From the NCBI RefSeq assembly GCF_026625745.1, contig NZ_CP113061.1, positions 558,001-622,000 on the forward strand: a stretch of DNA of 64,000 bases, written 5' to 3'. The DNA comes from Asticcacaulis sp. SL142. Lineage in GTDB: Bacteria; Pseudomonadota; Alphaproteobacteria; Caulobacterales; Caulobacteraceae. Below, one piece after another: positions 1 through 64,000 of the stretch (position 1 is its first letter; each line of letters starts with the position of its first letter). The translations under genes were made by a program, and so were the position numbers. The notes under the pieces were generated by a model. The model was not told where the DNA came from, ran no database searches, and saw only the letters and a program-made list of their open reading frames with translations.

Positions 1-681
1 GCCGTAAATAGGTGCGCCCCAACCCGCAGGTACGCCTTCGGCCTGAACCTCTACGACCGCGCCAATACTGGAGCCCGCTTTGCGAATGTCATCGAGGTAA
101 TCCTCGAACGCTTTGACCGTTGAAGCATCGGGCGAAAAGAACGGGTTCTGATCAACCTGAGCCCAGTCCCACTGGTCGCGGTTGATCTTATGAACGCCTA
201 ACTGCACCAGAGCGGCGCGGATTTTTATGTCCGAAAATTGCGTTTGCAAGACCTTAAGGGCAACCGCACCAGCGGCCACGCGGGCGGCGGTTTCACGAGC
301 TGAGGACCGGCCGCCGCCGCGGTAGTCGCGGATGCCGTATTTGGCGAAATAGGTATAATCAGCGTGTCCCGGCCGGAACTGCTTAGCGATGTCGCCATAG
401 TCTTTTGAGCGCTGATCGGTGTTTTCGATCATGATCGAAATCGGGGTGCCTGTGGTCTTGCCCTCGAAAACGCCGGACAGAATTTTGGCTTCGTCGGCTT
501 CACGGCGCTGGGTCACAAAGCGCGATCCGCCGGGTTTGCGCCGATCCAGCGCCCATTGCAGGTCAGCTTCGGTGAGTGAGACGCCGGGAGGGCAGCCGTC
601 GATGACACAGCCCAAGGCCGGGCCATGGCTTTCGCCCCAGGTAGTGACACGGTAAAGGTGGCCAAAGCTATTGTGCGACAT
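1..681 (-). CDS. aroC: Chorismate synthase, N-terminal 227 residues (3' end outside window)
   Basis: Catalyses the last shikimate step, EPSP to chorismate, with reduced FMN in the cytoplasm. Reading from the ATG at 681, the protein opens [20 protein letters not shown] and shows the family signature [18 protein letters not shown] at residues 16-33. RPGHADYTY follows near residue 103 and [18 protein letters not shown] near 122-139, both cofactor/substrate-binding blocks of AroC. The frame is open to base 1, so about a third of the protein lies off the window. Chorismate feeds the trp genes found at 18.6-21 kb. Identification is secure. Confidence 0.97.
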
Positions 682-771
682 GGTATCTGGTGTTCACTGT
701 AAAGGTGGCACGATAAAGGTGGGTTTCGCTTAAACCAGATTGATTTGACGTGCAAATTTTAATCGGGAGGG

Positions 772-1530
772 TTAACCCCAGCGCGCATTGAAACGGGTCA
801 AAAGGTTGGCCGCATTATAGCCCGTAACCGCTTTTGCCATGAGGCGTAGGTGCAGGTCTCCGGCTTTGAAGCCCGCTCTGGCGGGAAGTCCGGCACCTGG
901 CAGTTTTAGACTGGAGCCGCTCTTAACGGGGCCTTGAAGGGTGATGGACCGCGTACCGCTCGGCGTTTCAACCATAGTCTGGCCGCCATTTTTCAGAATA
1001 TCAGGCGTGACATCAACCGTCATCCAAATGTCATTGCCGGCGATAGTAATACGCTCATCCAGAATGATTTTAATTTGAAAGTTATGTGTGTGGGCGGGCT
1101 GCCCCTGAGCCGGACACAATTGGCCATCCTTAAGTTCTAAAACCTCATCGTGTCGCAGGCCTTTGGGAAGGCATAAGGATACGCGGCGCAGGTGGCTTAG
1201 GGACTGAACGGTCTGATCCTGTTCGATAATGTCAAAGGTGACCGGAATTTCGCAAACGCTCTCACCACCATGGATAGCTTGATGGGGTGTGATAACTAAA
1301 TCTGTCACGGCGGGGCTGTGGTGGGCGACTGGTGCGGGCAAGGAAGGCTCAAGCAGTAGGTCGCGGGCGACGATCAGCAGGCGCAGCAGAGCATCCGATG
1401 TCGGGTTGATGTCCGGGTGAACATCTTTTACACGGCTGCGAAACGCCGCTTTGATGCGGGCCTCATCAATCGGATCGCAAAGCCCCAGAATTTTGAGCGC
1501 GTCGGTTCTGTTCATTCTGAAAAGAGCCAC
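772..1530 (-). CDS. J-domain protein with DnaJ-type C-terminal domain
   Basis: A short Hsp40-like co-chaperone of 252 residues. An N-terminal J-domain covers about residues 9-60 with the HPD tripeptide at 38-40 (context VKDVHPDINP) that stimulates DnaK ATPase. A DnaJ C-terminal-like beta domain follows from about residue 95. There is no Gly/Phe-rich linker and no zinc finger, so it is neither classical DnaJ nor a standard CbpA. The start is unsure: GTG at 1530 or ATG at 1515 (protein then opens MNRTDALKIL); neither has a convincing ribosome-binding site. It is divergent from pdxH across about 100 bp. Confidence 0.8.
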   Translation of the reverse strand: MALFRMNRTDALKILGLCDPIDEARIKAAFRSRVKDVHPDINPTSDALLRLLIVARDLLLEPSLPAPVAHHSPAVTDLVITPHQAIHGGESVCEIPVTFDIIEQDQTVQSLSHLRRVSLCLPKGLRHDEVLELKDGQLCPAQGQPAHTHNFQIKIILDERITIAGNDIWMTVDVTPDILKNGGQTMVETPSGTRSITLQGPVKSGSSLKLPGAGLPARAGFKAGDLHLRLMAKAVTGYNAANLLTRFNARWG

Positions 1531-1628
1531 TAAATTGGATTAGCCAGTTTTAGGCAACCGGTCTAAGACACACCAAAAGCGTCAAAATGCGGTTAATGCA
1601 CCGTTAGCTATATATAATGGAGATGGTC

Positions 1629-2298
1629 ATGGCATCGGAACTGATTCCGCATAGCCCTACGGAAGACGAATACCGTGCGGCCCACGAAGCTAATGCGGTT
1701 GAGATCGATCTCAATGTGGCCGAGCCCTTTGATCTGTTTGCCGAGTGGCTCAAAGAGGCGGGTAAAAAGGAACCGAACGATCCGAACGCCGTGGGCGTGG
1801 CAACCGTTGATGAAGACGGCTTACCGGACGTGCGCATGGTGCTGCTCAAAGATTTTGACGCCCAAGGTTTTGTTTTCTACACCAATACCCATAGCGCCAA
1901 GGGGCAGCAGCTTGATCAGGCGGGCAAGGCGGCCTTGCTGTTTCATTGGAAATCCCTACGTCGGCAGGTGCGAATTCGCGGGCTGGTCAGCCGTGTGTCG
2001 GATGCCGAAGCTGACGCCTATTTCCATAGCCGGGCGCGGGCGTCTCAGATTGGGTGCCTGGGCGTCGGATCAATCCCGCCCTATGCCGGATCGGTTTGCG
2101 CTCGAAAAACGGGTGGCGGAACTGACGCTGAAGTTTGGTGTCGGGCCTATACCGCGGCCGCCGCACTGGACCGGATACCGTGTGGCGCCTTTGAGCATGG
2201 AGTTCTGGCGCGATAAGCCCTTTCGTCTGCATGAACGTGTTCAGTTTAATCGTCAGTCAGTCTCAGATAGTTGGGATAAGGCGCGGCTTTTCCCCTGA
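1629..2298 (+). pseudogene. pdxH: Pyridoxamine 5'-phosphate oxidase, split by a +1 frameshift
   Basis: PdxH oxidises PNP/PMP to pyridoxal 5'-phosphate with FMN. The first frame (ATG at 1629, GGAG at 1619-1622) gives the PdxH N-terminal two thirds, including [30 protein letters not shown] and SRARASQIG. It then leaves the family. The rest ([33 protein letters not shown], ending in DKARLFP at 2298) continues in the next frame. Removing one G from the GGG at 2052-2054 restores one continuous reading frame. This is either a real inactivating insertion or a sequence error. The first-frame product, if made, would lack the conserved C-terminal PLP/FMN-binding end. Converges on the HAD gene with no gap. 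Confidence 0.9.
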
Positions 2299-2913
2299 TC
2301 ACCAGGTTGTGGGGTCGGGCGTGTAGTGGGGTCTGATATCTATGACCTTCATTGTGGCGCTTCGGGCGGCCTCTATGCCTTCGTCAGTATCTTCGAAGGC
2401 CTGAATATGTTCCGGGAGGATTTTAAGATTTTCGGCGGCGGCGAGGTATAGATCAGGATGAGGTTTACCCTTGCCTGTATCCTCTATGGTGACGACGGTC
2501 TCAAATCGGTCTAACAGTCCTATGGCGTTCAGGGAGGCTGTCACCATGGTCCTTTGACCACCAGATGCGACACCCAGCGGATATATGCCGTGAAAGCGGT
2601 GGACGAGTTCGGTTGTAACCGTAATCGGGCGGACGGAGCCAATATGTGTCAGGAACAATTCTGCGGTGCGACTGGCGATATAAATATCATTCAGACGCAT
2701 TTTGTAATGAGCCTCTAATTCAGTCACGAGTTGATACCTGGATAAGCCTAGTCTTGCGCCATAAAAACCAGTTTCAAAATTTATATTGTAAATCTCGAGC
2801 GCCTCTTTAAAAGCGCGGTAATGGGCGGGGAAGGTGTCGGCCAAAGTACCGTCACAATCAAAAATCAGGGCTTTGATCCCGGCGTCGGGGTGAAACTGAA
2901 GCGCTTTATGCAT
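2299..2913 (-). CDS. HAD superfamily (subfamily IA) phosphatase
   Basis: A 204-residue haloacid-dehalogenase-type hydrolase of the beta-phosphoglucomutase/phosphoglycolate phosphatase group. Motif I is FDCDGTLAD, with nucleophile Asp19 and acid/base Asp21. Motif II Thr/Ser lies in the GVASGG segment. Motif III is the Lys in GKGKPHPDLY, and motif IV is FEDTDEGIEAA. An alpha-helical cap lies between motifs I and II. The substrate cannot be told from sequence. Start ATG at 2913. It converges with pdxH, abutting its stop codon. Confidence 0.85.
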   Translation of the reverse strand: MHKALQFHPDAGIKALIFDCDGTLADTFPAHYRAFKEALEIYNINFETGFYGARLGLSRYQLVTELEAHYKMRLNDIYIASRTAELFLTHIGSVRPITVTTELVHRFHGIYPLGVASGGQRTMVTASLNAIGLLDRFETVVTIEDTGKGKPHPDLYLAAAENLKILPEHIQAFEDTDEGIEAARSATMKVIDIRPHYTPDPTTW

Positions 2914-2969
2914 GCTCTCTATATGTATTCAGGCCTGCTCTGGGTCAATTCGGCTGTGGGTAAAAAGAT

Positions 2970-4394
2970 ATGACAGATGCCAATTCCTCACCGGACGCCG
3001 TGATCGCCAAGCTGTCTGCCGGAGCTGACAAGGTTATAGCGACATCCTGTGCCGTTGTGATTTTAAAAGGCAATCAGGCGTTTAAAATCAAAAAATCCGT
3101 AGACTATGGTTTTTTGAATTTCACCTCACAGCCGCGTCGCCGTGAAGCTTTGGAGCGGGAGCTTAAGTTTAATCAGCGCACAGCCGCGGATGTTTATCGT
3201 GAGGTGATTGAGGTGGACGGCGAGGCCGTTTTGGTCATGCGCCGCTTTGATCAGTCTATGGTGCTGGCTGAGCAAAGCCTGAGCGACCCTGACTGGTCGC
3301 CCGATATCGGTCTGATGCAGACGCTTGGTGAGGTCATTGCCGACTTCCATGCGGGTTCTGAGGTCTGCCGTGACCCGTCTCACGCGGCCAATATCAAATA
3401 TGTGATCGATTCGAACCGCAGCAATATCGATGTGTTTCGCCAGTATTTAGACGCGGCGCGGGTTGATGATTACGATCAGCGGATATCGCAAGCCTATGAG
3501 CAGGTAAAATCGGTGGTGCAGGATCGTTTCGATCAGGGGTTTGTGCGTCGCTGCCACGGTGATCTGCATCTGGGCAACATATTCGTCGAAGCGGGCCGGC
3601 CTGTTCTGTTTGACTGCATCGAATTTAATGAGCGGTTGAGCCAGATTGATGTACTGTACGATCTGGCATTTCTGCTGATGGATCTGTGGGTGAGGGACCA
3701 TAAACAGGCCGCGAACCGCGTCATGAATGCCTACATGGATAAGGCCGCGCGAAATGAAGCAGATGATGGCCGCCTGTATAGCGGTTTAAAGCTATTGCCG
3801 CTCTACATGTCAGTGCGGGCAGGGGTGCGCTGTCATGTCAATGCGCATTACGGCGATCTTGAGCAGGCTTCGGTCTATCTGGATGCGGCGATTGCGTTTC
3901 TGGAAATGGATAAGGCCGGTTTAATGGCTGTTGGTGGCTTATCGGGTTCGGGAAAAACAACCTATGCCCGCCGTATCGCGGACTGTAAGGGGCGGTCGCC
4001 CGGTGCGGTCATTTTACGCAGTGACGAAATCCGCAAGCGGCTGTGGAACTGGCCGTCCTTTGAACGCTTGCCCGCTGAGGCTTACACGCATGAGGAAACT
4101 GACAGGGTTTATAACCGCATATTCGTGTTAGCGCAGATCGTGCTGGCGGCGGGACAGTCCGTGATTGTTGATGCGACCTTCAGGGATCAGGCGATGAGAA
4201 ATGCTACCGAGGTCTTGGCGCAGAACGCGGGGGTCGTCTTTACAGGTGTCTGGCTTGATCTGCCGCGTGATGAGCGGGTGCAGCGGGTGGCCGGCCGATC
4301 AAATGATGCGTCTGATGCGACGGCCGAGGTCGCTGATTCTCAGGATGAGGTGACTGATGTGTCATCGAAATGGATGCGTGTCGATGTCGGTTAA
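2970..4394 (+). CDS. Aminoglycoside-phosphotransferase-like / P-loop kinase fusion protein
   Basis: A 474-residue two-domain protein. The N-terminal part (about 1-300) has the APH/choline-kinase fold: catalytic loop HGDLHLGN at 196-203 and metal-binding Asp in LFDCIEF near 215. The C-terminal part (about 318-474) is a zeta-toxin/AAA-type small-molecule kinase with Walker A GLSGSGKT at 323-330 and RSDEIRKRLW after it. This architecture is a recognised family of conserved bifunctional proteins of unknown substrate. Resistance to aminoglycosides should not be inferred from the fold alone. It stands alone between the divergent HAD gene and the DUF1499 gene. Confidence 0.8.
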   Translation: MTDANSSPDAVIAKLSAGADKVIATSCAVVILKGNQAFKIKKSVDYGFLNFTSQPRRREALERELKFNQRTAADVYREVIEVDGEAVLVMRRFDQSMVLAEQSLSDPDWSPDIGLMQTLGEVIADFHAGSEVCRDPSHAANIKYVIDSNRSNIDVFRQYLDAARVDDYDQRISQAYEQVKSVVQDRFDQGFVRRCHGDLHLGNIFVEAGRPVLFDCIEFNERLSQIDVLYDLAFLLMDLWVRDHKQAANRVMNAYMDKAARNEADDGRLYSGLKLLPLYMSVRAGVRCHVNAHYGDLEQASVYLDAAIAFLEMDKAGLMAVGGLSGSGKTTYARRIADCKGRSPGAVILRSDEIRKRLWNWPSFERLPAEAYTHEETDRVYNRIFVLAQIVLAAGQSVIVDATFRDQAMRNATEVLAQNAGVVFTGVWLDLPRDERVQRVAGRSNDASDATAEVADSQDEVTDVSSKWMRVDVG

Positions 4395-4591
4395 TATGGA
4401 GCCATCAGACACAGAAAGTTCAATTTCTATTTTGGTTCAAAGCGTTAAAATGCTTTTCAGGTGAAAATGTATTTGTATGTGCGTCATCAGATTCGCCATC
4501 ACGATGTATGGTCATGACGCCACTGAACCGCCTCGTAAGGTTCAGGGACGCTTATAGAACGCGGTACTATTGAAGATTAGGATGCACAATC

Positions 4592-5362
4592 GTGGAAGCC
4601 AATTCGCAAACGCGCAAACGTGGTCTCAGTCTGGCTTTGGTAGCTTTTCTGGTGAGTTTGTCGGCGCCCCTCGTTCTGGGAGCGGCCATATTCGGCAGTC
4701 AGGTCGACTATTTTGACTACGATACCAGCTTTACCCTGCTGACCTTAAACTGGGCGCCAAAGCTGGCGACGGTCAGTCTGGTTTTTGCCCTGATTGCCTT
4801 GCTGGTGTCACTGTTTATGGCCCCAAAGCGAACCGGGCCTTATGCTTTGGCTGCGGTTATTATATCGTGCGGTGTGCTGGGCGGATTCTATGTTTATGAG
4901 CGTAAACTGAAAGCCGCGCCGCCTGTTTATGATGTGGCGACCGATTGGGAACGTCCGGTCACGTTTTCGGAAAAGCTGATCAAGGAGCGTGGCCCTGATG
5001 CCCATCCTATCGAAGACAATCCGCGTGTCGTAAAAGGCAGTTCATTTGAATGGGATATGAAACCGGTCTCAGATGTGAATGCGGCGACCTGTCCAGGTGC
5101 GCAATCCGTCAGAAACCCGAATATTACCGCCGATAAGGTAGCCTTAAGTTTGAAGCAGGTGGGTTACATGATTTTCGGTCGCGCGCCCTGGCGCGTCGAA
5201 GCCATTTACCGCGATCCGGTCTATGGCTTTAAGTCAGATATAGTGGTGCGCATCGATCCGGATGAGGCCGATGTGCGGTCGGTGAGCCGGTACGAATTAT
5301 CTGATCTGGGCGGGAATTGTGCACGAGTAATGCGCGTGGTTGAACTTTTGAAAGCCATGTGA
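4592..5362 (+). CDS. DUF1499 domain membrane protein
   Basis: A 256-residue protein with a GTG start at 4592 preceded by AGGA. Three hydrophobic segments lie in the first 110 residues (around LALVAFLVSLSAPLVLGAAI, LATVSLVFALIALLVSL and YALAAVIISCGVLGGFYVY). A soluble C-terminal DUF1499 domain runs from about 140 to 255, recognisable from APWRVEAIYRDPVYGFKSD, DVRSVSRYELSDLGGN and the terminal helix. The family has no established biochemical function. About 200 bp separate it from the kinase gene, so it is probably its own unit. Confidence 0.8.
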   Translation: MEANSQTRKRGLSLALVAFLVSLSAPLVLGAAIFGSQVDYFDYDTSFTLLTLNWAPKLATVSLVFALIALLVSLFMAPKRTGPYALAAVIISCGVLGGFYVYERKLKAAPPVYDVATDWERPVTFSEKLIKERGPDAHPIEDNPRVVKGSSFEWDMKPVSDVNAATCPGAQSVRNPNITADKVALSLKQVGYMIFGRAPWRVEAIYRDPVYGFKSDIVVRIDPDEADVRSVSRYELSDLGGNCARVMRVVELLKAM

Positions 5363-5418
5363 CCGTTTCTGGTTCGGAAATTGCTGTTTGCCCTTAAGAT
5401 ATTATTAAGGGTGCCGAC

Positions 5419-5568
5419 ATGGCTGTAAGCATAGCGATATTTGTATCAAAACGAGCCCAGCGCATGGCCGCAGCCTTTATGCTGCTTACTCTGGCACAGA
5501 TCGTTGCCGTAAGTTGCACGCCTGAACCCGTTATGCCTTATGCGGTTCGTGCGGTTATTGAGAGATAG
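5419..5568 (+). CDS. Possible small exported or lipid-anchored peptide
   Basis: A 49-codon frame from ATG 5419. It encodes a basic N-terminus, a hydrophobic stretch (AAAFMLLTLAQIVAVS) and then Cys-Thr-Pro-Glu-Pro, which resembles a lipoprotein signal with cleavage before Cys. No strong ribosome-binding site is visible and I recognise no family. It may be a real small lipoprotein or chance coding. Confidence 0.25.
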   Translation: MAVSIAIFVSKRAQRMAAAFMLLTLAQIVAVSCTPEPVMPYAVRAVIER

Positions 5569-6012
5569 TCACGCAGAGACTCACGCCTCGAAAGTTTCCA
5601 GCATTTAGGTGTGGAAATACGGCGAAGCGGGCGACCTGTGTGGCATTATCCACAATTTATTTTCATTGAAACTATATCGATCAAGGGTATACGCCACTAA
5701 AGTTGAGCGCGCGTACGGCTGATTTTCCGGTTATAACTTATTTTATTTTCGTCATTATCTAACTGAAAAATATATTAAAATTAATGACGTTCGTATGTTT
5801 TGCCTGTGCGGACAGGGTAGATAAATGTGGCCAATAAGCCCCATCAGTTTCCGGTGTGACTTTATTGGAACAGGTTTCATTTGAAATTGGCAAAGTGGTG
5901 TCAGACGATTGACGGATTTGTGACGCGAGTGTCTTACTGGAATTAACAACAGTTAATGTTGGAAACTGCGGTGGGTATAAAAGTACCCTATAAAATAATC
6001 CGGAGACTAAGA
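5569..6012. other. AT-rich leader region of the TonB receptor, no gene seen
   Basis: About 440 bp with no convincing coding frame. It should contain the promoter and any operator of the TonB-dependent receptor. I could not assign -35/-10 boxes or a known riboswitch with confidence. The in-frame upstream ATG at 5956 is not preferred as a start because the GTG at 6013 has a clear GGAG and opens directly into a signal peptide. Confidence 0.5.
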
Positions 6013-8895
6013 GTGAAAAACAAATCTATCAAATCAGGGCTTATGGTTACAACGACCATTTGCTCGACCGTGTTGTCGATGCTGACGCTTTCGTCGGCAG
6101 CAACAGCGCAAGATGTGCCTGCTGAAGATAGCAGTGTTACCGAAGTTGTCGTTACCGGATCGCGGATTCTGCGCCCGAACCTGACAGCCACGTCACCGGT
6201 TGCTACGATTACCCTTGAGAAAATGGAATCCCAAGGGTTTGAAAACGTTGCCGACGCCTTAACTCAGCAGCCACAGTTTGCTGCATCGTTCGGTACGTCC
6301 CGTACGCAATCGACCTTTTCGGGGGCGACGTCTTCGGGTTTGAACTTGGTCAACCTGCGTAATCTTGGTGGCATTCGCACCTTGACCCTGGTTAACGGTA
6401 AGCGTTTCCCATCGGGCACGATTGATTCGGACGCGGTTGACTTCAATATGATCCCGTCTGCGAACATTGCTCGCGTCGACGTCCTTACGGGTGGTGCGGG
6501 CGCTGTTTATGGCGCAGATGCCGTGGCGGGTGTTATCAACATCATTACCGACACCAAGCTTGATGGTGTCGAAGTTGGCGGCAGCTATGGTTATGCTCTT
6601 AAAAAAGAAGACAACATTAACCCCAACGCTTACATCCGCCTGGGTAAGGTCTTCGATAAAGGCTATGCAAATCTTACCCTGCAATATGACTACCAAGGCT
6701 TGGTAAGCTGTGCGGATCGTTACCTCTGTGCGGAAGACTTTGCGTGGACACCTCCCGGGGAGCCAAACCGTTCGCCATCTGCGCGTTCTGGCGTCCCTTT
6801 AAACGGGCGCTTCTTTGTTGACGGCGCTGCAGGCAGCTATACTTTCGATAATGGCGCTATGGTACCGTTTTCGACCGCGGCATATGGTTACAACCGTAAT
6901 GCGCAACGCACCTTAGCTATTCCGACCGAACGTTTCCTACTGGCTGGCCAAGGCAAGTATGAAATTTTTGAAGGTCATAGAGCTTATGTCGAGTTTAACT
7001 ATTCGACCACTGACACTGTAGCGCCATTTGAGGCCCACCCCTTTCAATCCAGCGCTGATCTAGTAGCTGGTGTACTTGAACCATCTATACCGGTTGACAA
7101 TCCCTTCCTTCCGACCGCTTTGCGCGATCTGGCTGTCGCCAATGGTGACACGGAAATCACTTGGTTCCAGCGTTTCGAAGGCCTTGAAGATCGGGGTGCG
7201 ACCAACAGCCGCACTAACCTGCGCTTGGTTGCCGGTATTGAGGGTGACTTCGATTCGATCTTTGGTATCGGATCGGACTGGAACTATGATGTTTCCTATC
7301 TCCTCGGTCGTTCTAAGCTTGACAGCCTAACCAACGGTTTGGTGTCTCGTGCCAACCTTTACGCCAGCTTGCGTGTCGAGTCTGACGGTGCCGGTGGTTA
7401 TCAGTGTGCTGACCCCGTCGCCCGGGCTTCAGGGTGCTTGGCTTTGAACCCGTTTGACGGTTACAATGCTCAGGAACAGGCTTACCTGCTGGTATCGGCC
7501 GGTACGCGTGGCCAATATGACCTCGAAGACTTCAACGCCTTTATCGCCGGTTCTTTATTTGAATTGCCGGCCGGCCCTCTGGATGTTGTCTTCGGTGTCG
7601 AATCCCGCCGTGTCACCAGCTACCTGGATTATGCCTCGGATATCAACAATGGTATCACCACAGGCAACCAGATCGGTGACAACGAAGAGCGTTCTTACCT
7701 GACCAACGAGTACTACACCGAAGTTCGTGTGCCTATTCTTCGGGATATGACCTTCGCTCAGGACTTAAGCTTCGATGGTTCTTATCGTAAGTCAGATAGC
7801 GCGGCCTTTGGTGAGTATGAAACTTGGAATATGGGCGGGTCTTGGACTCCAGTCAGCGGCCTGACGTTCCGGGCAACCAAGGCTAAGTCAGCCCGTGCGC
7901 CAAACCTAAGCGAAACGACAGGTATCAGCCAAACTTTTGGTGTGGTTGACGATCCCTGTTTCACCGAAAACTATAATGATAATCCTACCCGCGTGGCTAA
8001 CTGCGCTGCTGAAGGAATTCCGACGACATACGATCCGCCTCTAACCGTTCGCCAAGGTACTTCAGGTTTCGTCGGCGGTAATGCCAATCTGAAGCCTGAA
8101 GAAGCCGATACCGAAACCGTAGGGGTCGTGTTTACGGCCGCTCGTTTTGACGTATTACCTAGCTGGGTATCGTCTCTTACCTTGACGGTAGACCGGTTTA
8201 AGATCGATACCGAAGGTTTGATCGCGGGTGTTGGCCGCCAGGAAATCGTCAACCTGTGCTATGACACCCCAAATGGCGCCGCACGTGACCTTTACTGCTC
8301 TCAGGTCACACGTGGGACAGATCCAGCCGTTGCGGGTGCTAACTATGTTCTAACGGATGTGAACGATCAGCTTCTAAATCTGGCGGCTCTGAACATTGCG
8401 GGTTACGATGTCGAAGCCTATTACGCGTTCGACATGCCTCGTGACTTCGGTCGTGTCGCGATTACGTCCACTTGGACGATCTACGACAAGGCGGAAAAGC
8501 AAAGCCTTCCGGGAACAGAGTTTACCGACCTTCTGGGTTTTGCGGGCGGCACCACGTCCGATCAAGGCTGGATCGAAAAGAACGGTTCGACCCGCGTAAA
8601 CTGGTCGTTGGGTAAGTTTAAAGCAAACTGGACGGTTCGTTACGTTGGCGAAGCCAAAAGCTCTCCCTATGCGACCAACCCAGTCACGATCGACGCTCAT
8701 GTCTATCATGATGCTCAGGTTCGTTATGCCTTGTTGGAAAACACCGAAATCTACCTCGGCATCAGCAACCTGACCGATCAGGATCCGCCGTTCTTCCCGA
8801 CAAGCCAGTCGGGTACGCAGGCACTTGATACCGTTCCGGCTTACTATGATATCTTTGGGCGCTCTATCTATATGGGCTTCAAAGCGAGGTTCTAA
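6013..8895 (+). CDS. TonB-dependent outer-membrane receptor
   Basis: Outer-membrane active transporter of about 960 residues, powered by TonB-ExbBD. The GTG start at 6013 has GGAG at 6002-6005 and begins with KNKSIKSG, a hydrophobic signal segment and ATAQ as the probable cleavage site. The plug domain follows: TEVVVTGSRI near the mature N-terminus, then NLRNLGGIRTLTLVNGKR, GAVYGADAVAGVINIIT. The 22-strand barrel runs to the terminal aromatic residue (YMGFKARF). It is of the oligosaccharide/unknown-ligand type common in Caulobacterales. No sugar, siderophore or cobalamin genes adjoin it, so the ligand is open. It is monocistronic and followed by a strong terminator. Confidence 0.93.
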   Translation: MKNKSIKSGLMVTTTICSTVLSMLTLSSAATAQDVPAEDSSVTEVVVTGSRILRPNLTATSPVATITLEKMESQGFENVADALTQQPQFAASFGTSRTQSTFSGATSSGLNLVNLRNLGGIRTLTLVNGKRFPSGTIDSDAVDFNMIPSANIARVDVLTGGAGAVYGADAVAGVINIITDTKLDGVEVGGSYGYALKKEDNINPNAYIRLGKVFDKGYANLTLQYDYQGLVSCADRYLCAEDFAWTPPGEPNRSPSARSGVPLNGRFFVDGAAGSYTFDNGAMVPFSTAAYGYNRNAQRTLAIPTERFLLAGQGKYEIFEGHRAYVEFNYSTTDTVAPFEAHPFQSSADLVAGVLEPSIPVDNPFLPTALRDLAVANGDTEITWFQRFEGLEDRGATNSRTNLRLVAGIEGDFDSIFGIGSDWNYDVSYLLGRSKLDSLTNGLVSRANLYASLRVESDGAGGYQCADPVARASGCLALNPFDGYNAQEQAYLLVSAGTRGQYDLEDFNAFIAGSLFELPAGPLDVVFGVESRRVTSYLDYASDINNGITTGNQIGDNEERSYLTNEYYTEVRVPILRDMTFAQDLSFDGSYRKSDSAAFGEYETWNMGGSWTPVSGLTFRATKAKSARAPNLSETTGISQTFGVVDDPCFTENYNDNPTRVANCAAEGIPTTYDPPLTVRQGTSGFVGGNANLKPEEADTETVGVVFTAARFDVLPSWVSSLTLTVDRFKIDTEGLIAGVGRQEIVNLCYDTPNGAARDLYCSQVTRGTDPAVAGANYVLTDVNDQLLNLAALNIAGYDVEAYYAFDMPRDFGRVAITSTWTIYDKAEKQSLPGTEFTDLLGFAGGTTSDQGWIEKNGSTRVNWSLGKFKANWTVRYVGEAKSSPYATNPVTIDAHVYHDAQVRYALLENTEIYLGISNLTDQDPPFFPTSQSGTQALDTVPAYYDIFGRSIYMGFKARF

Positions 8896-8916
8896 ATCTC
8901 GAAACATAACCAAATG

Positions 8917-8949
8917 GCGGCGGAAGGTTCTCCTTCCGCCGCTTTTTTT
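8917..8949 (+). terminator. Rho-independent terminator of the TonB receptor gene
   Basis: A perfect 11-bp stem (GCGGCGGAAGG / CCTTCCGCCGC) with a TTCT loop, followed by seven T residues, 21 bp after the receptor stop codon. Confidence 0.95.
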
Positions 8950-9242
8950 ATTGATTGAACCCAATATGGACCAGAGACGGTTGGGGCGTTTTGTTGTGTA
9001 TGGTAGGGTTCTTAATAACTTTCCTTGGGGTTCAAAGTTCGGGCCAAATTCCCCGCGAACTACACAGAGCGAGAGATGCTAGCGTTACAGAGTTTAGTGC
9101 TAAACCTGTTATTTTGGTACCGATAGCGATGCCGAGAAGGTAAAAGCTATGGCGAATATTACCGCTGCGTGACCACAACAGCTTATTATGGAAACTCTAA
9201 GGCCGCCTCTAATGAATAATAAATTCGGATGAATGCTTACAG

Positions 9243-9680
9243 TTAAGCAATGCGCCGTTCGCCACTTAGGGGCTCAGATTGAACCGATCCATCCGATTTG
9301 CGCCAGTACAGTTCGACATCTTCACAAACCTGTTTCAGATCGTCAAAATAGAACGGCTTAGGCAGCAGAAAATCAACGCGTGCACGTCGGGCTTTGTTGA
9401 GGGCATCCGCGCTGGCTTCAGGATTATTCACCTGGCCCGCCGTCATGACGGCTATGGGTACAGACGGCGCTAACCGGCGAAAGACATGCAGTTCGTCTAG
9501 GCTGTTGCTGCCTTCGATAAACACATCTAGAACCAGCAGAAAGAAGCTCTCTTTTGCCAGTGCCTGATAGGCTGTCTCTGCAGACGCGACGCCCACGACT
9601 TCATAACCAAGCTTCTGAAACATCTTGGTGATGATGATTGCCTGTGTACGGCTATCTTCAAGTAGAAGTATTGACTTCAT
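9243..9680 (-). CDS. Single-domain response regulator (CheY-like receiver)
   Basis: A 145-residue receiver domain with no output domain. Acidic pair in LLLEDSRTQ near the N-terminus, phospho-acceptor Asp in LLVLDVF near residue 52, conserved Thr in VMTAG and Lys-Pro in LPKPFYFDD. It probably relays phosphate to or from an unlinked histidine kinase or acts on the flagellar motor or another partner. The chemoreceptor at 10582 is the only signalling neighbour and lies 900 bp away in the opposite direction. A helical tail of about 20 residues follows the receiver. Confidence 0.88.
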   Translation of the reverse strand: MKSILLLEDSRTQAIIITKMFQKLGYEVVGVASAETAYQALAKESFFLLVLDVFIEGSNSLDELHVFRRLAPSVPIAVMTAGQVNNPEASADALNKARRARVDFLLPKPFYFDDLKQVCEDVELYWRKSDGSVQSEPLSGERRIA

Positions 9681-10581
9681 GTCTCACCCTTATCATGCGT
9701 GTTTGAGCAGCTTAATGGGAAATAGCTAAATTAAGGTAAACCCAGCGCGTGTATATTTGGGACGTTAAGGCTGTCGCCGATTGGTAGATTTGGTTTCCCT
9801 AAGATTATTTATTTTGGCTTCAGTACCGTAGATAAAATTAGGGCCAAACCGTTAAGGCATAAATAATTTCATGGCCATGGTTTGACGTTCGGTATTTGAT
9901 GTTGGGTTATTATTTGCCTGTAGGTTTGAAAATTCCATCATTGGAAATTTAATTCATATAATTCAATATTTTAAATTTCGCCTAGCGGGTAGGGAATAGC
10001 TGTTATTTGATGGTATGGTGCTTTTTTTAGAGCGCCACTCGTTACAAGCATCAGGAACTCGCGCTAAGGGTGCAATGGTTCGTTAATCTTTTTCACCCAC
10101 TTTTGGGTTTGTTGGTGATTGAGTCTTGACTTTAGAGTGTGGGTACTATCGCGCCTTTAGAAGCGTGCGGCCTTAAAAGTTTGGATTTAGGGTCTGTACG
10201 TACGCACCGATACTTTAGCTGTATAGGCGCAATGGAGCGTACCCAAACGGGCGTGATGCGTAGTAATTGTCAGCTAGTTTTTATAAATTAAAAATCCAAG
10301 ATACAATCTCCAAATCGCTAACAATTTTTATTCTCAGTTTTGAAATGAATTGGCCATCTGTTTGGCAATGTTTATCTTGGCATTTGCTTGCGTTTAAGTT
10401 TGTGAAATTTATAGCATTTCTATGATTATAGAATTTGAACGCGATTGTAAGTAAATAAATATTAACCACGTTAATCAATTCTGATTGTTAAGTTCTGATG
10501 GTGATTCATATCATCAGTTTGAGTTTAGTTAATGTGAATAAAAGCGGTTAATTAATACCGGTAACTTACAAGGGCAGGATT
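9681..10581. other. 900-bp AT-rich intergenic region
   Basis: Distinctly AT-rich compared with the flanking genes, with many stops in all frames. I see no protein gene, tRNA or clear terminator. It separates the divergent response regulator and chemoreceptor genes and must hold both promoters. The chemoreceptor is preceded by an AGGGCAGGA ribosome-binding stretch ending just before 10582. Confidence 0.5.
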
Positions 10582-12270
10582 ATGAAGCTTTCGGATATAA
10601 AAATCGGATACAAGATACTTGCAATAATCGCCGTCTTCGGCGCGTCTAGTGTAGGCATGACGTTGTGGCAGAACGCAACGATGGAAAAAGCCCAGAAAAG
10701 CTACGAGCATATCGTCGATCATCTGGATGTTGCCCTATTGTCAGGGGCACGTATGCGCCAAAACCTTTATGCCTTGCAGGGGGCAACCTATGGACTTGCG
10801 TTTAGTAACTGCCCCAGTGCGACCTGCGATAATTTCTCTAAGTTAGGGCAGACGTCAGTTCAGCGTTTTGGTGAACGCTACCAAGGGGTTATCGACGCTG
10901 TGCCGGAATACGAAACCGATTTCGGTCCGCTAAAGGCGCGTTTTGATAAGATAGCCGATACGGCCATTAACAAGGCTATACCGGCCGGTCTCAATAATGA
11001 ACAGGACGCACTACGCGCTTTGTTGTTGGAACAGGATACATCAATTGAATCTCTCTCTACCGACATCGGCGCCAAGGTTGATGAGAAGCAAAAGTTACAC
11101 TCTGGTATCGCTGAAAAACTGAAGGCTGATATCAACGTCCAAGCCCGCAATAGTTTGATTATCTCGGTTCTGGTGACGGCGGCAATCACCGCTTTGGCGG
11201 CCCTGCTGGCCTTTGGCGATATCGCCAAGATGCTGGGCCGTCTGACCAGCCAGATGCAAGCTATAGCGAACGGAAGATTGGATCAGGTGATCGATGGTCA
11301 GTCACGGGGTGATGAAATCGGCATCATGGCCAAGACATTGGGCGTCTTTAAGGATGGGCTGGCTGAGGCCGAGCGGCTTCGCCATGAAACCGCGGAACAG
11401 CGTGAGCAAGCCGAAGCGCAGCGCAAAGCCGCTATGCTGAACCTGGCCGACCAGTTTGAGCGATCGGTTGGTGGAATTGTCACTCTGGTGTCCTCTGCGG
11501 CGACGGAAATGCAGGCGGCCGCGGCGCAACTTACCTCAACAGCACAGGAAACTTCGGCCCAATCGATAGCGGTGTCGGCGGCCGCAGAAGAAGCCGGAAC
11601 CAATGTGACATCTGTCGCCGGTTCTGCGGAAGAACTGGGGGCTTCGGTATCCGAAATCGGGCGTCAGGTTCAGACGTCGGCGCATATCTCCGCCACGGCA
11701 GTCACTGAGGCACGTCAGGCCATGCAAGTGGTTGAGGAGCTTAACGAAGTCGCTGGCAGCATCAATGGTGTCGTGGATATGATCTCAGGTCTGGCCAGTC
11801 AGACCAATCTTCTTGCGTTGAATGCGACGATCGAGTCAGCGCGAGCGGGAGAAGCCGGTAAGGGCTTTGCCGTCGTGGCTTCGGAGGTCAAGCAACTGGC
11901 CGGACAAACGGCCAAGGCCACAACCGAGATTTCTGCCAAGATTGAGCAGATACAGGAAGCAACCACCCGGGCCGTAAGCGTGATTCAAAACATCACGGCC
12001 ACGATCCAGGAAATCAACAACGCCTCAACGGTTATCGCCTCGGCGGTCGAACAGCAAAATGCGGCAACCCAGGAAATCGTTCAGGCCGTTAATCAGGCCT
12101 CCATGGGGACGACCGAGGTCACGTCCAACATTACAGGTGTGGCTCAGGCCGCGGAGCAAACGGGAGCGGCGGCCTCTCAGGTGCTCAGTTCTTCTGGCGA
12201 ACTTGCAGAACAGGCCGAAAAGCTACGCACTGAAATGGATAGCTTCCTGGCGACCGTAAGGGCGGCCTAG
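10582..12270 (+). CDS. Methyl-accepting chemotaxis protein
   Basis: Transmembrane chemoreceptor of 562 residues. TM1 lies at about 10-30, then a periplasmic helical bundle ligand domain containing two Cys (NCPSATCDN). TM2 is near 192-214 ([20 protein letters not shown]), with a HAMP domain after it. The cytoplasmic signalling domain carries the conserved hairpin tip ([19 protein letters not shown]). Long Ala/Glu/Gln-rich methylation helices flank the tip. There is no C-terminal NWxxF pentapeptide, so CheR tethering through the tail is unlikely. A ribosome-binding stretch precedes the ATG. It ends at a strong terminator. Confidence 0.95.
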
Positions 12271-12273
12271 TCA

Positions 12274-12310
12274 TAAAGATGGCGGGCCAACGCAGGGCCC
12301 GCCATCTTTA
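12274..12310 (+). terminator. Strong hairpin terminator after the chemoreceptor gene
   Basis: A 15-bp perfect stem (12274-12288 with 12296-12310) enclosing a 7-base loop, starting four bases after the stop codon. The outer A/T pairs make it symmetrical, so it could stop transcription from both sides. Confidence 0.85.
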
Positions 12311-12763
12311 TCTTACGATTTATCCACATGCGTGCCGTATTTTCCCTTGAGGGCGGTCATATGCAAGTCCTTTCAAGCTAAAGGGCAATCCTTGACAGAG
12401 TAACCGTGAACGATGTGCCTTCGATGGTGATTGAGCATCTTAACACCAGGCGGTCTGAGCAAACCGGGATTGAAGACACCAAGGATTTAGGTTTCGGCAT
12501 TGAGATGCTCTGCCAGCGGAGACGGCACAAGATCTATGAAATCGATGATAAGTACTAAGAGATCGGGGTCTAAGGCATAGGCGTTACCATTTTTCATCAA
12601 TCGGAAAGTGTCTGTGATCATGCGCACACTGTATAAGAATGAAATAGTGAACTCGAACTAAGTTGGTGGCAATTTTCTGAACAATCAACACTCCATAAAT
12701 AGCTTGAAACGTATAGGTAAATCTTAGGTTTATTTACGGAATATTAAACGATTTTACGCAGTG
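12311..12763. other. Intergenic region with one doubtful 50-residue frame
   Basis: Between the chemoreceptor terminator and the gltA terminator. A frame at 12406-12558 (GTG start) could encode 50 mostly polar residues. It has no ribosome-binding site and no family I recognise, so I treat it as probable non-coding or a decayed gene. Confidence 0.4.
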
Positions 12764-12793
12764 AAAAAGCGCTCTGTACTTACAGAGCGCTTT
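12764..12793 (-). terminator. Rho-independent terminator of gltA
   Basis: Read on the minus strand, a 12-bp stem (12782-12793 with 12766-12777) closes a 4-base loop and runs into a T-rich tail at 12764-12768, about 24 bp after the gltA stop codon. Confidence 0.85.
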
Positions 12794-12816
12794 CTTCGTG
12801 TTGAAAAATGGTTTGA

Positions 12817-14109
12817 TTAAGCGCGTTGCGACAGGGGTACAAAGTCGCGCTGCGCCGATCCGGTATAGAGCTGACGCGGACGGCCGATCTTTTGCGATGG
12901 ATCCTCGATCATTTCTTTCCATTGCGCGATCCAGCCCACGGTACGGGCCAGAGCAAACAGCACGGTGAACATGGTGGTCGGGAAGCCCATGGCCGACAAG
13001 GTGATGCCGGAATAGAAGTCGATATTCGGGTAAAGCTTACGCGACACGAAATATTCATCCGACAGCGCGATGCGCTCCAACTCGCGGGCAACCTGAAGCA
13101 GCGGATCGTTCGGGTCACCAACGGCGCTCAGAACCTCATGGCAGGTCGTCTGCATGACCTTAGCGCGTGGGTCGTAGTTCTTATAGACGCGGTGGCCAAA
13201 GCCCATCAGCTTATACTTACGGTCTTTAACGCCCTGGATGAACTCAGGGATCTTATCGACCGTGCCGATTTCCTTGAGCATGTTGAGCGCTTCTTCGTTA
13301 GCCCCGCCATGCGACGGACCCCACAGACAGGCAATGCCAGCGGCGATACAGGCAAACGGATTGGCACCAGAAGATCCCGCCAGTCGCACCGTCGAGGTCG
13401 ATGCGTTCTGCTCGTGGTCAGCGTGTAGAATAAAGATACGATCCATGGCCTTAGCCAGAATCGGATTTACAACATAATCTTCGGCAGGCACGGCAAAGCA
13501 CATGCGCAGGAAGTTTTCTGAATAGGACAGGTCGTTCTTTGGGTACACAAACGGCTGACCGACGCTGTACTTATAGGCACGCGCCGCGATAGTCGGCATT
13601 TTCGCGATCAGGCGGTGCGCCGAAATTTCGCGCTGCTTCTCGTCCTGAATATCAAGGCTGTCGTGGTAAAATGCCGACAGCGCACCAACGGCACCGGTCA
13701 TAATCGCCATCGGGTGAGCATCTCTGCGGAAGCCGGAGAAGAAGCGGTCGAACTGCTCATGCAACATGGTATGACGGGTGATGGTCGTCTCGAACGCTTC
13801 AAACGCCGAGGCCGAGGGCAGTTCGCCGTGCAGCAACAGATAGCAGGTTTCCATGAAATTCGATTTTTCCGCCAGTTGGTCGATCGGATAACCACGGTGC
13901 AGCAAAACACCCTTATCGCCATCGATAAAGGTGATCTTGGACTCGCAGGATGCTGTGGAGGTAAAGCCCGGATCGTAGGTAAAGGCGTCAGATTCAGCGT
14001 ACAGTTTACGAATGTCGATCACATCAGGGCCCAAAGTACCCTTTTGTACCGGCAAATCTATGACCTTATCGCCGACGGTAATTTTAGCGGGATTGGTAGT
14101 TTGGGTCAT
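12817..14109 (-). CDS. gltA: Citrate synthase (type II)
   Basis: Condenses oxaloacetate and acetyl-CoA to citrate, the entry step of the TCA cycle. The protein of about 430 residues contains [18 protein letters not shown] in the N-terminal domain, [18 protein letters not shown] and [15 protein letters not shown] around catalytic His residues, and [15 protein letters not shown], the family signature. The length fits the hexameric NADH-sensitive bacterial form. I prefer ATG 14109 (GAGGTG about 9 bases upstream) over the in-frame GTG at 14121. It lies 71 bp downstream of gltX in the same direction, so the two may be co-transcribed. Confidence 0.97.
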
Positions 14110-14180
14110 GAATTGCTTCACCTCTTATTGTTTATGTGCATCGCAACCAAATGCGGTGTCCTCATATATAAACAAGCGAT

Positions 14181-15593
14181 CTATTTGGAAAGACCATCCT
14201 TTAGGCGATCAAGGCTCTCGCTTTTGCCAAGAGCCGCTAAAACGCGTGAAATGTCAGGTGCCGGATGTCCGCCAGAGAGTATGCCCCGAAGCGCCGGACC
14301 AATTTTTCCAAAGCCAACCCCTTCATTTTCAACGAAATTTTTCAAGGTTACATCCAGTGAACTGGTCGACCAGTCACTTAATGACAACAAATTTTCGTGA
14401 AGACGGCAGAGGCGGCCAATTGTCTCTTCAGTCAAAAGTTTTTTCGTTTTTTCATCTATCTGAAGCGGGCGCTTCGCTAAAGCGAAGGTCAGAAGATCGG
14501 CAAAATCAGTAATTTTAAGCGCGCGCTCCACGATCAGGGGCAGGGTACGTTCAATCATTTCCGCCTGAGTGGCATCAACAGCCATCTCACGACGCTTAAG
14601 ATCGTCCTCAACAAGCGATGTAAGGCGCTCAGGCGCGCACTGTCTGATCCAGTGCGCATTTACGTGATTAAGTTTATCGAAATCCAGCCGGGCAGGGGCC
14701 CTGTTGATATCTTGGATATCGAACCATTCGATCATCTGCTGGTCATCAAAAATCTCATCATCGCCATGCGACCATCCGAGCCGCGCCAGATAGTTGCGCA
14801 TGGCTTCAGGTAGATACCCCAGGCTTTGATAGTCGCCAACGGCCTGCGCACCATGGCGTTTACTGAGTTTGGCACCATCAGGGCCGTGAATAAGCGGGAT
14901 ATGGGCAAAGGTCGGTACATCCCAGCCAGCGGCTTTGTAGATAAGGGTTTGACGCGCCGCATTGTTCAGGTGGTCATCGCCCCTGATAATATGGGTGATC
15001 CCCATATCATGATCATCTACCACAACCGCCAGATTGTAGGTCGGCGTTCCATCGGATCTGAGCAGGATCAGGTCGTCCATGTCTTTGGTATTAAAGCTGA
15101 CCTGACCCTGCACGGCATCGTTGATAATAAGCGGCTCATCAAGCGGCCCCTTGAAGCGGATAACGTGTGGCGTACTCAACTGTTCTGACGTGGGAACCTG
15201 ATCGCGCCACGGGGATCTCAAGGCATGGCCTGAGTCGCGTGCGGTTTCACGCGCGGCTTCGGTTTCTTCAGGCGTCATGAAGCAGGCATAGGCATGACCG
15301 GATTGATACAGCAACTGAACGACGTCCTTATGGCGCTGTTCGCGAGAGGACTGAAAAACAATCTCTTCGTCTGTATTGAGCCCTAGCCAGTTCAAGCCCT
15401 CGAAAATGGCCTCTACCGCTTCAGGCGTTGAGCGTTCGCGGTCGGTGTCTTCGATTCTTATCAGAAAGCGTCCCCCTTTGGCTTTTGCGTAAAGCCAGTT
15501 GAACAGGGCCGTGCGCGCACCGCCAATGTGCAAATATCCTGTCGGAGAGGGGGCGAAACGGGTCACAACTTGAGGGAATGACGTATCGGGCAT
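14181..15593 (-). CDS. gltX: Glutamyl-tRNA synthetase
   Basis: Class I synthetase of 470 residues charging tRNA-Glu, and in many alphaproteobacteria also tRNA-Gln for later amidation. The HIGH-type motif is PTGYLHIGGART (residues 17-28) and the KMSKS-type motif is AKLSKRHG near residue 250. DTDRERSTPEAVEAI and IIRGDDHLNNAARQ are also typical. The C-terminal anticodon-binding helical domain is complete. A gltA-gltX pair next to comEC and lexA is a familiar Caulobacterales arrangement. Two tRNA-Glu(UUC) genes occur later in this window. Confidence 0.97.
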   Translation of the reverse strand: MPDTSFPQVVTRFAPSPTGYLHIGGARTALFNWLYAKAKGGRFLIRIEDTDRERSTPEAVEAIFEGLNWLGLNTDEEIVFQSSREQRHKDVVQLLYQSGHAYACFMTPEETEAARETARDSGHALRSPWRDQVPTSEQLSTPHVIRFKGPLDEPLIINDAVQGQVSFNTKDMDDLILLRSDGTPTYNLAVVVDDHDMGITHIIRGDDHLNNAARQTLIYKAAGWDVPTFAHIPLIHGPDGAKLSKRHGAQAVGDYQSLGYLPEAMRNYLARLGWSHGDDEIFDDQQMIEWFDIQDINRAPARLDFDKLNHVNAHWIRQCAPERLTSLVEDDLKRREMAVDATQAEMIERTLPLIVERALKITDFADLLTFALAKRPLQIDEKTKKLLTEETIGRLCRLHENLLSLSDWSTSSLDVTLKNFVENEGVGFGKIGPALRGILSGGHPAPDISRVLAALGKSESLDRLKDGLSK

Positions 15594-15684
15594 GATCTTG
15601 GACTTGTACTTAACGAAAGGGTATGCGTCCTTATAGCGACCTTATGAACCACCACCAGTCTTTTTGAGAGCTGCAGCCGTTATA

Positions 15685-17850
15685 ATGACAGCCTATTCGA
15701 AACAACCATGGTCGTGGGTGCCGTCGGATATTTCTGAAAAGGTGCAAACTTTTTGGGCCAGGGCGTGGGCCTTACAAAAAGGGCGGTTTTTCTTATGGTT
15801 ACCCGTAGCCTTGGGGGCAGGGTGTGCGGTTTATCTTAATCTGAAATTTGAACCCTCATGGTGGATGCTCTGGGGGATAACGGGCGCTGCATATGCTGCT
15901 TTTTTGTGGTTAAAAGCTCTGAATAAACATTCGTATCTATCTAATTTCGTTTTGGTTTTGCTGGTTTTCTGTGCCGGTATAATTCTGTGTAAATTGAGGG
16001 CGGAGAATGTTTCTGCCCCCGTTATAGATAGCGCGAAAACCCAGTACAGTGTGAGCGCCTATGTTGTTGACGTGGTTTCATCCGATAGTGAGGCCCCAAG
16101 GCTGCTGCTGGCGCCCACGCGAATTGAAGGTGTCGCCGCCCGCGATACACCTTTTCGGATCAGGGTAACTCTGCGTGAATGGCCATCCGATATTGCAATT
16201 AAGCCGGGGCAGGCGATCCGCGGTTTTATGATTCTTAATCAACCCTCCCGCCCCTTTATGCCGGGGGGATATGATTTTGCCCGCGCGGCGTGGTTTGATG
16301 GTTTGGGCGCGGTGGGGTTTGTGCCCGGTAAACTGCATATCGCAGACCAAACTCAACCGCCATTCAGGTTATCGCTGTTGATGGGGCTCAATAGCCTTCG
16401 CTGGACGATTACGCAAAACCTGGTCAATGATTTAACAGGTAAATTTCCAGACGGGCAGGCGTTAGGTGGTTTTGCGGCGGCCTTGGTGACGGGACATCAG
16501 GCGTATTTGTCACCGCGTATGGTGCAGGACATGCGTGATTCCGGATTAGCGCACATACTGTCAATATCAGGTTTGCATATGGCAATCGTCGGCGGTTTTA
16601 TATTTTTCGCCAGTCGGGCTTTTATGGCCATGATACCAGTGCTGGCCCTGAATTTCCCGATTAAAAAATGGGCGGCGGGGTTCGCGGTTTTTGGGGTGCT
16701 GGCGTACTTAGCCATATCGGGCGCACCGGCACCAGCCATACGTGCGGCCGTAGTGGCTATCATCGTTTTTATAGCCATCCTGGTTGATCGCCGCGCTTTG
16801 AGTTTACGGTCATTGGCAATCGCTGCGGTAATTGTACTGTTGTTGATGCCTGAAGCGGTTATTGAGCCCGGATTTCAGATGTCATTTGCCGCTACAGCCG
16901 CCCTTCTGGCACTGGCAGAAGCCCAGAAACCGATAGTCAAGGAAATCAGTGTGCCATGGGGTGTCAAAGCACTTCAGAACTTAGGGCGTGCTATTTGGCT
17001 GTCACTGATGGCGTCACTGGTGGCGGGTGCAGCCACGACGCCGTTTTCCCTGCATTATTTCAACCGCATCAGTGTTTACGGGATGATATCAAACCTGCTG
17101 TCATCGCCCATATCGAGCTTTATATTAATGCCTGCCTTAGCGTTATGGACGGTTTTGCAGACCACGCCGTTTAGTGCGCCGTTCATGTACATAGCGGGCT
17201 TCGGGCTGATGTTGACCGATAAGATATCGGCCTGGACCGCTTCTTTGGAAGGCGCCGTCAGAGTTATGCCCAGTGCCCCTGATTATGTGCTGTTGATTTC
17301 ATTCGCGGGCATACTGTGGCTTTGCCTGATGCGAGGACGTGTCCGCTGGATTGGGTTGATTGGCGCTATCAGTATAATCGTGTGGCCGCGAACATACCCG
17401 CCGGATGTATGGGTTGATCCTCAAGGTGCCAATGCGGCCATACGGAGCGGAACGACAGCTTACGTTTTACGGCCAAAAGTTAAACAATATGGCTACGAAC
17501 ACTGGCTACGGCATTACGGGCTGGTTGATGATCGGGATCGTGGATTATCGGGCAACTATGACTGCAAGGGATTGTTGTGCGTGCCCAAACCCCAGGCTGT
17601 TCATAAAATTGGCTTTTGGTTTGGAAATAAACCTCCTAAATCCGAAGCTCTGATGCGTTTGTGTCAATCCAGTGACCTGATTATCTCCCGTGCGGCCATC
17701 GCTGAGTGGCCTCAAGCCTGTGCTAAAATCAACCGCATTGATAGGGATGATCTTGCGACGCTTGGGGCGCTGGAACTTACTCGGCAAGGCAATCAGTGGA
17801 GAATAAACGGCAGCGAAATGAGGCGTGGAGATCGACCGTGGGTGCGTTAA
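15685..17850 (+). CDS. ComEC/Rec2 family competence membrane channel
   Basis: Polytopic inner-membrane protein of about 720 residues, the presumed channel for single-stranded DNA uptake. The N-terminal region has TM helices and a DUF4131-like beta domain. The central Competence domain shows the signature [18 protein letters not shown] and many TM segments to about residue 560. The C-terminal 150 residues have no HxHxDH metallo-beta-lactamase motif, so the nuclease-like domain of longer ComEC proteins is missing or unrecognisable. The ATG at 15685 is preferred over TTG at 15664. Its 3' end overlaps the end of lexA by four bases on the opposite strand. Confidence 0.88.
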
Positions 17851-18545
17851 TGGTACTTGCGCAACAGGCCGACCAAACGTCCCTGAACCGCTACCTCATC
17901 GGTATTATATATGCGGGTTTTATAGGCGGGATTTGCGGCCTCCAGCGCAATCGAAGCGCCCTTTTTCCTTAGACGCTTTAAAGTCGCGGTATCGCCGTCA
18001 ACAAGTGCCACGACAATTTCGCCAGATTGCGCTGTATCGGTCTTTTTGATGATGACATAGTCACCGTTTAAAATACCGGCATTGATCATGGAGTCGCCTT
18101 CGATCTCCAGAATATAATGCTCACCGGCCCCCAGCATCGCTTCCGGTATGCGTAAACGGTCACGCTCTTGCCCCATAGCTTCGATAGGCACACCGGCGGC
18201 AATTTTACCGAGCAATGGCAGTTCACGACCGTCTTCCAGAACAGGTTTCGCTGCGGCTTGAGGTTTTGAGCCCTCGACCACCTGCGGGACAAAATTCTGG
18301 CGTCCTTTAGGTGGTGCGGCGGTTGTCGCCTGATCGGGAAGTTTAATGACCTCAAGGGCTCTGGCCCGATGCGCCAACCTGCGAATGAAGCCGCGTTCTT
18401 CAAGCGCTGTGATCAGGCGGTGGATGCCTGACTTGGACGCCAAGTCCAACGCTTCTTTCATTTCATCAAAAGAAGGCGAAACACCACTTTCCTTAATGCG
18501 TTCATGAATGAACATTAAAAGTTCGCGTTGTTTGGTCGTCAGCAT
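17847..18545 (-). CDS. lexA: LexA SOS repressor
   Basis: Transcriptional repressor of the DNA-damage regulon, inactivated by RecA-stimulated self-cleavage. From ATG 18545 the protein has 232 residues. A winged-helix DNA-binding domain covers 1-70, opening [20 protein letters not shown]. The Ala-Gly cleavage bond lies at about 117-118 (KIAAGVP). Catalytic Ser152 is in EGDSMINAG and Lys190 in DTATLKRL. A longer in-frame start at 18605 would add 20 Cys/His/Arg-rich residues and is unlikely. Two GTTC-N7-GTTC operators lie 50-90 bp upstream, indicating autoregulation. Confidence 0.97.
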
Positions 18546-18594
18546 ATACCACCTGTGGGTTCTGTGTTCACCCAGACCGCAATGGCATCGGCGT

Positions 18595-18609
18595 GAACAA
18601 GTCATGAAC
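18595..18609 (-). promoter_or_regulatory. SOS box 1 upstream of lexA
   Basis: The plus strand reads GAAC-AAGTCAT-GAAC, so the minus strand carries GTTC-N7-GTTC, the alphaproteobacterial LexA-binding consensus. It lies 50 bp upstream of the lexA ATG. Confidence 0.9.
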
Positions 18610-18620
18610 TTATAACAGAT

Positions 18621-18635
18621 GTTCTGTAAGTGTTC
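18621..18635 (+). promoter_or_regulatory. SOS box 2 upstream of lexA
   Basis: The plus strand reads GTTC-TGTAAGT-GTTC, a second exact GTTC-N7-GTTC site in the opposite orientation to box 1. The two centres are 26 bp apart, within the roughly 100 bp between lexA and the end of trpC. Confidence 0.88.
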
Positions 18636-18645
18636 CAGGTTAATG

Positions 18646-19440
18646 TCAAGCTAACGATAAAAGTTTTTTTGCGGCCAGTGTTACATCGGTTTGACGCATG
18701 AGGCTTTCCCCGACCAACATGGCGAAGGCACCTGTGGCTTCAAGGCGTGTGACATCATCGACCGTAAATATACCGCTTTCGGCCACCAGTATATGCTCCG
18801 GTGACACCATTCGGGATAAAACCTCAGTGGTTGATATATCAACTTCAAAATTTCTTAAATTTCTATTATTTACACCGATAAGATTAGACTTAAGTTTAAG
18901 GGCACGGCTCATCTCATGGGCGTCATGAACCTCAACCAAGGCATCCATTTTATAGTGATGTGCCGCCGCTATCAGATCGGCCGCCAGAGCGTCATCCACC
19001 ATCGCCATGATGACTAAAATAGCGTCGGCCCCGTAACTGCGGGATTCGGCGACCTGCCAGGCATCGACGAGAAATTCTTTGCGTATACAGGGCAGGGTTA
19101 CAGCCGCTCTGGCAGCAATAAAATGCGATTCGTCACCCATAAAGCTGGGGGCATCCGTCAAAATCGATAAGCAGGACGCGCCACCTGCAGCATAGGCGCG
19201 TGCCAATTCAGGCGGATTGAAATCTTCACGGATCAAGCCTTTTGACGGGCTGGCTTTCTTGATTTCCGCAATAAGACTTAAACTACCGGGACGTTTATCA
19301 GCCATTAAGGCGGTCGCAAACTCGCGGGGCGCGCCTGCGCCTTGAATAAGGGTTTCGATGTCATCTAAAGACATATCCCGGCGGCGGCGTGCTACCTCTT
19401 CGCGTTTATAGTCAGCAATTTTGGCAAGAATATCAGTCAT
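18646..19440 (-). CDS. trpC: Indole-3-glycerol-phosphate synthase
   Basis: Tryptophan biosynthesis: closes CdRP to indole-3-glycerol phosphate. A 264-residue single TIM-barrel enzyme with no TrpF fusion. It has [15 protein letters not shown] (catalytic Lys and phosphate region), [37 protein letters not shown] and LVAESGIFT, in the standard order. One base separates its ATG from the trpD stop codon, so the trpG-trpD-trpC genes are translated from one message. Confidence 0.97.
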
Positions 19441-19441
19441 A

Positions 19442-20461
19442 TTAAGCTTGATTATTCGTAATTTGAATTAACCGCTGCAAAGCGGTTTTGGCTTTGCCGG
19501 AATCGAGAACTGACGCGGCAAGATCGACACCATCCCTTAGGGTTTCAACCTTGTCGGCGACCAGAAACGCCGCTGCGGCATTGAGACACACTATATCGCG
19601 ATAAGGGCCTTTAGCCCCGTTCAGGAGATCAGACAGGGCCGCCGCATTCACGTCCGGCGTACCGCCTGTGATATCCGCCAAAGAAGCGCGCGGTAGACCG
19701 ACGGCTTCTGGTGTGATGGTGAACAGCCGCACCTGACCGTCGCGCCATTCAGCGACTTCGGTTTCACCGGTTGTCGTCAGTTCATCAAGGCCCTCTCCAT
19801 GCACAGACCAAGCTTTTTCGGCGCCCAGCATACCCAGCGCTTTGGCAATGGGCTCAACGAATCGAGGTGCTGGAACGCCTACAACCTGACGTTTGGCCCC
19901 TGCCGGGTTGGTCAATGGGCCGAGCAAGTTGAAAATAGTGCGAAAACCAAGTTGCTGCCTTACCGGGGCAACATGTTTCATGGCACCGTGATGGGCGGGC
20001 GCAAACAGGAAGCATATTCCGGCTTCGTCGAGGGCCTGTTTCTGCTGCTCAATCGATGCGTCAATATTGACACCAAGCGCTGCTAAAACGTCTGCGGTGC
20101 CGGATTTGGAAGTCACGGCACGATTGCCATGCTTGGCAACCTTGAGGCCACCACCCGCGGCCACAAAACCGGTCGCGGTCGATATATTAAGTGTATGGAG
20201 GCCATCGCCGCCCGTGCCGCAAACATCGATGACGTCGTAGTCGTGCTCTAACCGTTTGGCTGCGGCGCGCATGGCGCGGGCACAGGCGGCAATCTCTCCA
20301 ACGGTTTCGCCGCGCAAGCGTATCGCGGTAACGGCCGCGGCGATTTGGGCCGGGGTCGGTTCTCCGCGCAGACAGGCTGAAAAGAAGGTCTCAGCGTCAT
20401 CTTCTGATAAGGTCGCGCCATCGGCCAATTTTGACAATAAAGGTTTAAAGCTATCAGACAT
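19442..20461 (-). CDS. trpD: Anthranilate phosphoribosyltransferase
   Basis: Transfers phosphoribosyl from PRPP to anthranilate. 339 residues with the PRPP-binding motif [38 protein letters not shown] and [20 protein letters not shown], all diagnostic of TrpD. The start overlaps the trpG stop by eight bases, implying translational coupling. Middle gene of the trpGDC cluster. Confidence 0.97.
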
Positions 20462-21047
20462 AGAGATTGCTGCTGGGGATGCCCGCCATATCGAGGAAGT
20501 TGGCCAAAATCTGATGGCCGCCTTCGGTGGCTATGGATTCCGGGTGAAACTGAACACCGTGAATGGGGCGCGTCTTATGTTGAACGCCCATAATTTCCCC
20601 ATCTTCGGTCCAGGCGGTAACTTCGAGTTCCGTGGGCAAGGTTTCACGCTTTACCGCGAGCGAATGGTAACGTGTCGCTGTGAAAGGATTGGGCAGGTCT
20701 TTGAAAAGACCTATATTTTTGTGATGTATTTGACTGGTTTTGCCATGCATCAGAGCTTTGGCGCGAATGACATCGCCGCCGAATGCCTGACCGATCGCCT
20801 GATGGCCGAGGCAAACGCCCAGTATAGGTAAGTCTTCGGGGGCCGCCCTTAGAAGCGGCAGGCATATACCCGCTTGATCCGGTGCACAGGGGCCGGGCGA
20901 GAGCAATATGGCCTTAGGCCCCATAGCCAAAGCATCCTGAACGCTCAAAGCATCATTGCGAAACACTTTGGTTTCTGCCCCAAGTTCAGCCAGATAGTGA
21001 ACAAGGTTATAGGTAAAGCTGTCGTAATTATCGATAACCAGGATCAT
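20454..21047 (-). CDS. trpG: Anthranilate synthase component II (glutamine amidotransferase)
   Basis: Supplies ammonia from glutamine to the TrpE subunit for anthranilate synthesis. A 197-residue class I amidotransferase with [14 protein letters not shown] at the N-terminus, nucleophile Cys79 in [15 protein letters not shown], and the His-Glu pair in [13 protein letters not shown]. It is the first gene of this cluster. Its usual partner trpE is not beside it: the next gene upstream is on the other strand and is followed by mobile DNA. Confidence 0.96.
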
Positions 21048-21174
21048 TCATAAGGCTCCGGGCAAACTGTTGTCATCTACATAGGGCTTAAGGTCGATTG
21101 CGCCAAGTGATAACCGATACAGTTCAGTCATTTCATGTTTAAATGTCAGGAATTGACTTTGATTCGGATGTCTC

Positions 21175-21552
21175 ATGACTGACAATATGACACTGACAGA
21201 TAATGTGGCGGACGCCAGACTGAAACGGGCGCGTAAACTCTTATCCCCGCAGCCCCAAAAGCCAGTGTCGCTAAAATCAGCGTTACTTTCATCTATCGCT
21301 TTTGCCGCAGCGGCCCTCATGTTGGCGGCAGCTATTATCATGGGACCGGGGTGGGAGCGTGCACCCAGTTTGGTGCCGAATGAGGCTTCGCCCATTAACG
21401 ATAACCAAGTGAGTGCTAACCCCAAAGCCATGATGGTTCAGGCACCCCCAGGTGGATTTGAACTCTCGGCCAGCCCCTTGTCAATTGAAGGTGTGAATGA
21501 AGCTGTGCCGTTGAGCGAAGAGGAACTGGTTGCTGGCGAAGACAAAAAGTAA
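21175..21552 (+). CDS. Hypothetical single-pass membrane protein
   Basis: 125 residues with a basic, hydrophilic N-terminus (DARLKRARKLLSPQPQ), one transmembrane helix at about 37-58 (ALLSSIAFAAAALMLAAAII) and a Pro/Glu-rich tail outside the membrane. It is divergent from trpG. Its stop codon at 21550-21552 lies only about five bases before the first base of recognisable mobile-element sequence, so it is probably the last chromosomal gene on this side. I do not recognise a family. Confidence 0.55.
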   Translation: MTDNMTLTDNVADARLKRARKLLSPQPQKPVSLKSALLSSIAFAAAALMLAAAIIMGPGWERAPSLVPNEASPINDNQVSANPKAMMVQAPPGGFELSASPLSIEGVNEAVPLSEEELVAGEDKK

Positions 21553-21556
21553 GGGG

Positions 21557-21841
21557 CTGTCGTAGATATTTATTTACCGCTGGAACAAGTTGCAAAAGAA
21601 ATGGGGTTGGGGGCCTATCCCGCTATCGGCCTGGCCGCCGCCCGCGAAGCTGCGCGAGCTTCCCTCAAATTGCTGAAGGACAGGAATAATCCGCAAGACC
21701 CACTCGCGGTACGCCGGTTAGAACAAGAGCCCGACATGAAAAACCGGCCTTTGGTGTTTTTTGCCGAACAGATGATTTCCGACATTGAACTGCAATGGCG
21801 AAACCCAAAGCATCGGTCGCAATGCCGCTTTGCGCTTCGCA
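21557..21841 (+). pseudogene. Truncated second copy of a P4-type integrase (internal fragment)
   Basis: The DNA closely matches 24400-24685 within the intact integrase. Shared protein segments are FIYRWNKLQK, YPAIGLA-ARE-AR, LKLLKDRNNPQDPLAVRR and SDIELQWRNPKHR. It begins inside the gene (no start), carries an in-frame TAG where the intact copy has Trp, and has lost one A in the run after the Leu-Gln codons, which shifts the frame. Homology stops at about 21841, where sequence related to a capsid gene begins. It is a dead fragment of a sister element. Confidence 0.85.
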
Positions 21842-22206
21842 CTCGTAAAGGACTCGACGGGATTACGCCGATCAACGCCATGCCGCGGTTCCTGCTGATC
21901 TCTCCTGATCTGGAAACTAATGCGGACGACATCATGTCGATCTTGCATGATGCTACGGTCGATTTTGCGCCGGTACTGTTGCGTAATCTATCGGTGTTGG
22001 TCGATCCGCGCCTGCCGACGGGTAGCTGGTACATCTTCGCTGATCCGGCTGCGCTGCCGATCCTGGAATACGCCTACCTGTCAAGCGCGCAAGGGCCGCA
22101 AATAGCCAGCCGCGAAGGTTGGGATACCTTGGGAATGGAGTTCCGCGTCGTTCTCGACTTTGGTGCGGGCGCCGTTGATTGGCGCGGCGCATATAAGGGC
22201 GGCTGA
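21842..22206 (+). pseudogene. C-terminal fragment of a phage prohead protease / major capsid fusion protein
   Basis: An open frame running from 21601 joins integrase residues to roughly 115 residues that resemble the end of HK97-type protease-capsid fusion proteins: RFLLISPDLETNADDIMS, then PTGSWYIFADPAALPILEYAY, QGPQIASREGWDTLGMEF and VVLDFGAGAVDWRGAYKGG. The catalytic protease part and most of the capsid fold are missing. Any product from the chimeric frame would be an accident of the deletion. Followed two bases later by the gpW-like gene. Confidence 0.75.
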
Positions 22207-22208
22207 TC

Positions 22209-22424
22209 ATGGCAAGCCTGACCGACCTTACCAAGTGGCGTGATCAGCTTCTGGAAGCCCGATTGTCGGGCGTCCGGCGTGTTCGGGACCAGAGCGGCGA
22301 TGAAATCGAATACAAGTCCGATTCAGAATTAGCCCGTGCTTTGTCGGCCGCTGAAGCTGCGATCGCTGCCGCAGCCCGTCCCACCCCCAACACAATTCTT
22401 TTTAGGACTTTCAAAGGAGTCTAA
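22209..22424 (+). CDS. gpW-like phage head-tail joining protein
   Basis: 71 residues, ATG at 22209. Short helical protein opening with SLTDLTKWRDQLLEARLSGVR and containing a GDEIEYKSDSELARAL segment. This pattern (helix, arginine-rich turn, short beta hairpin with EYKSDSEL, helix) matches gpW-family head-completion proteins. Tight spacing after the capsid fragment and a one-base overlap with the next gene fit a head-gene operon. Confidence 0.65.
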   Translation: MASLTDLTKWRDQLLEARLSGVRRVRDQSGDEIEYKSDSELARALSAAEAAIAAAARPTPNTILFRTFKGV

Positions 22425-22756
22425 TGATGAAAAACCATGTTCAGAAAGGTGACACGCTGACAATTCCGGCGCCGGCCGCCGTTCTCTCTGGTGCCGTCGT
22501 AGTAGCCGGCCAGATAATCGGCGTAGCCAATGGCGATGCAGCTTCAGGTTCGCCGGTTGATGTCGATGTAACGGGCGTGTTCAGCCTCTCCAAAGTTGCC
22601 GCACTGGCAATCGATGTCGGTGACCTGGTTTATTGGGATGCTGCCCCCAAGCTAGTGACCAAAACGGCTGTCTCCAATAAAAAGTTGGGCTATGCGGTTA
22701 CGGCTGCGTCAAATCCATCTGCGACCGTCAACGTCCGATTGGTGCCGGTAGTCTAA
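22424..22756 (+). CDS. DUF2190 family phage capsid-associated protein
   Basis: 110 residues. The segments GDTLTIPAPAAVLSGAVVVA, GQIIGVANGDAASGSPVDV, GVFSLSKVAALAIDVGDLVY and WDAAPKLVTKT are characteristic of DUF2190 proteins. These are small beta-rich proteins encoded beside phage capsid genes and often proposed as capsid decoration. Preceded by AAGGAG about eight bases before the first ATG. Complete in itself, though the rest of the head module is gone. Confidence 0.8.
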   Translation: MMKNHVQKGDTLTIPAPAAVLSGAVVVAGQIIGVANGDAASGSPVDVDVTGVFSLSKVAALAIDVGDLVYWDAAPKLVTKTAVSNKKLGYAVTAASNPSATVNVRLVPVV

Positions 22757-22760
22757 GCAT

Positions 22761-23009
22761 ATGGTAGCCTCAGCCCCTTCTATTCGCGCCGTTGCAACGC
22801 CCACACGGCGCGGCTTATCGCGAGAGGAAGCGGCGGGCTATATCGGTGTTTCCCCTTCGACATTTGACAAATTGGTAGCTGAAGGCAAGATGCCGATACC
22901 AAAACGGATTAGCACTCGTAAAATTTGGGATGTCCGCGCTTTAGATTTAGCGTTTGATGGCCTTGATGCTGAATCGACAGACGCTGAAAATCTGTGGGAT
23001 AACATCTAA
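22761..23009 (+). CDS. AlpA/excisionase-like helix-turn-helix protein
   Basis: 82 residues with a MerR/AlpA-like winged HTH at about 18-65: LSREEAAGYIGVSPSTFDKL, then MPIPKRISTRKIWDVRALD. Proteins of this kind act as directionality factors or repressors beside phage integrases. Its last base is shared with the start of the integrase pseudogene, a normal coupling for excisionase-integrase pairs. Confidence 0.7.
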   Translation: MVASAPSIRAVATPTRRGLSREEAAGYIGVSPSTFDKLVAEGKMPIPKRISTRKIWDVRALDLAFDGLDAESTDAENLWDNI

Positions 23010-24037
23010 TGACCAAAATTACGTTGGCCTATGTGCATCGGTTTTGCGACCGGCACGGTAAGATGCGCCACTATTTTCGGCGTCCTGGGTTCAAGCAAAT
23101 TTCTCTTCCTGGCCTCCCTGGATCGGCGGAGTTCATGACTGCCTACCAGTCGGCATTGGGCGGTGTTGTCCCAACTATTGTTGTGGGAGCAGGGCGAACC
23201 CCGTGGCTCAATCGGCAAGTTGATAATTAGCTGGTATCAATCCTGTGATTTTAAAGGGTTTCGAGAACAAACAAAAAAGACCTATCGAGGTATTGCTGAG
23301 AATTTTCGCAACGAACATGGTGACAAACCGGTAGCGCAGTTACAGCCTCATCACGTCCGCAAAATTCTTGCTAAGAAATCTGATACACCTGCGGCCGCAA
23401 ACAACCTACTTAAGGTTCTTCGGTCTATAATGAAGCACGCTGTTGACGATAACTGGCGTACCGACGACCCTACTTTTGGGGTTCGGCCCTTAAAAAATAG
23501 AACGGACGGATTTCATACTTGGACTGAAAAAGAAATTACGCAATTTTCAATCGTTTTACCCAATTAGCTCGCGCGCCAGATTAGCCTTTGATCTGCTATT
23601 ATATACAGGGCAACGGAGGTCAGAAGTAATTCGTATGGGGCCGACAACACGTTTCTGATGGGCTCATCGCCGTAACGCAACAAAAGACCGGAACATCCCT
23701 TTCGATCCCAATTCATCCGCAGCTTAAGGCCACACTGGATGGTACGAAGCTTGATAACCTTACATTCGTGATGACTGCGCAGGGCCAAGGATTTACCGCG
23801 TCTGGCTTTGGAAACTGGTTTCGTAAAATCTGCCAAGAAGCTGGATTGCCTAAACAATGCGCGGCGCACGGTCTCCGCAAAGCGGCAGCCCGCCGATTAG
23901 CTGAAGCCGGTTGCACGACGAAACAAATCGCCTCAGTTACAGGACACACCACGCTTAGGGAAATTGAGCGATACATGGTGGCGGCTGAACAGAAACAGTT
24001 GGCCCGTTCAGCAATGGACAAAATGACAATAAAATAA
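23009..24037 (+). pseudogene. Phage tyrosine integrase with about three frameshifts
   Basis: Homology to tyrosine recombinases runs through four pieces in different frames. The N-terminal arm-binding part is at 23009 to about 23200 (TLAYVHRFCDRHGKMRHYF). The core-binding region is at about 23190-23550 (QTKKTYRGIAENFRNEHGD, VRKILAKKSDTPAAANN). The catalytic Arg segment is at 23540-23640 (LAFDLLLYTGQRRSEVIRMG). The end, from about 23650, carries HGLRKAAARRLAEAG and TGHTTLREIERYM with the HxxR, His and Tyr residues. All catalytic residues survive, so the decay is recent. The enzyme cannot be made without frame correction. Confidence 0.85.
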
Positions 24038-24130
24038 GGACGTTTGAAGAACATTCATTGGCAAACCCCGCATAAAGGTTTGCCAATCCACATAACAACC
24101 ATTTGAAAGGAATGGAGAAAATGAAAGTTA

Positions 24131-24145
24131 TGGCGGGCAGAGTGA
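24131..24145. repeat. Left attachment-site core (copy of tRNA-Ser 3' end)
   Basis: TGGCGGGCAGAGTGA matches TGGCGGACAGAGTGA at 33908-33922 with one substitution. The match begins exactly at the complement of the tRNA CCA end. Confidence 0.6.
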
Positions 24146-24265
24146 CCCCTTAAAGTGCGTCCAAAGGTGCCCGTAGGCGTACGAGAGCCTGTTGATTTAT
24201 TTGAGAAAAATGATTCAATTTATCCGAATTGGTTCACCCCAGTTCCCACCCATCTGGCGTTGCCG

Positions 24266-24286
24266 CTGGGGTCACTGCTGGGGTCA
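24266..24286 (+). promoter_or_regulatory. Paired putative integrase arm-binding sites, left end
   Basis: Two exact CTGGGGTCA copies at 24266-24274 and 24278-24286, 12 bp apart, just upstream of the integrase start. An inverted partial copy (CACCCCAG) sits at 24235-24242. The same doublet occurs near the right end at 33835-33855. Confidence 0.55.
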
Positions 24287-24303
24287 GGTTCGGGAAACAG
24301 CAA

Positions 24304-25497
24304 ATGGCCACACTGACAGCAAAACGAGTAGACACGCACAATGCGCCTGGCAGGTATTCGGACGGGAGCAACCTATATCTTCAGGTCACGAAGAGCGGTT
24401 CAAAGTCGTGGCTATTTATTTACCGCTGGAACAAATTGCAAAAAGAAATGGGGTTGGGGCCCTATCCCGCTATCGGTCTGGCCGACGCCCGCGAAGCGGC
24501 GCGGGATGCACTCAAATTGCTCAAAGACAGGAACAATCCGCAGGACCCATTAGCGGTGCGCCGGGCAGAACAAGACGCCCGACGTGAGAAACCAGCCTTC
24601 GGTGTATTTGCCGAACAGATGCTTTCCGACATTGAGCTGCAATGGCGGAACCCAAAGCACCGGGCGCAATGGCGCTTTAGCCTGCGCGAATATGGCAAAC
24701 CCATATGGGATATGCCTGTCAATGACATCGATACGCAGGATATCCTCCGGGTGTTAAAACCAATCTGGCAGACCATACCGGAGACAGCTTCGCGTGTGAG
24801 AGGAAGGGTCGAGAGGGTTCTTGACGCCGCTGCCGCACAGGGACTGCGTGCCGGTGCAAACCCCGCCCGTTGGAAAGGCCACCTCGATCACCTGTTGCCG
24901 AAGCGACATAAGCTTACACGCGGCCACCATTCCGCTATGCCGTACGATCAGGTGCCTAAGTTTGTCACGGAGTTACGCCAGCGCGATAATATGTCAGCGC
25001 TGGCTCTGGAGTTCCTCATTCTGTGTGCGGCTCGTTCAGGTGAGGTTTTAGGGATGACCTGGGAAGAAGTGGACGTTGTCGCAAAAGTCTGGACTGTGCC
25101 CGCCAATCGCATGAAGGCTGGGCGGGAACATAGGGTTCCTCTAACGGATAGAGCCGTGGCCGTACTAAACTCCGTCCGCCCACTGTCACTAAGTCTTTCC
25201 GATAAGGGACAGACGCAAGCGACAGGCTTCGTTTTCCGCGGATTAAAAATGGGGCCTTTGTCGGTAATGTCTCTCACCATGCAAATGCGCCGTATGGAAA
25301 AAGGCCATTTCACGCCCCATGGTTTTCGGTCGGCGTTCCGTGACTGGTGTGGTGAAGAAACTGATTTCGCACGTGAGATTGCCGAGGCCGCGCTGGCGCA
25401 TACCGTCGGAGACATGACAGAGCGTGCCTACCGGCGTGGAGACGCTCTTGAAAAACGACGGAAGCTTATGGATGCGTGGTCAGACTTTATCGCATGA
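24304..25497 (+). CDS. P4-type tyrosine integrase (intact)
   Basis: A site-specific recombinase of about 397 residues. The N-terminal DUF4102 arm-binding domain has SDGSNLYLQVTKSGSKSWLF and GLGPYPAIGLADAREAARDA. A core-binding domain follows at about 100-190. The catalytic domain carries Arg in CAARSGEVLGMTW, HGFRSAFRDWCGE, His in LAHTVGD and Tyr in MTERAYRRGDALEKRR. I prefer ATG 24304 (opens MATLTAKRV) over the upstream TTG at 24229, which would read through the paired CTGGGGTCA motifs. The frame is intact, unlike the neighbouring copy at 21.6 kb. Confidence 0.92.
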   Translation: MATLTAKRVDTHNAPGRYSDGSNLYLQVTKSGSKSWLFIYRWNKLQKEMGLGPYPAIGLADAREAARDALKLLKDRNNPQDPLAVRRAEQDARREKPAFGVFAEQMLSDIELQWRNPKHRAQWRFSLREYGKPIWDMPVNDIDTQDILRVLKPIWQTIPETASRVRGRVERVLDAAAAQGLRAGANPARWKGHLDHLLPKRHKLTRGHHSAMPYDQVPKFVTELRQRDNMSALALEFLILCAARSGEVLGMTWEEVDVVAKVWTVPANRMKAGREHRVPLTDRAVAVLNSVRPLSLSLSDKGQTQATGFVFRGLKMGPLSVMSLTMQMRRMEKGHFTPHGFRSAFRDWCGEETDFAREIAEAALAHTVGDMTERAYRRGDALEKRRKLMDAWSDFIA

Positions 25498-25630
25498 CAA
25501 TTGCGGGCCATTCAAACCGAAAACACACTTATGGAAATGCGTGGACATTGATGAATGGCAATCGGCCGGTTGTGGCCCTTAGAGGAAGCGATGAAAGTTT
25601 ATCAATTCCAGCAAAGCGGACATCTTGCGA

Positions 25631-28018
25631 TTAACTGATCAGAAGTGCGTATGATGTAAACGAAAAGACCTTGCCCGCAGTCAGAGTGATTTGACCTGAG
25701 CTGTCAATTGCCTTTGATAAGTTATAGAATTCACTCAAAGGCTGATCCTTGGGCGGGACAATACGCAAGGTGACCGTGTTTTTGGACTTGAGCGAGAGCC
25801 CCGTGACCTTATGGTTGCGCCAGGCCATATCGACGGTCAGTCCGCCTCTGGCGCGGATGCCTTTGATGTGGCCGTCCTTCCAGTTCGTCGGCAGGGCGGG
25901 CAGCAGGCGCAACTCACCGTCATGGCTTTGAAGCAACATTTCCGCGATGGCGGCGGTCGCACCCAGATTGCCGTCGATCTGAAAAATCGGATTGTCCGAC
26001 GGACTGTACAGGTCAAGCAGGCTTTCGCTGGTCGAATGGGCCAGGAGTTTATGCAACATGCCAAAGGCATCATCGCCCTGCGCCAGACGGGCATAGAACA
26101 TGGCCAGCCACGCGCTGCTCCAGCCGGTATGGCCGCCGCCGTGCTTCAACCGCTCGGCAATGGTCTTGCGCGCCGCCTCGGCAAGGTCAGGGGTGCGGCG
26201 GACATCCATCTCCAGTCCGGGATAAAGTCCGAACAATTGCGAGATGTGCCGGTGGCCGGGCTCATGCTCAATCAGCGGCTCGCTCCATTCCATGACGCGT
26301 CCGTCAGCCCCGATCCGTAGGGGGGCCAGCCGCTCAAGCGCGGTCTCACACGACTGCGCCAGCTCCGGGTCAACGCCGCACAAATGGGCGGCTTGTGAGG
26401 TGCAAAACAGGACTGTGCGCGCCAGAGACTGCGCCATAGCGCAGCCCATGTCGACATAGCCGGGCGTGCCATCACTCTGAACGTAGCTGTTTTCCGGCGA
26501 ACTGGCCGGGCCCGACACTAGCTTCCCCGTGCGCGGGTCCTCTACCAGATAAGACAGGGTGAAGCGGGCGCACGCCGTGAAAAAGGGCAAGGCGCGCGTT
26601 TGCAGGAAGGCCTTATCCAGTGTGTAGAGATAGTGCTCCCAGTAGTGGAGGCACAGCCACGCCAAGCCGTCTGGCCAAAGGCCATACTGAATTCTTCCAT
26701 CAAGTGCGGTATGCCCCCAGGGATTGGTAGTATAGTGAGCTACAGCCCCTTCACAGCCATAGGCGATACGCGCCGTAGCCTCGCCATAGGGCAAGAGGCG
26801 CTCAGCAAAATCAAACAGGCTATGGTGAAGATGGCCAATGCCGCAGACCTCTGCGGGCCAGAAGTTCATGTTGATGTTGATATTGATATGGTAGTCCGCA
26901 CTCCACGGCGGCGAAAAACCGTCGGCCCATAGTCCTTGCAGATTTGGCGGCAGGGAGCCCGGGCGGGATGAACTGATCAGCAGGTAGCGACCGAAATTGA
27001 AATAACTCTCGACCAGAGCCGGTGAGGGGGCGGCATCTTTTGCGGCCGCGATCTGAGACGGTGTGAGCCGCGTATCGTCAGTAATGCCCAGCGACAGGTC
27101 AACGGCATTAAACAGGGCGGCATGGTCGCGAGCTTGAGTTGCGGCGAGGCGCTTCCACGATTTACCCTTTGTTTCGGCCAGAGCGGCCTGTGCGGTGGAT
27201 AAGGGATCGGCACCAAACAGGTCGGTCGCCGCGGTCAGACTAAGCAAGACCCCCTTTGCGCCGGTAACGCGCACACCGTCCGCTGTCATTTCAGCCTTCC
27301 CGCCCTCCGTCTCCCAGCTTAAAACGGACGCGAAGCGGGTGCCGTAAGGCTTGGGTTGGCCGGTCAGAACAATCTGCCCATTTTGGGCAGAGATCGTGGC
27401 GTCCTGACGGCGTGTCAGCTTGATTGTAACGCTCAGGCCTTCGGGAGCGGTGGTTTCCAGCCGCACCAGCAGAACCTTATCAGGATAGGAGGCCAGAACG
27501 GTGCGTTTATAGACGGCTTTGCCGATGCGGTAGCTGACTCGGGCCTGGGCCGCTTTCATATCCAGTTCGCGGCGATAATCTTCGACGTTTTCAGCGTGCT
27601 CGAAGCGCAGGTGAAGGTCGCCCAGCATCTGATAGGAGCCAAAATCGTCACCGTTCATCGGCTGCATCATGCGCGCCTGAGCGAGTTTATTGGCATTTAT
27701 GCGATCACCGTTAAACAACAGCCGGCGCACTTCCGGCAAGGCATCGCGTGTAGTCACCGGATTGTCTTCGACCGTCCGGCCTGACCAGATTTCGATGTGG
27801 TTAAGCTGCAAGCGCTCTTCGCGCACCCCGCCGAACACCATAGCCCCCAGACGGCCATTGCCAACGGGCAGGGCTTCGATCCAGCGCGCCGCCGGTTGAT
27901 CAAAGCGCAGGGTCTTGGCGTCCTCATGTGCGGATTTCGCGGCGGCTTGGGCTAGCCCTGGCAGCATAAACAGTGCCGACGTGCCCGCGATAACATTCCG
28001 GCGTGTTGGTTCCGACAT
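25631..28018 (-). CDS. Glycoside hydrolase family 95 (alpha-L-fucosidase type)
   Basis: A 795-residue exported glycosidase. The N-terminus has a twin-arginine-like signal (TRRNVIAGTSALFMLPGLAQA). The GH95 pattern then follows: WIEALPVGNGRLGAMVFGG, LNHIEIWSGRT, YQMLGDLHL in the N-terminal beta domain. In the (alpha/alpha)6 barrel are PPNLQGLWADG, ININMNFWPAE, ASSPENSYV and PIFQIDGNLGATAAIAEML, which include the Asn pair and the acidic residues of the family. The usual activity is hydrolysis of alpha-1,2-L-fucosides; some members act on L-galactosides. It is island cargo and the only sugar enzyme there. The TonB receptor at 6 kb is not linked. Confidence 0.9.
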   Translation of the reverse strand: MSEPTRRNVIAGTSALFMLPGLAQAAAKSAHEDAKTLRFDQPAARWIEALPVGNGRLGAMVFGGVREERLQLNHIEIWSGRTVEDNPVTTRDALPEVRRLLFNGDRINANKLAQARMMQPMNGDDFGSYQMLGDLHLRFEHAENVEDYRRELDMKAAQARVSYRIGKAVYKRTVLASYPDKVLLVRLETTAPEGLSVTIKLTRRQDATISAQNGQIVLTGQPKPYGTRFASVLSWETEGGKAEMTADGVRVTGAKGVLLSLTAATDLFGADPLSTAQAALAETKGKSWKRLAATQARDHAALFNAVDLSLGITDDTRLTPSQIAAAKDAAPSPALVESYFNFGRYLLISSSRPGSLPPNLQGLWADGFSPPWSADYHINININMNFWPAEVCGIGHLHHSLFDFAERLLPYGEATARIAYGCEGAVAHYTTNPWGHTALDGRIQYGLWPDGLAWLCLHYWEHYLYTLDKAFLQTRALPFFTACARFTLSYLVEDPRTGKLVSGPASSPENSYVQSDGTPGYVDMGCAMAQSLARTVLFCTSQAAHLCGVDPELAQSCETALERLAPLRIGADGRVMEWSEPLIEHEPGHRHISQLFGLYPGLEMDVRRTPDLAEAARKTIAERLKHGGGHTGWSSAWLAMFYARLAQGDDAFGMLHKLLAHSTSESLLDLYSPSDNPIFQIDGNLGATAAIAEMLLQSHDGELRLLPALPTNWKDGHIKGIRARGGLTVDMAWRNHKVTGLSLKSKNTVTLRIVPPKDQPLSEFYNLSKAIDSSGQITLTAGKVFSFTSYALLIS

Positions 28019-28587
28019 CTCTACCCTCAGATATTCTGATTTATAATATAATTATTGCGCGATTAGGGTGATGCTGTCAATTGCGGCCAATGCACGTCGC
28101 TCCCATTCGTCTTGGGCGATTTGCTCGCTGCTAACCTAATAAAGCCATTGAGTGAGAATTCGCTGCATCTCATCAAGTCTCGCGTTCGGATCGTCAATGA
28201 CGAATGGATCAGTCTTCCGCTGGTAAATTTGTGGTTCAATTTGAACTATTTATATGGATTAGAGAACGAGCTGCTGAGATCAGGCTCCTGAACAATGAGT
28301 CGAATGCGGTTACAAAATTGACAGGAGAATTCCTATGACTGAAACAACAAAATTTGACGCCAGCGCGGTTGCTACTGAGTCGCCTTTTTTTAAATTCTCT
28401 CCGGTGCTGGAGAAGTTCTTCTAGAGCATAAGTCATATATAATGGATATGCTTCCGACGGTTCCGGATGAATTCTATAATCATGTGAAACAACTTGCTGA
28501 AAATAAGATCATTCTTTAAATCTGATGATCATATATCTTATTCTGCTATCCACAGCGTTGTGAGCGATGGCCGCAATTTGAAAGTTA
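28019..28587. other. Degraded intergenic region left of the IS element
   Basis: No intact gene. A frame from ATG 28335 encodes 29 residues (opening TETTKFDASAVATESPFF) and ends in TAG at 28422-28424. Further coding-like stretches in other frames continue to the IS edge. This looks like the start of a broken gene of unknown family, perhaps one the IS entered. The first 300 bp hold the GH95 promoter region. Confidence 0.4.
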
Positions 28588-28653
28588 TGAGGTGGTCCCC
28601 GAAAATCGGACACGGTTCTAAGCTTGTGTCGTTCTCTACGAAGGGCGAGACAT

Positions 28654-28938
28654 ATGACAGGCAAACGTACGCAGTATTCGGGTGATTTCAAAGCGAAAGT
28701 GGCGCTGGAAGCGATCAAGGGCGAGATGACCTTGGCTCAACTGGCGGCCAAACACGGCGTTCACCAGACGCTGATCAATAGCCGGAAGCGCCAGGCCATC
28801 GAAAACATGGCGACGGCTTTTTCGGGCAAGGCCGAACAGGCAGATGCCAGCCGGGAAGCGGAGGTCGAGAAGCTTCACGCCAAGATCGGCCAGTTGCTGG
28901 TGGAGCGGGATTTTTTGCGCAAAGCCTCCGGTCGATGA
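28654..28938 (+). CDS. IS3-family transposase OrfA
   Basis: 94 residues. HTH of the IS3 OrfA/IS911 type (YSGDFKAKVALEAIKGEMTL, AQLAAKHGVHQTLI) and a C-terminal leucine-zipper-like helix (EVEKLHAKIGQLLVERDFL). It binds the IS ends and normally combines with OrfB through ribosomal frameshifting. The stop codon overlaps the orfB start as ATGA at 28935-28938, and a T6 run at about 28912-28917 precedes the overlap. Confidence 0.92.
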   Translation: MTGKRTQYSGDFKAKVALEAIKGEMTLAQLAAKHGVHQTLINSRKRQAIENMATAFSGKAEQADASREAEVEKLHAKIGQLLVERDFLRKASGR

Positions 28939-29788
28939 GTGCTGAGCGGAGGCGAGAGATGATCGATCCCAAACATACGACCTTGTCGGTGAAACGCCAG
29001 TGCCAGTTGGTCTCAATAAGCCGGTCGTGTTTCTACGGTGGCAGGCAGGGCGAAAGTCCGTTGAACCTCGCTCTGATGAGGCGGATCGACAAGCAGTTCA
29101 TGGAGACACCGTTTTACGGCAGTCGTCAGATGGCCCGGCATCTCAAACGCCAAGGCTACGACGTCGGCCGCAAGCGTGTAAGGCGCCTGATGGCCAGGAT
29201 GGGCTTGCAGGCGATCTACCAGAAGTGCAAAAGACGGTACGCCAGCCGGAGCATCGCACCTACCCATATCTGCTTCGGGGATTGGTCATCGACCAACCCA
29301 ATCAGTTCTGGTGCGCCGACATAACCTCCATACCCATGCGTCGCGGCTTCCTGTATCTCGTCGCCATCATGGACTGGTTCAGCCGCAAAGTCTTGGCCTG
29401 GCGGCTGTCGAACACAATGGATGTCGAGTTCTGCATCGCCGCCTTGGTGGAAGCGATGGCGAAGCACGGCCGGCCGGACATCTTCAACACTGACCAGGGT
29501 AGCCAGTTCACCAGTCCGAGGTTCACAGAGCTTTTCCGGGACGCCAACGTCCGCCTGTCCATGGACGGACGCGGACGCTGGCTCGACAATGTCTTTATCG
29601 AACGGCTGTGGCGCTCGCTGAAATACGAGTGCATCTATCTCCATGCCTTCGAGACCGGATCGGAGGCCCGGCTTGGCATCGGAAGATGGATCGAATATTA
29701 CAATCATCACCGGCCCCACTCGACACTCGCAGGACAGACACCCAACGAGATTTATCTGGGATCGGGAATGACGAGGAAAGCGGCATAA
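28935..29788 (+). pseudogene. IS3-family transposase OrfB, frameshifted
   Basis: The integrase-type DDE catalytic subunit. The first frame gives SISRSCFYGGRQGESPLN, MARHLKRQGYDVGRKRVRRL and MGLQAIYQK. From about 29225-29245 the homology moves to another frame: EHRTYPYLLRGLVIDQPNQF, WCADIT (first Asp), NTDQGSQFTS (second Asp), FIERLWRSLKYE (Glu) and YNHHRPHSTLAGQTPNE. One missing or extra base breaks the protein between its HTH_21 and catalytic domains, so this copy is probably unable to move by itself. Confidence 0.88.
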
Positions 29789-30022
29789 TCACACCACAGA
29801 CACAAGCTTAATTCAGCCGCAAACCTGTCCGTGAAACGGGGACCACCTCAGTTATGCTATCTTCTGGTGCGTAAATACCTGTATCGAGAAGCAACTTGGA
29901 CCGAGTAAAAACGCTAGCGCACCCCAGCAACACGGTTGAGGGTAACTGAGGTGTCAGGTGATGGGGTGGACGGCTCCCGCTCCCGGCGTCGAACCATACT
30001 CCCCATCCCGTGGGCGACTTCT

Positions 30023-30556
30023 TCAATACCCTGCTAGATGCGGCCCTTGCTCGCACGCTGCGGCTGCAACAAGGCCGTTTAGCCAGTCTTGGTGACCATT
30101 AATCATAGGATTGGGCTTGGCCAGCGCCAACTCACGTGCGGGCGCGCCATTTTGGGTCTCTTGCGTCAGAATGCGCACACGACCGTGTGACAGATCCTCA
30201 ATCAGCCACGCATGGTGAACGTCCAGCCTGTCCGCTGCGCCCTCTTCACCTGCCCAACCATGCCAGGCGATGCGGGCAGGTTGGCCTTGAACCGGCGGCA
30301 CGCATTCGACGACGCGCGCGGGAACGGGAAAGCCGAACGTGCGGAAGAAAAAGCTATCTCCCATGGTAAGCTCGGGACCTCTGCCATCTTCAATATGCAC
30401 ATCTGATGCGTTCGAATAATAGGTCGGCCAGAGCGCAGGCTGGATAAGATACGGCCAAATGTCTGCTGCAGTAAGGCCGGCAACGATCACTTCGTTCGAT
30501 ACGTAATTGTCGGTGAAGCCGGGAACATAGCCCGCAGGCCAAAGTATGTCTGTCAA
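30023..30556 (-). CDS. SRPBCC (START-fold) family protein
   Basis: About 177 residues from a TTG at 30556 with GGAG at 30565-30568; longer in-frame starts reach 30673. Segments NYVSNEVIVAGLTAADIWPY, GDSFFFRTFGFPVPARVVEC and ARIAWHGWAG, then HAWLIEDLSHGRVRILTQE, fit a ligand-binding SRPBCC beta-grip with a long C-terminal helix (WLNGLVAAAA). Such proteins bind small hydrophobic ligands or act as cyclases; no catalytic claim can be made. It is divergent from a LysR regulator 110 bp away, the usual layout for a regulator and its target. Confidence 0.7.
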   Translation of the reverse strand: MTDILWPAGYVPGFTDNYVSNEVIVAGLTAADIWPYLIQPALWPTYYSNASDVHIEDGRGPELTMGDSFFFRTFGFPVPARVVECVPPVQGQPARIAWHGWAGEEGAADRLDVHHAWLIEDLSHGRVRILTQETQNGAPARELALAKPNPMINGHQDWLNGLVAAAACEQGPHLAGY

Positions 30557-30666
30557 GGTGGTTACTCCAATGGTGAAAAGCTTTGGAAAGCCATTAATAA
30601 AGTGCTGGAAAACTACAAAGCGTTCTGTCATAAGTCGAATTTTAAAAATGTATTTCTGATATTGAC

Positions 30667-31566
30667 GTGGCAAATATCAACTCGCTTGACCTCAATTTGC
30701 TCAAGGCTTTGGATGCTCTGATCGAGACTCGATCGGTAACCCAGGCCGCTTCACGATTGGGGCTAAGTCAGCCTGCTGTGAGTGGAGCCCTTGCGAGGCT
30801 ACGCGATGTCTTTGGCGATCCGCTCTTCGTCCGAGCTCAGCGCGGTCTTCTGCCGACACCGCGTGCACTGGAGATCGCAGAGCCACTCCGAAAAATGTTG
30901 ACAGAGGTTCAGGCACTGGTGCAGCCACATGCGTTCGTGCCGTCCGAAGCGCAGGTCACTTTTCGGATAGCCGCCACTGACTATGCACAAACGGCGATAG
31001 TACTGCCGCTTCTGAACGTGTTGGAACGGCAAGCACCGGGGATCAGGCTATCGGTCATCCCGGTGGATAACCGTTTCGCTGAAAGCCTGGCAGAGGGTAG
31101 GCTGGATATTGCACTGGTGACCCCCGAAATGTCGCCAGACACCCTTCGGACGCGAAAGCTTTTCGACGAAAACTATGTATGCGTTCTGCGCAAAGGCCAT
31201 CCCAACGCCGATGACCTTGATCTTGAGGCTTTCTGTGCCTTGAATCATGCCATCATGTCGCACGATGGAACTCAGTTCAGAGGGGCGACGGATACTGCCC
31301 TTGACCGGATGGGGTATAGTCGTCGGGTTGTCGCTACGCTTCCGAGTTTTTTAGTGGTTATTAACCTTGTGCGTGTTTCCGATACAATTGCTCTTATCCC
31401 CAGTCGTCTGACCTATGGAAGTGACGACATCGTTGTTCGCGAACCGCCTCTGTCGATCGAAGGATTTTCCAAAATTGCAGCTTGGCACGAAAGAATGCAT
31501 CAGGATCAGGCGCACGCATGGTTGAGGGCGCGGTTATCAGAGGCTGCATATGTGCCTGCACAATAG
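30667..31566 (+). CDS. LysR-family transcriptional regulator
   Basis: 299 residues from a GTG at 30667. N-terminal winged HTH: LDLNLLKALDALIETRSVTQ and AASRLGLSQPAVSGALARL, followed by GDPLFVRAQRGLLPTPRA, typical of LysR proteins in the NodD/LinR-like group. The periplasmic-binding-protein-like effector domain runs from about 90 to the end. It probably controls the divergent SRPBCC gene, binding the 110-bp spacer. The effector is unknown. No clear ribosome-binding site precedes the start. Confidence 0.9.
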   Translation: MANINSLDLNLLKALDALIETRSVTQAASRLGLSQPAVSGALARLRDVFGDPLFVRAQRGLLPTPRALEIAEPLRKMLTEVQALVQPHAFVPSEAQVTFRIAATDYAQTAIVLPLLNVLERQAPGIRLSVIPVDNRFAESLAEGRLDIALVTPEMSPDTLRTRKLFDENYVCVLRKGHPNADDLDLEAFCALNHAIMSHDGTQFRGATDTALDRMGYSRRVVATLPSFLVVINLVRVSDTIALIPSRLTYGSDDIVVREPPLSIEGFSKIAAWHERMHQDQAHAWLRARLSEAAYVPAQ

Positions 31567-32263
31567 ACTTCGATACACACGCGCGCTGATCTTACTTTGA
31601 AAGTCTTCGATCTGACCCTGGCCGATGCGAGTTCTCCTGCTGCGCGGTCAGTGCCCGCGACGGATTTCAGGTCCTTCAGAGGGCTGGTTTTTGCGGGCGC
31701 GAAGGTCTGTTCGGATGGTTAGGGTCGCGCCTCGGCCACCAAGCTATGTCGCAGTGTAATGATCAAAGCCGCTTTCGGCGCTGATCACGGAATCCTTGCT
31801 GGCGGCCCGTTTTCATGGGGTTGGGGATGAGGTACTGACCTAGGCCGTAACTTCCGCTTTAGGGAACACTTCTCACGCGCCGACAAAATGGCCGCTCCGG
31901 GCGCTCACGGGCCTAGATTGGAAAATTGAGTAAATTGGCGAAGGAGGGAGGGAAGGCCAGATAAAAGCAGTGCCTCCTTGATCGGCTAAGTCATTGTCTG
32001 CACATCGCTTTTTATGGAGACTCGGAAGAGTGCCAAGAGGCGATATCGCTTTAAGCGCTTGAAATTTCGAGTGATTTTAAGCCTCCTAGCCGCAATGGTG
32101 CAGAAAGCCTCTCCAGAGTGCCCTCGCGCTGGGCGCTCGCCCTGGCCTTTTTGGGGGCCGGGCGAGCGCTCCACCTGCGGTCAAACGGCGGGTTCCGGGG
32201 GTGTAACGAGTATCTGCTAATCTCCGAAGCAACGGTATCTTGGCTCCCGACCAAGGAGCCGAC
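31567..32263. other. 700-bp island region without a recognisable gene
   Basis: Both strands are rich in stops or lack family-like protein segments. The only structure I see is a long GC-rich hairpin at 32131-32171 and an AAGGAG ribosome-binding site at 32253-32258 for the next gene. It may be remnant DNA from earlier cargo. Confidence 0.5.
32131..32171. repeat. GC-rich hairpin upstream of the HTH gene
   Basis: Left arm GGGCGCTCGCCC then T and GGCC; loop TTTTTGGG; right arm GGCC then GGGCGAGCGCTC. This gives about 16 paired bases with one bulged T and one G-T pair. No T tract follows on the plus strand, so it is not a standard terminator. Confidence 0.6.
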
Positions 32264-32557
32264 ATGCCTTTCAACGCCACAGACAAAATCGCATATCGTA
32301 TTGATGAAGCCGTGAAGGCATCGGGCCTTGGTCGCTCGTTCTTGTATGAGAAAATGGCCGAGGGCAAACTACGGTCTGTCAAAGTTGGTGGCCGACGTCT
32401 GATCCTGCGCAATGACCTGGTCGATTTCCTCAATCAGGGAGGCGAACCAAAGCCGTCAGCGCAAGCCCCCTCGGTAGTGGTTCTAGAGGCTAGAATCGGG
32501 TCGACGGCCATTCGACGACCAGCGCAGTTAGAATTGCCCCTCAAGCCCCGTAGATAG
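32264..32557 (+). CDS. Excisionase-family helix-turn-helix protein
   Basis: 97 residues from ATG 32264, with AAGGAG five bases upstream. DNA-binding domain KIAYRIDEAVKASGLGRSFL, then YEKMAEGKLRSVKVGGRRLI and LRNDLVDFLNQ, the SAM/excisionase (MerR-like) winged HTH. A Pro/Arg-rich tail of about 45 residues follows. It may be the directionality factor for the island integrase or a regulator of the MNT-HEPN gene, which starts about 110 bp downstream. Confidence 0.8.
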   Translation: MPFNATDKIAYRIDEAVKASGLGRSFLYEKMAEGKLRSVKVGGRRLILRNDLVDFLNQGGEPKPSAQAPSVVVLEARIGSTAIRRPAQLELPLKPRR

Positions 32558-32665
32558 GGCCACATAGCCTCATGACTAAGTCTTGGCCAGGTCGTACTAT
32601 TTGAAAGCGGTAGCCCACACCCGGCTCAGGTGTTAGACTCTGGTATCAACGCTTCGGGATTCTCC

Positions 32666-33580
32666 ATGCTGACGGATCAGCTTTCTCACTTGCCAGACAC
32701 TAAACGCCGCGAACTTGAACGTGTGGTGCAGGTGCTGTTCGACGAGTTCGAGGACGCCATCAAGTCAAAGCTATCTGATAAGAAGAAACTGGGCCGCATC
32801 CTCAAGGTCATATTGTTCGGCTCTTATGCCCGTGGCGACTGGGTTGAAGACCGACTGTCGGGTTACCGCTCCGACTACGATCTTCTGATCGTCGTCAACA
32901 GTCACCAGTTCACCGACCTGCATGAATATTGGGCCAAGGCTGACGGGCATTTCATACGAGAACTAACCGTCACCCAGCATATCAAGACACCCGTGAACTT
33001 CATCGTTCACAGTCTTGAAGACGTCAATGATCAGTTGGCCAAAGGCAGGCCCTTCTTCTCGGACATCGCCCGCGATGGCATCATGTTATATGAGGCACCG
33101 GGCCATCCCTTGGCTAAGTCAAAGCCCCTGACGGATGATGAGATCAAAGCCGAAGCGCAGGGTTATTTTGAACAGTGGTTTATACGAGCAGAGCAATTTC
33201 TGTTCACAGCTCAAGACCAATTGGACCGCGACTGGCGAAGCATGTCTGCATTCAATTTCCACCAGGCGACTGAGTCACTTTACCACTGCGCCCTACTTGT
33301 CCTCACGCTGTATAGCCCCAAGAGCCACCGCATCACTATGCTAAGGTCTCAAGCAGAGGCTCTGGACGACCGCTTGAAGGTTATCTGGCCCAGTGAGACC
33401 AAACTGCACAGGCAAGCCTTTGATCGCCTCCGGAGGGCCTATATCGAGGCCCGCTATTCAGCGGAATACACCGTATCCATCGAGGAGCTAAATTGGCTGA
33501 ACGAACGAATTGCCGTGCTTCGGGATACGGTCAAGACGATTTGCAGGGAACGCCTTGCACCTCAGCAGCCCACGATATAG
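32666..33580 (+). CDS. Fused MNT nucleotidyltransferase - HEPN protein
   Basis: About 304 residues (317 codons if the GTG at 32630 is used). The first half is a minimal nucleotidyltransferase: LFGSYARGDW, then SDYDLLIVV, giving the GS and DxD catalytic residues. The second half, from about residue 150, is a HEPN helical domain of the PF05168 type: FNFHQATESLYHCALLVLTL and RRAYIEARYSAEYT. MNT and HEPN are usually two genes of a toxin-antitoxin pair in which MNT adenylylates HEPN. Here they are one chain. I see no R-x4-6-H RNase motif at the expected place. Island cargo, probably defence or element-maintenance related. Confidence 0.82.
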   Translation: MLTDQLSHLPDTKRRELERVVQVLFDEFEDAIKSKLSDKKKLGRILKVILFGSYARGDWVEDRLSGYRSDYDLLIVVNSHQFTDLHEYWAKADGHFIRELTVTQHIKTPVNFIVHSLEDVNDQLAKGRPFFSDIARDGIMLYEAPGHPLAKSKPLTDDEIKAEAQGYFEQWFIRAEQFLFTAQDQLDRDWRSMSAFNFHQATESLYHCALLVLTLYSPKSHRITMLRSQAEALDDRLKVIWPSETKLHRQAFDRLRRAYIEARYSAEYTVSIEELNWLNERIAVLRDTVKTICRERLAPQQPTI

Positions 33581-33834
33581 CGGTGCAGATTGGACAATAG
33601 GACTGCCTCGGAAGACGTACGGACAAGTCTTTGATCCTGGCATCGCGGAGAAGGCGACTAAAGGGTTGGTCGATAACGACTCATCGCTGTTGATATCGAA
33701 ATACATCTGAAAAATACCCGCATGTACCACGAGAGAGTGTGTTTTTGATGAGAACAGTGCAATGAATCCGTTGCATTAATGGCACGCGGTGTCCAAAAGC
33801 ATCCGGAAAAGTCCATCTGAAACCATAAAAAACG

Positions 33835-33855
33835 CTGGGGTCAATCCTGGGGTTT
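33835..33855 (+). promoter_or_regulatory. Paired putative integrase arm-binding sites, right end
   Basis: CTGGGGTCA at 33835-33843 and CTGGGGTTT at 33847-33855, with the same 12-bp period as the doublet at 24266-24286. They lie about 55 bp inside the tRNA-Ser end of the island. The stretch 33581-33834 before them holds no gene that I can support. Confidence 0.55.
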
Positions 33856-33907
33856 TGATTGCAGCGTTAAAAAATGACGAGCAAAAATAAATACTTATGC
33901 GCGGGAG

Positions 33908-33997
33908 TGGCGGACAGAGTGAGATTCGAACTCACGGTAGGCTTCCACCTACGGCGGTTTTCAAGACCGCTGCCTTAAACCACTCGGCCATCTGTCC
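33908..33997 (-). tRNA. tRNA-Ser (anticodon UGA)
   Basis: 90 nt including encoded CCA. Acceptor stem GGACAGA / TCTGTCC with discriminator G, D-arm GGCCGAGTGG, anticodon loop CTTGAAA with TGA, a long variable arm typical of tRNA-Ser, and T-arm GTGAGTTCGAATCTCAC. Its 3' end faces the island and supplies the proposed attachment core at 33908-33922. Confidence 0.97.
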
Positions 33998-34137
33998 GCA
34001 CGAGCAAGGTTTTGGGTCATAACCCGACTTTTCCGCAATTCCAAGCCGTTAACTAAGATTTTTCTCATTTTCAATAAATTATGCACAAGCCTCATCAACT
34101 GATGGGGCGCAGCAATGTGTAATGCGTAGGGTACGGC

Positions 34138-34917
34138 ATGACGATATATTCCGATATGGGAAAAGTCAGGCGTTCTGAATGGCTCAAATCAGGGGCACGC
34201 CATCTGTTGTGGGTATTAGCAATCATCTGCTTTGCCCTGATGAGCGCCTGCGCCGGACCGAAATACAAAATCAACAGCAACCCACCCGTCGCCGGGAATG
34301 GCACTTACCACTCCGGCACCCTCAAGCCCTACAAAATTCGTGGCCAGACCTACAGGCCAAGCATCCCCGACAAAGGCGATAGCTGGGTGGGCACCGCCTC
34401 ATGGTACGGCGCAGAATCACCTAACCCGACAACAGCCAATGGCGAATATTTCAACCCCAACGCCGTTTCCGCAGCCCACAAAACCCTGCCTTTACCGTCA
34501 ATCGTCGAAGTCAAAAATCTGGATAATGGCAAGATTTTAGTCCTGCGGGTCAATGATCGCGGGCCTTTCATTGATGGCAGACTGATTGACCTGTCAAAAG
34601 GGGCGGCTCGTGAACTGGGGGTGCTAGGGGCGGGGACAGCCAAGGTGCGCGTCACCTTTTTAGGCCCCGCCGCGCGGGGTCAGCAGGGGGCATCCATAGC
34701 GGCAAACGACGGTCGTTACCGCGTCCTGCTGGGCAGCTTTACCGTCAAGGAAAATGCTGATCGCGCCCGCGATAGACTTAGTGATATTTCCATAGAGCGG
34801 AAGGGTGAGCTTTATGTCGTCTCCATGGGGCCGTATGACGGCCCGGACAAGGCTGAGCGTGCCCGGCAAAAAGCCTTATCCGAAGGCTTTTTCGATGCGG
34901 TGCTGCGCAGAGAGTAA
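34138..34917 (+). CDS. rlpA: Septal-ring lytic transglycosylase RlpA-type lipoprotein
   Basis: A 259-residue outer-membrane-bound cell-wall enzyme. Lipoprotein signal ends in LMSACAG with Cys38. The double-psi beta-barrel domain at about 80-175 has GTASWYG, ANGEYFNPNAVSAAHKTLPL, VRVNDRGPFIDGRLIDLS and AAREL. The C-terminal SPOR domain (about 190-258) binds denuded glycan at the division site. RlpA cleaves naked glycan strands during septation. The first gene after the tRNA-Ser, so chromosomal backbone resumes here. tmk follows 80 bp later in the same direction. Confidence 0.93.
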   Translation: MTIYSDMGKVRRSEWLKSGARHLLWVLAIICFALMSACAGPKYKINSNPPVAGNGTYHSGTLKPYKIRGQTYRPSIPDKGDSWVGTASWYGAESPNPTTANGEYFNPNAVSAAHKTLPLPSIVEVKNLDNGKILVLRVNDRGPFIDGRLIDLSKGAARELGVLGAGTAKVRVTFLGPAARGQQGASIAANDGRYRVLLGSFTVKENADRARDRLSDISIERKGELYVVSMGPYDGPDKAERARQKALSEGFFDAVLRRE

Positions 34918-34996
34918 TTGGCGCTTAGCCCGTTTAAACGTGCATGGTTCCTGAAAATCGCTTCACACTTTGGGGATTGCACTTTAAGTTCCGGCC

Positions 34997-35635
34997 ATGC
35001 GTGGGAAATTCATTACATTTGAAGGCGGTGAGGGGGCGGGCAAGTCCACTCAGGTTAAGCTTCTGGTCAAGCGATTGCGTGATCTGGGATTAGAGGTCGT
35101 GCAGACTCGCGAGCCTGGTGGATCACCCGGCGCTGAGGCCTTGCGCGACCTTCTGGTCAAAGGCGACGCATCGCGCTGGTCACCGGTATCTGAGACCCTG
35201 ATGATGTACGCATCGCGTGCTGACCATCTGGAGAAGGTCATCCGGCCGGCGCTGGAACGCGGCGCATGGGTTGTCTGCGATCGGTTTGCCGATTCGACCC
35301 GCGCTTATCAGGGGGCGGGCGGAGGGATTTCGCCTGACTTCATCGAGCAGGTTGATCAGGTCGTGGTGGGGGATACCCAACCTGATCTGACATTGATTTT
35401 GGACATGCCGGTCGAGGTCGGCCTTATGCGTGCCAAAGGGCGCGGCGGCGATGAGGATCGGTTTGAAGCCAAGGGCATCGGCTTTCATGAGCGCCTGCGG
35501 CAGGGGTTTGTGAAACGTGCAGCCATAGCTCCTGACAGATATAAAATTATTGATGCTGATCAGAGTATTGAGATCATATCTTCAGATATATGGTCGCAAG
35601 CGGTGATGCAGTTTCCAGAACTTAAAGGGGCTTAA
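34997..35635 (+). CDS. tmk: Thymidylate kinase
   Basis: Phosphorylates dTMP to dTDP. 212 residues with P-loop FEGGEGAGKST near 8-18, TREPGGSPGAEALRDLLV, CDRFADSTRAYQGAGGG and a LID region (AKGRGGDEDRFEAKGIGF). These are diagnostic of bacterial TMK. It is followed two bases later by holB, the conserved tmk-holB-tatD-MBL order. Confidence 0.97.
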   Translation: MRGKFITFEGGEGAGKSTQVKLLVKRLRDLGLEVVQTREPGGSPGAEALRDLLVKGDASRWSPVSETLMMYASRADHLEKVIRPALERGAWVVCDRFADSTRAYQGAGGGISPDFIEQVDQVVVGDTQPDLTLILDMPVEVGLMRAKGRGGDEDRFEAKGIGFHERLRQGFVKRAAIAPDRYKIIDADQSIEIISSDIWSQAVMQFPELKGA

Positions 35636-35637
35636 AA

Positions 35638-36654
35638 ATGGCCTCCCCAGCCTTGGTCGAGGATGCAACGCTTCATCCGCGTAATACTTATGAGTACCGT
35701 CAGAATGAGGTCGCAGAGCAGGCGTTTATGGATACCTATGGGCGCGGGCGTCTGCATCATGCCTGGCTGTTATGCGGCCCACAAGGGCTGGGAAAAGCGA
35801 CCTTTGCCTATCGGGCCGCCCGATTCCTGATGGGAAAAGTTTGCGACCCGTCTTTGGGGCTTATGGGTGTTTCACCGCAAGATCCGGATGCCAAACTCAT
35901 TGCCGCACAGTCTCATCCTGACATGCTTTCTATTGAGCGCGAAGCCAATGACAGCGGCAAACTAAAGAAGAACATCAGCGTCGAAGCGATCCGCGAGGTC
36001 GGTGTGTTTTTCTCAAAAGCACCATCCCGGTCACCATATCGTGTGACCCTAATCGACTCCGTTGATGATTTAAACATCAATTCAGCCAATGCTTTATTGA
36101 AGATTCTTGAAGAGCCACCTGAGCGGGGAATATTGTTTCTGGTATCTCATTCGCCGGGGAAGCTGCTTGCTACCATTCGGTCGCGTTGCCGTCGCTTAAC
36201 TTTCGCGCCGTGGCAGGATGAGGCTGTACGCGCCTTCATTGAACCCGATGTTGATGTTCGTGGGGATGATCTAGCTCGCCTGATTAGCATGGCAAAGGGC
36301 TCTCCGGGCAGGGCTCTGAAACTCTGGCAGGATAAGGCACTCGATATGGATGATCTGGCGGGTCGCATCCTGTCATCTTCGCCGCCGCCCCGTGCTGAAT
36401 TGATCCGTTATGCCACCGAGTTTAAAACCAGTTCAGCGCGTAGTGACGGAGCCAAAAAGTTCAGCCTGTTTATGGATATGCTGTGCGAGCAAGTTCGCGA
36501 GCGTGCCCTAAGTAGCCATCCCTATGGTCGCGCAAAACAATGGGCGGATTTGTGGGCGCGGTTAAGCACGGTCACCGCTGAAACCGAAGCCGTGAACCTT
36601 GATCGCGGAGAATATTTCTGGGCTTTATGCCGGGATATCAGAGAGATTGCCTGA
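35638..36654 (+). CDS. holB: DNA polymerase III delta' subunit
   Basis: Clamp-loader subunit, 338 residues. AAA+ domain 1 has HHAWLLCGPQGLGKATFAYR (P-loop), SVEAIREVGVFFSKAP, VTLIDSVDDLNINSANALLK (Walker B-like) and ILEEPPERGILFLVSHSPGK with the SRC motif RSRCRRL nearby. No zinc-binding Cys cluster is obvious, as in many alphaproteobacterial HolB proteins. Two bases after tmk and two bases before tatD, so an operon. Confidence 0.93.
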   Translation: MASPALVEDATLHPRNTYEYRQNEVAEQAFMDTYGRGRLHHAWLLCGPQGLGKATFAYRAARFLMGKVCDPSLGLMGVSPQDPDAKLIAAQSHPDMLSIEREANDSGKLKKNISVEAIREVGVFFSKAPSRSPYRVTLIDSVDDLNINSANALLKILEEPPERGILFLVSHSPGKLLATIRSRCRRLTFAPWQDEAVRAFIEPDVDVRGDDLARLISMAKGSPGRALKLWQDKALDMDDLAGRILSSSPPPRAELIRYATEFKTSSARSDGAKKFSLFMDMLCEQVRERALSSHPYGRAKQWADLWARLSTVTAETEAVNLDRGEYFWALCRDIREIA

Positions 36655-36656
36655 CT

Positions 36657-37445
36657 ATGCTTATCGATAGCCATGTAAACCTTCACGCCCCTCAATATGA
36701 TGAAGACCGCGAAGATACCATTCTTCGTGCCCGTGCGGCCGGTGTGGGACTTATGGTCAATATCTGCGACCGCGTATCAAATTTCGAGGCCTGTTATAAG
36801 ATTGCCCGCGACAATCCGGATATCTGGGCGACGGTCGGGACACATCCGCACGAAGCCAGAGAAAATCCCGAACTCAGCGCGGCCACCCTGATCGATTTAG
36901 CCAAATTACCCAAAGTGGTGGGAATAGGGGAGTGCGGTCTCGATTTTCACTACGACTACAGCCCACGCGATATTCAGGCAAAGGTGTTTCGGGCGCACAT
37001 CGAAGCCGCCCGAGACAGCGGATTGCCTCTGGTGGTTCACACCCGTGAAGCCGATGAGGTCATGTGGGATATATTGAGTTGCGAACATCGCAACGGCGAA
37101 TTTAAATTTCTGCTGCATTGTTACACAAGTGGCGTAGAACTGGCGCGAAAAGCCGTCGATCTTGGGGCCTGGTTTTCCGTCTCAGGCATTGCGACCTTCA
37201 AGGCCGCTCAGGATGTGCGCGACATCATCAAAGACATGCCAGCGGATCGGATTATCGTCGAAACCGACTGCCCGTATCTGGCCCCCATACCTTGGCGTGG
37301 CCGACGCAATGAACCGGCCTATGTCACGCACGTTTATGACAAACTGGCGGAAATACGTGGATGGAGCCTTGAAGAGACCCGGAAACTGACTGAGGATGCT
37401 TTTTTTGAGCTGTTTGATCGCATTTCCAAACCTGTAATCTCATGA
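36657..37445 (+). CDS. TatD-family metal-dependent DNase/hydrolase
   Basis: 262 residues from ATG 36657. TIM-barrel hydrolase with HPHEA, IGECGLDFHYDYSPRDIQ, HTREADEVMWDILS and IIVETDCPYLAPIPWRGRRN. At the N-terminus it reads IDSHVNLHAPQYDED, so the second His of the usual HxH metal pair is Asn. E. coli TatD also lacks this pair, so activity is not excluded. Likely a 3'-5' exonuclease or related nuclease. It overlaps the next gene by four bases (ATGA). Confidence 0.88.
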   Translation: MLIDSHVNLHAPQYDEDREDTILRARAAGVGLMVNICDRVSNFEACYKIARDNPDIWATVGTHPHEARENPELSAATLIDLAKLPKVVGIGECGLDFHYDYSPRDIQAKVFRAHIEAARDSGLPLVVHTREADEVMWDILSCEHRNGEFKFLLHCYTSGVELARKAVDLGAWFSVSGIATFKAAQDVRDIIKDMPADRIIVETDCPYLAPIPWRGRRNEPAYVTHVYDKLAEIRGWSLEETRKLTEDAFFELFDRISKPVIS

Positions 37446-38254
37446 CAAAAATCATTGAAATTGATGTCCTTGGGTCTGGATGCTCAAGTGGCGTCCCAAG
37501 AGTTGACGGTTACTGGGGAGCTTGTGACCCTACAAACCCCAGAAACCGTAGATCCCGGTGCAGTGCTGCGGTGGCCATTTATGATGATCAAACGCCAGAT
37601 CAGCGCACTCAGGTCATCATAGATACATCGCCAGAGTTCCGGGAGCAGGTGCTGCGCGCAGAAATCAAACATCTGGATGCAATATTGTGGACCCACGATC
37701 ACGCAGATCAGTCCCATGGCATTGATGATATGAGATTTTTCGCCATTGCCAATCGTCGTAACATTGACGCCTATATGGATCAGGCAACCTATAACGGCCT
37801 TTTTCATCGCTTTGAGTATGTTTTTACGGGAAAATTTGGTTATCCGCCAATTTGCACAGCTCATATCATTCCTGATCATGGAACCTTCTGGAATGTTATG
37901 GGAAATGGCGGTGCGCTGCCGGTGCTGACTTTTGAACAGGAGCATGGCCCGATAAAATCTGTCGGCTATCGCATTGGTGAGTTTGCCTATTCCAGTGATG
38001 TCTCTGATATCAGCGATGATAATTTCGAGCACTTAAAGGGCCTGAAGCTATGGGTCGTCGACGCTTTGCGTTTGGCACCACATCCGACGCACGCACATGT
38101 TGAAAAGACGCTAGGCTGGATTGAGCGGGTTAAACCCGAAAGAGCCATCCTGACCAACTTGCATCAGGATCTGGATTACAGCGCTTTGAAATCCATGCTG
38201 CCTGAACATGTAGAACCGGCTTATGACGGCATGAAAATCAAACTGATCGCATAA
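37442..38254 (+). CDS. MBL-fold metallo-hydrolase (PhnP-like)
   Basis: 270 residues. GSGCSSGVPRVDGYWGACDP at the N-terminus with several Cys, then THDHADQSHGIDDMR (HxHxDH zinc motif), IIPDHGTFW, AYSSDVSDISDDNF (metal-bridging Asp) and LTNLHQDLDY. This fold resembles phosphoribosyl 1,2-cyclic phosphodiesterase PhnP, but no phn genes are nearby. The family is commonly found after tatD in alphaproteobacteria. Last gene of the tmk operon. Confidence 0.88.
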   Translation: MTKIIEIDVLGSGCSSGVPRVDGYWGACDPTNPRNRRSRCSAAVAIYDDQTPDQRTQVIIDTSPEFREQVLRAEIKHLDAILWTHDHADQSHGIDDMRFFAIANRRNIDAYMDQATYNGLFHRFEYVFTGKFGYPPICTAHIIPDHGTFWNVMGNGGALPVLTFEQEHGPIKSVGYRIGEFAYSSDVSDISDDNFEHLKGLKLWVVDALRLAPHPTHAHVEKTLGWIERVKPERAILTNLHQDLDYSALKSMLPEHVEPAYDGMKIKLIA

Positions 38255-38267
38255 GGAATTTCCCATA

Positions 38268-38381
38268 ATGTTTATTATGCGAAAATTGATAGTCGTTGGG
38301 TGGACTCTATTTGGAAGCGCGACTTGTCTTAGTTTTAAGGCCCTACGGGCCAGGCAGAACCCACAAATCCCTTGTGTATAG
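38268..38381 (+). CDS. Possible 37-residue peptide
   Basis: ATG 38268, with AAGGAA ten bases upstream. Encodes a hydrophobic start (RKLIVVGWTLFGSATCLSF) and a short basic tail. No family is recognised. It may be real or chance coding at the edge of the decayed gene that follows. Confidence 0.2.
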   Translation: MFIMRKLIVVGWTLFGSATCLSFKALRARQNPQIPCV

Positions 38382-38428
38382 GATTTGAAGAGTCCTCCGA
38401 AAAGCGCAACCTGAATTTCCATGCCTGT

Positions 38429-39570
38429 TCAGTTTTGTGCGGCAGCGATCCCAATCGAAGGAACGTAGAAGGAGGCAATCTTATCGATAAACCGTTGCGG
38501 GTCGCTGCCAACAAGATTGGTCAACACCACGACTGCAAGATCATCATCTGGGTAAATGAAGAAGGCAGCGCGCCCGCCACCTATGCCGCCCACTATCCTG
38601 TGCGGCGTAATGCGAACGATTGGCCAGCCCATCGCCCATTCGTTGCGATCTCCATTGTTGAGAATGGCCGTCCAGAGGCGCTTTAAACTGTCAGGCTTCG
38701 CCAGAAGCTTTCCTGCTTGAAGCGCGATTATCCAACTCGCTATCTCTTGCGCCGATGCATTCATACCAGCGCCGGTTCGCGTAAAGGGCGGCAGATCGTC
38801 CCGCCAACGGCCCAACTGGTTTGTCACGGCTCCGCCGTGACCCGCTCCATAGAAGCTATAGGGCGTCGCCGCGTGTCGCCGCGTCCGGAATAATATCATA
38901 GCCATCGCCAAAACGAACATGAGTCATGCCGGCCGGCCTGAACTGATAGGCCGCGAAATAGTCGGTAAACGGCAACGCCACTTAGCTTGTCAATGATCTG
39001 CGCCAGCAACGCATAATTGGTCTGGTTATACTCGAAGCGTGTCCCGGGCGCGGATTCCACTGGCAACGCTTTGACTGCTGCCCATGCCCCCTCCTCGGTC
39101 CCGCCGCCGATTAAACCGGTGCTGCCTATAATATCAGGCAGGCCGGAGGTGTGCGCGAGAAGTTGATGGACACGGACATTGCGCTATGTGGTCGGCAGGT
39201 CGCCGATATAACGCGAAACGGGTGCATCGAGATCGAGCTTTCCGGCCTCAACCAACTGCATCGCCGCGACTCCGGTAAACGACTTTGTCGCCGAGTTGAT
39301 AGGAAACACCGTATCTGGCATCACTGCGACCTGATGCTCGATGTTCGCGACCCCGAAAGCCTCGGAAAAGATGATACGCCCGTTCCTCACGACCGCGATC
39401 TGCGCCCCAGGGATATGCTTCGCAGCTATCTGCTCGCGCATGAAGGCCCGTGCGGCGACATTGGCATCTCGAATGGAGACTTGGGTGGTTGCTGCAGAAT
39501 TGGTTTGCGCCGCGCAGGGAACTGCGATCATTAGGGCAACGACGAGCGTCATCAATACAGTTCTAAGCAC
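38429..39570 (-). pseudogene. Serine beta-lactamase-like (class C fold) hydrolase, multiply frameshifted
   Basis: The start GTG at 39570 has GGAGAGG eight bases upstream and opens into a signal peptide (LRTVLMTLVVALMIAVPCAA). The catalytic SxxK is in INSATKSFTG, in a segment running to about 39184. Then HQLLAHTSGLPDIIG and FEYNQTNYALLAQIIDKLSG appear in another frame, FTDYFAAYQFRPAGMTH in a third, and PYSFYGAGHGGAVTNQLGRW to PSIGIAAAQN in the last. At least three indels break it. Intact relatives are esterases or D-aminopeptidases as often as lactamases, so no resistance is implied. Confidence 0.85.
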
Positions 39571-39846
39571 GACAGGAACCTCTCCGTCTTGGTGTAAACG
39601 GCGAAGCTCCGCCTTGGGATTTGGCAGGAGTATAAGTAAAAAGCTCACGAGCGCAACTCCGCCTGACTGACATGTCCATAAATCACCTCCAGTCTTATCT
39701 CCTAGTCGCACCATCCTTATGGAAACTTTATATAAAAACCAATAAGTTGGCACAATTCATTCAGGTGACGTTCAGCATCGAAGCTTTAAACTGAATGCGT
39801 GGTTTCAGATCGCAGTGACGCTCTGAACAAAAATGTGAGGTTTCCA

Positions 39847-40338
39847 ATGTCACGCAAGAATCAATCGAATTTTTCAAACAACAAATCCTCATCAATGGCC
39901 GCCGTCGTTTTAGGCTTTGGTCTGCTGATGGGCGCGCCTCTGGCCGCTCAGGCGCAAAACTATGACGGTTATTGCTATCAAAAAAGCAGCAATGCCCGCA
40001 CCAAAGGTACAGTCATCGGGGCCGTTGCCGGGGCTGCCGTTGGCTCAGGCGTTGCCGCTAAAGGCGCCAAGACCGAAGGCGGCATCTTAGGCGCGATTGT
40101 CGGTGGCGCAATCGGTAATCAGATTGGCAAGGAACACAAAGAAACGTCTCGCGCCAATTGCCTGAACAGCCGCTATTATATCTATGACCGGGGCTATTAC
40201 GATCCCCCCGCGCCACCCAATGGCTACCGGACGGTTTACTTTACGGATCGCCCTCAGTACGACAATTATTACGTACGTCACAACGGCCGCGAAGAACGGT
40301 GGGATCGCCGCAAGCATGGCAATCGTGATCGCTACTGA
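39847..40338 (+). CDS. Glycine-zipper (2TM) surface protein
   Basis: 163 residues from ATG 39847 with GTGAGG upstream. A cleavable signal (AAVVLGFGLLMGAPLAAQAQ) is followed by a glycine-zipper domain: TVIGAVAGAAVGSGVA, EGGILGAIVGGAIGNQIG. The rest is Tyr/Arg/Asp-rich (RYYIYDRGYYDPP, RREERWDRR-like) and probably extracytoplasmic. Such proteins are common outer-membrane or periplasmic components of unknown role. Single gene, closed by a terminator. Confidence 0.78.
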   Translation: MSRKNQSNFSNNKSSSMAAVVLGFGLLMGAPLAAQAQNYDGYCYQKSSNARTKGTVIGAVAGAAVGSGVAAKGAKTEGGILGAIVGGAIGNQIGKEHKETSRANCLNSRYYIYDRGYYDPPAPPNGYRTVYFTDRPQYDNYYVRHNGREERWDRRKHGNRDRY

Positions 40339-40350
40339 TCAGGCTTTAAG

Positions 40351-40378
40351 CGCCCGGAACATTCCGGGCGTTTCTTTT
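40351..40378 (+). terminator. Rho-independent terminator of the glycine-zipper gene
   Basis: Stem CGCCCGGA / TCCGGGCG with a 4-base loop, then TTTCTTTT, 12 bp after the stop codon. Confidence 0.88.
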
Positions 40379-40399
40379 GTGTGAGGCTCCGTTACCCAT

Positions 40400-41362
40400 A
40401 TGTCCGAAGCTTTTATTCTGTTGTCATCACCGCCTACCATTTTCGTGCAGGATGAAATCAGAGGCTTTGCGGATAAGGTTATAGATCCATGGGCCTCAGA
40501 GGCTCCCCAAAGCACTATTGAGTCTAAAGCCCATTCGGTTCGCGCTATTATCAATTGCAACTCCCGACTGAGCATCAATGCAGAATATATGCAGAGCTTT
40601 CCCAAACTCGAATTTATTGCCAGCCATGGCGTAGGCTATGACAATATCGATGCCGTATGGGCGGCGCAAAACGGCATCATGGTCACCAATACGCCAGATG
40701 TATTGACCGAAGATGTTGCCGATTTGGCTATGGGATTACTGCTCAGTACCGTGAGGATGGTGCCGCAAGCCGATAGATTTGTACGATCCGGCGGCTGGCG
40801 AAAAGGCCCCTTCCCGCTATCTGCATCTTTACAAGGCCGCAGGATAGGGATTGTCGGGCTTGGGCGTATAGGCCGGGCCATAGCCAGACGGGCCGAAGCC
40901 TTTGATATAGCCATTTCATATCATGGCCGCCAAAGGCAGGCGCATGTGGATTATGATTACTATGCTGACCTGCTGTCCATGGCGAAGGACTGCGATATTC
41001 TGATCGTGGCGGCACCCGCAACGCCTTTGACCCGTCATATTATCAATGCCGAGGTCCTTAAAGCTCTGGGGCCGACTGGCGTACTTATAAATGTATCGCG
41101 CGGTAGTCTGGTTGATGAGGATGCCTTAATTCAAACCCTGACATCAGGAACCATTTCTGCCGCAGGACTTGATGTTTACGAAGATGAGCCCAATGTTTCG
41201 GCCACGCTTATTGACCTTCAAAACGTGGTATTACTGCCTCATATAGGGTCAGCCACCACAAACACACGTAAGGCTATGGCTCAACTGGTCGCGGCTAATG
41301 TCAGGGCCTGGTTATCCGGGCACGATCCTCTCACCCCGGTTCCTGAATGTTCAGGTTTTTGA
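40400..41362 (+). CDS. D-isomer-specific 2-hydroxyacid dehydrogenase
   Basis: 320 residues, NAD(P)-dependent. The Rossmann motif is GIVGLGRIGRAIARRAEA near 150-167. The catalytic Arg is in LINVSRGSLVDEDALI, Glu in DVYEDEPN and His in LPHIGSATTNTR. The fold fits the glyoxylate/hydroxypyruvate reductase and 2-ketogluconate reductase group. The substrate is not clear. Its last 12 bases overlap the end of a small convergent gene. Confidence 0.92.
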   Translation: MSEAFILLSSPPTIFVQDEIRGFADKVIDPWASEAPQSTIESKAHSVRAIINCNSRLSINAEYMQSFPKLEFIASHGVGYDNIDAVWAAQNGIMVTNTPDVLTEDVADLAMGLLLSTVRMVPQADRFVRSGGWRKGPFPLSASLQGRRIGIVGLGRIGRAIARRAEAFDIAISYHGRQRQAHVDYDYYADLLSMAKDCDILIVAAPATPLTRHIINAEVLKALGPTGVLINVSRGSLVDEDALIQTLTSGTISAAGLDVYEDEPNVSATLIDLQNVVLLPHIGSATTNTRKAMAQLVAANVRAWLSGHDPLTPVPECSGF

Positions 41363-41599
41363 CTTACGGGCGGCATCGGAGTGCCCATCCGGATCACCTG
41401 AGGGGTTTTGGGTGTTATTTGACGCACTGCTTTTCGCGTCACTGGTCTCATGAGGTCGCTCCTCATGTGTTGGACGCGGATCGTTTGGTGTTTTAATTTG
41501 TGGTCTTGCTGACGCACTTTTTGAGTAGCGGTCATTGGCTATGCCTTTGCCGTTGTGATCGCCGTCAGTTAATCGGTCATCACGAGTTTTCGTTGCCAT
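41351..41599 (-). CDS. Small, highly hydrophilic hypothetical protein
   Basis: 82 residues from ATG 41599, with a strong AAGGAG at 41607-41612. It has almost no hydrophobic residues and is rich in Lys, Asp, Ser, Asn, Pro and His (ATKTRDDRLTDGDHNGKGIA; PNDPRPTHEERPHETSDAKS). It is likely disordered in solution. I know no named family; stress-induced or seed-protein-like (hydrophilin) roles are possible guesses only. Confidence 0.65.
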   Translation of the reverse strand: MATKTRDDRLTDGDHNGKGIANDRYSKSASARPQIKTPNDPRPTHEERPHETSDAKSSASNNTQNPSGDPDGHSDAARKSKT

Positions 41600-41763
41600 G
41601 AAAGTCTCCTTTTGACTCAGAATGGCACCCGTCAAATAAGAGCGAAATTTCCGCCTCAGGCCGTATCTATAAATTTCCGGCAAGCCCTAATAGGCGTAAA
41701 GTTCTTACGTTAAGCGTTCAAGCTATATCGATTTTTTATAAGACGATCGCTTAGGCTTTGCCC

Positions 41764-42447
41764 ATGCATCGCTTCTACATCCCGAAATCTGAAAGTGAAG
41801 CGCGGGCAATTCAGGAGGAATTGCGCCGTGAAATTCGCCTGTTCGATGATTTTGATAAGATTGAGACCATAGCCGGTGTCGATGTCGGCTATGATATCGA
41901 GAATGGGCTGGCTCATGCATCTATTGTCACCATGTCGATTGATGATCTTAAACCCATCGAAGCGGTTGAAGCCTCAGTGCCGGTTGATTTCCCTTATATT
42001 CCCGGACTTCTGGCCTTTAGGGAAATACCTGCGGTTCTGGATGCACTTGATGGGCTGATAACCCGGCCGGATCTGTTCATGGTGGATGGTCAGGGCATTG
42101 CGCACCCCCGTCGCCTGGGCATTGCGGCGCATCTGGGTGTTTTATTAAACAAGCCTGCTATTGGCGTGGCTAAATCCCGACTGACCGGACGGTATGATAT
42201 GCCGGGGATACACAAGGGCGAACAGTCAGCGCTAATGGCGGGCGGAGAGCAGATCGGCGTTGTGCTACGGAGTAAGGATGAAGTTAATCCGCTTTTTGTG
42301 TCGCCCGGCCATCGCCTGAGCATGAAAACGGCCGTGGATATAACCTTGCGCTGCCTCACGCGGTTTAAATTACCTGAACCTACGCGACTGGCCGATAAAC
42401 TCTCTAAGGTTCGACCCGTTAAGCAAATGACACTGCTAAGTGCCTGA
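41764..42447 (+). CDS. nfi: Endonuclease V
   Basis: Nicks DNA 3' to deoxyinosine and other deaminated bases in repair. 227 residues from ATG 41764 (a TTG two codons earlier is the alternative). Active-site Asp lies in IAGVDVGYD. FPYIPGLLAFREIP, DGQGIAHPRRLGIAAHLGV (second Asp region), KPAIGVAKSRLTG and VSPGHRLSMKTA complete the family pattern. Converges with and overlaps the next gene by 12 bases. Confidence 0.95.
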   Translation: MHRFYIPKSESEARAIQEELRREIRLFDDFDKIETIAGVDVGYDIENGLAHASIVTMSIDDLKPIEAVEASVPVDFPYIPGLLAFREIPAVLDALDGLITRPDLFMVDGQGIAHPRRLGIAAHLGVLLNKPAIGVAKSRLTGRYDMPGIHKGEQSALMAGGEQIGVVLRSKDEVNPLFVSPGHRLSMKTAVDITLRCLTRFKLPEPTRLADKLSKVRPVKQMTLLSA

Positions 42448-43083
42448 GTCCGGGCTTTTACGACGGTAACCGGGCAACGAAAGCCTGAAAACAATTGCCA
42501 GTGCGCGTATGATAAATCCGGTTCCAAAAGCTATGGCTACAGCTAATGGCCTATCCACCTGAAGCCACGCCGTCATCACAACATAACTGCCGGCACCGAT
42601 AACCGCCGCGGTAGCATATATTTCCTGCTGGAGTACCAGAGAGGTTTCCTGGCATAAAACATCGCGGATGATGCCGCCAAACGTGGCTGTCATCACGCCC
42701 ATGCCGATCGCGACCATACCCGATGTGCCGTGAGCCAGAGCTACCTCGGCGCCAACAACCGCAAACAACGCCAGACCTGCGGCGTCGGCCCATAAAAGCC
42801 ATCTGTGCTTGAGTTCGATAATATGGGCCACAAAATAGGTCAGTGCAGCGCTGATAAGGCATATCCACAATATATGCGGCGCCCCTACCCAGCCCACCGG
42901 CGAAACCCCCAAAAGCAGGTCGCGTAATGTGCCGCCACCTATCGCTGTTATCGTGCCGACTAAAATAAAACTTATAATATCCAGATTTTTACGCGCAGCA
43001 ACTAAACCACCACTTACGGCAAAGACAACGGTCCCCGCAAGGTTAAGCCAATGAACAACAGGATCGATTATGTGGTTCAGCAT
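42436..43083 (-). CDS. UPF0126 / trimeric intracellular cation channel family membrane protein
   Basis: 215 residues with seven hydrophobic helices arranged as two similar halves, each with a Gly-Gly kink: AVSGGLVAARKNLDIISFIL with GGGTLRDLLLG, and ATFGGIIRDVLCQETSL. These are the TRIC-like repeats of YadS/YicG proteins. Bacterial members conduct K+ or small solutes; the physiological role is not settled. Confidence 0.88.
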   Translation of the reverse strand: MLNHIIDPVVHWLNLAGTVVFAVSGGLVAARKNLDIISFILVGTITAIGGGTLRDLLLGVSPVGWVGAPHILWICLISAALTYFVAHIIELKHRWLLWADAAGLALFAVVGAEVALAHGTSGMVAIGMGVMTATFGGIIRDVLCQETSLVLQQEIYATAAVIGAGSYVVMTAWLQVDRPLAVAIAFGTGFIIRALAIVFRLSLPGYRRKSPDSGT

Positions 43084-43149
43084 AGAAAATAACGGCCTTG
43101 GTTATGACGCGTCACTCTCTATCAGATATTAAAGGTTTTACCCAGTCGA

Positions 43150-43929
43150 TTAAGGCTGATCATAGGGGTCGCGCTCTGTCGGCGCATATAGTCCGGTGAT
43201 AACCCTTGCGGCAATACCGCCCGCATCGATGCGGCTACCGTACTTTGAGCATGGATCATTGTCTTTGGTATAGGTTCGCTTGGCGGGCGCTGGCTCCGGT
43301 GACATGATGCGCGCCGCTTCATCGGCAAAAGGTTCGGCAAACTGCAAGGCATCACCCAGTCGGGATAAGGAAGGTGTATCCGTGCCTACCGCCTGCGCCC
43401 TGCGCGCCCATATGATCGCTGCGATTTGTTGATTATCGCGCAACATTTCCGCTTCAGCCCCTAAGCCGCCTAATGATCCGGGCAGCCTTAACCCGACAGG
43501 ACCGGGAATGAACTGCCCTGCAACCGCCGCAACACCTGAGGCGGCAGCACCGGTAGGCTCAAACCAAGTGACGGCCATTTTGATTTCGGCGTCACTTTTC
43601 GTTTGCTCTTTTACAATTTCGTAGCGCTCCGATAGCTCGAAGCACATTTGAGCTTCAATTTCGCTCAATACAATCTGGCGCTCTTTGTCATTGAGCACAT
43701 AACGCGTATGCTCACCTGTGGCTAACACAGCCGGGTGCAGATACAGGCGTGTAACTTCATTGAGACCGGTAAGGTCGCGCTTTGCCTTGAAACGTGCGCG
43801 TCCTGCCTTTTGATCGGATAGTCCCTCGATACTGGATAAGGTTGTATGGCTGATATCCGGCGCGCTTACACAGGCTGAAAGCGCCAGCATGCTGATAAGC
43901 AATGCGAATATTTTACAATATGAAAACAT
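43150..43929 (-). CDS. DUF3313 family lipoprotein
   Basis: 259 residues. Lipoprotein signal ending LALSACVSAP. The mature part has VTRLYLHPAVLATGEH, VLNDKERQIVLSEIEAQMCF and DAEIKMAVTWFEPTG, then SLGGLGAEAEMLRDNQQIAA, which fits DUF3313. Function unknown, probably on the periplasmic face of the outer membrane. Confidence 0.75.
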   Translation of the reverse strand: MFSYCKIFALLISMLALSACVSAPDISHTTLSSIEGLSDQKAGRARFKAKRDLTGLNEVTRLYLHPAVLATGEHTRYVLNDKERQIVLSEIEAQMCFELSERYEIVKEQTKSDAEIKMAVTWFEPTGAAASGVAAVAGQFIPGPVGLRLPGSLGGLGAEAEMLRDNQQIAAIIWARRAQAVGTDTPSLSRLGDALQFAEPFADEAARIMSPEPAPAKRTYTKDNDPCSKYGSRIDAGGIAARVITGLYAPTERDPYDQP

Positions 43930-44069
43930 TGTTCACTCCCCTTTTCAGACCTGTTACGCTCAGGGGTTGAAAGTGGATGCGACAGGCTTCAGCATTTTTC
44001 GGATATTAAATATTTCAATTTTAGTAATCTGAGTTGCGCCTGAATAAAATGACAATCAGGGAGACGAAC

Positions 44070-45404
44070 ATGACTGATATATCACGCCGCAGGCTTATGG
44101 CAGTGACGGCGGGTATGGCGTTTGCGGGCACGGCATGCGCAACCGAAGCGGCACCCCCGAGCGATGAGTTTGTAACGGTAGAGGGCCTGCATTTTAAGCT
44201 CAAAGGCCAGACCTATCGTTTTGTCGGGGCTAATATCTGGTACGGAGCCTATTTGGGCGCCCCGGCAGCGTTCGGAAACCGCACCCGTCTGCTTAAGGAA
44301 CTGGACGACCTTAAAGCCCTTGGCGTCACTAATTTACGCGTACTGGCGTCTTCTGAACTGTCCCCTATCAATAACTCTCTGGATCCGGCGTTTAGCTCCA
44401 AAGATAAGGGCGTTTACAATCAGGATTTGCTGACCGGACTCGATTTCCTTCTGGCCGAAATGACCAAGCGCGATATGAAGGCGGTGCTTTACCTGACTAA
44501 CTTCTGGGAGTGGTCGGGGGGCATGATGGCCTATATTGATTACACGACGGGTAAGTTCATCAACAATGGTGACCCTAAATACCCGTGGCCCGCCTATGCA
44601 GATTACGCCTCTCAGTTCTATGCCAATCAGACCGCCATTAAACTCTATCATGACTATGTCCGGATGCTGGTCGCGCGCACCAATTCGGTAACAAAACAAG
44701 CCTATGTCAATGATCCGACCATTATGGCGTGGCAGCTATCTAATGAACCCCGCCCCGGCGGTGGCCCGGAAATCGCGGCAAAGAATATGCCGGTTTATCT
44801 GGAATGGATTTCTCAAACCACTAAGCTTATCCAAAACCTGGATAAAAACCACCTTGTCTCATTGGGACACGAAGGCCTGATGGGGGCCGTTGGCAACGAA
44901 CAGTTTGTCATCGATGCTCATAAAGATATCGATTATCTTACCGCGCACATTTGGCCACAGAACTGGAGTTGGGTTGATGGTGCGAATTTGCCGGGAACCT
45001 TTGCCGCTGGCGAAGCCAAGGTGCGCAAATATATCGACGATCACATCGCCATAGCTGAAAAAATCAAGAAGCCTCTCGTTTTCGAAGAATTCGGATTTCC
45101 GCGCGATAATGTGGCCTATGAACCTGGCACGCCAACCGAGTGGAAAGACAAGTTTTACAGCATGGTATACGGAGCTGTTGATACCGCCATTAAAACAGGT
45201 GGCCCTGTCATGGGGTCTAATTTCTGGGCATGGGGTGGCTCAGGGCGGGCTCGGCATAAGGACTATCACATGCGGCGCGGCGAAACCTCATATGTCGGCG
45301 ATCCGCCTCATGAGCCTCAGGGCTGGTATAGTGTATTTAATACCGACACCAGCACTCAGGCTTTGATCAAGGCCCATGCTGACGCGATAAAAGCTGTTCA
45401 CTAA
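44070..45404 (+). CDS. Glycoside hydrolase family 5 (endo-beta-1,4-mannanase type)
   Basis: About 444 residues from ATG 44070, with AGGGAG six bases upstream. Twin-arginine-like signal SRRRLMAVTAGMAFAG. The TIM barrel shows FVGANIWYGAYLG, LGVTNLRVLASSE, VLYLTNFWEWSGG, then AWQLSNEPRPGG with the acid/base Glu and VFEEFGFPRDN with the nucleophile Glu. NFWAWGGSG closes the site. The pattern (ANIWYGAYLG, NEPR, WAWGG) is that of GH5 subfamily 7 mannanases. Likely exported, cleaving mannan or related plant polysaccharide. Single gene with its own terminator. Confidence 0.9.
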   Translation: MTDISRRRLMAVTAGMAFAGTACATEAAPPSDEFVTVEGLHFKLKGQTYRFVGANIWYGAYLGAPAAFGNRTRLLKELDDLKALGVTNLRVLASSELSPINNSLDPAFSSKDKGVYNQDLLTGLDFLLAEMTKRDMKAVLYLTNFWEWSGGMMAYIDYTTGKFINNGDPKYPWPAYADYASQFYANQTAIKLYHDYVRMLVARTNSVTKQAYVNDPTIMAWQLSNEPRPGGGPEIAAKNMPVYLEWISQTTKLIQNLDKNHLVSLGHEGLMGAVGNEQFVIDAHKDIDYLTAHIWPQNWSWVDGANLPGTFAAGEAKVRKYIDDHIAIAEKIKKPLVFEEFGFPRDNVAYEPGTPTEWKDKFYSMVYGAVDTAIKTGGPVMGSNFWAWGGSGRARHKDYHMRRGETSYVGDPPHEPQGWYSVFNTDTSTQALIKAHADAIKAVH

Positions 45405-45409
45405 TAAGG

Positions 45410-45438
45410 CCGCACCGGTTGATCCGGTGCGGTTTTTT
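45410..45438 (+). terminator. Rho-independent terminator of the GH5 gene
   Basis: 9-bp stem CCGCACCGG / CCGGTGCGG, 5-base loop, six T residues; starts five bases after the stop codon. Confidence 0.92.
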
Positions 45439-45483
45439 CTTATCCTTAGTGTCAGGTCATGCCTTCAATGATATCAGATACTC

Positions 45484-45723
45484 ATGAACAGCCCTGAACA
45501 CATAATCGATGCGCGTGGACACCGCTGCCCAGTTCCAACCCTGAAACTGCGAAAATTGCTGGAAAACCTGGCTACCGGAACGGTCGTGACCCTATGGGTG
45601 GATGATCCTATGGCGCAGATAGATGTTCCACATTTTTGCAATAAAAATAACTATATAATTACATCATTTAACCATGAAGATGAATTCATGACGTTTGTGG
45701 TAACCTCCTCCCGAACCGATTAA
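45484..45723 (+). CDS. TusA-family sulfur-carrier protein
   Basis: 79 residues. The defining motif is DARGHRCPVPTLKLRKLL, with Cys in CPxP as the persulfide carrier. The beta-alpha fold (VVTLWVDDPMAQIDVPHFC) is complete. It moves sulfur for tRNA thiolation, molybdenum cofactor or other uses. About 80 bp upstream of the PopA-like gene, in the same direction. Confidence 0.9.
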   Translation: MNSPEHIIDARGHRCPVPTLKLRKLLENLATGTVVTLWVDDPMAQIDVPHFCNKNNYIITSFNHEDEFMTFVVTSSRTD

Positions 45724-45804
45724 GCCCTATCTTATGATTATAACTTCTGTATAAGAATCTGAACCAAACCAAGTATCTGCGTATCGATTCTGCAGGAGCC
45801 CAAA

Positions 45805-47130
45805 GTGACGCTGAATGCGCGCCTCCTCATCCTGAGCCGGAATGACGGCTGGTCAACGTACCTCGGTGACGCCATGGATCGTCTGGGGTGGAGAACCATC
45901 ACGGCTACGCATGAACGGGCAGCTATGGCCGCTATAAGCGATCTTCAGGTTGAAGCCGTGCTGATCGATGCCGATCATCCGGCAGCCTCGGCTGATCTGG
46001 TCTATGATCTGCGTACCGCCTGTCAGCCCCGCCGTCTGCCCATTATTCTGGTCACCGATAAGTCATCCTATGACATTCCCTCAGGGTGGGACATGGTGTT
46101 CAACTCTCAGGCCCACCCTCACCAGATCATGTTGAGGCTGGAGCATATGGTTCGCACCAATGTGGCCGAAGAGGAATATGATCTGCGGCGTGAAACCTTT
46201 GCTGATCTTAATATGTCCTCACTGGAATCGCTTGGGTTGGGTGCAGGCTTGCGCATACTTTCAGTAGGTGACCCCGATCCGGCGTTTTTGGGCCTCATGA
46301 ATACGTTACGCGTGCAGGGCGCTGAGGTTATTGGCGCCTTTTCAAGCTACAGTGCTTTTGACTACCTGCATGAAACAGAATTTGACACGGTAGTGCTGTG
46401 GGGCGGATCGACCCCCGCCGAGGCTTTGTCGGTTGCCGCCGGTATGCGCCGGAATACCCGTCTTTATCACACGCCAGTATTCCTGCGGCTGCAAAAAGCC
46501 GTGGAGATTGATGTCGGTGAGGCCTATTTGCGGGGCGTCAGCGATATCTCCTATCCCGAAACCACGGAGCCGGAAATTGCTGACCGGATATTGCGTCTGG
46601 CCAGAGCCTATCGCCGTCAGTTCACGATCCGCAAAGCTTTGGAGGGCCTGCGCAGTGGGTCGAAGATGGACAAAGGCACAGGCTTGTTCAGCCGTGATCT
46701 TTTTGCCTCCCACCTCGCCCGCCTGTCAAAGGCGGCGGCCGAACGCAATCGCCCGTTAAGCGTGTGCGTACTCAAGATCAGTGAGACGCCGGATATCGCC
46801 GCCGCTCGCTCTCGTAAGGCGCTCGAGCGCGCCATGCCGCAGATTGGCTCAATGATTTCACGTCTGGTTCGTGCCGAAGATACCGCCGGCAGACTTTCCC
46901 CGGAAGTTTTTGCATTGGCCCTGCCCGCCACCCCTTACGCAGCGGCGCAGAATGTTGGCGAACGGATCGCCGCCGTTATCGGTTGCACGGCCTTTGAGGC
47001 CGGTTCCGGCAAATCACCCTTTATCGTTGAATTCGATGTGGGGGTGGCCGAACTTATGCCCAATGAGCCCGCAGCCTCAGCCCTGATGCGTGCTGCCGCG
47101 GCCGTAAACCGGCGCCAGGAAGCGGTTTAA
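45805..47130 (+). CDS. popA: PopA-like tandem-receiver / degenerate GGDEF c-di-GMP receptor
   Basis: 441 residues from a GTG at 45805 with AGGAG six bases upstream. Two receiver-like domains (about 1-120 and 150-275) precede a GGDEF-fold domain (about 285-440). The usual GGDEF signature is replaced by RLSPEVFAL, so cyclase activity is unlikely. The product-binding I-site RxxD is kept (RAED, in SRLVRAEDTAG). This combination is that of Caulobacter PopA, a c-di-GMP-binding adaptor that helps deliver CtrA to ClpXP. The first receiver keeps a possible phospho-acceptor region (VLIDADHP). Converges on mfd with nine bases between. Confidence 0.85.
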   Translation: MTLNARLLILSRNDGWSTYLGDAMDRLGWRTITATHERAAMAAISDLQVEAVLIDADHPAASADLVYDLRTACQPRRLPIILVTDKSSYDIPSGWDMVFNSQAHPHQIMLRLEHMVRTNVAEEEYDLRRETFADLNMSSLESLGLGAGLRILSVGDPDPAFLGLMNTLRVQGAEVIGAFSSYSAFDYLHETEFDTVVLWGGSTPAEALSVAAGMRRNTRLYHTPVFLRLQKAVEIDVGEAYLRGVSDISYPETTEPEIADRILRLARAYRRQFTIRKALEGLRSGSKMDKGTGLFSRDLFASHLARLSKAAAERNRPLSVCVLKISETPDIAAARSRKALERAMPQIGSMISRLVRAEDTAGRLSPEVFALALPATPYAAAQNVGERIAAVIGCTAFEAGSGKSPFIVEFDVGVAELMPNEPAASALMRAAAAVNRRQEAV

Positions 47131-47139
47131 TCCGCACGC

Positions 47140-50100
47140 CTAGGCAACCAGAGCCGCCAGTTCCTTCATTATTCTTTCCGCTGCCTGAAGGCGTTCGGCG
47201 CCGTTTTCCCACTCCCCCTTGACCAGAAGCTTTTGATCGGGACGCAGGCGCCAATCACCGGGGCGTGCCTGAATAAGCCCGATCAGGCCGCCGGGATTGG
47301 CAAAATGATTGTTGCGGAACGTGATTACAGCACCTTTTGGGCCAACATCGATCTTGGCAACATTGGCCTGACGGCAAAGGCCTTTGATGCCAACCACCTT
47401 AAGCAGTTGTTGCGCTTCATCCGGGATGGGGCCAAACCGGTCAATAAGCTCCGCCGCCAGAGCTTCCCGATCCTCCAGCTTTTCAGCTTCGGAAACGCGG
47501 CGATAGAGTGACAAACGAATATTGAGATCCGGAATATAGTTTTCGGGAATCATGACCGCCGCACCCGCGTTGATTTGCGGCGACCAGCCACGATCATCGG
47601 CAATGGTGTCACCTTTAGCTTTCAGCTCAGCCACGGCATCCTCAAGCATTTGCTGATAAAGCTCCACGCCAATTTCACGGATATGGCCGGACTGCTCGTT
47701 ACCGAGCAAATTACCCCCACCACGAATATCGAGGTCATGACTGGCAAGCTGGAACCCGGCCCCAAGATTATCAAGGGATTGCAGCACTCTAAGCCGTTTC
47801 TCTGAGGCGACACTTAAGGTTTTGTTGGGCGGTGTTGTCAGATAAGCGAACGCACGCGTCTTGGATCTGCCCACCCGTCCACGGATTTGATATAGCTGGG
47901 CCAACCCAAACATATCAGCCCGATGAACAATCAAAGTGTTTGCCGTAGGGACATCAAGGCCGGACTCAACGATCGTGGTCGATACGAGTACATCATACTG
48001 CCCCTCATAAAAGGCCGTCATGACATCTTCCAACTGAGTCGGTGATAACTGGCCATGGCCGACAGTGAATTTGATCTCAGGCACCTGTTCCCGCAGGAAG
48101 GCCTGAATATCTTCCAAATCGCTTAAGCGCGGCACGACGTAGTATGCCTGCCCGCCACGGTATTTTTCCCGCAGCAATGCTTCGCGGATCGATACCTGAT
48201 CAAACGGCAGGACATAGGTTCGCACCGCCAGCCGGTCGACAGGGGGCGTGGCGATAATTGACATTTCACGGATGCCGGACAAGGCCATTTGCAGGGTGCG
48301 CGGGATAGGCGTCGCTGATAGCGACAGCATATGAACATCTGCGCGCAGAGTTTTTAGCTTCTCTTTGTGCTTGACGCCGAAATGTTGCTCTTCATCAACA
48401 ATTACAATGCCTAAATTTTTAAAGTTAACCTGTTCCGACAGAATAGCATGTGTCCCGATTACGATTTCAATCTCACCATTTTTCAGGCCCTCACGGGTTT
48501 CATCGGCGTCTTTGCGCGTGACCATACGCGACAAATGCCGCACCCTGACGGGCCAGCCCTGAAAACGCTGACTGAAGGTCTTGAAGTGCTGCCGCGCCAG
48601 CAATGTCGTCGGGCAAACTATGGCCACCTGCTGCCCTGACATAGCGACGACAAATGCGGCCCGCAGCGCCACTTCGGTCTTACCAAAACCAACATCACCG
48701 CAGATGAGCCTGTCCATAGGGTGACCCTTAGACAGGTCTTCGAGCACATCGGCAATGGCATTTAGCTGATCTTCGGTTTCCTCATACGGAAACTGAGCGC
48801 AAAACTCATCATAAAGCCCCGATGGCGGATCAATCTGAACCCCAATTTTTAGCGCTCTGGCCGCCGCCAATTGAATGAGTCCGTCCGCCATCTCACGCAG
48901 ACGGTCTTTAGTCTTAGCCTTACGGGCCTGCCAACTGGCTGACCCCAGACGATCCAGTTGAGCGCTGTCACTATCCGCCCCATAACGGGTCAGAAGATCG
49001 ATATTTTCAACCGGCAGATAAAGCTTAGCATCGCCAGCATATTGCAGTTCAAGGCAATCATGCGGTGCCTGATCTACAGTCAGCGTTTTCAAACCATCAT
49101 AGCGGCCTATGCCATGTTCAATGTGGACGACCAGATCACCTTGAGACAAGGCTGAAGCTTCGGCCAGAAAGTTATTAGCTCTGCGTCGTTTACGTGGTCT
49201 TGCTAATCTATCACCTAAGATGTCTGTTTCAGCGATTATGGCCAGGGTTTCGGTTTCAAATCCCTGATCCAGCGGCAAAACGGCGCGTTGTACGGGCTTG
49301 GCTTTCGTGCCTGCAATGCCAAACGTCATGGCGTCAGTCCATGTCTTGGCCTGCCTGACAGTTCCCAAACCGTGATCACCTAACAAAGCGGAGAGCCGCT
49401 CAGATGACCCGTCGGTCCACGACGCAAAGATAACGCGCTTACCGGCTTTGGATAGCGCTTTGGCGTGATCGGCAACCGCCGTGAACAGGTTAACGCTGTC
49501 CTGCAGCCTTTCGGCCGCAAAACTGCGTCCGGGCCGTGCGCCCAGATCAATCACCCCGTTGCCTTCTCCGTGCGCAACCTCAAACCGTCGCATGCGGCAC
49601 CGCGTCAGCGCCGAATTCCACTCACCAGCGGTTAAATACAGCCGTCCCGGCGGTAAAGCCCGGTAAGACGCACCACCTTTTTGCTCCGACGCCTGTTTGC
49701 GGGCCTGATAGGCGTCTTCAATGCTAACCTGACGCTCTTCAAATGCGGCTTCTGCCAAAGGGTCGAGAAAGATCAGGCTGCCTGTTGGCACATAATCAAA
49801 TACGCTGCTGAGATTTTCGTAAAACAGCGGCAGCATATGCTCCATGCCCTGACGCCGGATACCGTTGGATACAGCGGCATATAAGGGATCATCTCCGGCG
49901 GCACCAAAGGCTTCCAGATACCCCTGCCGAAAGCGTTTGATGCTGCTCTCATCTAGCAAGACCTCACTTACCGCCATGAAGTCCAGACCGTGTACGGTTT
50001 TTAACGAGCGTTGCGTCTCCGGATCGAATGTGCGCAGGGATTCCAGCGTGTCACCGAAAAAATCGAGACGAACAGGTTCGTCCTGACTTGGTGAAAACAC

Positions 50101-50622
50101 ATCGACAATCCCCCCCCTGACGGCAAACTCGCCCTTTTCCGATACGGTCGACACCCGGTTATAACCGTTGCGCGCAAAGTAACTTTCTAGTTTTGCTATA
50201 TCGATTGTCTGCCCAGGGCGCAGAGACAGAAAGCTATCCTTAGTAACCTGTCTGGGCGCTACTTTCTGGCTGATGGCCGCCGCCGTTGTCAGCAGCAATA
50301 AGGGGGTAGCCGTTTTATCCTGACCTGCGACCGCCTGAAGCCGTGTCAGGCTGGCCATACGCTGAGCCACCAACCCGCCACTGGGACTTACGCGATCATA
50401 AGGCAGGCAATCCCACGCCGGAAGCTTAACGACCTCCAGATCCGGCGTGTAAAAACTCAATTCTTCGGCGACAGCGTTCATGCGGCCATAGTCACGCGCT
50501 ATGAACACACCAAACCCTTCGGAACGCACCATGTCGGACAGGATCAGGCTGTCGAATCCTGAGGGGCACCCGGAAAGCGTTAATTGGCGGGCATTGCCTG
50601 AAATCGCGGCTAAATCAGTCAT
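47140..50622 (-). CDS. mfd: Transcription-repair coupling factor
   Basis: A 1160-residue DNA translocase that displaces stalled RNA polymerase and recruits UvrA. N-terminal UvrB-like region includes VKLPAWDCLPYDRVSPSG. The RNA-polymerase-interaction domain has QGDLVVHIEHGIGRYDGL. Helicase motifs are CGDVGFGKTEVALRAAFV (Walker A), IVDEEQHFGVKHKEKLK (DEEQ), LSLSATPIPRTLQMAL and HRADMFGLAQLYQIRGRVGR. A C-terminal TRCF domain follows. Full length. sdhE precedes it by six bases, so the two are probably co-transcribed. Confidence 0.97.
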   Translation of the reverse strand: MTDLAAISGNARQLTLSGCPSGFDSLILSDMVRSEGFGVFIARDYGRMNAVAEELSFYTPDLEVVKLPAWDCLPYDRVSPSGGLVAQRMASLTRLQAVAGQDKTATPLLLLTTAAAISQKVAPRQVTKDSFLSLRPGQTIDIAKLESYFARNGYNRVSTVSEKGEFAVRGGIVDVFSPSQDEPVRLDFFGDTLESLRTFDPETQRSLKTVHGLDFMAVSEVLLDESSIKRFRQGYLEAFGAAGDDPLYAAVSNGIRRQGMEHMLPLFYENLSSVFDYVPTGSLIFLDPLAEAAFEERQVSIEDAYQARKQASEQKGGASYRALPPGRLYLTAGEWNSALTRCRMRRFEVAHGEGNGVIDLGARPGRSFAAERLQDSVNLFTAVADHAKALSKAGKRVIFASWTDGSSERLSALLGDHGLGTVRQAKTWTDAMTFGIAGTKAKPVQRAVLPLDQGFETETLAIIAETDILGDRLARPRKRRRANNFLAEASALSQGDLVVHIEHGIGRYDGLKTLTVDQAPHDCLELQYAGDAKLYLPVENIDLLTRYGADSDSAQLDRLGSASWQARKAKTKDRLREMADGLIQLAAARALKIGVQIDPPSGLYDEFCAQFPYEETEDQLNAIADVLEDLSKGHPMDRLICGDVGFGKTEVALRAAFVVAMSGQQVAIVCPTTLLARQHFKTFSQRFQGWPVRVRHLSRMVTRKDADETREGLKNGEIEIVIGTHAILSEQVNFKNLGIVIVDEEQHFGVKHKEKLKTLRADVHMLSLSATPIPRTLQMALSGIREMSIIATPPVDRLAVRTYVLPFDQVSIREALLREKYRGGQAYYVVPRLSDLEDIQAFLREQVPEIKFTVGHGQLSPTQLEDVMTAFYEGQYDVLVSTTIVESGLDVPTANTLIVHRADMFGLAQLYQIRGRVGRSKTRAFAYLTTPPNKTLSVASEKRLRVLQSLDNLGAGFQLASHDLDIRGGGNLLGNEQSGHIREIGVELYQQMLEDAVAELKAKGDTIADDRGWSPQINAGAAVMIPENYIPDLNIRLSLYRRVSEAEKLEDREALAAELIDRFGPIPDEAQQLLKVVGIKGLCRQANVAKIDVGPKGAVITFRNNHFANPGGLIGLIQARPGDWRLRPDQKLLVKGEWENGAERLQAAERIMKELAALVA

Positions 50623-50628
50623 ACTATA

Positions 50629-50916
50629 TTAAATTTTCGTATAAGCTTTTTTGTAATAATCATTGAGTTCATTCATAATTACAGATTGAAACTCAACCGG
50701 TGTCGGGTCGCGCTCAATGATCCAACCGTAAAGATCCTGATCAGGCACTTCAATCAGAACCTCAAATATATCTAGTTCGGCATCTGTCATTGTGCTGAGG
50801 CGATCATCGGCATAATTGCCCAATATGATATCGGCTTCCTTGAAACCACGACGCCAGGCGCGAAATGACAACTTACGTTCGCGTGCCAGACGGGTATCGT
50901 TACGGGGTTCGGTCAT
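50629..50916 (-). CDS. sdhE: FAD assembly factor SdhE
   Basis: 95 residues from ATG 50916. Helps attach FAD covalently to succinate dehydrogenase. Contains the RGxxE motif in RAWRRGFKEADIILG, and FEVLIEVPDQDLYGWI, characteristic of SdhE/YgfY. The sdhE-mfd pair divergent from recG is a common alphaproteobacterial arrangement. A longer frame to 50940 would add eight residues. Confidence 0.93.
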   Translation of the reverse strand: MTEPRNDTRLARERKLSFRAWRRGFKEADIILGNYADDRLSTMTDAELDIFEVLIEVPDQDLYGWIIERDPTPVEFQSVIMNELNDYYKKAYTKI

Positions 50917-51016
50917 GACTTTGTGACTCCAGCCCTCCAATTGAGGGGGATAATACGAACATAATGGGTCGTCGGTGACTATTCATACACCTGACCATAC
51001 GGCATGATCCGTTCTA

Positions 51017-53080
51017 ATGAGACCGGAGATTCTGTTCCCCTATTACACGTCTTTAGCCGCCCTGAAAGGGGTCGGACCTAAAATTGCGCCGCTTTTGATC
51101 AAGCATGTCGGAGCCTTTATACGTGATCTGGTGTTCACCCTGCCGTCTAATATTGTGGAACGCCCAATTACCACACTTAAACTGGCCATAGTCGGTCAGG
51201 TTCAGACCATATTGGTCACAATTGATGGCTACCCTGCCAATTTGCGCGGCCCCCAAAGAATACTGACCTCAGATTCAGAGGGCGCGCTGCAAATCGTTTA
51301 CTTTCATAAAATCAGAGGCTTTGAAAAAAAACATCCCATTGGGTGTAAGCGTTGGGTGAGCGGTCGGGTCGAAAGCTTCAACGGAACCCTACAGATTACT
51401 CACCCCGATTATGTGGTTGATGAAGACAGGGTTTCAGACATTCCGCGTTATGAAACGGTTTATCCGGCGACTCAGGCCGTAAGTTCACGAATGATGCGCC
51501 GTTTCGTGAGCGCGGCTTTATCAACCCTGCCCGACCTTCCGGAATGGCTTGACCCGGAAATTATACGTAAAGAAGGCTGGTCAGGATTTAGTGATGCTTT
51601 GCACAGGGCTCATGCGCCCCAGTCAGTAGGTGATATAAACTCAGACCATCCCTGCCGTCGTCGTCTGGCCTATGACGAAGCGCTTGCGCACCAACTTGCC
51701 CTGAAAGCGCGGAAGGCTACGCGTCAGGCCAGCCCAGCTCAGAAAATGCCCCGTCACAGCCTCGCCGACAAAGCTCAGGCAGGATTGCCATTCGCATTTA
51801 CCGGCGCCCAGCAGCGGGCACTGGGAGATATCCGTAACGACCTGATGTCAGGTTACCGGATGAACCGCCTGATCCAGGGCGATGTCGGCTCCGGAAAAAC
51901 CTTAGTGGCCCTCATGGCCATGATCGATGTGGCGGAAAATGGCTTTCAAAGCGTCATGATGGCACCTACTGAAATTCTGGCGCGTCAGCATTATGAAAAA
52001 GCCGTACCGGTACTGGACGCACTTGGACTGGCCTCCGTCTTGATGACAGGGCGCGATAAGGGCGCTATCCGGGAGCAAAAACGCACCTTAGTGGCCTCTG
52101 GCGAGGCTGCAATCATTTTTGGCACCCACGCTGTATTTCAGGAAGGCGTAGACTTCAAAGGGCTGCAACTGGCGGTCATTGATGAACAGCATCGCTTCGG
52201 CGTAGGGCAGCGCCAGAAGCTGTTCCTGAAGGGCGACAGTGTGCATTATTTATCAATGTCGGCGACGCCTATCCCGCGCACCCTGGCCCTCACCGCCTAT
52301 GGCGAAGCCGATCTCAGCATCATTGATGAGAAACCCGCCGGACGTCAGCCTATTCAAACCGCCGTCATTCCACGCGCCCGTCTTGGCGATGTGTTTAACC
52401 GGCTTAAAACCGTACTGGCAGAAGGCGCTCAGGCTTACTGGATTTGCCCGCTGGTCGAAGAGACTGCCGAAAGCGATATGATTGCGGTGGAGGCCCGTCA
52501 CCGCGCACTTACCGAAGTGTTCGGCACTGAAATCGGTCTGGTTCATGGTCGCATGCTATCAATCGATAAAGACAGTGTGGTCAGTCGCTTTGCCTGCAAT
52601 GAACTCAAGCTGCTCTGTGCTACGACGGTAGTTGAAGTCGGCATTGATGTGCCAAACGCCACCATAATTATCATCGAACAAGCCGAGCGATTTGGTCTGG
52701 CGCAACTGCATCAGTTACGTGGGCGTGTAGGCCGCGGATCCGCCAAAAGTGTATGTATTCTGTTATATGACGCACCTTTAAGCAAATCGGCTCAGGCCAG
52801 ACTTGAACTCTTACGTGACACCGAAGACGGTTTTGCGATCGCCGAAGCCGATTGGAAACTACGTGGTGAAGGCGATGTTTTAGGTGCTAAACAATCTGGT
52901 TTCCCGGACTACCGATTTGTTGATGGTGAAAAGCATAGCGATTTGATCGCTATGGCGGCCCGTGATGCTGTCTATATATTGCAACGGGCATCTTCCTTAC
53001 CGCAAACGCGGCAGCAAGCCCTTAACGTCTTAAAAAATCTGTTCGACTGGAGGCCGGAAACCTCAGATAAAAATGATTAA
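51017..53080 (+). CDS. recG: ATP-dependent DNA helicase RecG
   Basis: 687 residues. Reverses stalled replication forks and branch-migrates recombination intermediates. Wedge/OB domain in the first 250 residues (ALKGVGPKIAPLLIKHVGAF). Helicase motifs: IQGDVGSGKTLVALMAMID (Walker A), AVIDEQHRFGVGQRQKL (DEQH), YLSMSATPIPRTLALTAYGE and RFGLAQLHQLRGRVGRGSAK. C-terminal TRG region WKLRGEGDVLGAKQSGFPD. The end overlaps the DUF3089 gene by four bases. Confidence 0.97.
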   Translation: MRPEILFPYYTSLAALKGVGPKIAPLLIKHVGAFIRDLVFTLPSNIVERPITTLKLAIVGQVQTILVTIDGYPANLRGPQRILTSDSEGALQIVYFHKIRGFEKKHPIGCKRWVSGRVESFNGTLQITHPDYVVDEDRVSDIPRYETVYPATQAVSSRMMRRFVSAALSTLPDLPEWLDPEIIRKEGWSGFSDALHRAHAPQSVGDINSDHPCRRRLAYDEALAHQLALKARKATRQASPAQKMPRHSLADKAQAGLPFAFTGAQQRALGDIRNDLMSGYRMNRLIQGDVGSGKTLVALMAMIDVAENGFQSVMMAPTEILARQHYEKAVPVLDALGLASVLMTGRDKGAIREQKRTLVASGEAAIIFGTHAVFQEGVDFKGLQLAVIDEQHRFGVGQRQKLFLKGDSVHYLSMSATPIPRTLALTAYGEADLSIIDEKPAGRQPIQTAVIPRARLGDVFNRLKTVLAEGAQAYWICPLVEETAESDMIAVEARHRALTEVFGTEIGLVHGRMLSIDKDSVVSRFACNELKLLCATTVVEVGIDVPNATIIIIEQAERFGLAQLHQLRGRVGRGSAKSVCILLYDAPLSKSAQARLELLRDTEDGFAIAEADWKLRGEGDVLGAKQSGFPDYRFVDGEKHSDLIAMAARDAVYILQRASSLPQTRQQALNVLKNLFDWRPETSDKND

Positions 53081-54225
53081 TTCGTTTTCTCAGACGCAAT
53101 CGCGCGTGCCTTTTGATTGTATGGAAAGCTGTATAGCCGATCACGGAAATCAGTTTTCAGATCGCCGTAGAAAAGATTGTAACTGTTAACCTTCATTCGC
53201 GCGATCCACGTCCCCTCGTCCCGGAACGTCGGTGAATTTGGCCTTATTACATAAAGAACCCCGCCACGGCAGCGCGCACTGACTTTGCGTGAAACCAGAG
53301 CCGGCGGTGTATCCCATTCAAGCCCGGTCGCATTTGCCGCCCCCAGGCTTTGGCGCTCATCGATGTCCTCTTCGGTAACGCCACCCGTCAGCGGATTTAC
53401 GCAAATAGTCTCCTCTTTGCCGAGGACAGCAAGATTGTTGTTCTCATTCCAGATCAAGGCGCGCCGCTCAGCCTGTATAGCCTGATCCGGGCGGCCGTCA
53501 TCCACACTGAGATAGGCCACTACACAACCTGTTTCAGAGCGATTCGCGCAGGCTGTTACGCCATTTGTGGCCTTATAAGCTGAGGTTGGAACAAGGGTTT
53601 CAATCATGTAACCTGCGATAAACTGCGAAGACAGTCCTGCATCGGACATGATTTTGCTTCTGATAAGACGATCGACCAACACGCCGCCCTGCTCTACGCC
53701 GACAACCACAAACCCGTGCGGACTGCGCCGCTGCTTTAGAAAGGCCTCAAAGGCTTTTTCAACATCGCCATAGGCGAATTGCCGGGCTTCGCGAGCATCC
53801 TCACGCCGGGTCAGCATGCTGTAAAGACTGGCCTGCCGGTAACGAGGCGCATAGATATTACCTTCGCTGGCAAAGGGTCCGGCATAATTAGGTAGCTGCA
53901 CCTGCTCGATTTCAGTAGCTGTCCCGCGGTCGTCGATTGGCCCAAGCCACGCTTTCCCGCCGGTATAGGTCGTGGCATGGACGAAGAACACGTCCGCCTT
54001 GCGGGTCGATAAGCCTCCCGTCAGGGACGGATTCATATACCACGCCGTTGCCTTGCCGTAATCCGGCGCCGCAGGACGGCGATAGGTCTGGAACGGAACC
54101 TTGGGATCGAGATTATGGCGTTTTATGTCATCGCTAAACATCATCAGCGCCAGAGCTATTACCGACGCTAACGCTATAAGCGCAATTGTGGACCAATTGC
54201 CTTTAAACCACCTCGGTTTCAGCAT
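53077..54225 (-). CDS. DUF3089 family membrane-anchored alpha/beta-hydrolase-like protein
   Basis: 382 residues with one N-terminal TM helix (STIALIALASVIALALMMF), then a periplasmic domain. ADVFFVHATTYTG, YAPRYRQASLY, AFEAFLKQRRSPHGFVVVGV and QFIAGYMIETLVP match DUF3089. The nucleophile elbow, expected as GxSxG (usually GHSQG), reads GVEQGG here, so the Ser appears replaced by Glu. Catalysis is doubtful. It lies downstream, in opposite direction, of recG. Confidence 0.78.
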   Translation of the reverse strand: MLKPRWFKGNWSTIALIALASVIALALMMFSDDIKRHNLDPKVPFQTYRRPAAPDYGKATAWYMNPSLTGGLSTRKADVFFVHATTYTGGKAWLGPIDDRGTATEIEQVQLPNYAGPFASEGNIYAPRYRQASLYSMLTRREDAREARQFAYGDVEKAFEAFLKQRRSPHGFVVVGVEQGGVLVDRLIRSKIMSDAGLSSQFIAGYMIETLVPTSAYKATNGVTACANRSETGCVVAYLSVDDGRPDQAIQAERRALIWNENNNLAVLGKEETICVNPLTGGVTEEDIDERQSLGAANATGLEWDTPPALVSRKVSARCRGGVLYVIRPNSPTFRDEGTWIARMKVNSYNLFYGDLKTDFRDRLYSFPYNQKARAIASEKTN

Positions 54226-54318
54226 GAATACGCTATGGCCTCGTTTAGTTGTATGATCATCATAGGCTCAGTCATCACGGAGACAAGACACCTCAGGTTT
54301 CACATAATGACACAACCG

Positions 54319-55242
54319 TTAAATCTGCTTAGCGTGAACCTTGTAAGTCTCTTTCGGCCAGCGTTTGTGAGCCCAAAACCATTCTTCAGGGCGCTTTATA
54401 ACGCACGCCTCAACAAATTTACTGACCTTACAGACCGTGGTTTCAATGTCAGTGCCGCGATTTCCGGTATCATCAACTTCTATAGGGGGATGGACGATCA
54501 CACGGAACCGGGCTTTGTGCGTACGCTCAACCGACATAGGCTGCAATACCGTGCCAAAGCGCATAGCCAGCCGCGTAGGCCCCGGCGCAGTGTACACAAC
54601 GCTATCGAAAAATGGTGTGGGAACGCCTTTGTTGAATTTCTGATCGTTCATCAGGGCAACCGATTCTCCGCGCCCCATTGCCAGCAAAAGGTCTTTGGCA
54701 CCATCACCGCCTTTCGGGGCAAACAACCTTACACCATAACGAAAACGACCGTCTTTAATGCGTTGATCTACATAGGGATTATTTGCCGCCCGATAGGTCA
54801 TAAGGCAGGGAACTTTGTAATCAACAATAGTTGACGGCATAATCTCCCAGTTCGCAAAGTGACCTGAAATAAAAACAACCGGCGTGTCCGCATGCGCCAG
54901 CGCTTCAAGGCGCTCACCGCCGATCACTTCTACACGCCCGTTTGACATGCGGATTCGATCCATGATTGGAAATTCCGCAAACGTCCGGCCTAAATTTTCC
55001 CATTGGGCGGTGATAATGCTCCGCTTCCAAGCTTCATCGTGATCAGGAAACGCGATATCGAGATTACGGCGTACCGTTTTCTGTACGCTGGTCAGGGGGC
55101 CAAATACCTTCAACAGCCATCCGCCAAGATCAGAGGCTGCATCAACAGGCAAGGCGCGAATTACGGCCACAAACAGGTCGTAAAAAACCGCCTCTATCCG
55201 CCAGCCTATATCCTGAAAAAATGTAGTTTTTTTAAGGGCCAT
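54319..55242 (-). CDS. Lipid A biosynthesis acyltransferase (LpxL/HtrB family)
   Basis: 307 residues. Adds a secondary acyl chain to Kdo2-lipid IVA or a related lipid at the inner membrane. The HX4E catalytic motif is in ISGHFANWEIMPS. Other family blocks: YRAANNPYVDQRIKDGRFRY, LLLAMGRGESVALMNDQKFN and VPTPFFDSVVYTAPGPTRLA, and EEWFWAHKRWP at the end. It sits upstream of kdsA, another lipopolysaccharide gene on the same strand, with 54 bp between. Confidence 0.92.
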   Translation of the reverse strand: MALKKTTFFQDIGWRIEAVFYDLFVAVIRALPVDAASDLGGWLLKVFGPLTSVQKTVRRNLDIAFPDHDEAWKRSIITAQWENLGRTFAEFPIMDRIRMSNGRVEVIGGERLEALAHADTPVVFISGHFANWEIMPSTIVDYKVPCLMTYRAANNPYVDQRIKDGRFRYGVRLFAPKGGDGAKDLLLAMGRGESVALMNDQKFNKGVPTPFFDSVVYTAPGPTRLAMRFGTVLQPMSVERTHKARFRVIVHPPIEVDDTGNRGTDIETTVCKVSKFVEACVIKRPEEWFWAHKRWPKETYKVHAKQI

Positions 55243-55296
55243 AGATGGGTGAACTAATATAAAGTTTTAAAGGTCATGACGCGTCGCCGTTCCAGC

Positions 55297-56172
55297 TCAA
55301 GCCGTAACGGGCTGATGCATTTTAAGCTTTGACTTGGCTATGGCGTCAAACTCCAATAATTCCGAAACCAGCGCTTCAAACTGGCTCAGCGGCACCATAT
55401 TCGGGCCATCAGACGGGGCATTATCGGGATCTTCGTGAGTTTCAATGAACACACCCGACACGCCAACAGCAACCGCCGCACGCGCCAGCACAGGCACAAA
55501 TTCACGTTGCCCACCTGAAGACGTTCCCTGCCCGCCCGGTTGCTGAACCGAATGGGTAGCGTCAAATATAACCGGGCACCCGATCTGCCCCATTATAGGT
55601 AAGCCACGCATATCGGAAATCAGCGTATTGTAACCAAAAGACGTTCCGCGCTCACAGGCCATGGCATTCGGATTGCCCGCACTGTTGATCTTGGCGATGA
55701 CGTTTTTCATATCCCAGGGGGCCAGAAACTGGCCCTTTTTAACATTTATAGCACGCCCAGTCTGTGCAGCCGCAATCAGAAGATCCGTTTGCCGACACAG
55801 AAAAGCTGGAATCTGAATGACATCAATGACGTCTTTTATGATGTCGCAATGCGCTGATTCGTGAACATCAGTAAGCGTGGGCAGGCCCGTCGCCTCACGG
55901 ATTTCCTGAAAAATTTCCAGCGACTTTTCCATGCCGATACCACGTTGAGCGCTGGCTGAGGTTCGGTTAGCCTTATCGTAAGATGTCTTATAAATCAGCC
56001 CGATATCAAGCCGATCAGCAATATCCTTAAGCGCGTGCGCCGTTTCAAGCGCGTGTTCGCGGCTTTGCATCTGGCACGGACCGGCGATGATAGCGATTTT
56101 GTGAGCGCCGCCAATGACCACAGGCTTTCCCCATGGGGTTTTCACATTAATAACCGCATTCGGCTGTACCAA
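55297..56172 (-). CDS. kdsA: 3-deoxy-8-phosphooctulonate (Kdo-8-P) synthase
   Basis: About 291 residues. Condenses PEP with arabinose-5-phosphate to make Kdo-8-P for the lipopolysaccharide core. [60 protein letters not shown] and [19 protein letters not shown], then [20 protein letters not shown] are all diagnostic. I choose the TTG at 56172 (AGGAG nine bases upstream). The open frame extends to 56319 but the extra 49 residues are not family-like. Divergent from the photolyase. Confidence 0.95.
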
Positions 56173-56284
56173 GACCTGCAACTCCTGAAAATTTTGTGGG
56201 ACGCTAATCCCGGAACATGATTTTGACGTATCAAATGGTTGCTGCCATTCGCTTTGGCAAGCGCTTTTTGAGAGTATCCGATCT

Positions 56285-57754
56285 ATGAACCAAAAACAGC
56301 CAAATAATGACGCATCCAATATACCCGCCTGTATGTTGTGGTTCCGATTTGATCTGAGGCTACGCGATCACGAGGGTGTCCGGCTGGCCCTGACCTCAGG
56401 CTTACCCATTATTCCGATTTACATATATGACGAAACCTCAGGCACGCGCCCCATGGGGGCAGCCTCAAAATGGTGGCTGCACAGATCGCTTATGGCTTTA
56501 AGCGCGGATTTGAAACAGCGAGGAAGTCAGCTAATCATAAGGCGGGGTGATACAAAAGAAATTCTCACAGAGTTGTGCGGAAAATATAACATTAAAATAA
56601 TAGTTTGTTCGCGAAGCTTTGATCCTAAACTTGAACTAGAGGATGACACATTAGAGAGCCATTTTACGGCTCAGTCGATCCGTTTTAATCGACTAAACAC
56701 CAGCCTGCTGTCTCCGCCTAATCATATTCGCACCAAGACCGACGAGCCTTACCGCGTATTCACCCCCTTTTATCGGGCATTGGTGGCTGCGGGTTATACC
56801 GAACCGGTCATACCTTCGAATCAGGCATATGATTGGAACGCACCAAAGCGCTGGCCCGAATCAGAATCGATTGATGATTTAGGCATCAGTCACACGAAAA
56901 CCGCTTCGGGTTCTGACTGGGCTGATGGCTTCGATATCTGGAAACCCGGCGAAAACGGAGCCCTCAACAGACTGGATGACTTTATTGAGCATGGTCTTAG
57001 ATACTATGCCGACTATCGCGATAGGCCGGATATGGACGCCACCTCAAAGCTTTCCGCCCATCTGCGTTTTGGAGAAATCAGTCCTCACAGAGTATTAAAA
57101 GCCATTCACGACACACAGTTTCTCCACCCCAATCTGGCCATTCATGCTGATAAGTTGCGGTCGGAACTGGTTTGGCGCGAATTTTCCTATGGCCTTCTGG
57201 CTCAACAGCCGAGACTGCATGAGGCGAATTTCAAAACCGGATACGATGGTATTGAATGGCGCAATAATACCAAGGAGTTCAACGCATGGAAACGCGGGTT
57301 GACCGGCTACAGTCTGGTAGATGCCGGGATGCGTGAGCTATGGCAGACAGGAACCATGCATAATCGCGTGCGTATGATCACCGCCTCTTTTCTGATCAAG
57401 CACCTTTTGATTGACTGGCGGTGGGGTGAGAAATGGTTCTGGGATTGTCTGGTTGACGCGGATCCGGCCAATAACCCCGCAAGCTGGCAATGGGTGGCGG
57501 GCTCCGGCGCGGATGCGGCGCCCTATTTTCGGATATTCAACCCCATCACTCAGGCCGAAAGCTTTGACCCCAAAGCACTTTACCGGAAAAAATATGTAAC
57601 CGGCTTCACACTAAATAGGCCTGAACAGAAATTGAAAAAAACAACGGGCGGCCTGTTTGATGCCCTTGAAAGCGATTTAAATCCGGCACCCATTGTCGAT
57701 CACGCTTTTGCACGGGAGCGCGCGCTGGAAGCGTTTGATAACCGCCATAAATAG
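56285..57754 (+). CDS. phr: Deoxyribodipyrimidine photolyase (class I CPD type)
   Basis: 489 residues, FAD enzyme that splits UV-induced pyrimidine dimers with blue light. N-terminal antenna domain ([31 protein letters not shown]). C-terminal FAD domain includes [52 protein letters not shown] and [19 protein letters not shown], and [20 protein letters not shown]. All core residues appear intact. Followed 36 bp later by a sulfurtransferase on the same strand. Confidence 0.96.
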
Positions 57755-57790
57755 GCTAGACATATCATATCCATAAAGCTCGGAGCCGAC

Positions 57791-58621
57791 ATGTCCTCAT
57801 CTCAGATCGGTGTTGAATGCCTCTCGAAATTACTGACAAGCCGCGACGTCAGAATCATTGATGGCAGTTGGGCGCTGGATGGATCAGATATGCATGCCGC
57901 GTTTCTGAAAGAACATATCCCCGGTGCTCAGCTTTTTGACATTGAGGCCATCAGTGATCGCAGCACCCATTTACCGCATATGGCGCCTACCCCCGATCAA
58001 TTTGCAGAAGCAATGTCTGATATGGGGATTTCTGAAGCGGATCATGTGGTTGTCTATGATCAGCAGGGCCTGTTCTCAGCCGCCCGCGTATGGTGGACAT
58101 TTAAACTGATGGGACACCCTAAAGTTCAGATTCTGGCAGGTGGGTTACCAGCCTGGAAGGCCGCCCATATGCCTGTAACTGAAGCCATAGATAATAAGCA
58201 CCGCACCGCTTACAAAGCTGATTTTAAAGCAAATATGGTCATTGGGATGGATGAGATTTTCTCAGGCCTGCCCCATGATCAGTTTATGATATTTGACGCC
58301 AGATCCCGCGCGCGCTTTCACGGCCTGACACCTGAACCGAGGGACGGATTACGCAGCGGCCATATCCCTCAAAGCCATAGCCTGCCCTACACCGAGCTTC
58401 TAACCGAAGGCCGCCTCAAGCCCAGGGAAGAGTTGCAGGCTATATTTACCCATATGGGTTTGATACCAAATCAGACCGCAGTCACGACCTGCGGCTCCGG
58501 CGTTACAGCCGCGATTCTGGCGCTTGCACTGTATGAAATCGGCCATGAGGCTGTGAGGCTTTATGACTGTTCATGGGCACAATGGGGACAGGAACATCTT
58601 GATACCCCCGTCTCCGTTTAG
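57791..58621 (+). CDS. sseA: 3-mercaptopyruvate sulfurtransferase (two rhodanese domains)
   Basis: 276 residues. The inactive N-terminal rhodanese domain has VRIIDGSWALDG, HIPGAQLFDIEAISDRSTHL and VVYDQQGLFSAARVWWTFKL. The catalytic C-terminal domain has the Cys loop TTCGSGVTAAILALAL; CGSGVT favours mercaptopyruvate over thiosulfate. Transfers sulfur to cyanide or thiols. Its stop lies next to the end of the convergent amino-acid binding protein gene. Confidence 0.92.
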   Translation: MSSSQIGVECLSKLLTSRDVRIIDGSWALDGSDMHAAFLKEHIPGAQLFDIEAISDRSTHLPHMAPTPDQFAEAMSDMGISEADHVVVYDQQGLFSAARVWWTFKLMGHPKVQILAGGLPAWKAAHMPVTEAIDNKHRTAYKADFKANMVIGMDEIFSGLPHDQFMIFDARSRARFHGLTPEPRDGLRSGHIPQSHSLPYTELLTEGRLKPREELQAIFTHMGLIPNQTAVTTCGSGVTAAILALALYEIGHEAVRLYDCSWAQWGQEHLDTPVSV

Positions 58622-58622
58622 C

Positions 58623-59753
58623 CTAACGCGCGGGCGGAGCATAAATTAGGCCCGCAGGCGCGCCATTCCACTGCGCATTAAGCCCACGATCCAGATTAAG
58701 CGGCGAATTACGGCCAATATTTCTATCGAAAATCTCACCGTAATTACCGACCCGCTTTACAATATTATAGGCCCATCTGGCATCCAGCCCCATACTTGCC
58801 CCCCAGGCACTGTCGCCACCCAGAAGTCGTTTAGCCTCTGAGTTTTGAGTCGTTTTTATTTTGTCGTCGATGTTTTGTGACGACACGCCATACTCTTCGG
58901 CCAGAATGGTCGTATTTAAGGTCCAGCGGACAATGTCATCCCACTGCGCATCCCCTTCGCGTACAACGGGCCCTAAAGGCTCTTTGGAGATCACGTCCGG
59001 TAAAATGACGTGGTTTTGTCCATCATCCAGTGTCGTTCGCGCCGCCGCCAGTGCCGATATATCGGAACTGAAAGCATCACATTTTTCAGCTGTGTATAAG
59101 CTGCGCGCCTCATCCTCGGTCGCGACAACGACCGGCGTATAGTTGATGGATTTGGCCCGAAAATAATCCGCCAGATTAAGCTCCGTCGTGGAGCCACTCT
59201 GCACACATATACGGGCACCGTTTAGCTCTGTTGCGCTGTTCAGCCTCAAAGACCTGCGCACTAAAAAACCCTGCCCGTCATAATAGTTTATACCGGCAAA
59301 ATTCAAGCCTTCCGAGGCGTCTCGCGATAAGGTCCAGGATGAATTGCGCCACAGAACATCAATCTGCCCCCGTCGCAAGGCCTCAAAACGCTTATCCGTC
59401 TCCAGAGGGATGTAATTAACGCGGTCAGGGTCACCAAATATCGCCGCAGCCGTGGCCCGGCAAAAATCAACATCAAAACCCTTCCATGTCCCGCGGTTGT
59501 CACGATATGAAAATCCGATTAACCCCGGATGGACACCACAGTTTAACTTACCCCGCGCGCGCACGGCTTTTAGAGTCGCACCGTAAGTACTTCGTACAAT
59601 CTTATCCGTTGAAGCTTCATTTTCAATGGGTTTAGGCGCTGATGCCGAACGCTCTTCAGACGGGTCGGGCGTGCATGCGGCAACGAACATCACGGCGGTA
59701 ATAATAACCACCAGGGCCGTACCTGTCAGATGAGTAAAATGCCGCGACGGCAT
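58623..59753 (-). CDS. Amino-acid ABC transporter substrate-binding lipoprotein (AapJ-like)
   Basis: About 376 residues from ATG 59753. Lipoprotein signal ends VMFVAACTPDP. The bi-lobed binding fold shows VRARGKLNCGVHPGLIGFSY, WKGFDVDFCRATAAAIFGD, IDVLWRNSSWTLSRD and ICVQSGSTTELNLADYF, and WTLNTTILAEEYGVSSQNID. AapJ-type proteins bind general L-amino acids. No permease or ATPase genes are adjacent, so this may be an orphan binding protein. A long acidic linker follows the lipid anchor. Confidence 0.88.
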   Translation of the reverse strand: MPSRHFTHLTGTALVVIITAVMFVAACTPDPSEERSASAPKPIENEASTDKIVRSTYGATLKAVRARGKLNCGVHPGLIGFSYRDNRGTWKGFDVDFCRATAAAIFGDPDRVNYIPLETDKRFEALRRGQIDVLWRNSSWTLSRDASEGLNFAGINYYDGQGFLVRRSLRLNSATELNGARICVQSGSTTELNLADYFRAKSINYTPVVVATEDEARSLYTAEKCDAFSSDISALAAARTTLDDGQNHVILPDVISKEPLGPVVREGDAQWDDIVRWTLNTTILAEEYGVSSQNIDDKIKTTQNSEAKRLLGGDSAWGASMGLDARWAYNIVKRVGNYGEIFDRNIGRNSPLNLDRGLNAQWNGAPAGLIYAPPAR

Positions 59754-59866
59754 CAGGACACCTTTGATCCACAAAAGGTAAGCTCAAACCTTAGGACGCT
59801 TCAAAAGGCGGGTCAAAGATAAATAGCGGGTAAACCAACCATTTTATAGTTCAACCAGATAACCAT

Positions 59867-59943
59867 TGGCGACCCCGGCAGGATTCGAACCTGCGACCGT
59901 CCGCTTAGAAGGCGGATGCTCTATCCAACTGAGCTACGGAGTC
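59867..59943 (-). tRNA. tRNA-Arg (anticodon UCU)
   Basis: 77 nt with encoded CCA. Acceptor GACTCCG / CGGGGTC (one wobble or mismatch pair), D-loop AGCTCAGTTGGATAGAGC, anticodon loop CTTCTAA with TCT, T-arm GCAGGTTCGAATCCTGC. Confidence 0.96.
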
Positions 59944-59962
59944 TTTTATGGCGCTTAAAGCC

Positions 59963-60268
59963 TTAGTGCGTCCAGGACTGCCTGCGATTGTAGGCGAAGT
60001 TATCAGCATAGGCCTTGATAATCTTGGGCGGCACTTCCGGCTCTATCAGCCGGAAGGCAATACCGTGGTGCTCGGCATAGTTTACGGCCTGATCCTTGGT
60101 TTCAAAGGTCAGACGCACTTGCGCACGCGTATCGGCAGAACTAATCCACCCCATAAGCGGGTCGGGGTGGCGCGCTGATGCAGGCTCAAACTCCAGCACC
60201 CAATCCTGGGTCTTTGCCTTACCCGATTGCATAGCGGTTTTGGCGGGTTTGAAAATGCGTGCAAACAT
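59963..60268 (-). CDS. NDUFS4-like complex I accessory subunit
   Basis: 101 residues from ATG 60268, with GGAGAC upstream. ARIFKPAKTAMQSGKAKTQD, WVLEFEPASARHPDPLMGW and ISSADTRAQVRLTFETKDQA, then YAEHHGIAFRLIEPEV match the ETC complex I (NDUFS4/AQDQ) subunit family of mitochondria and alphaproteobacteria. It sits on the matrix/cytoplasmic arm of NADH dehydrogenase. Not near the nuo operon, as usual. Confidence 0.93.
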   Translation of the reverse strand: MFARIFKPAKTAMQSGKAKTQDWVLEFEPASARHPDPLMGWISSADTRAQVRLTFETKDQAVNYAEHHGIAFRLIEPEVPPKIIKAYADNFAYNRRQSWTH

Positions 60269-60364
60269 ACTCACGTCTCCTGCAAGAATCCGGGAAGGCT
60301 TCTCTTTGGCTAGTTACTATCAAAGTCCGGCAAATGCAAATCCGGCCACAGGGTTTGTAACATT

Positions 60365-60395
60365 AAAAAAGCGGCTCGAAACGAACCGCTTTTTT
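60365..60395 (-). terminator. Terminator of tRNA-Pro(CGG)
   Basis: Minus strand: AGCGG/CCGCT outer stem and TCG/CGA inner stem around TTT, then TTTTTT, directly after the tRNA 3' end. Confidence 0.85.
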
Positions 60396-60397
60396 AA

Positions 60398-60474
60398 TGG
60401 TCGGGGTGAGAGGATTCGAACCTCCGGCCTCCTCGTCCCGAACGAGGCGCGCTACCAGGCTGCGCCACACCCCG
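60398..60474 (-). tRNA. tRNA-Pro (anticodon CGG)
   Basis: 77 nt with CCA. Acceptor CGGGGTG / CACCCCG, discriminator A, D-arm GGCGCAGCCTGGTAGCGC, anticodon loop in CTCGTTCGGGACGAG (CGG), T-arm GGAGGTTCGAATCCTCT. Confidence 0.96.
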
Positions 60475-60580
60475 ACGCTTTGGGAAGCGGTTGTTTAGTC
60501 GCAGCGCATTTCTTTGGCAAGAGCTCCGCATACAAATTCTTTTAGGTTTTTATTTTTCGGTGGAAACCTGAAACTCAGGT

Positions 60581-60617
60581 ATAAAAAAAACGGCTCGAAA
60601 CGAACCGCTCTTTTTAA
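60581..60617 (-). terminator. Terminator of tRNA-Pro(UGG)
   Basis: Minus strand: near copy of the previous hairpin (GCGGTTCGTTTCGAGCCG) followed by eight T residues. Confidence 0.85.
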
Positions 60618-60618
60618 A

Positions 60619-60695
<77 letters not shown>

Positions 60696-60776
60696 ACGTC
60701 TCTTATGCAGAGAGGCGCGCTTATTGCCACTTAAGCCTTTAGGCCGCAAGCCCTATTTAGTTAAGACTGGGCGGTT

Positions 60777-61298
60777 TTATGGGTTTGCCGCGAAAAAAGG
60801 GTGTATAATCTGATCTCCGACCTTGATACCCAGTTTGTCAGCAAGCCCTCCCTGAATTTCAAGCACCCCTTTGGCGGGCGCGAATGATGGTAACGGGGTT
60901 TCGTCAAACGGTTGCGCCTGCTTTTGAATGGACACAATCCGGCCCTCAGAGGAAATATAAATAATATCAAGAGGAATAACCGTATTCTTCATCCAGAAGG
61001 CACGCTCGGATGTATCCGGAAACTCAAACAGCATCCCCTGAGTTTCCGGCAGATTTTTACGATACATCAGGCCCTGCTCGCGCTCAGAAAAGTCATCAGC
61101 GATTTCAACCCGGAACTCATGTACGGCGGTCGGCGTTTTTACCGTTAATGGCTCAAGTGACGAATACGGCTTTATCTGAGCATTGTCAGTAAGCGGTTTT
61201 GCACATGCGCTAAGACCGGCGAACGCCACCGCCACAGACAGCATAACTGCGGTCAGGGACGATCCCGCGGAGCCAGTTTTTAGATGAAGATTCGGCAT
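60777..61298 (-). CDS. DUF192 family lipoprotein
   Basis: 173 residues from ATG 61298. Signal segment AVMLSVAVAFAGLSACAKP with a lipobox before Cys. The DUF192 beta domain has FRVEIADDFSEREQGLMYRK, FEFPDTSERAFWMKNTVIPL, DIIYISSEGRIVSI and APAKGVLEIQGGLADKLGIK, the full family pattern. Function unknown. The start is odd: its ribosome-binding stretch AGGAAGG forms the 3' arm of a terminator-like hairpin whose T run ends at the ATG. It lies downstream of the double cold-shock gene on the same strand. Confidence 0.88.
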   Translation of the reverse strand: MPNLHLKTGSAGSSLTAVMLSVAVAFAGLSACAKPLTDNAQIKPYSSLEPLTVKTPTAVHEFRVEIADDFSEREQGLMYRKNLPETQGMLFEFPDTSERAFWMKNTVIPLDIIYISSEGRIVSIQKQAQPFDETPLPSFAPAKGVLEIQGGLADKLGIKVGDQIIHPFFAANP

Positions 61299-61332
61299 AA
61301 AAAATACCTTCCTGAATAACTCAGGAAGGTAT
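61299..61332 (-). terminator. Intrinsic terminator overlapping the DUF192 translation start
   Basis: A perfect 12-bp inverted repeat (61304-61315 with 61321-61332; ATACCTTCCTGA and its complement) around a 5-base loop. On the minus strand it is followed by a T run that touches the ATG of the DUF192 gene at 61298. It lies 46 bp after the stop codon of the cold-shock gene, so it can end that transcript, while its 3' arm AGGAAGGT is the only candidate ribosome-binding site for the next gene. Confidence 0.85.
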
Positions 61333-61378
61333 GACATAGAGCCCCACTTATGGCCAGAGCCACCCGGCCACAATGCAA

Positions 61379-61945
61379 TCAGGCAAAAGCTTTGGGCTGG
61401 ACTTCCGTAACCACCAGGCCTTTAGGGCCTTCCCCAAAACGAACCATGATAATTTCACCTTGCTGGACGTCTTCGAGCCCAAAGCGGCGAAGCGTCTCAA
61501 TATGGATGAAGATATCGGTTGGATCGTTTCCGCGCACGACGAAACCGTAGCCTTTGGTACGATTAAACCATTTGATCGTGGCGGCTTCTAAGTCACCCAC
61601 GGTTATGGCGTTTACGGCGGCACTGGAATGAGGCTTTGCATCTGAAAGGGTCGAACGTACCGGCGAGACGGCACCTTGCTCGCCCAAATGATCAATCTGA
61701 ATAACCTGCCAGCCCTTAGCACGTTTAGCTATTTTGCAGCTTATCTCCGCACCTTCGTTAGCCGAATCACGGCCAATGTCACGTAGACTTGAAATGTGCA
61801 AAAGCACATCACGCATGCTGGTAAGTGATGAATCCTGCGGGACGATAAATCCGTAACCTTTGGTTGTATCAAACCATTTGACATGACCATTGATTTCGAC
61901 GAGCGGCTCAGCTTCAGCCCGATTATTCAATTCGTACAAACTCAT
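61379..61945 (-). CDS. Double cold-shock-domain protein
   Basis: 188 residues with two cold-shock (OB-fold) domains. The first, about 18-85, has [19 protein letters not shown] and VLLHISSL. The second, about 120-185, has [20 protein letters not shown] and [19 protein letters not shown] is RNP1 and the FIHI/LLHI segments are RNP2. Binds single-stranded RNA/DNA, acting as RNA chaperone. Alphaproteobacteria commonly carry such tandem CSD proteins. About 280 bp lie upstream before the tRNA-Glu genes, room for a long leader. Confidence 0.92.
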
Positions 61946-62223
61946 AATCCCTCACCACGCCATATAAACTTCATCAAGTATAAATATTAATAACACGGAT
62001 ATCCCAAAAGAGGGAGGCCCTTTTGATTCTTTTTCTCAAAAAATGCGAAAGTATCCCCCGTGCAACAACCCCCGGTAACCCTACACAGCCATCACGGCTT
62101 AAGGTTAATCGAACGCGTAATATATATATTAAATTTAGCGAATATGTCAGTCTTGTTTCAAAACCTTTGCGATAGTGGCTTAAAATCAACACTATCGATT
62201 TTCAGGGAAACAGAGAAGAGTGC

Positions 62224-62298
62224 TGGCAGTCCCTAGGGGAGTCGAACCCCTCTCTTCAGGTTGAAAACCTGACGTCCTAACCGATAGACGAAGGGACC
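62224..62298 (-). tRNA. tRNA-Glu (anticodon UUC), copy 1
   Basis: 75 nt with CCA. Acceptor GGTCCCT / AGGGACT (G1-U72 wobble), D-arm CGTCTATCGGTTAGGACG, anticodon loop TTTTCAA (TTC), T-arm GGGGTTCGACTCCCC. Identical to copy 2. Confidence 0.95.
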
Positions 62299-62336
62299 GC
62301 GTGCGCATCTATTAAGCCGGTTAACCGGCAATCTCT

Positions 62337-62411
62337 TGGCAGTCCCTAGGGGAGTCGAACCCCTCTCTTCAGGTTGAAAACCTGACGTCCTAACCGATAG
62401 ACGAAGGGACC
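62337..62411 (-). tRNA. tRNA-Glu (anticodon UUC), copy 2
   Basis: 75 nt identical to copy 1, which lies 38 bp away; a tandem duplication of the gene. Same G1-U72 end pair. Confidence 0.95.
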
Positions 62412-62493
62412 GCATCAAGAGGTGCGCTTGATAGCGTCACAAAATAAACGATGCAAGCCTTATTTTTGGTATTTTACATCGACTTGTGAATAT

Positions 62494-64000
62494 CTAACTT
62501 CGGGCCTGGGCGACGTCCTCGATCTCAAGCTGCACCCCTCTGCGGCCCATATAATCGTCCGCTTTCAATCGTCCGGCGACATGTACCCGGCCGGGCGGAC
62601 GAAGCAACATCTCTCCAATAGCGGTATCTTCCGCGCGCCAGGCTATAGCCTTTATTCTATGGCCGCGGTCATCATCCAGTTGAACCCGAATGTGGCCGCC
62701 CTTCATGACCGTCGCATAGCTGACAAGCATATGAGAGAGGGCAAACACGGGCTCCGGGTTACCTTGTCCGAACGGTGCCATAATCTCAAACTCCTCCAGC
62801 AGATCACGCGTAGCCCCGGCACAGCTTAGGGCGGCGTCTATTTCCAGCCTCTCCCGCACGGCCTCATTACCTACTTGCTGGCGCACCTGCGCGTTCAGAA
62901 AACTGCGCAGATCATTGATACGATCGCGCATCACGCTCAAACCCGCCGCCATGGCGTGACCGCCGCCGGAAATGGCGATACCGGCTTCAAAGGCGGCCCC
63001 CACGGCATGACCCAGATTTATCCCCGGCTGAGACCGCCCGGAGCCCTTGCCAATCCCCGAAATGGGATCAATGCCGATGACGATAACCGGCTTACGCCAA
63101 CGCTCACGCAAACGCCCGGCCACGATTCCTATGACCCCTGGATGCCAGTCCTCATGAGCCACAATGATCACATCATCGTCCTTAGTCAGTAGATGTTCGC
63201 GCTCAGCTATGGCAATTGCCTGCTCCAGCACTTCAGCTTCGACCTCACGACGTGTCTTGTTGAGTTCATCCAGTTCCTGCGCCAGAAGCCGAGCTTCACT
63301 CGCATCATCAGTTGACAGTAGCCGCACCCCAAGATCGGCGCGCCCTACCCGGCCGCCAGCGTTTATCCGCGGACCAATGACAAAACCTGAATGAAAAACG
63401 CTCATCAGGCTGTTGGCGCCATCCTTTTGTTTAAGATCCAACCCCGTCACTTCAATCAGTGCCTTGATGCCGGTATTATCAAGGCGCGACATGACCTTAA
63501 GCCCCTGAGAGGCCAGCGCGCGGTTAAAGCCGGTAAGCGCCGTGACGTCACAAATGGCCCCGAGGGCCGCCAAATCCAGCCACTGGCGCAAATCCGGTTT
63601 GGCGCGTGCGGCAAAAAACCCTCGCCGCTCGGCTTCACGATTGAGGGCGGCCAGCACCACGAACACAACACCCGCAGCCGCCAGATTGCCTTGCCCGGAC
63701 TGACAGTCCGGTCGGTTAGGGTTTACGACGGCCAGACATTTCGGTGGGGCCTCACGCATCAGGTGGTGATCAATCACAACCACATCAAGGCCAATGGATG
63801 CCGCATACTCAAGGGCATGATGCGCCGAAGCCCCGCAATCAACCGTGACCACCAGATCAGCACCATTGGCTTTTAATGTATCAAAGGCCGCGACTGACGG
63901 GCCATAGCCCTCCGTCAGCCGGTCAGGCACATAGACCTGAAGTTCATGGCCCATATGACGATACCAGCGCACAAGCTGGGCGGCACTGGTCGCACCATCG
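62494..64000 (-). CDS. recJ: Single-stranded-DNA exonuclease RecJ (N-terminus outside window)
   Basis: 5'-3' exonuclease of recombination and mismatch repair. The frame is open to the window edge. It opens with DGATSAAQLVRWYRHMG (end of the DVDG motif), then VTVDCGASAHHALEYA and VVVIDHHLMREAPP (DHH), GLDLKQKDGANSLMSVFHSG, and the DHHA1 region with IGIDPISGIGKGSGRS and GGHAMAAGLSV. The C-terminal OB-like segment has IMAPFGQGNPEPVFAL and VQLDDDRGHRIKAIAW, and ends at 62494. About 500 residues are visible; a normal protein is 560-600. Confidence 0.95.
   Translation of the reverse strand, partial: DGATSAAQLVRWYRHMGHELQVYVPDRLTEGYGPSVAAFDTLKANGADLVVTVDCGASAHHALEYAASIGLDVVVIDHHLMREAPPKCLAVVNPNRPDCQSGQGNLAAAGVVFVVLAALNREAERRGFFAARAKPDLRQWLDLAALGAICDVTALTGFNRALASQGLKVMSRLDNTGIKALIEVTGLDLKQKDGANSLMSVFHSGFVIGPRINAGGRVGRADLGVRLLSTDDASEARLLAQELDELNKTRREVEAEVLEQAIAIAEREHLLTKDDDVIIVAHEDWHPGVIGIVAGRLRERWRKPVIVIGIDPISGIGKGSGRSQPGINLGHAVGAAFEAGIAISGGGHAMAAGLSVMRDRINDLRSFLNAQVRQQVGNEAVRERLEIDAALSCAGATRDLLEEFEIMAPFGQGNPEPVFALSHMLVSYATVMKGGHIRVQLDDDRGHRIKAIAWRAEDTAIGEMLLRPPGRVHVAGRLKADDYMGRRGVQLEIEDVAQARS

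Follow-up and report, generated by a model that had tools for sequence, protein, structure and literature searches.

ICEMlSymR7A of Mesorhizobium, one of the closest described systems, targets tRNA-Phe, whereas tRNA-Ser is the target at the locus analysed here. Its integrase, IntS, acts on a 283-bp attP with several arm sites of one consensus, all of which are required for efficient integration (PMC11963761). Like the island that we describe as element A, ICEMlSymR7A is alphaproteobacterial and has repeated arm-type sites beside its core, but it is a 502-kb conjugative element with five such sites, of consensus TGKTGGTATC (PMC11963761). KplE1 (CPS-53), a defective prophage of 10.2 kb at argW in E. 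coli, has a duplicated 16-base core and both core-type and arm-type integrase sites (PMC2951348). Unlike element A, it has its integrase gene beside the tRNA gene, an arm motif with TAAA and another tRNA as its target (PMC2951348). DUF4102 is already known as an arm-binding domain (PMC8138268). Tandem arrays of islands at one tRNA gene are also known, and Islander lists 125 tandems among 3919 islands (PMC4383910). The ends of Islander islands are a tRNA gene and a displaced 3' fragment (PMC4383910), as in element A; compared with the Islander tandems, the older member of the array described here is broken, and an inversion has parted the array from its original outer flank.

Our data indicate that element A is very probably a real integrative genomic island, one of an ordinary type that has a P4-type (DUF4102) integrase and lies stacked on element B, which is older. 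In the literature searched, which left most subscription papers outside, no earlier report was found of this island or of the 12-bp arm-site rule set out below.

Results

The window, that is the whole stretch of 64,000 nucleotides that was analysed, sits in a single-contig chromosome of 3.7 Mb. On the plus strand the last 15 bases of tRNA-Ser(UGA) read TGGCGGACAGAGTGA (33908-33922), and the copy at 24131-24145 matches 14 of the 15, so that the repeat with one mismatch given in the original prediction agrees with the sequence. No third tRNA-Ser(UGA) core with up to two mismatches was found in the 124 kb searched. Element A is a 9.8-kb island at 24131-33922 (Table 1), where an intact tRNA gene and a 3' fragment in the same orientation, with one mismatch, flank an integrase gene, as is required of a tRNA island.

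Table 1. Features of element A, element B and the left inversion breakpoint (positions in the window)
Feature	Position	Strand	Remark
IS1595-type inverted-repeat end GGGGCTGTCGTAGAT, left inversion breakpoint	21553..21567	+	trp-side chromosome ends at ~21552
Fragment of another P4-type integrase, 70% identical over residues 44-131	21568..21850	+	
Element B: capsid C-terminus, head-tail adaptor, head decoration protein, HTH protein	21829..23009	+	
Element B: broken second tyrosine integrase, in pieces	23009..24037	+	
Left core, tRNA-Ser 3' end with one mismatch	24131..24145	+	far att of element A
Left putative arm doublet, two exact CTGGGGTCA units 12 bp apart	24266..24286	+	first GGG 137 bp from core start
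P4-type (DUF4102) tyrosine integrase, 397 aa, intact	24304..25497	+	end away from tRNA
Cargo: glycoside hydrolase family 95 (GH95)	25631..28018	-	
Cargo: two-ORF transposase (HTH and rve domains)	28624..29788	+	
Cargo: ORF without Pfam, NCBIfam or PADLOC match	30023..30673	-	
Cargo: LysR-type regulator	30667..31566	+	
Excisionase-family DNA-binding protein, candidate directionality factor	32240..32557	+	TIGR01764, 31.6 bits, cut-off 28.8
Nucleotidyltransferase-HEPN fusion protein	32630..33580	+	
Right putative arm doublet, CTGGGGTCA then CTGGGGTTT, 12 bp apart	33835..33855	+	
tRNA-Ser(UGA), target gene	33908..33997	-	last 15 bases (33908-33922) form the right core

Matched doublets with 12-bp spacing had been predicted at both ends. 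The spacing and three exact units of CTGGGGTCA (24266, 24278 and 33835) were found as predicted; the right doublet is inexact because its second unit, at 33847, differs from CTGGGGTCA at two of nine bases, the sole inexact unit of the four. A further exact copy lies at 48940 on the opposite strand, so that the window has 4 copies where 0.42 would be expected; none of 100 shuffles had that many. Matched putative arm units on both sides of the core make up the two-arm attP layout of lambda-type integrases.

The integrase begins with an ATG at 24304, just inside the left doublet as claimed, and its product has the domains of a P4-type integrase (DUF4102, IntSXT subgroup). PF13356, PF22022 and PF00589 scored above cut-off, corresponding to the arm-binding, central and catalytic domains, and the N-domain of a CP4-like integrase is among the solved structures that match the protein. 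The excisionase-family ORF has a relative in seven of eight other elements (see below), and its product probably acts as an excisionase. A single-chain nucleotidyltransferase-HEPN protein occurs in five of these eight, beside the excisionase gene in two and in opposite orientation in three, and the protein of element A weakly matches the candidate defence model PDC-S09. Comparison of the eight main ORFs of element A with Pfam found no relaxase or conjugation genes, and a bare transfer origin might still be present; the same comparison found no phage structural families, and such genes sit in element B.

Close relatives of the integrase are carried by 126 of 390 genomes of the family, with identities of 83-96% in other genomes of the genus. 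Eight other elements were read. Five have an integrase within this range (G013, G004, two in G019, and G006) and three are remoter (G015, 65%; a Hyphomicrobium MAG, 55%; G314, 55%). In six of the eight, the far end is occupied by a tRNA-Ser gene (GGA in five, CGA in one) whose relative orientation is that seen in element A; for G015 and G314 no tRNA gene was found within the 20 kb fetched. In all six tRNA-bearing elements the integrase is at the end away from the tRNA, and the left core equals the end of the element's own tRNA over 14 bases (15 in G006). All eight elements have the left doublet, which in G006 lies 888 bp before the integrase. Five of the six have a right doublet that begins 72-73 bp from the tRNA, and G013 retains one unit; this comparison is the strongest case against chance. 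Two parts of element A are conserved in G013 and G004, the first at 24131-25569 with 92-93% DNA identity and the second from 31888 to ~33.84 kb with 78-87%. For the genes between them (GH95, transposase, LysR, unnamed ORF) neither gave a match, and G013 carries different ORFs at the corresponding place. This pattern suggests a single integration module whose cargo can be exchanged. In the closest element, the integrase (96% identity, G004:C86:59072-60259) contains one internal TAG stop.

Empty tRNA-Ser(GGA) sites were found for two of these relatives. The flanks of the G013 element match one site in G002 (L130) at 1777-2867 and 2830-3734, with a 38-bp overlap at the core, and the flanks of the G004 element match the same site at 2470-2867 and 2830-3744, where the left match is short (398 bp). 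The tRNA-Ser(GGA) site of G009 is also empty and agrees with that of G002, its left match being just ~130 bp long. In the host itself, the tRNA-Ser(GGA) site was unusable as a comparator because the match is restricted to the right flank. No empty tRNA-Ser(UGA) site was seen in G013, G002 or G009. The insert is absent from these three genomes, so 24.1-33.9 kb is not contiguous chromosome there, and in none of them does 24130 join directly to about 33923, as had been expected of empty relatives. No relative examined shows this junction because the DNA left of 24131 is itself an older mobile element.

That older element, the phage-derived remnant element B, spans ~21.83-24.04 kb, and the left core begins 93 bp after the stop of its last integrase piece. 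Among 29 relatives of the C-terminal piece of this integrase, 26 adjoin a tRNA gene, which is tRNA-Ser in 18, and in 17 of these 18 the tRNA end is 28-96 bp past the stop. By this likeness, 24131-24145 would also be the tRNA-side att of element B. Of the 29 integrases, 13 have a relative of the HTH protein nearby; capsid, adaptor and decoration genes were found beside none of them in flanks of up to ~1.5 kb. In element B these three genes directly adjoin the excisionase-like HTH gene and the broken integrase.

Further change to the locus is seen in the comparison with G013. Positions 17737-21540 are collinear, 33906-99536 are inverted (these coordinates run past the window), and collinearity resumes from 100207. 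The inverted segment of 65.6 kb starts at window position 33906 and ends 35.5 kb beyond the window (G000:C1 ~591906-657536), and the original post-tRNA chromosome is now ~66 kb away. In G013 the sequences that flank the left breakpoint are just 28 bp apart, and the G013 order is common to G002 and G009, the latter with a local rearrangement near the tRNA; G004 follows this order at the left junction, the sole junction seen there. Both breakpoints carry CTGTCGTAGAT, the end of an insertion sequence (IS) whose complete genomic copies encode an IS1595-type transposase, and the right breakpoint retains ~510 bp of the IS1595-type IS. From the inversion comparison and the IS ends, ~21.55-33.9 kb is therefore all inserted DNA. 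The IS probably caused the inversion. An inversion made by the integrase was rejected, given the IS1595 ends at the breakpoints and the absence of a core copy at the right one.

The layout of element A was then compared with that at other integrases. The 75 integrase loci comprised sets of 30 and 40 and five from a further set of 12, in which L064-L067 (genomes G004, G019 and G023, already included) and L069, L071 and L075 (short upstream DNA) were left out. A doublet was scored where a 9-base unit recurred after 12 bp with 8 or more matches, up to 160 bp upstream of the integrase. The prediction that doublets stand beside related integrases was borne out, with 12-bp doublets in 51 of the 75 upstream regions (mean 0.80 and maximum 4 in 100 dinucleotide shuffles) and none in the other 24. 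The next best period, 10 bp, was found in 12 of 75. After removal of similar upstream regions, 44 of 68 had the 12-bp doublet.

At the 31 loci where it could be placed, the distance from core to first GGG was 136-139 bp in 21, 159-160 bp in seven, 146-148 bp in two and 266 bp in one (L090), where the script chose a farther core. Steps of this size are close to one helical turn, which suggests that the units stay on one face of the helix. Both integrase-tRNA layouts occur, because 10 of the 75 integrases have a tRNA gene up to 620 bp upstream; nine of these are tRNA-Ser.

The motifs vary by clade (CTGGGGTCA, GTGGGGCCC, TAGGGACTG and others). An anchored motif was available at 49 of the 75 loci, and 48 entered the correlation of motif divergence with domain divergence (L078 omitted; the motif of L184 looks misplaced). 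The partial correlation was 0.19 for the arm domain, reached by 0 of 999 permutations, and 0.16 for the catalytic domain, a permutation-free figure. As these two values are nearly alike, specificity of motif divergence for the arm domain is unsupported.

A free phage genome carries an unsplit attP. Four of five matching phage records were read (Alfacinha1 omitted), together with one of 70 plasmid records; two distant viral-contig loci were not used. Units spaced by 12 bp stand on both sides of a tRNA-end-like core in three of the four phage records, with two and three units in Caulobacter phage DMCA and two and two in the Acidovorax phages Acica and Alfacinha3. Alfacinha3 was below the script threshold, and its units were located by motif. 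The far-side units of DMCA and Acica are 72-73 and 84-85 bp from the core end. DMCA, Acica and Alfacinha3 thus resemble element A in their related integrases (45.5, 43.0 and 44.6% identity, respectively), two-sided 12-bp units and tRNA-end-like core, but they are complete phages with other arm motifs and a core reversed relative to the integrase. The Microcystis phage and the Paracoccus plasmid integrase record have no doublet.

Discussion

The original prediction of att-type ends with paired arm repeats, at first a guess from a single sequence, has become a layout tested in islands and phages, and related elements, empty sister-tRNA sites and free phage attP regions agree with it. The integrase would recombine the copy of the tRNA-Ser end borne by attP with the end of the chromosomal tRNA-Ser(UGA), and the tRNA gene would stay whole. 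We propose that the N-terminal domain of the integrase binds two tandem arm units, 12 bp apart, on each side of the core, which makes the doublets putative integrase-binding sites. The excisionase-family protein would steer excision. Element A may be mobile at present.

The doublets might instead be promoter or operator sites of the integrase gene and not recombination arm sites. The left doublet is just upstream of the integrase start, and in KplE1 and ICEMlSymR7A the integrase represses itself and the promoter of its gene overlaps arm sites (PMC2951348, PMC11963761); such self-repression, acting through arm sites at attL, is already known (PMC2951348). The right doublet, however, is ~8 kb from the integrase and beside the tRNA gene, and three phages have a second doublet across the core. 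We regard this explanation as unlikely; promoter and arm roles are compatible with each other.

The assignment of the left end to element A could also be questioned, in that the 24131 core might belong only to element B, element A being a fragment lodged in some other way and its left end no true att. The distance from the broken integrase of element B to the core, within the range of its relatives, would suit this reading, but in the relatives of element A the core is the same and so is its distance from integrase and arms, with no element B adjoining it in the DNA read, and two of these relatives were compared with empty sites. A single core could serve both elements, and the separate-lodging explanation is very improbable. 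Chance repeats in ordinary chromosomal DNA, which a short core with one mismatch and an inexact right doublet might suggest, have next to no probability, as the whole stretch is absent from relatives, the geometry is conserved and the counts exceed those of shuffles; we hold them refuted by the G013, G002 and G009 comparisons and the related elements.

For an island with its own att ends, as we read element A, the simplest history is that element B would have sat at the tRNA gene first and that element A entered between the tRNA and B. On this history the 24131 boundary would be shared by A and B. The tRNA array would later have been carried in the 65.6-kb inversion. The locus is an example of how a simple check of synteny can miss an island's original flank where elements are stacked and a segment is inverted.

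Of the new points, the arm-site rule is the most useful, and it is the part that deserves a test. It may be stated as a grammar of P4-type integrases, for which we see about an even chance, with two (sometimes three) mostly G-rich units per arm at an exact spacing of 12 bp, ~137, 147 or 160 bp from a tRNA-end core, and motifs that diverge by clade. If this is true, the grammar could let several islands use one tRNA gene without cross-excision, and att sites and element ends could be read from sequence alone, since the layout recurs in sister islands and in some free phages. The 12-bp rule would then be a simple finder of attP arm sites and element ends beside a common integrase class.

Other traces were seen at tRNA-Ser(UGA) genes. 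In G013 a second perfect tRNA-Ser(UGA) 3' end lies ~140 bp past the intact gene (L038 ~2400; G013:C1:2904899), perhaps left behind by an element since lost. Several genomes of the genus (G021, G020, G007 and G014) have partial copies of the tRNA-Ser(UGA) 5' half in tandem upstream of the intact gene, and those of G021 are ~177 bp apart (L019 ~3050-3491).
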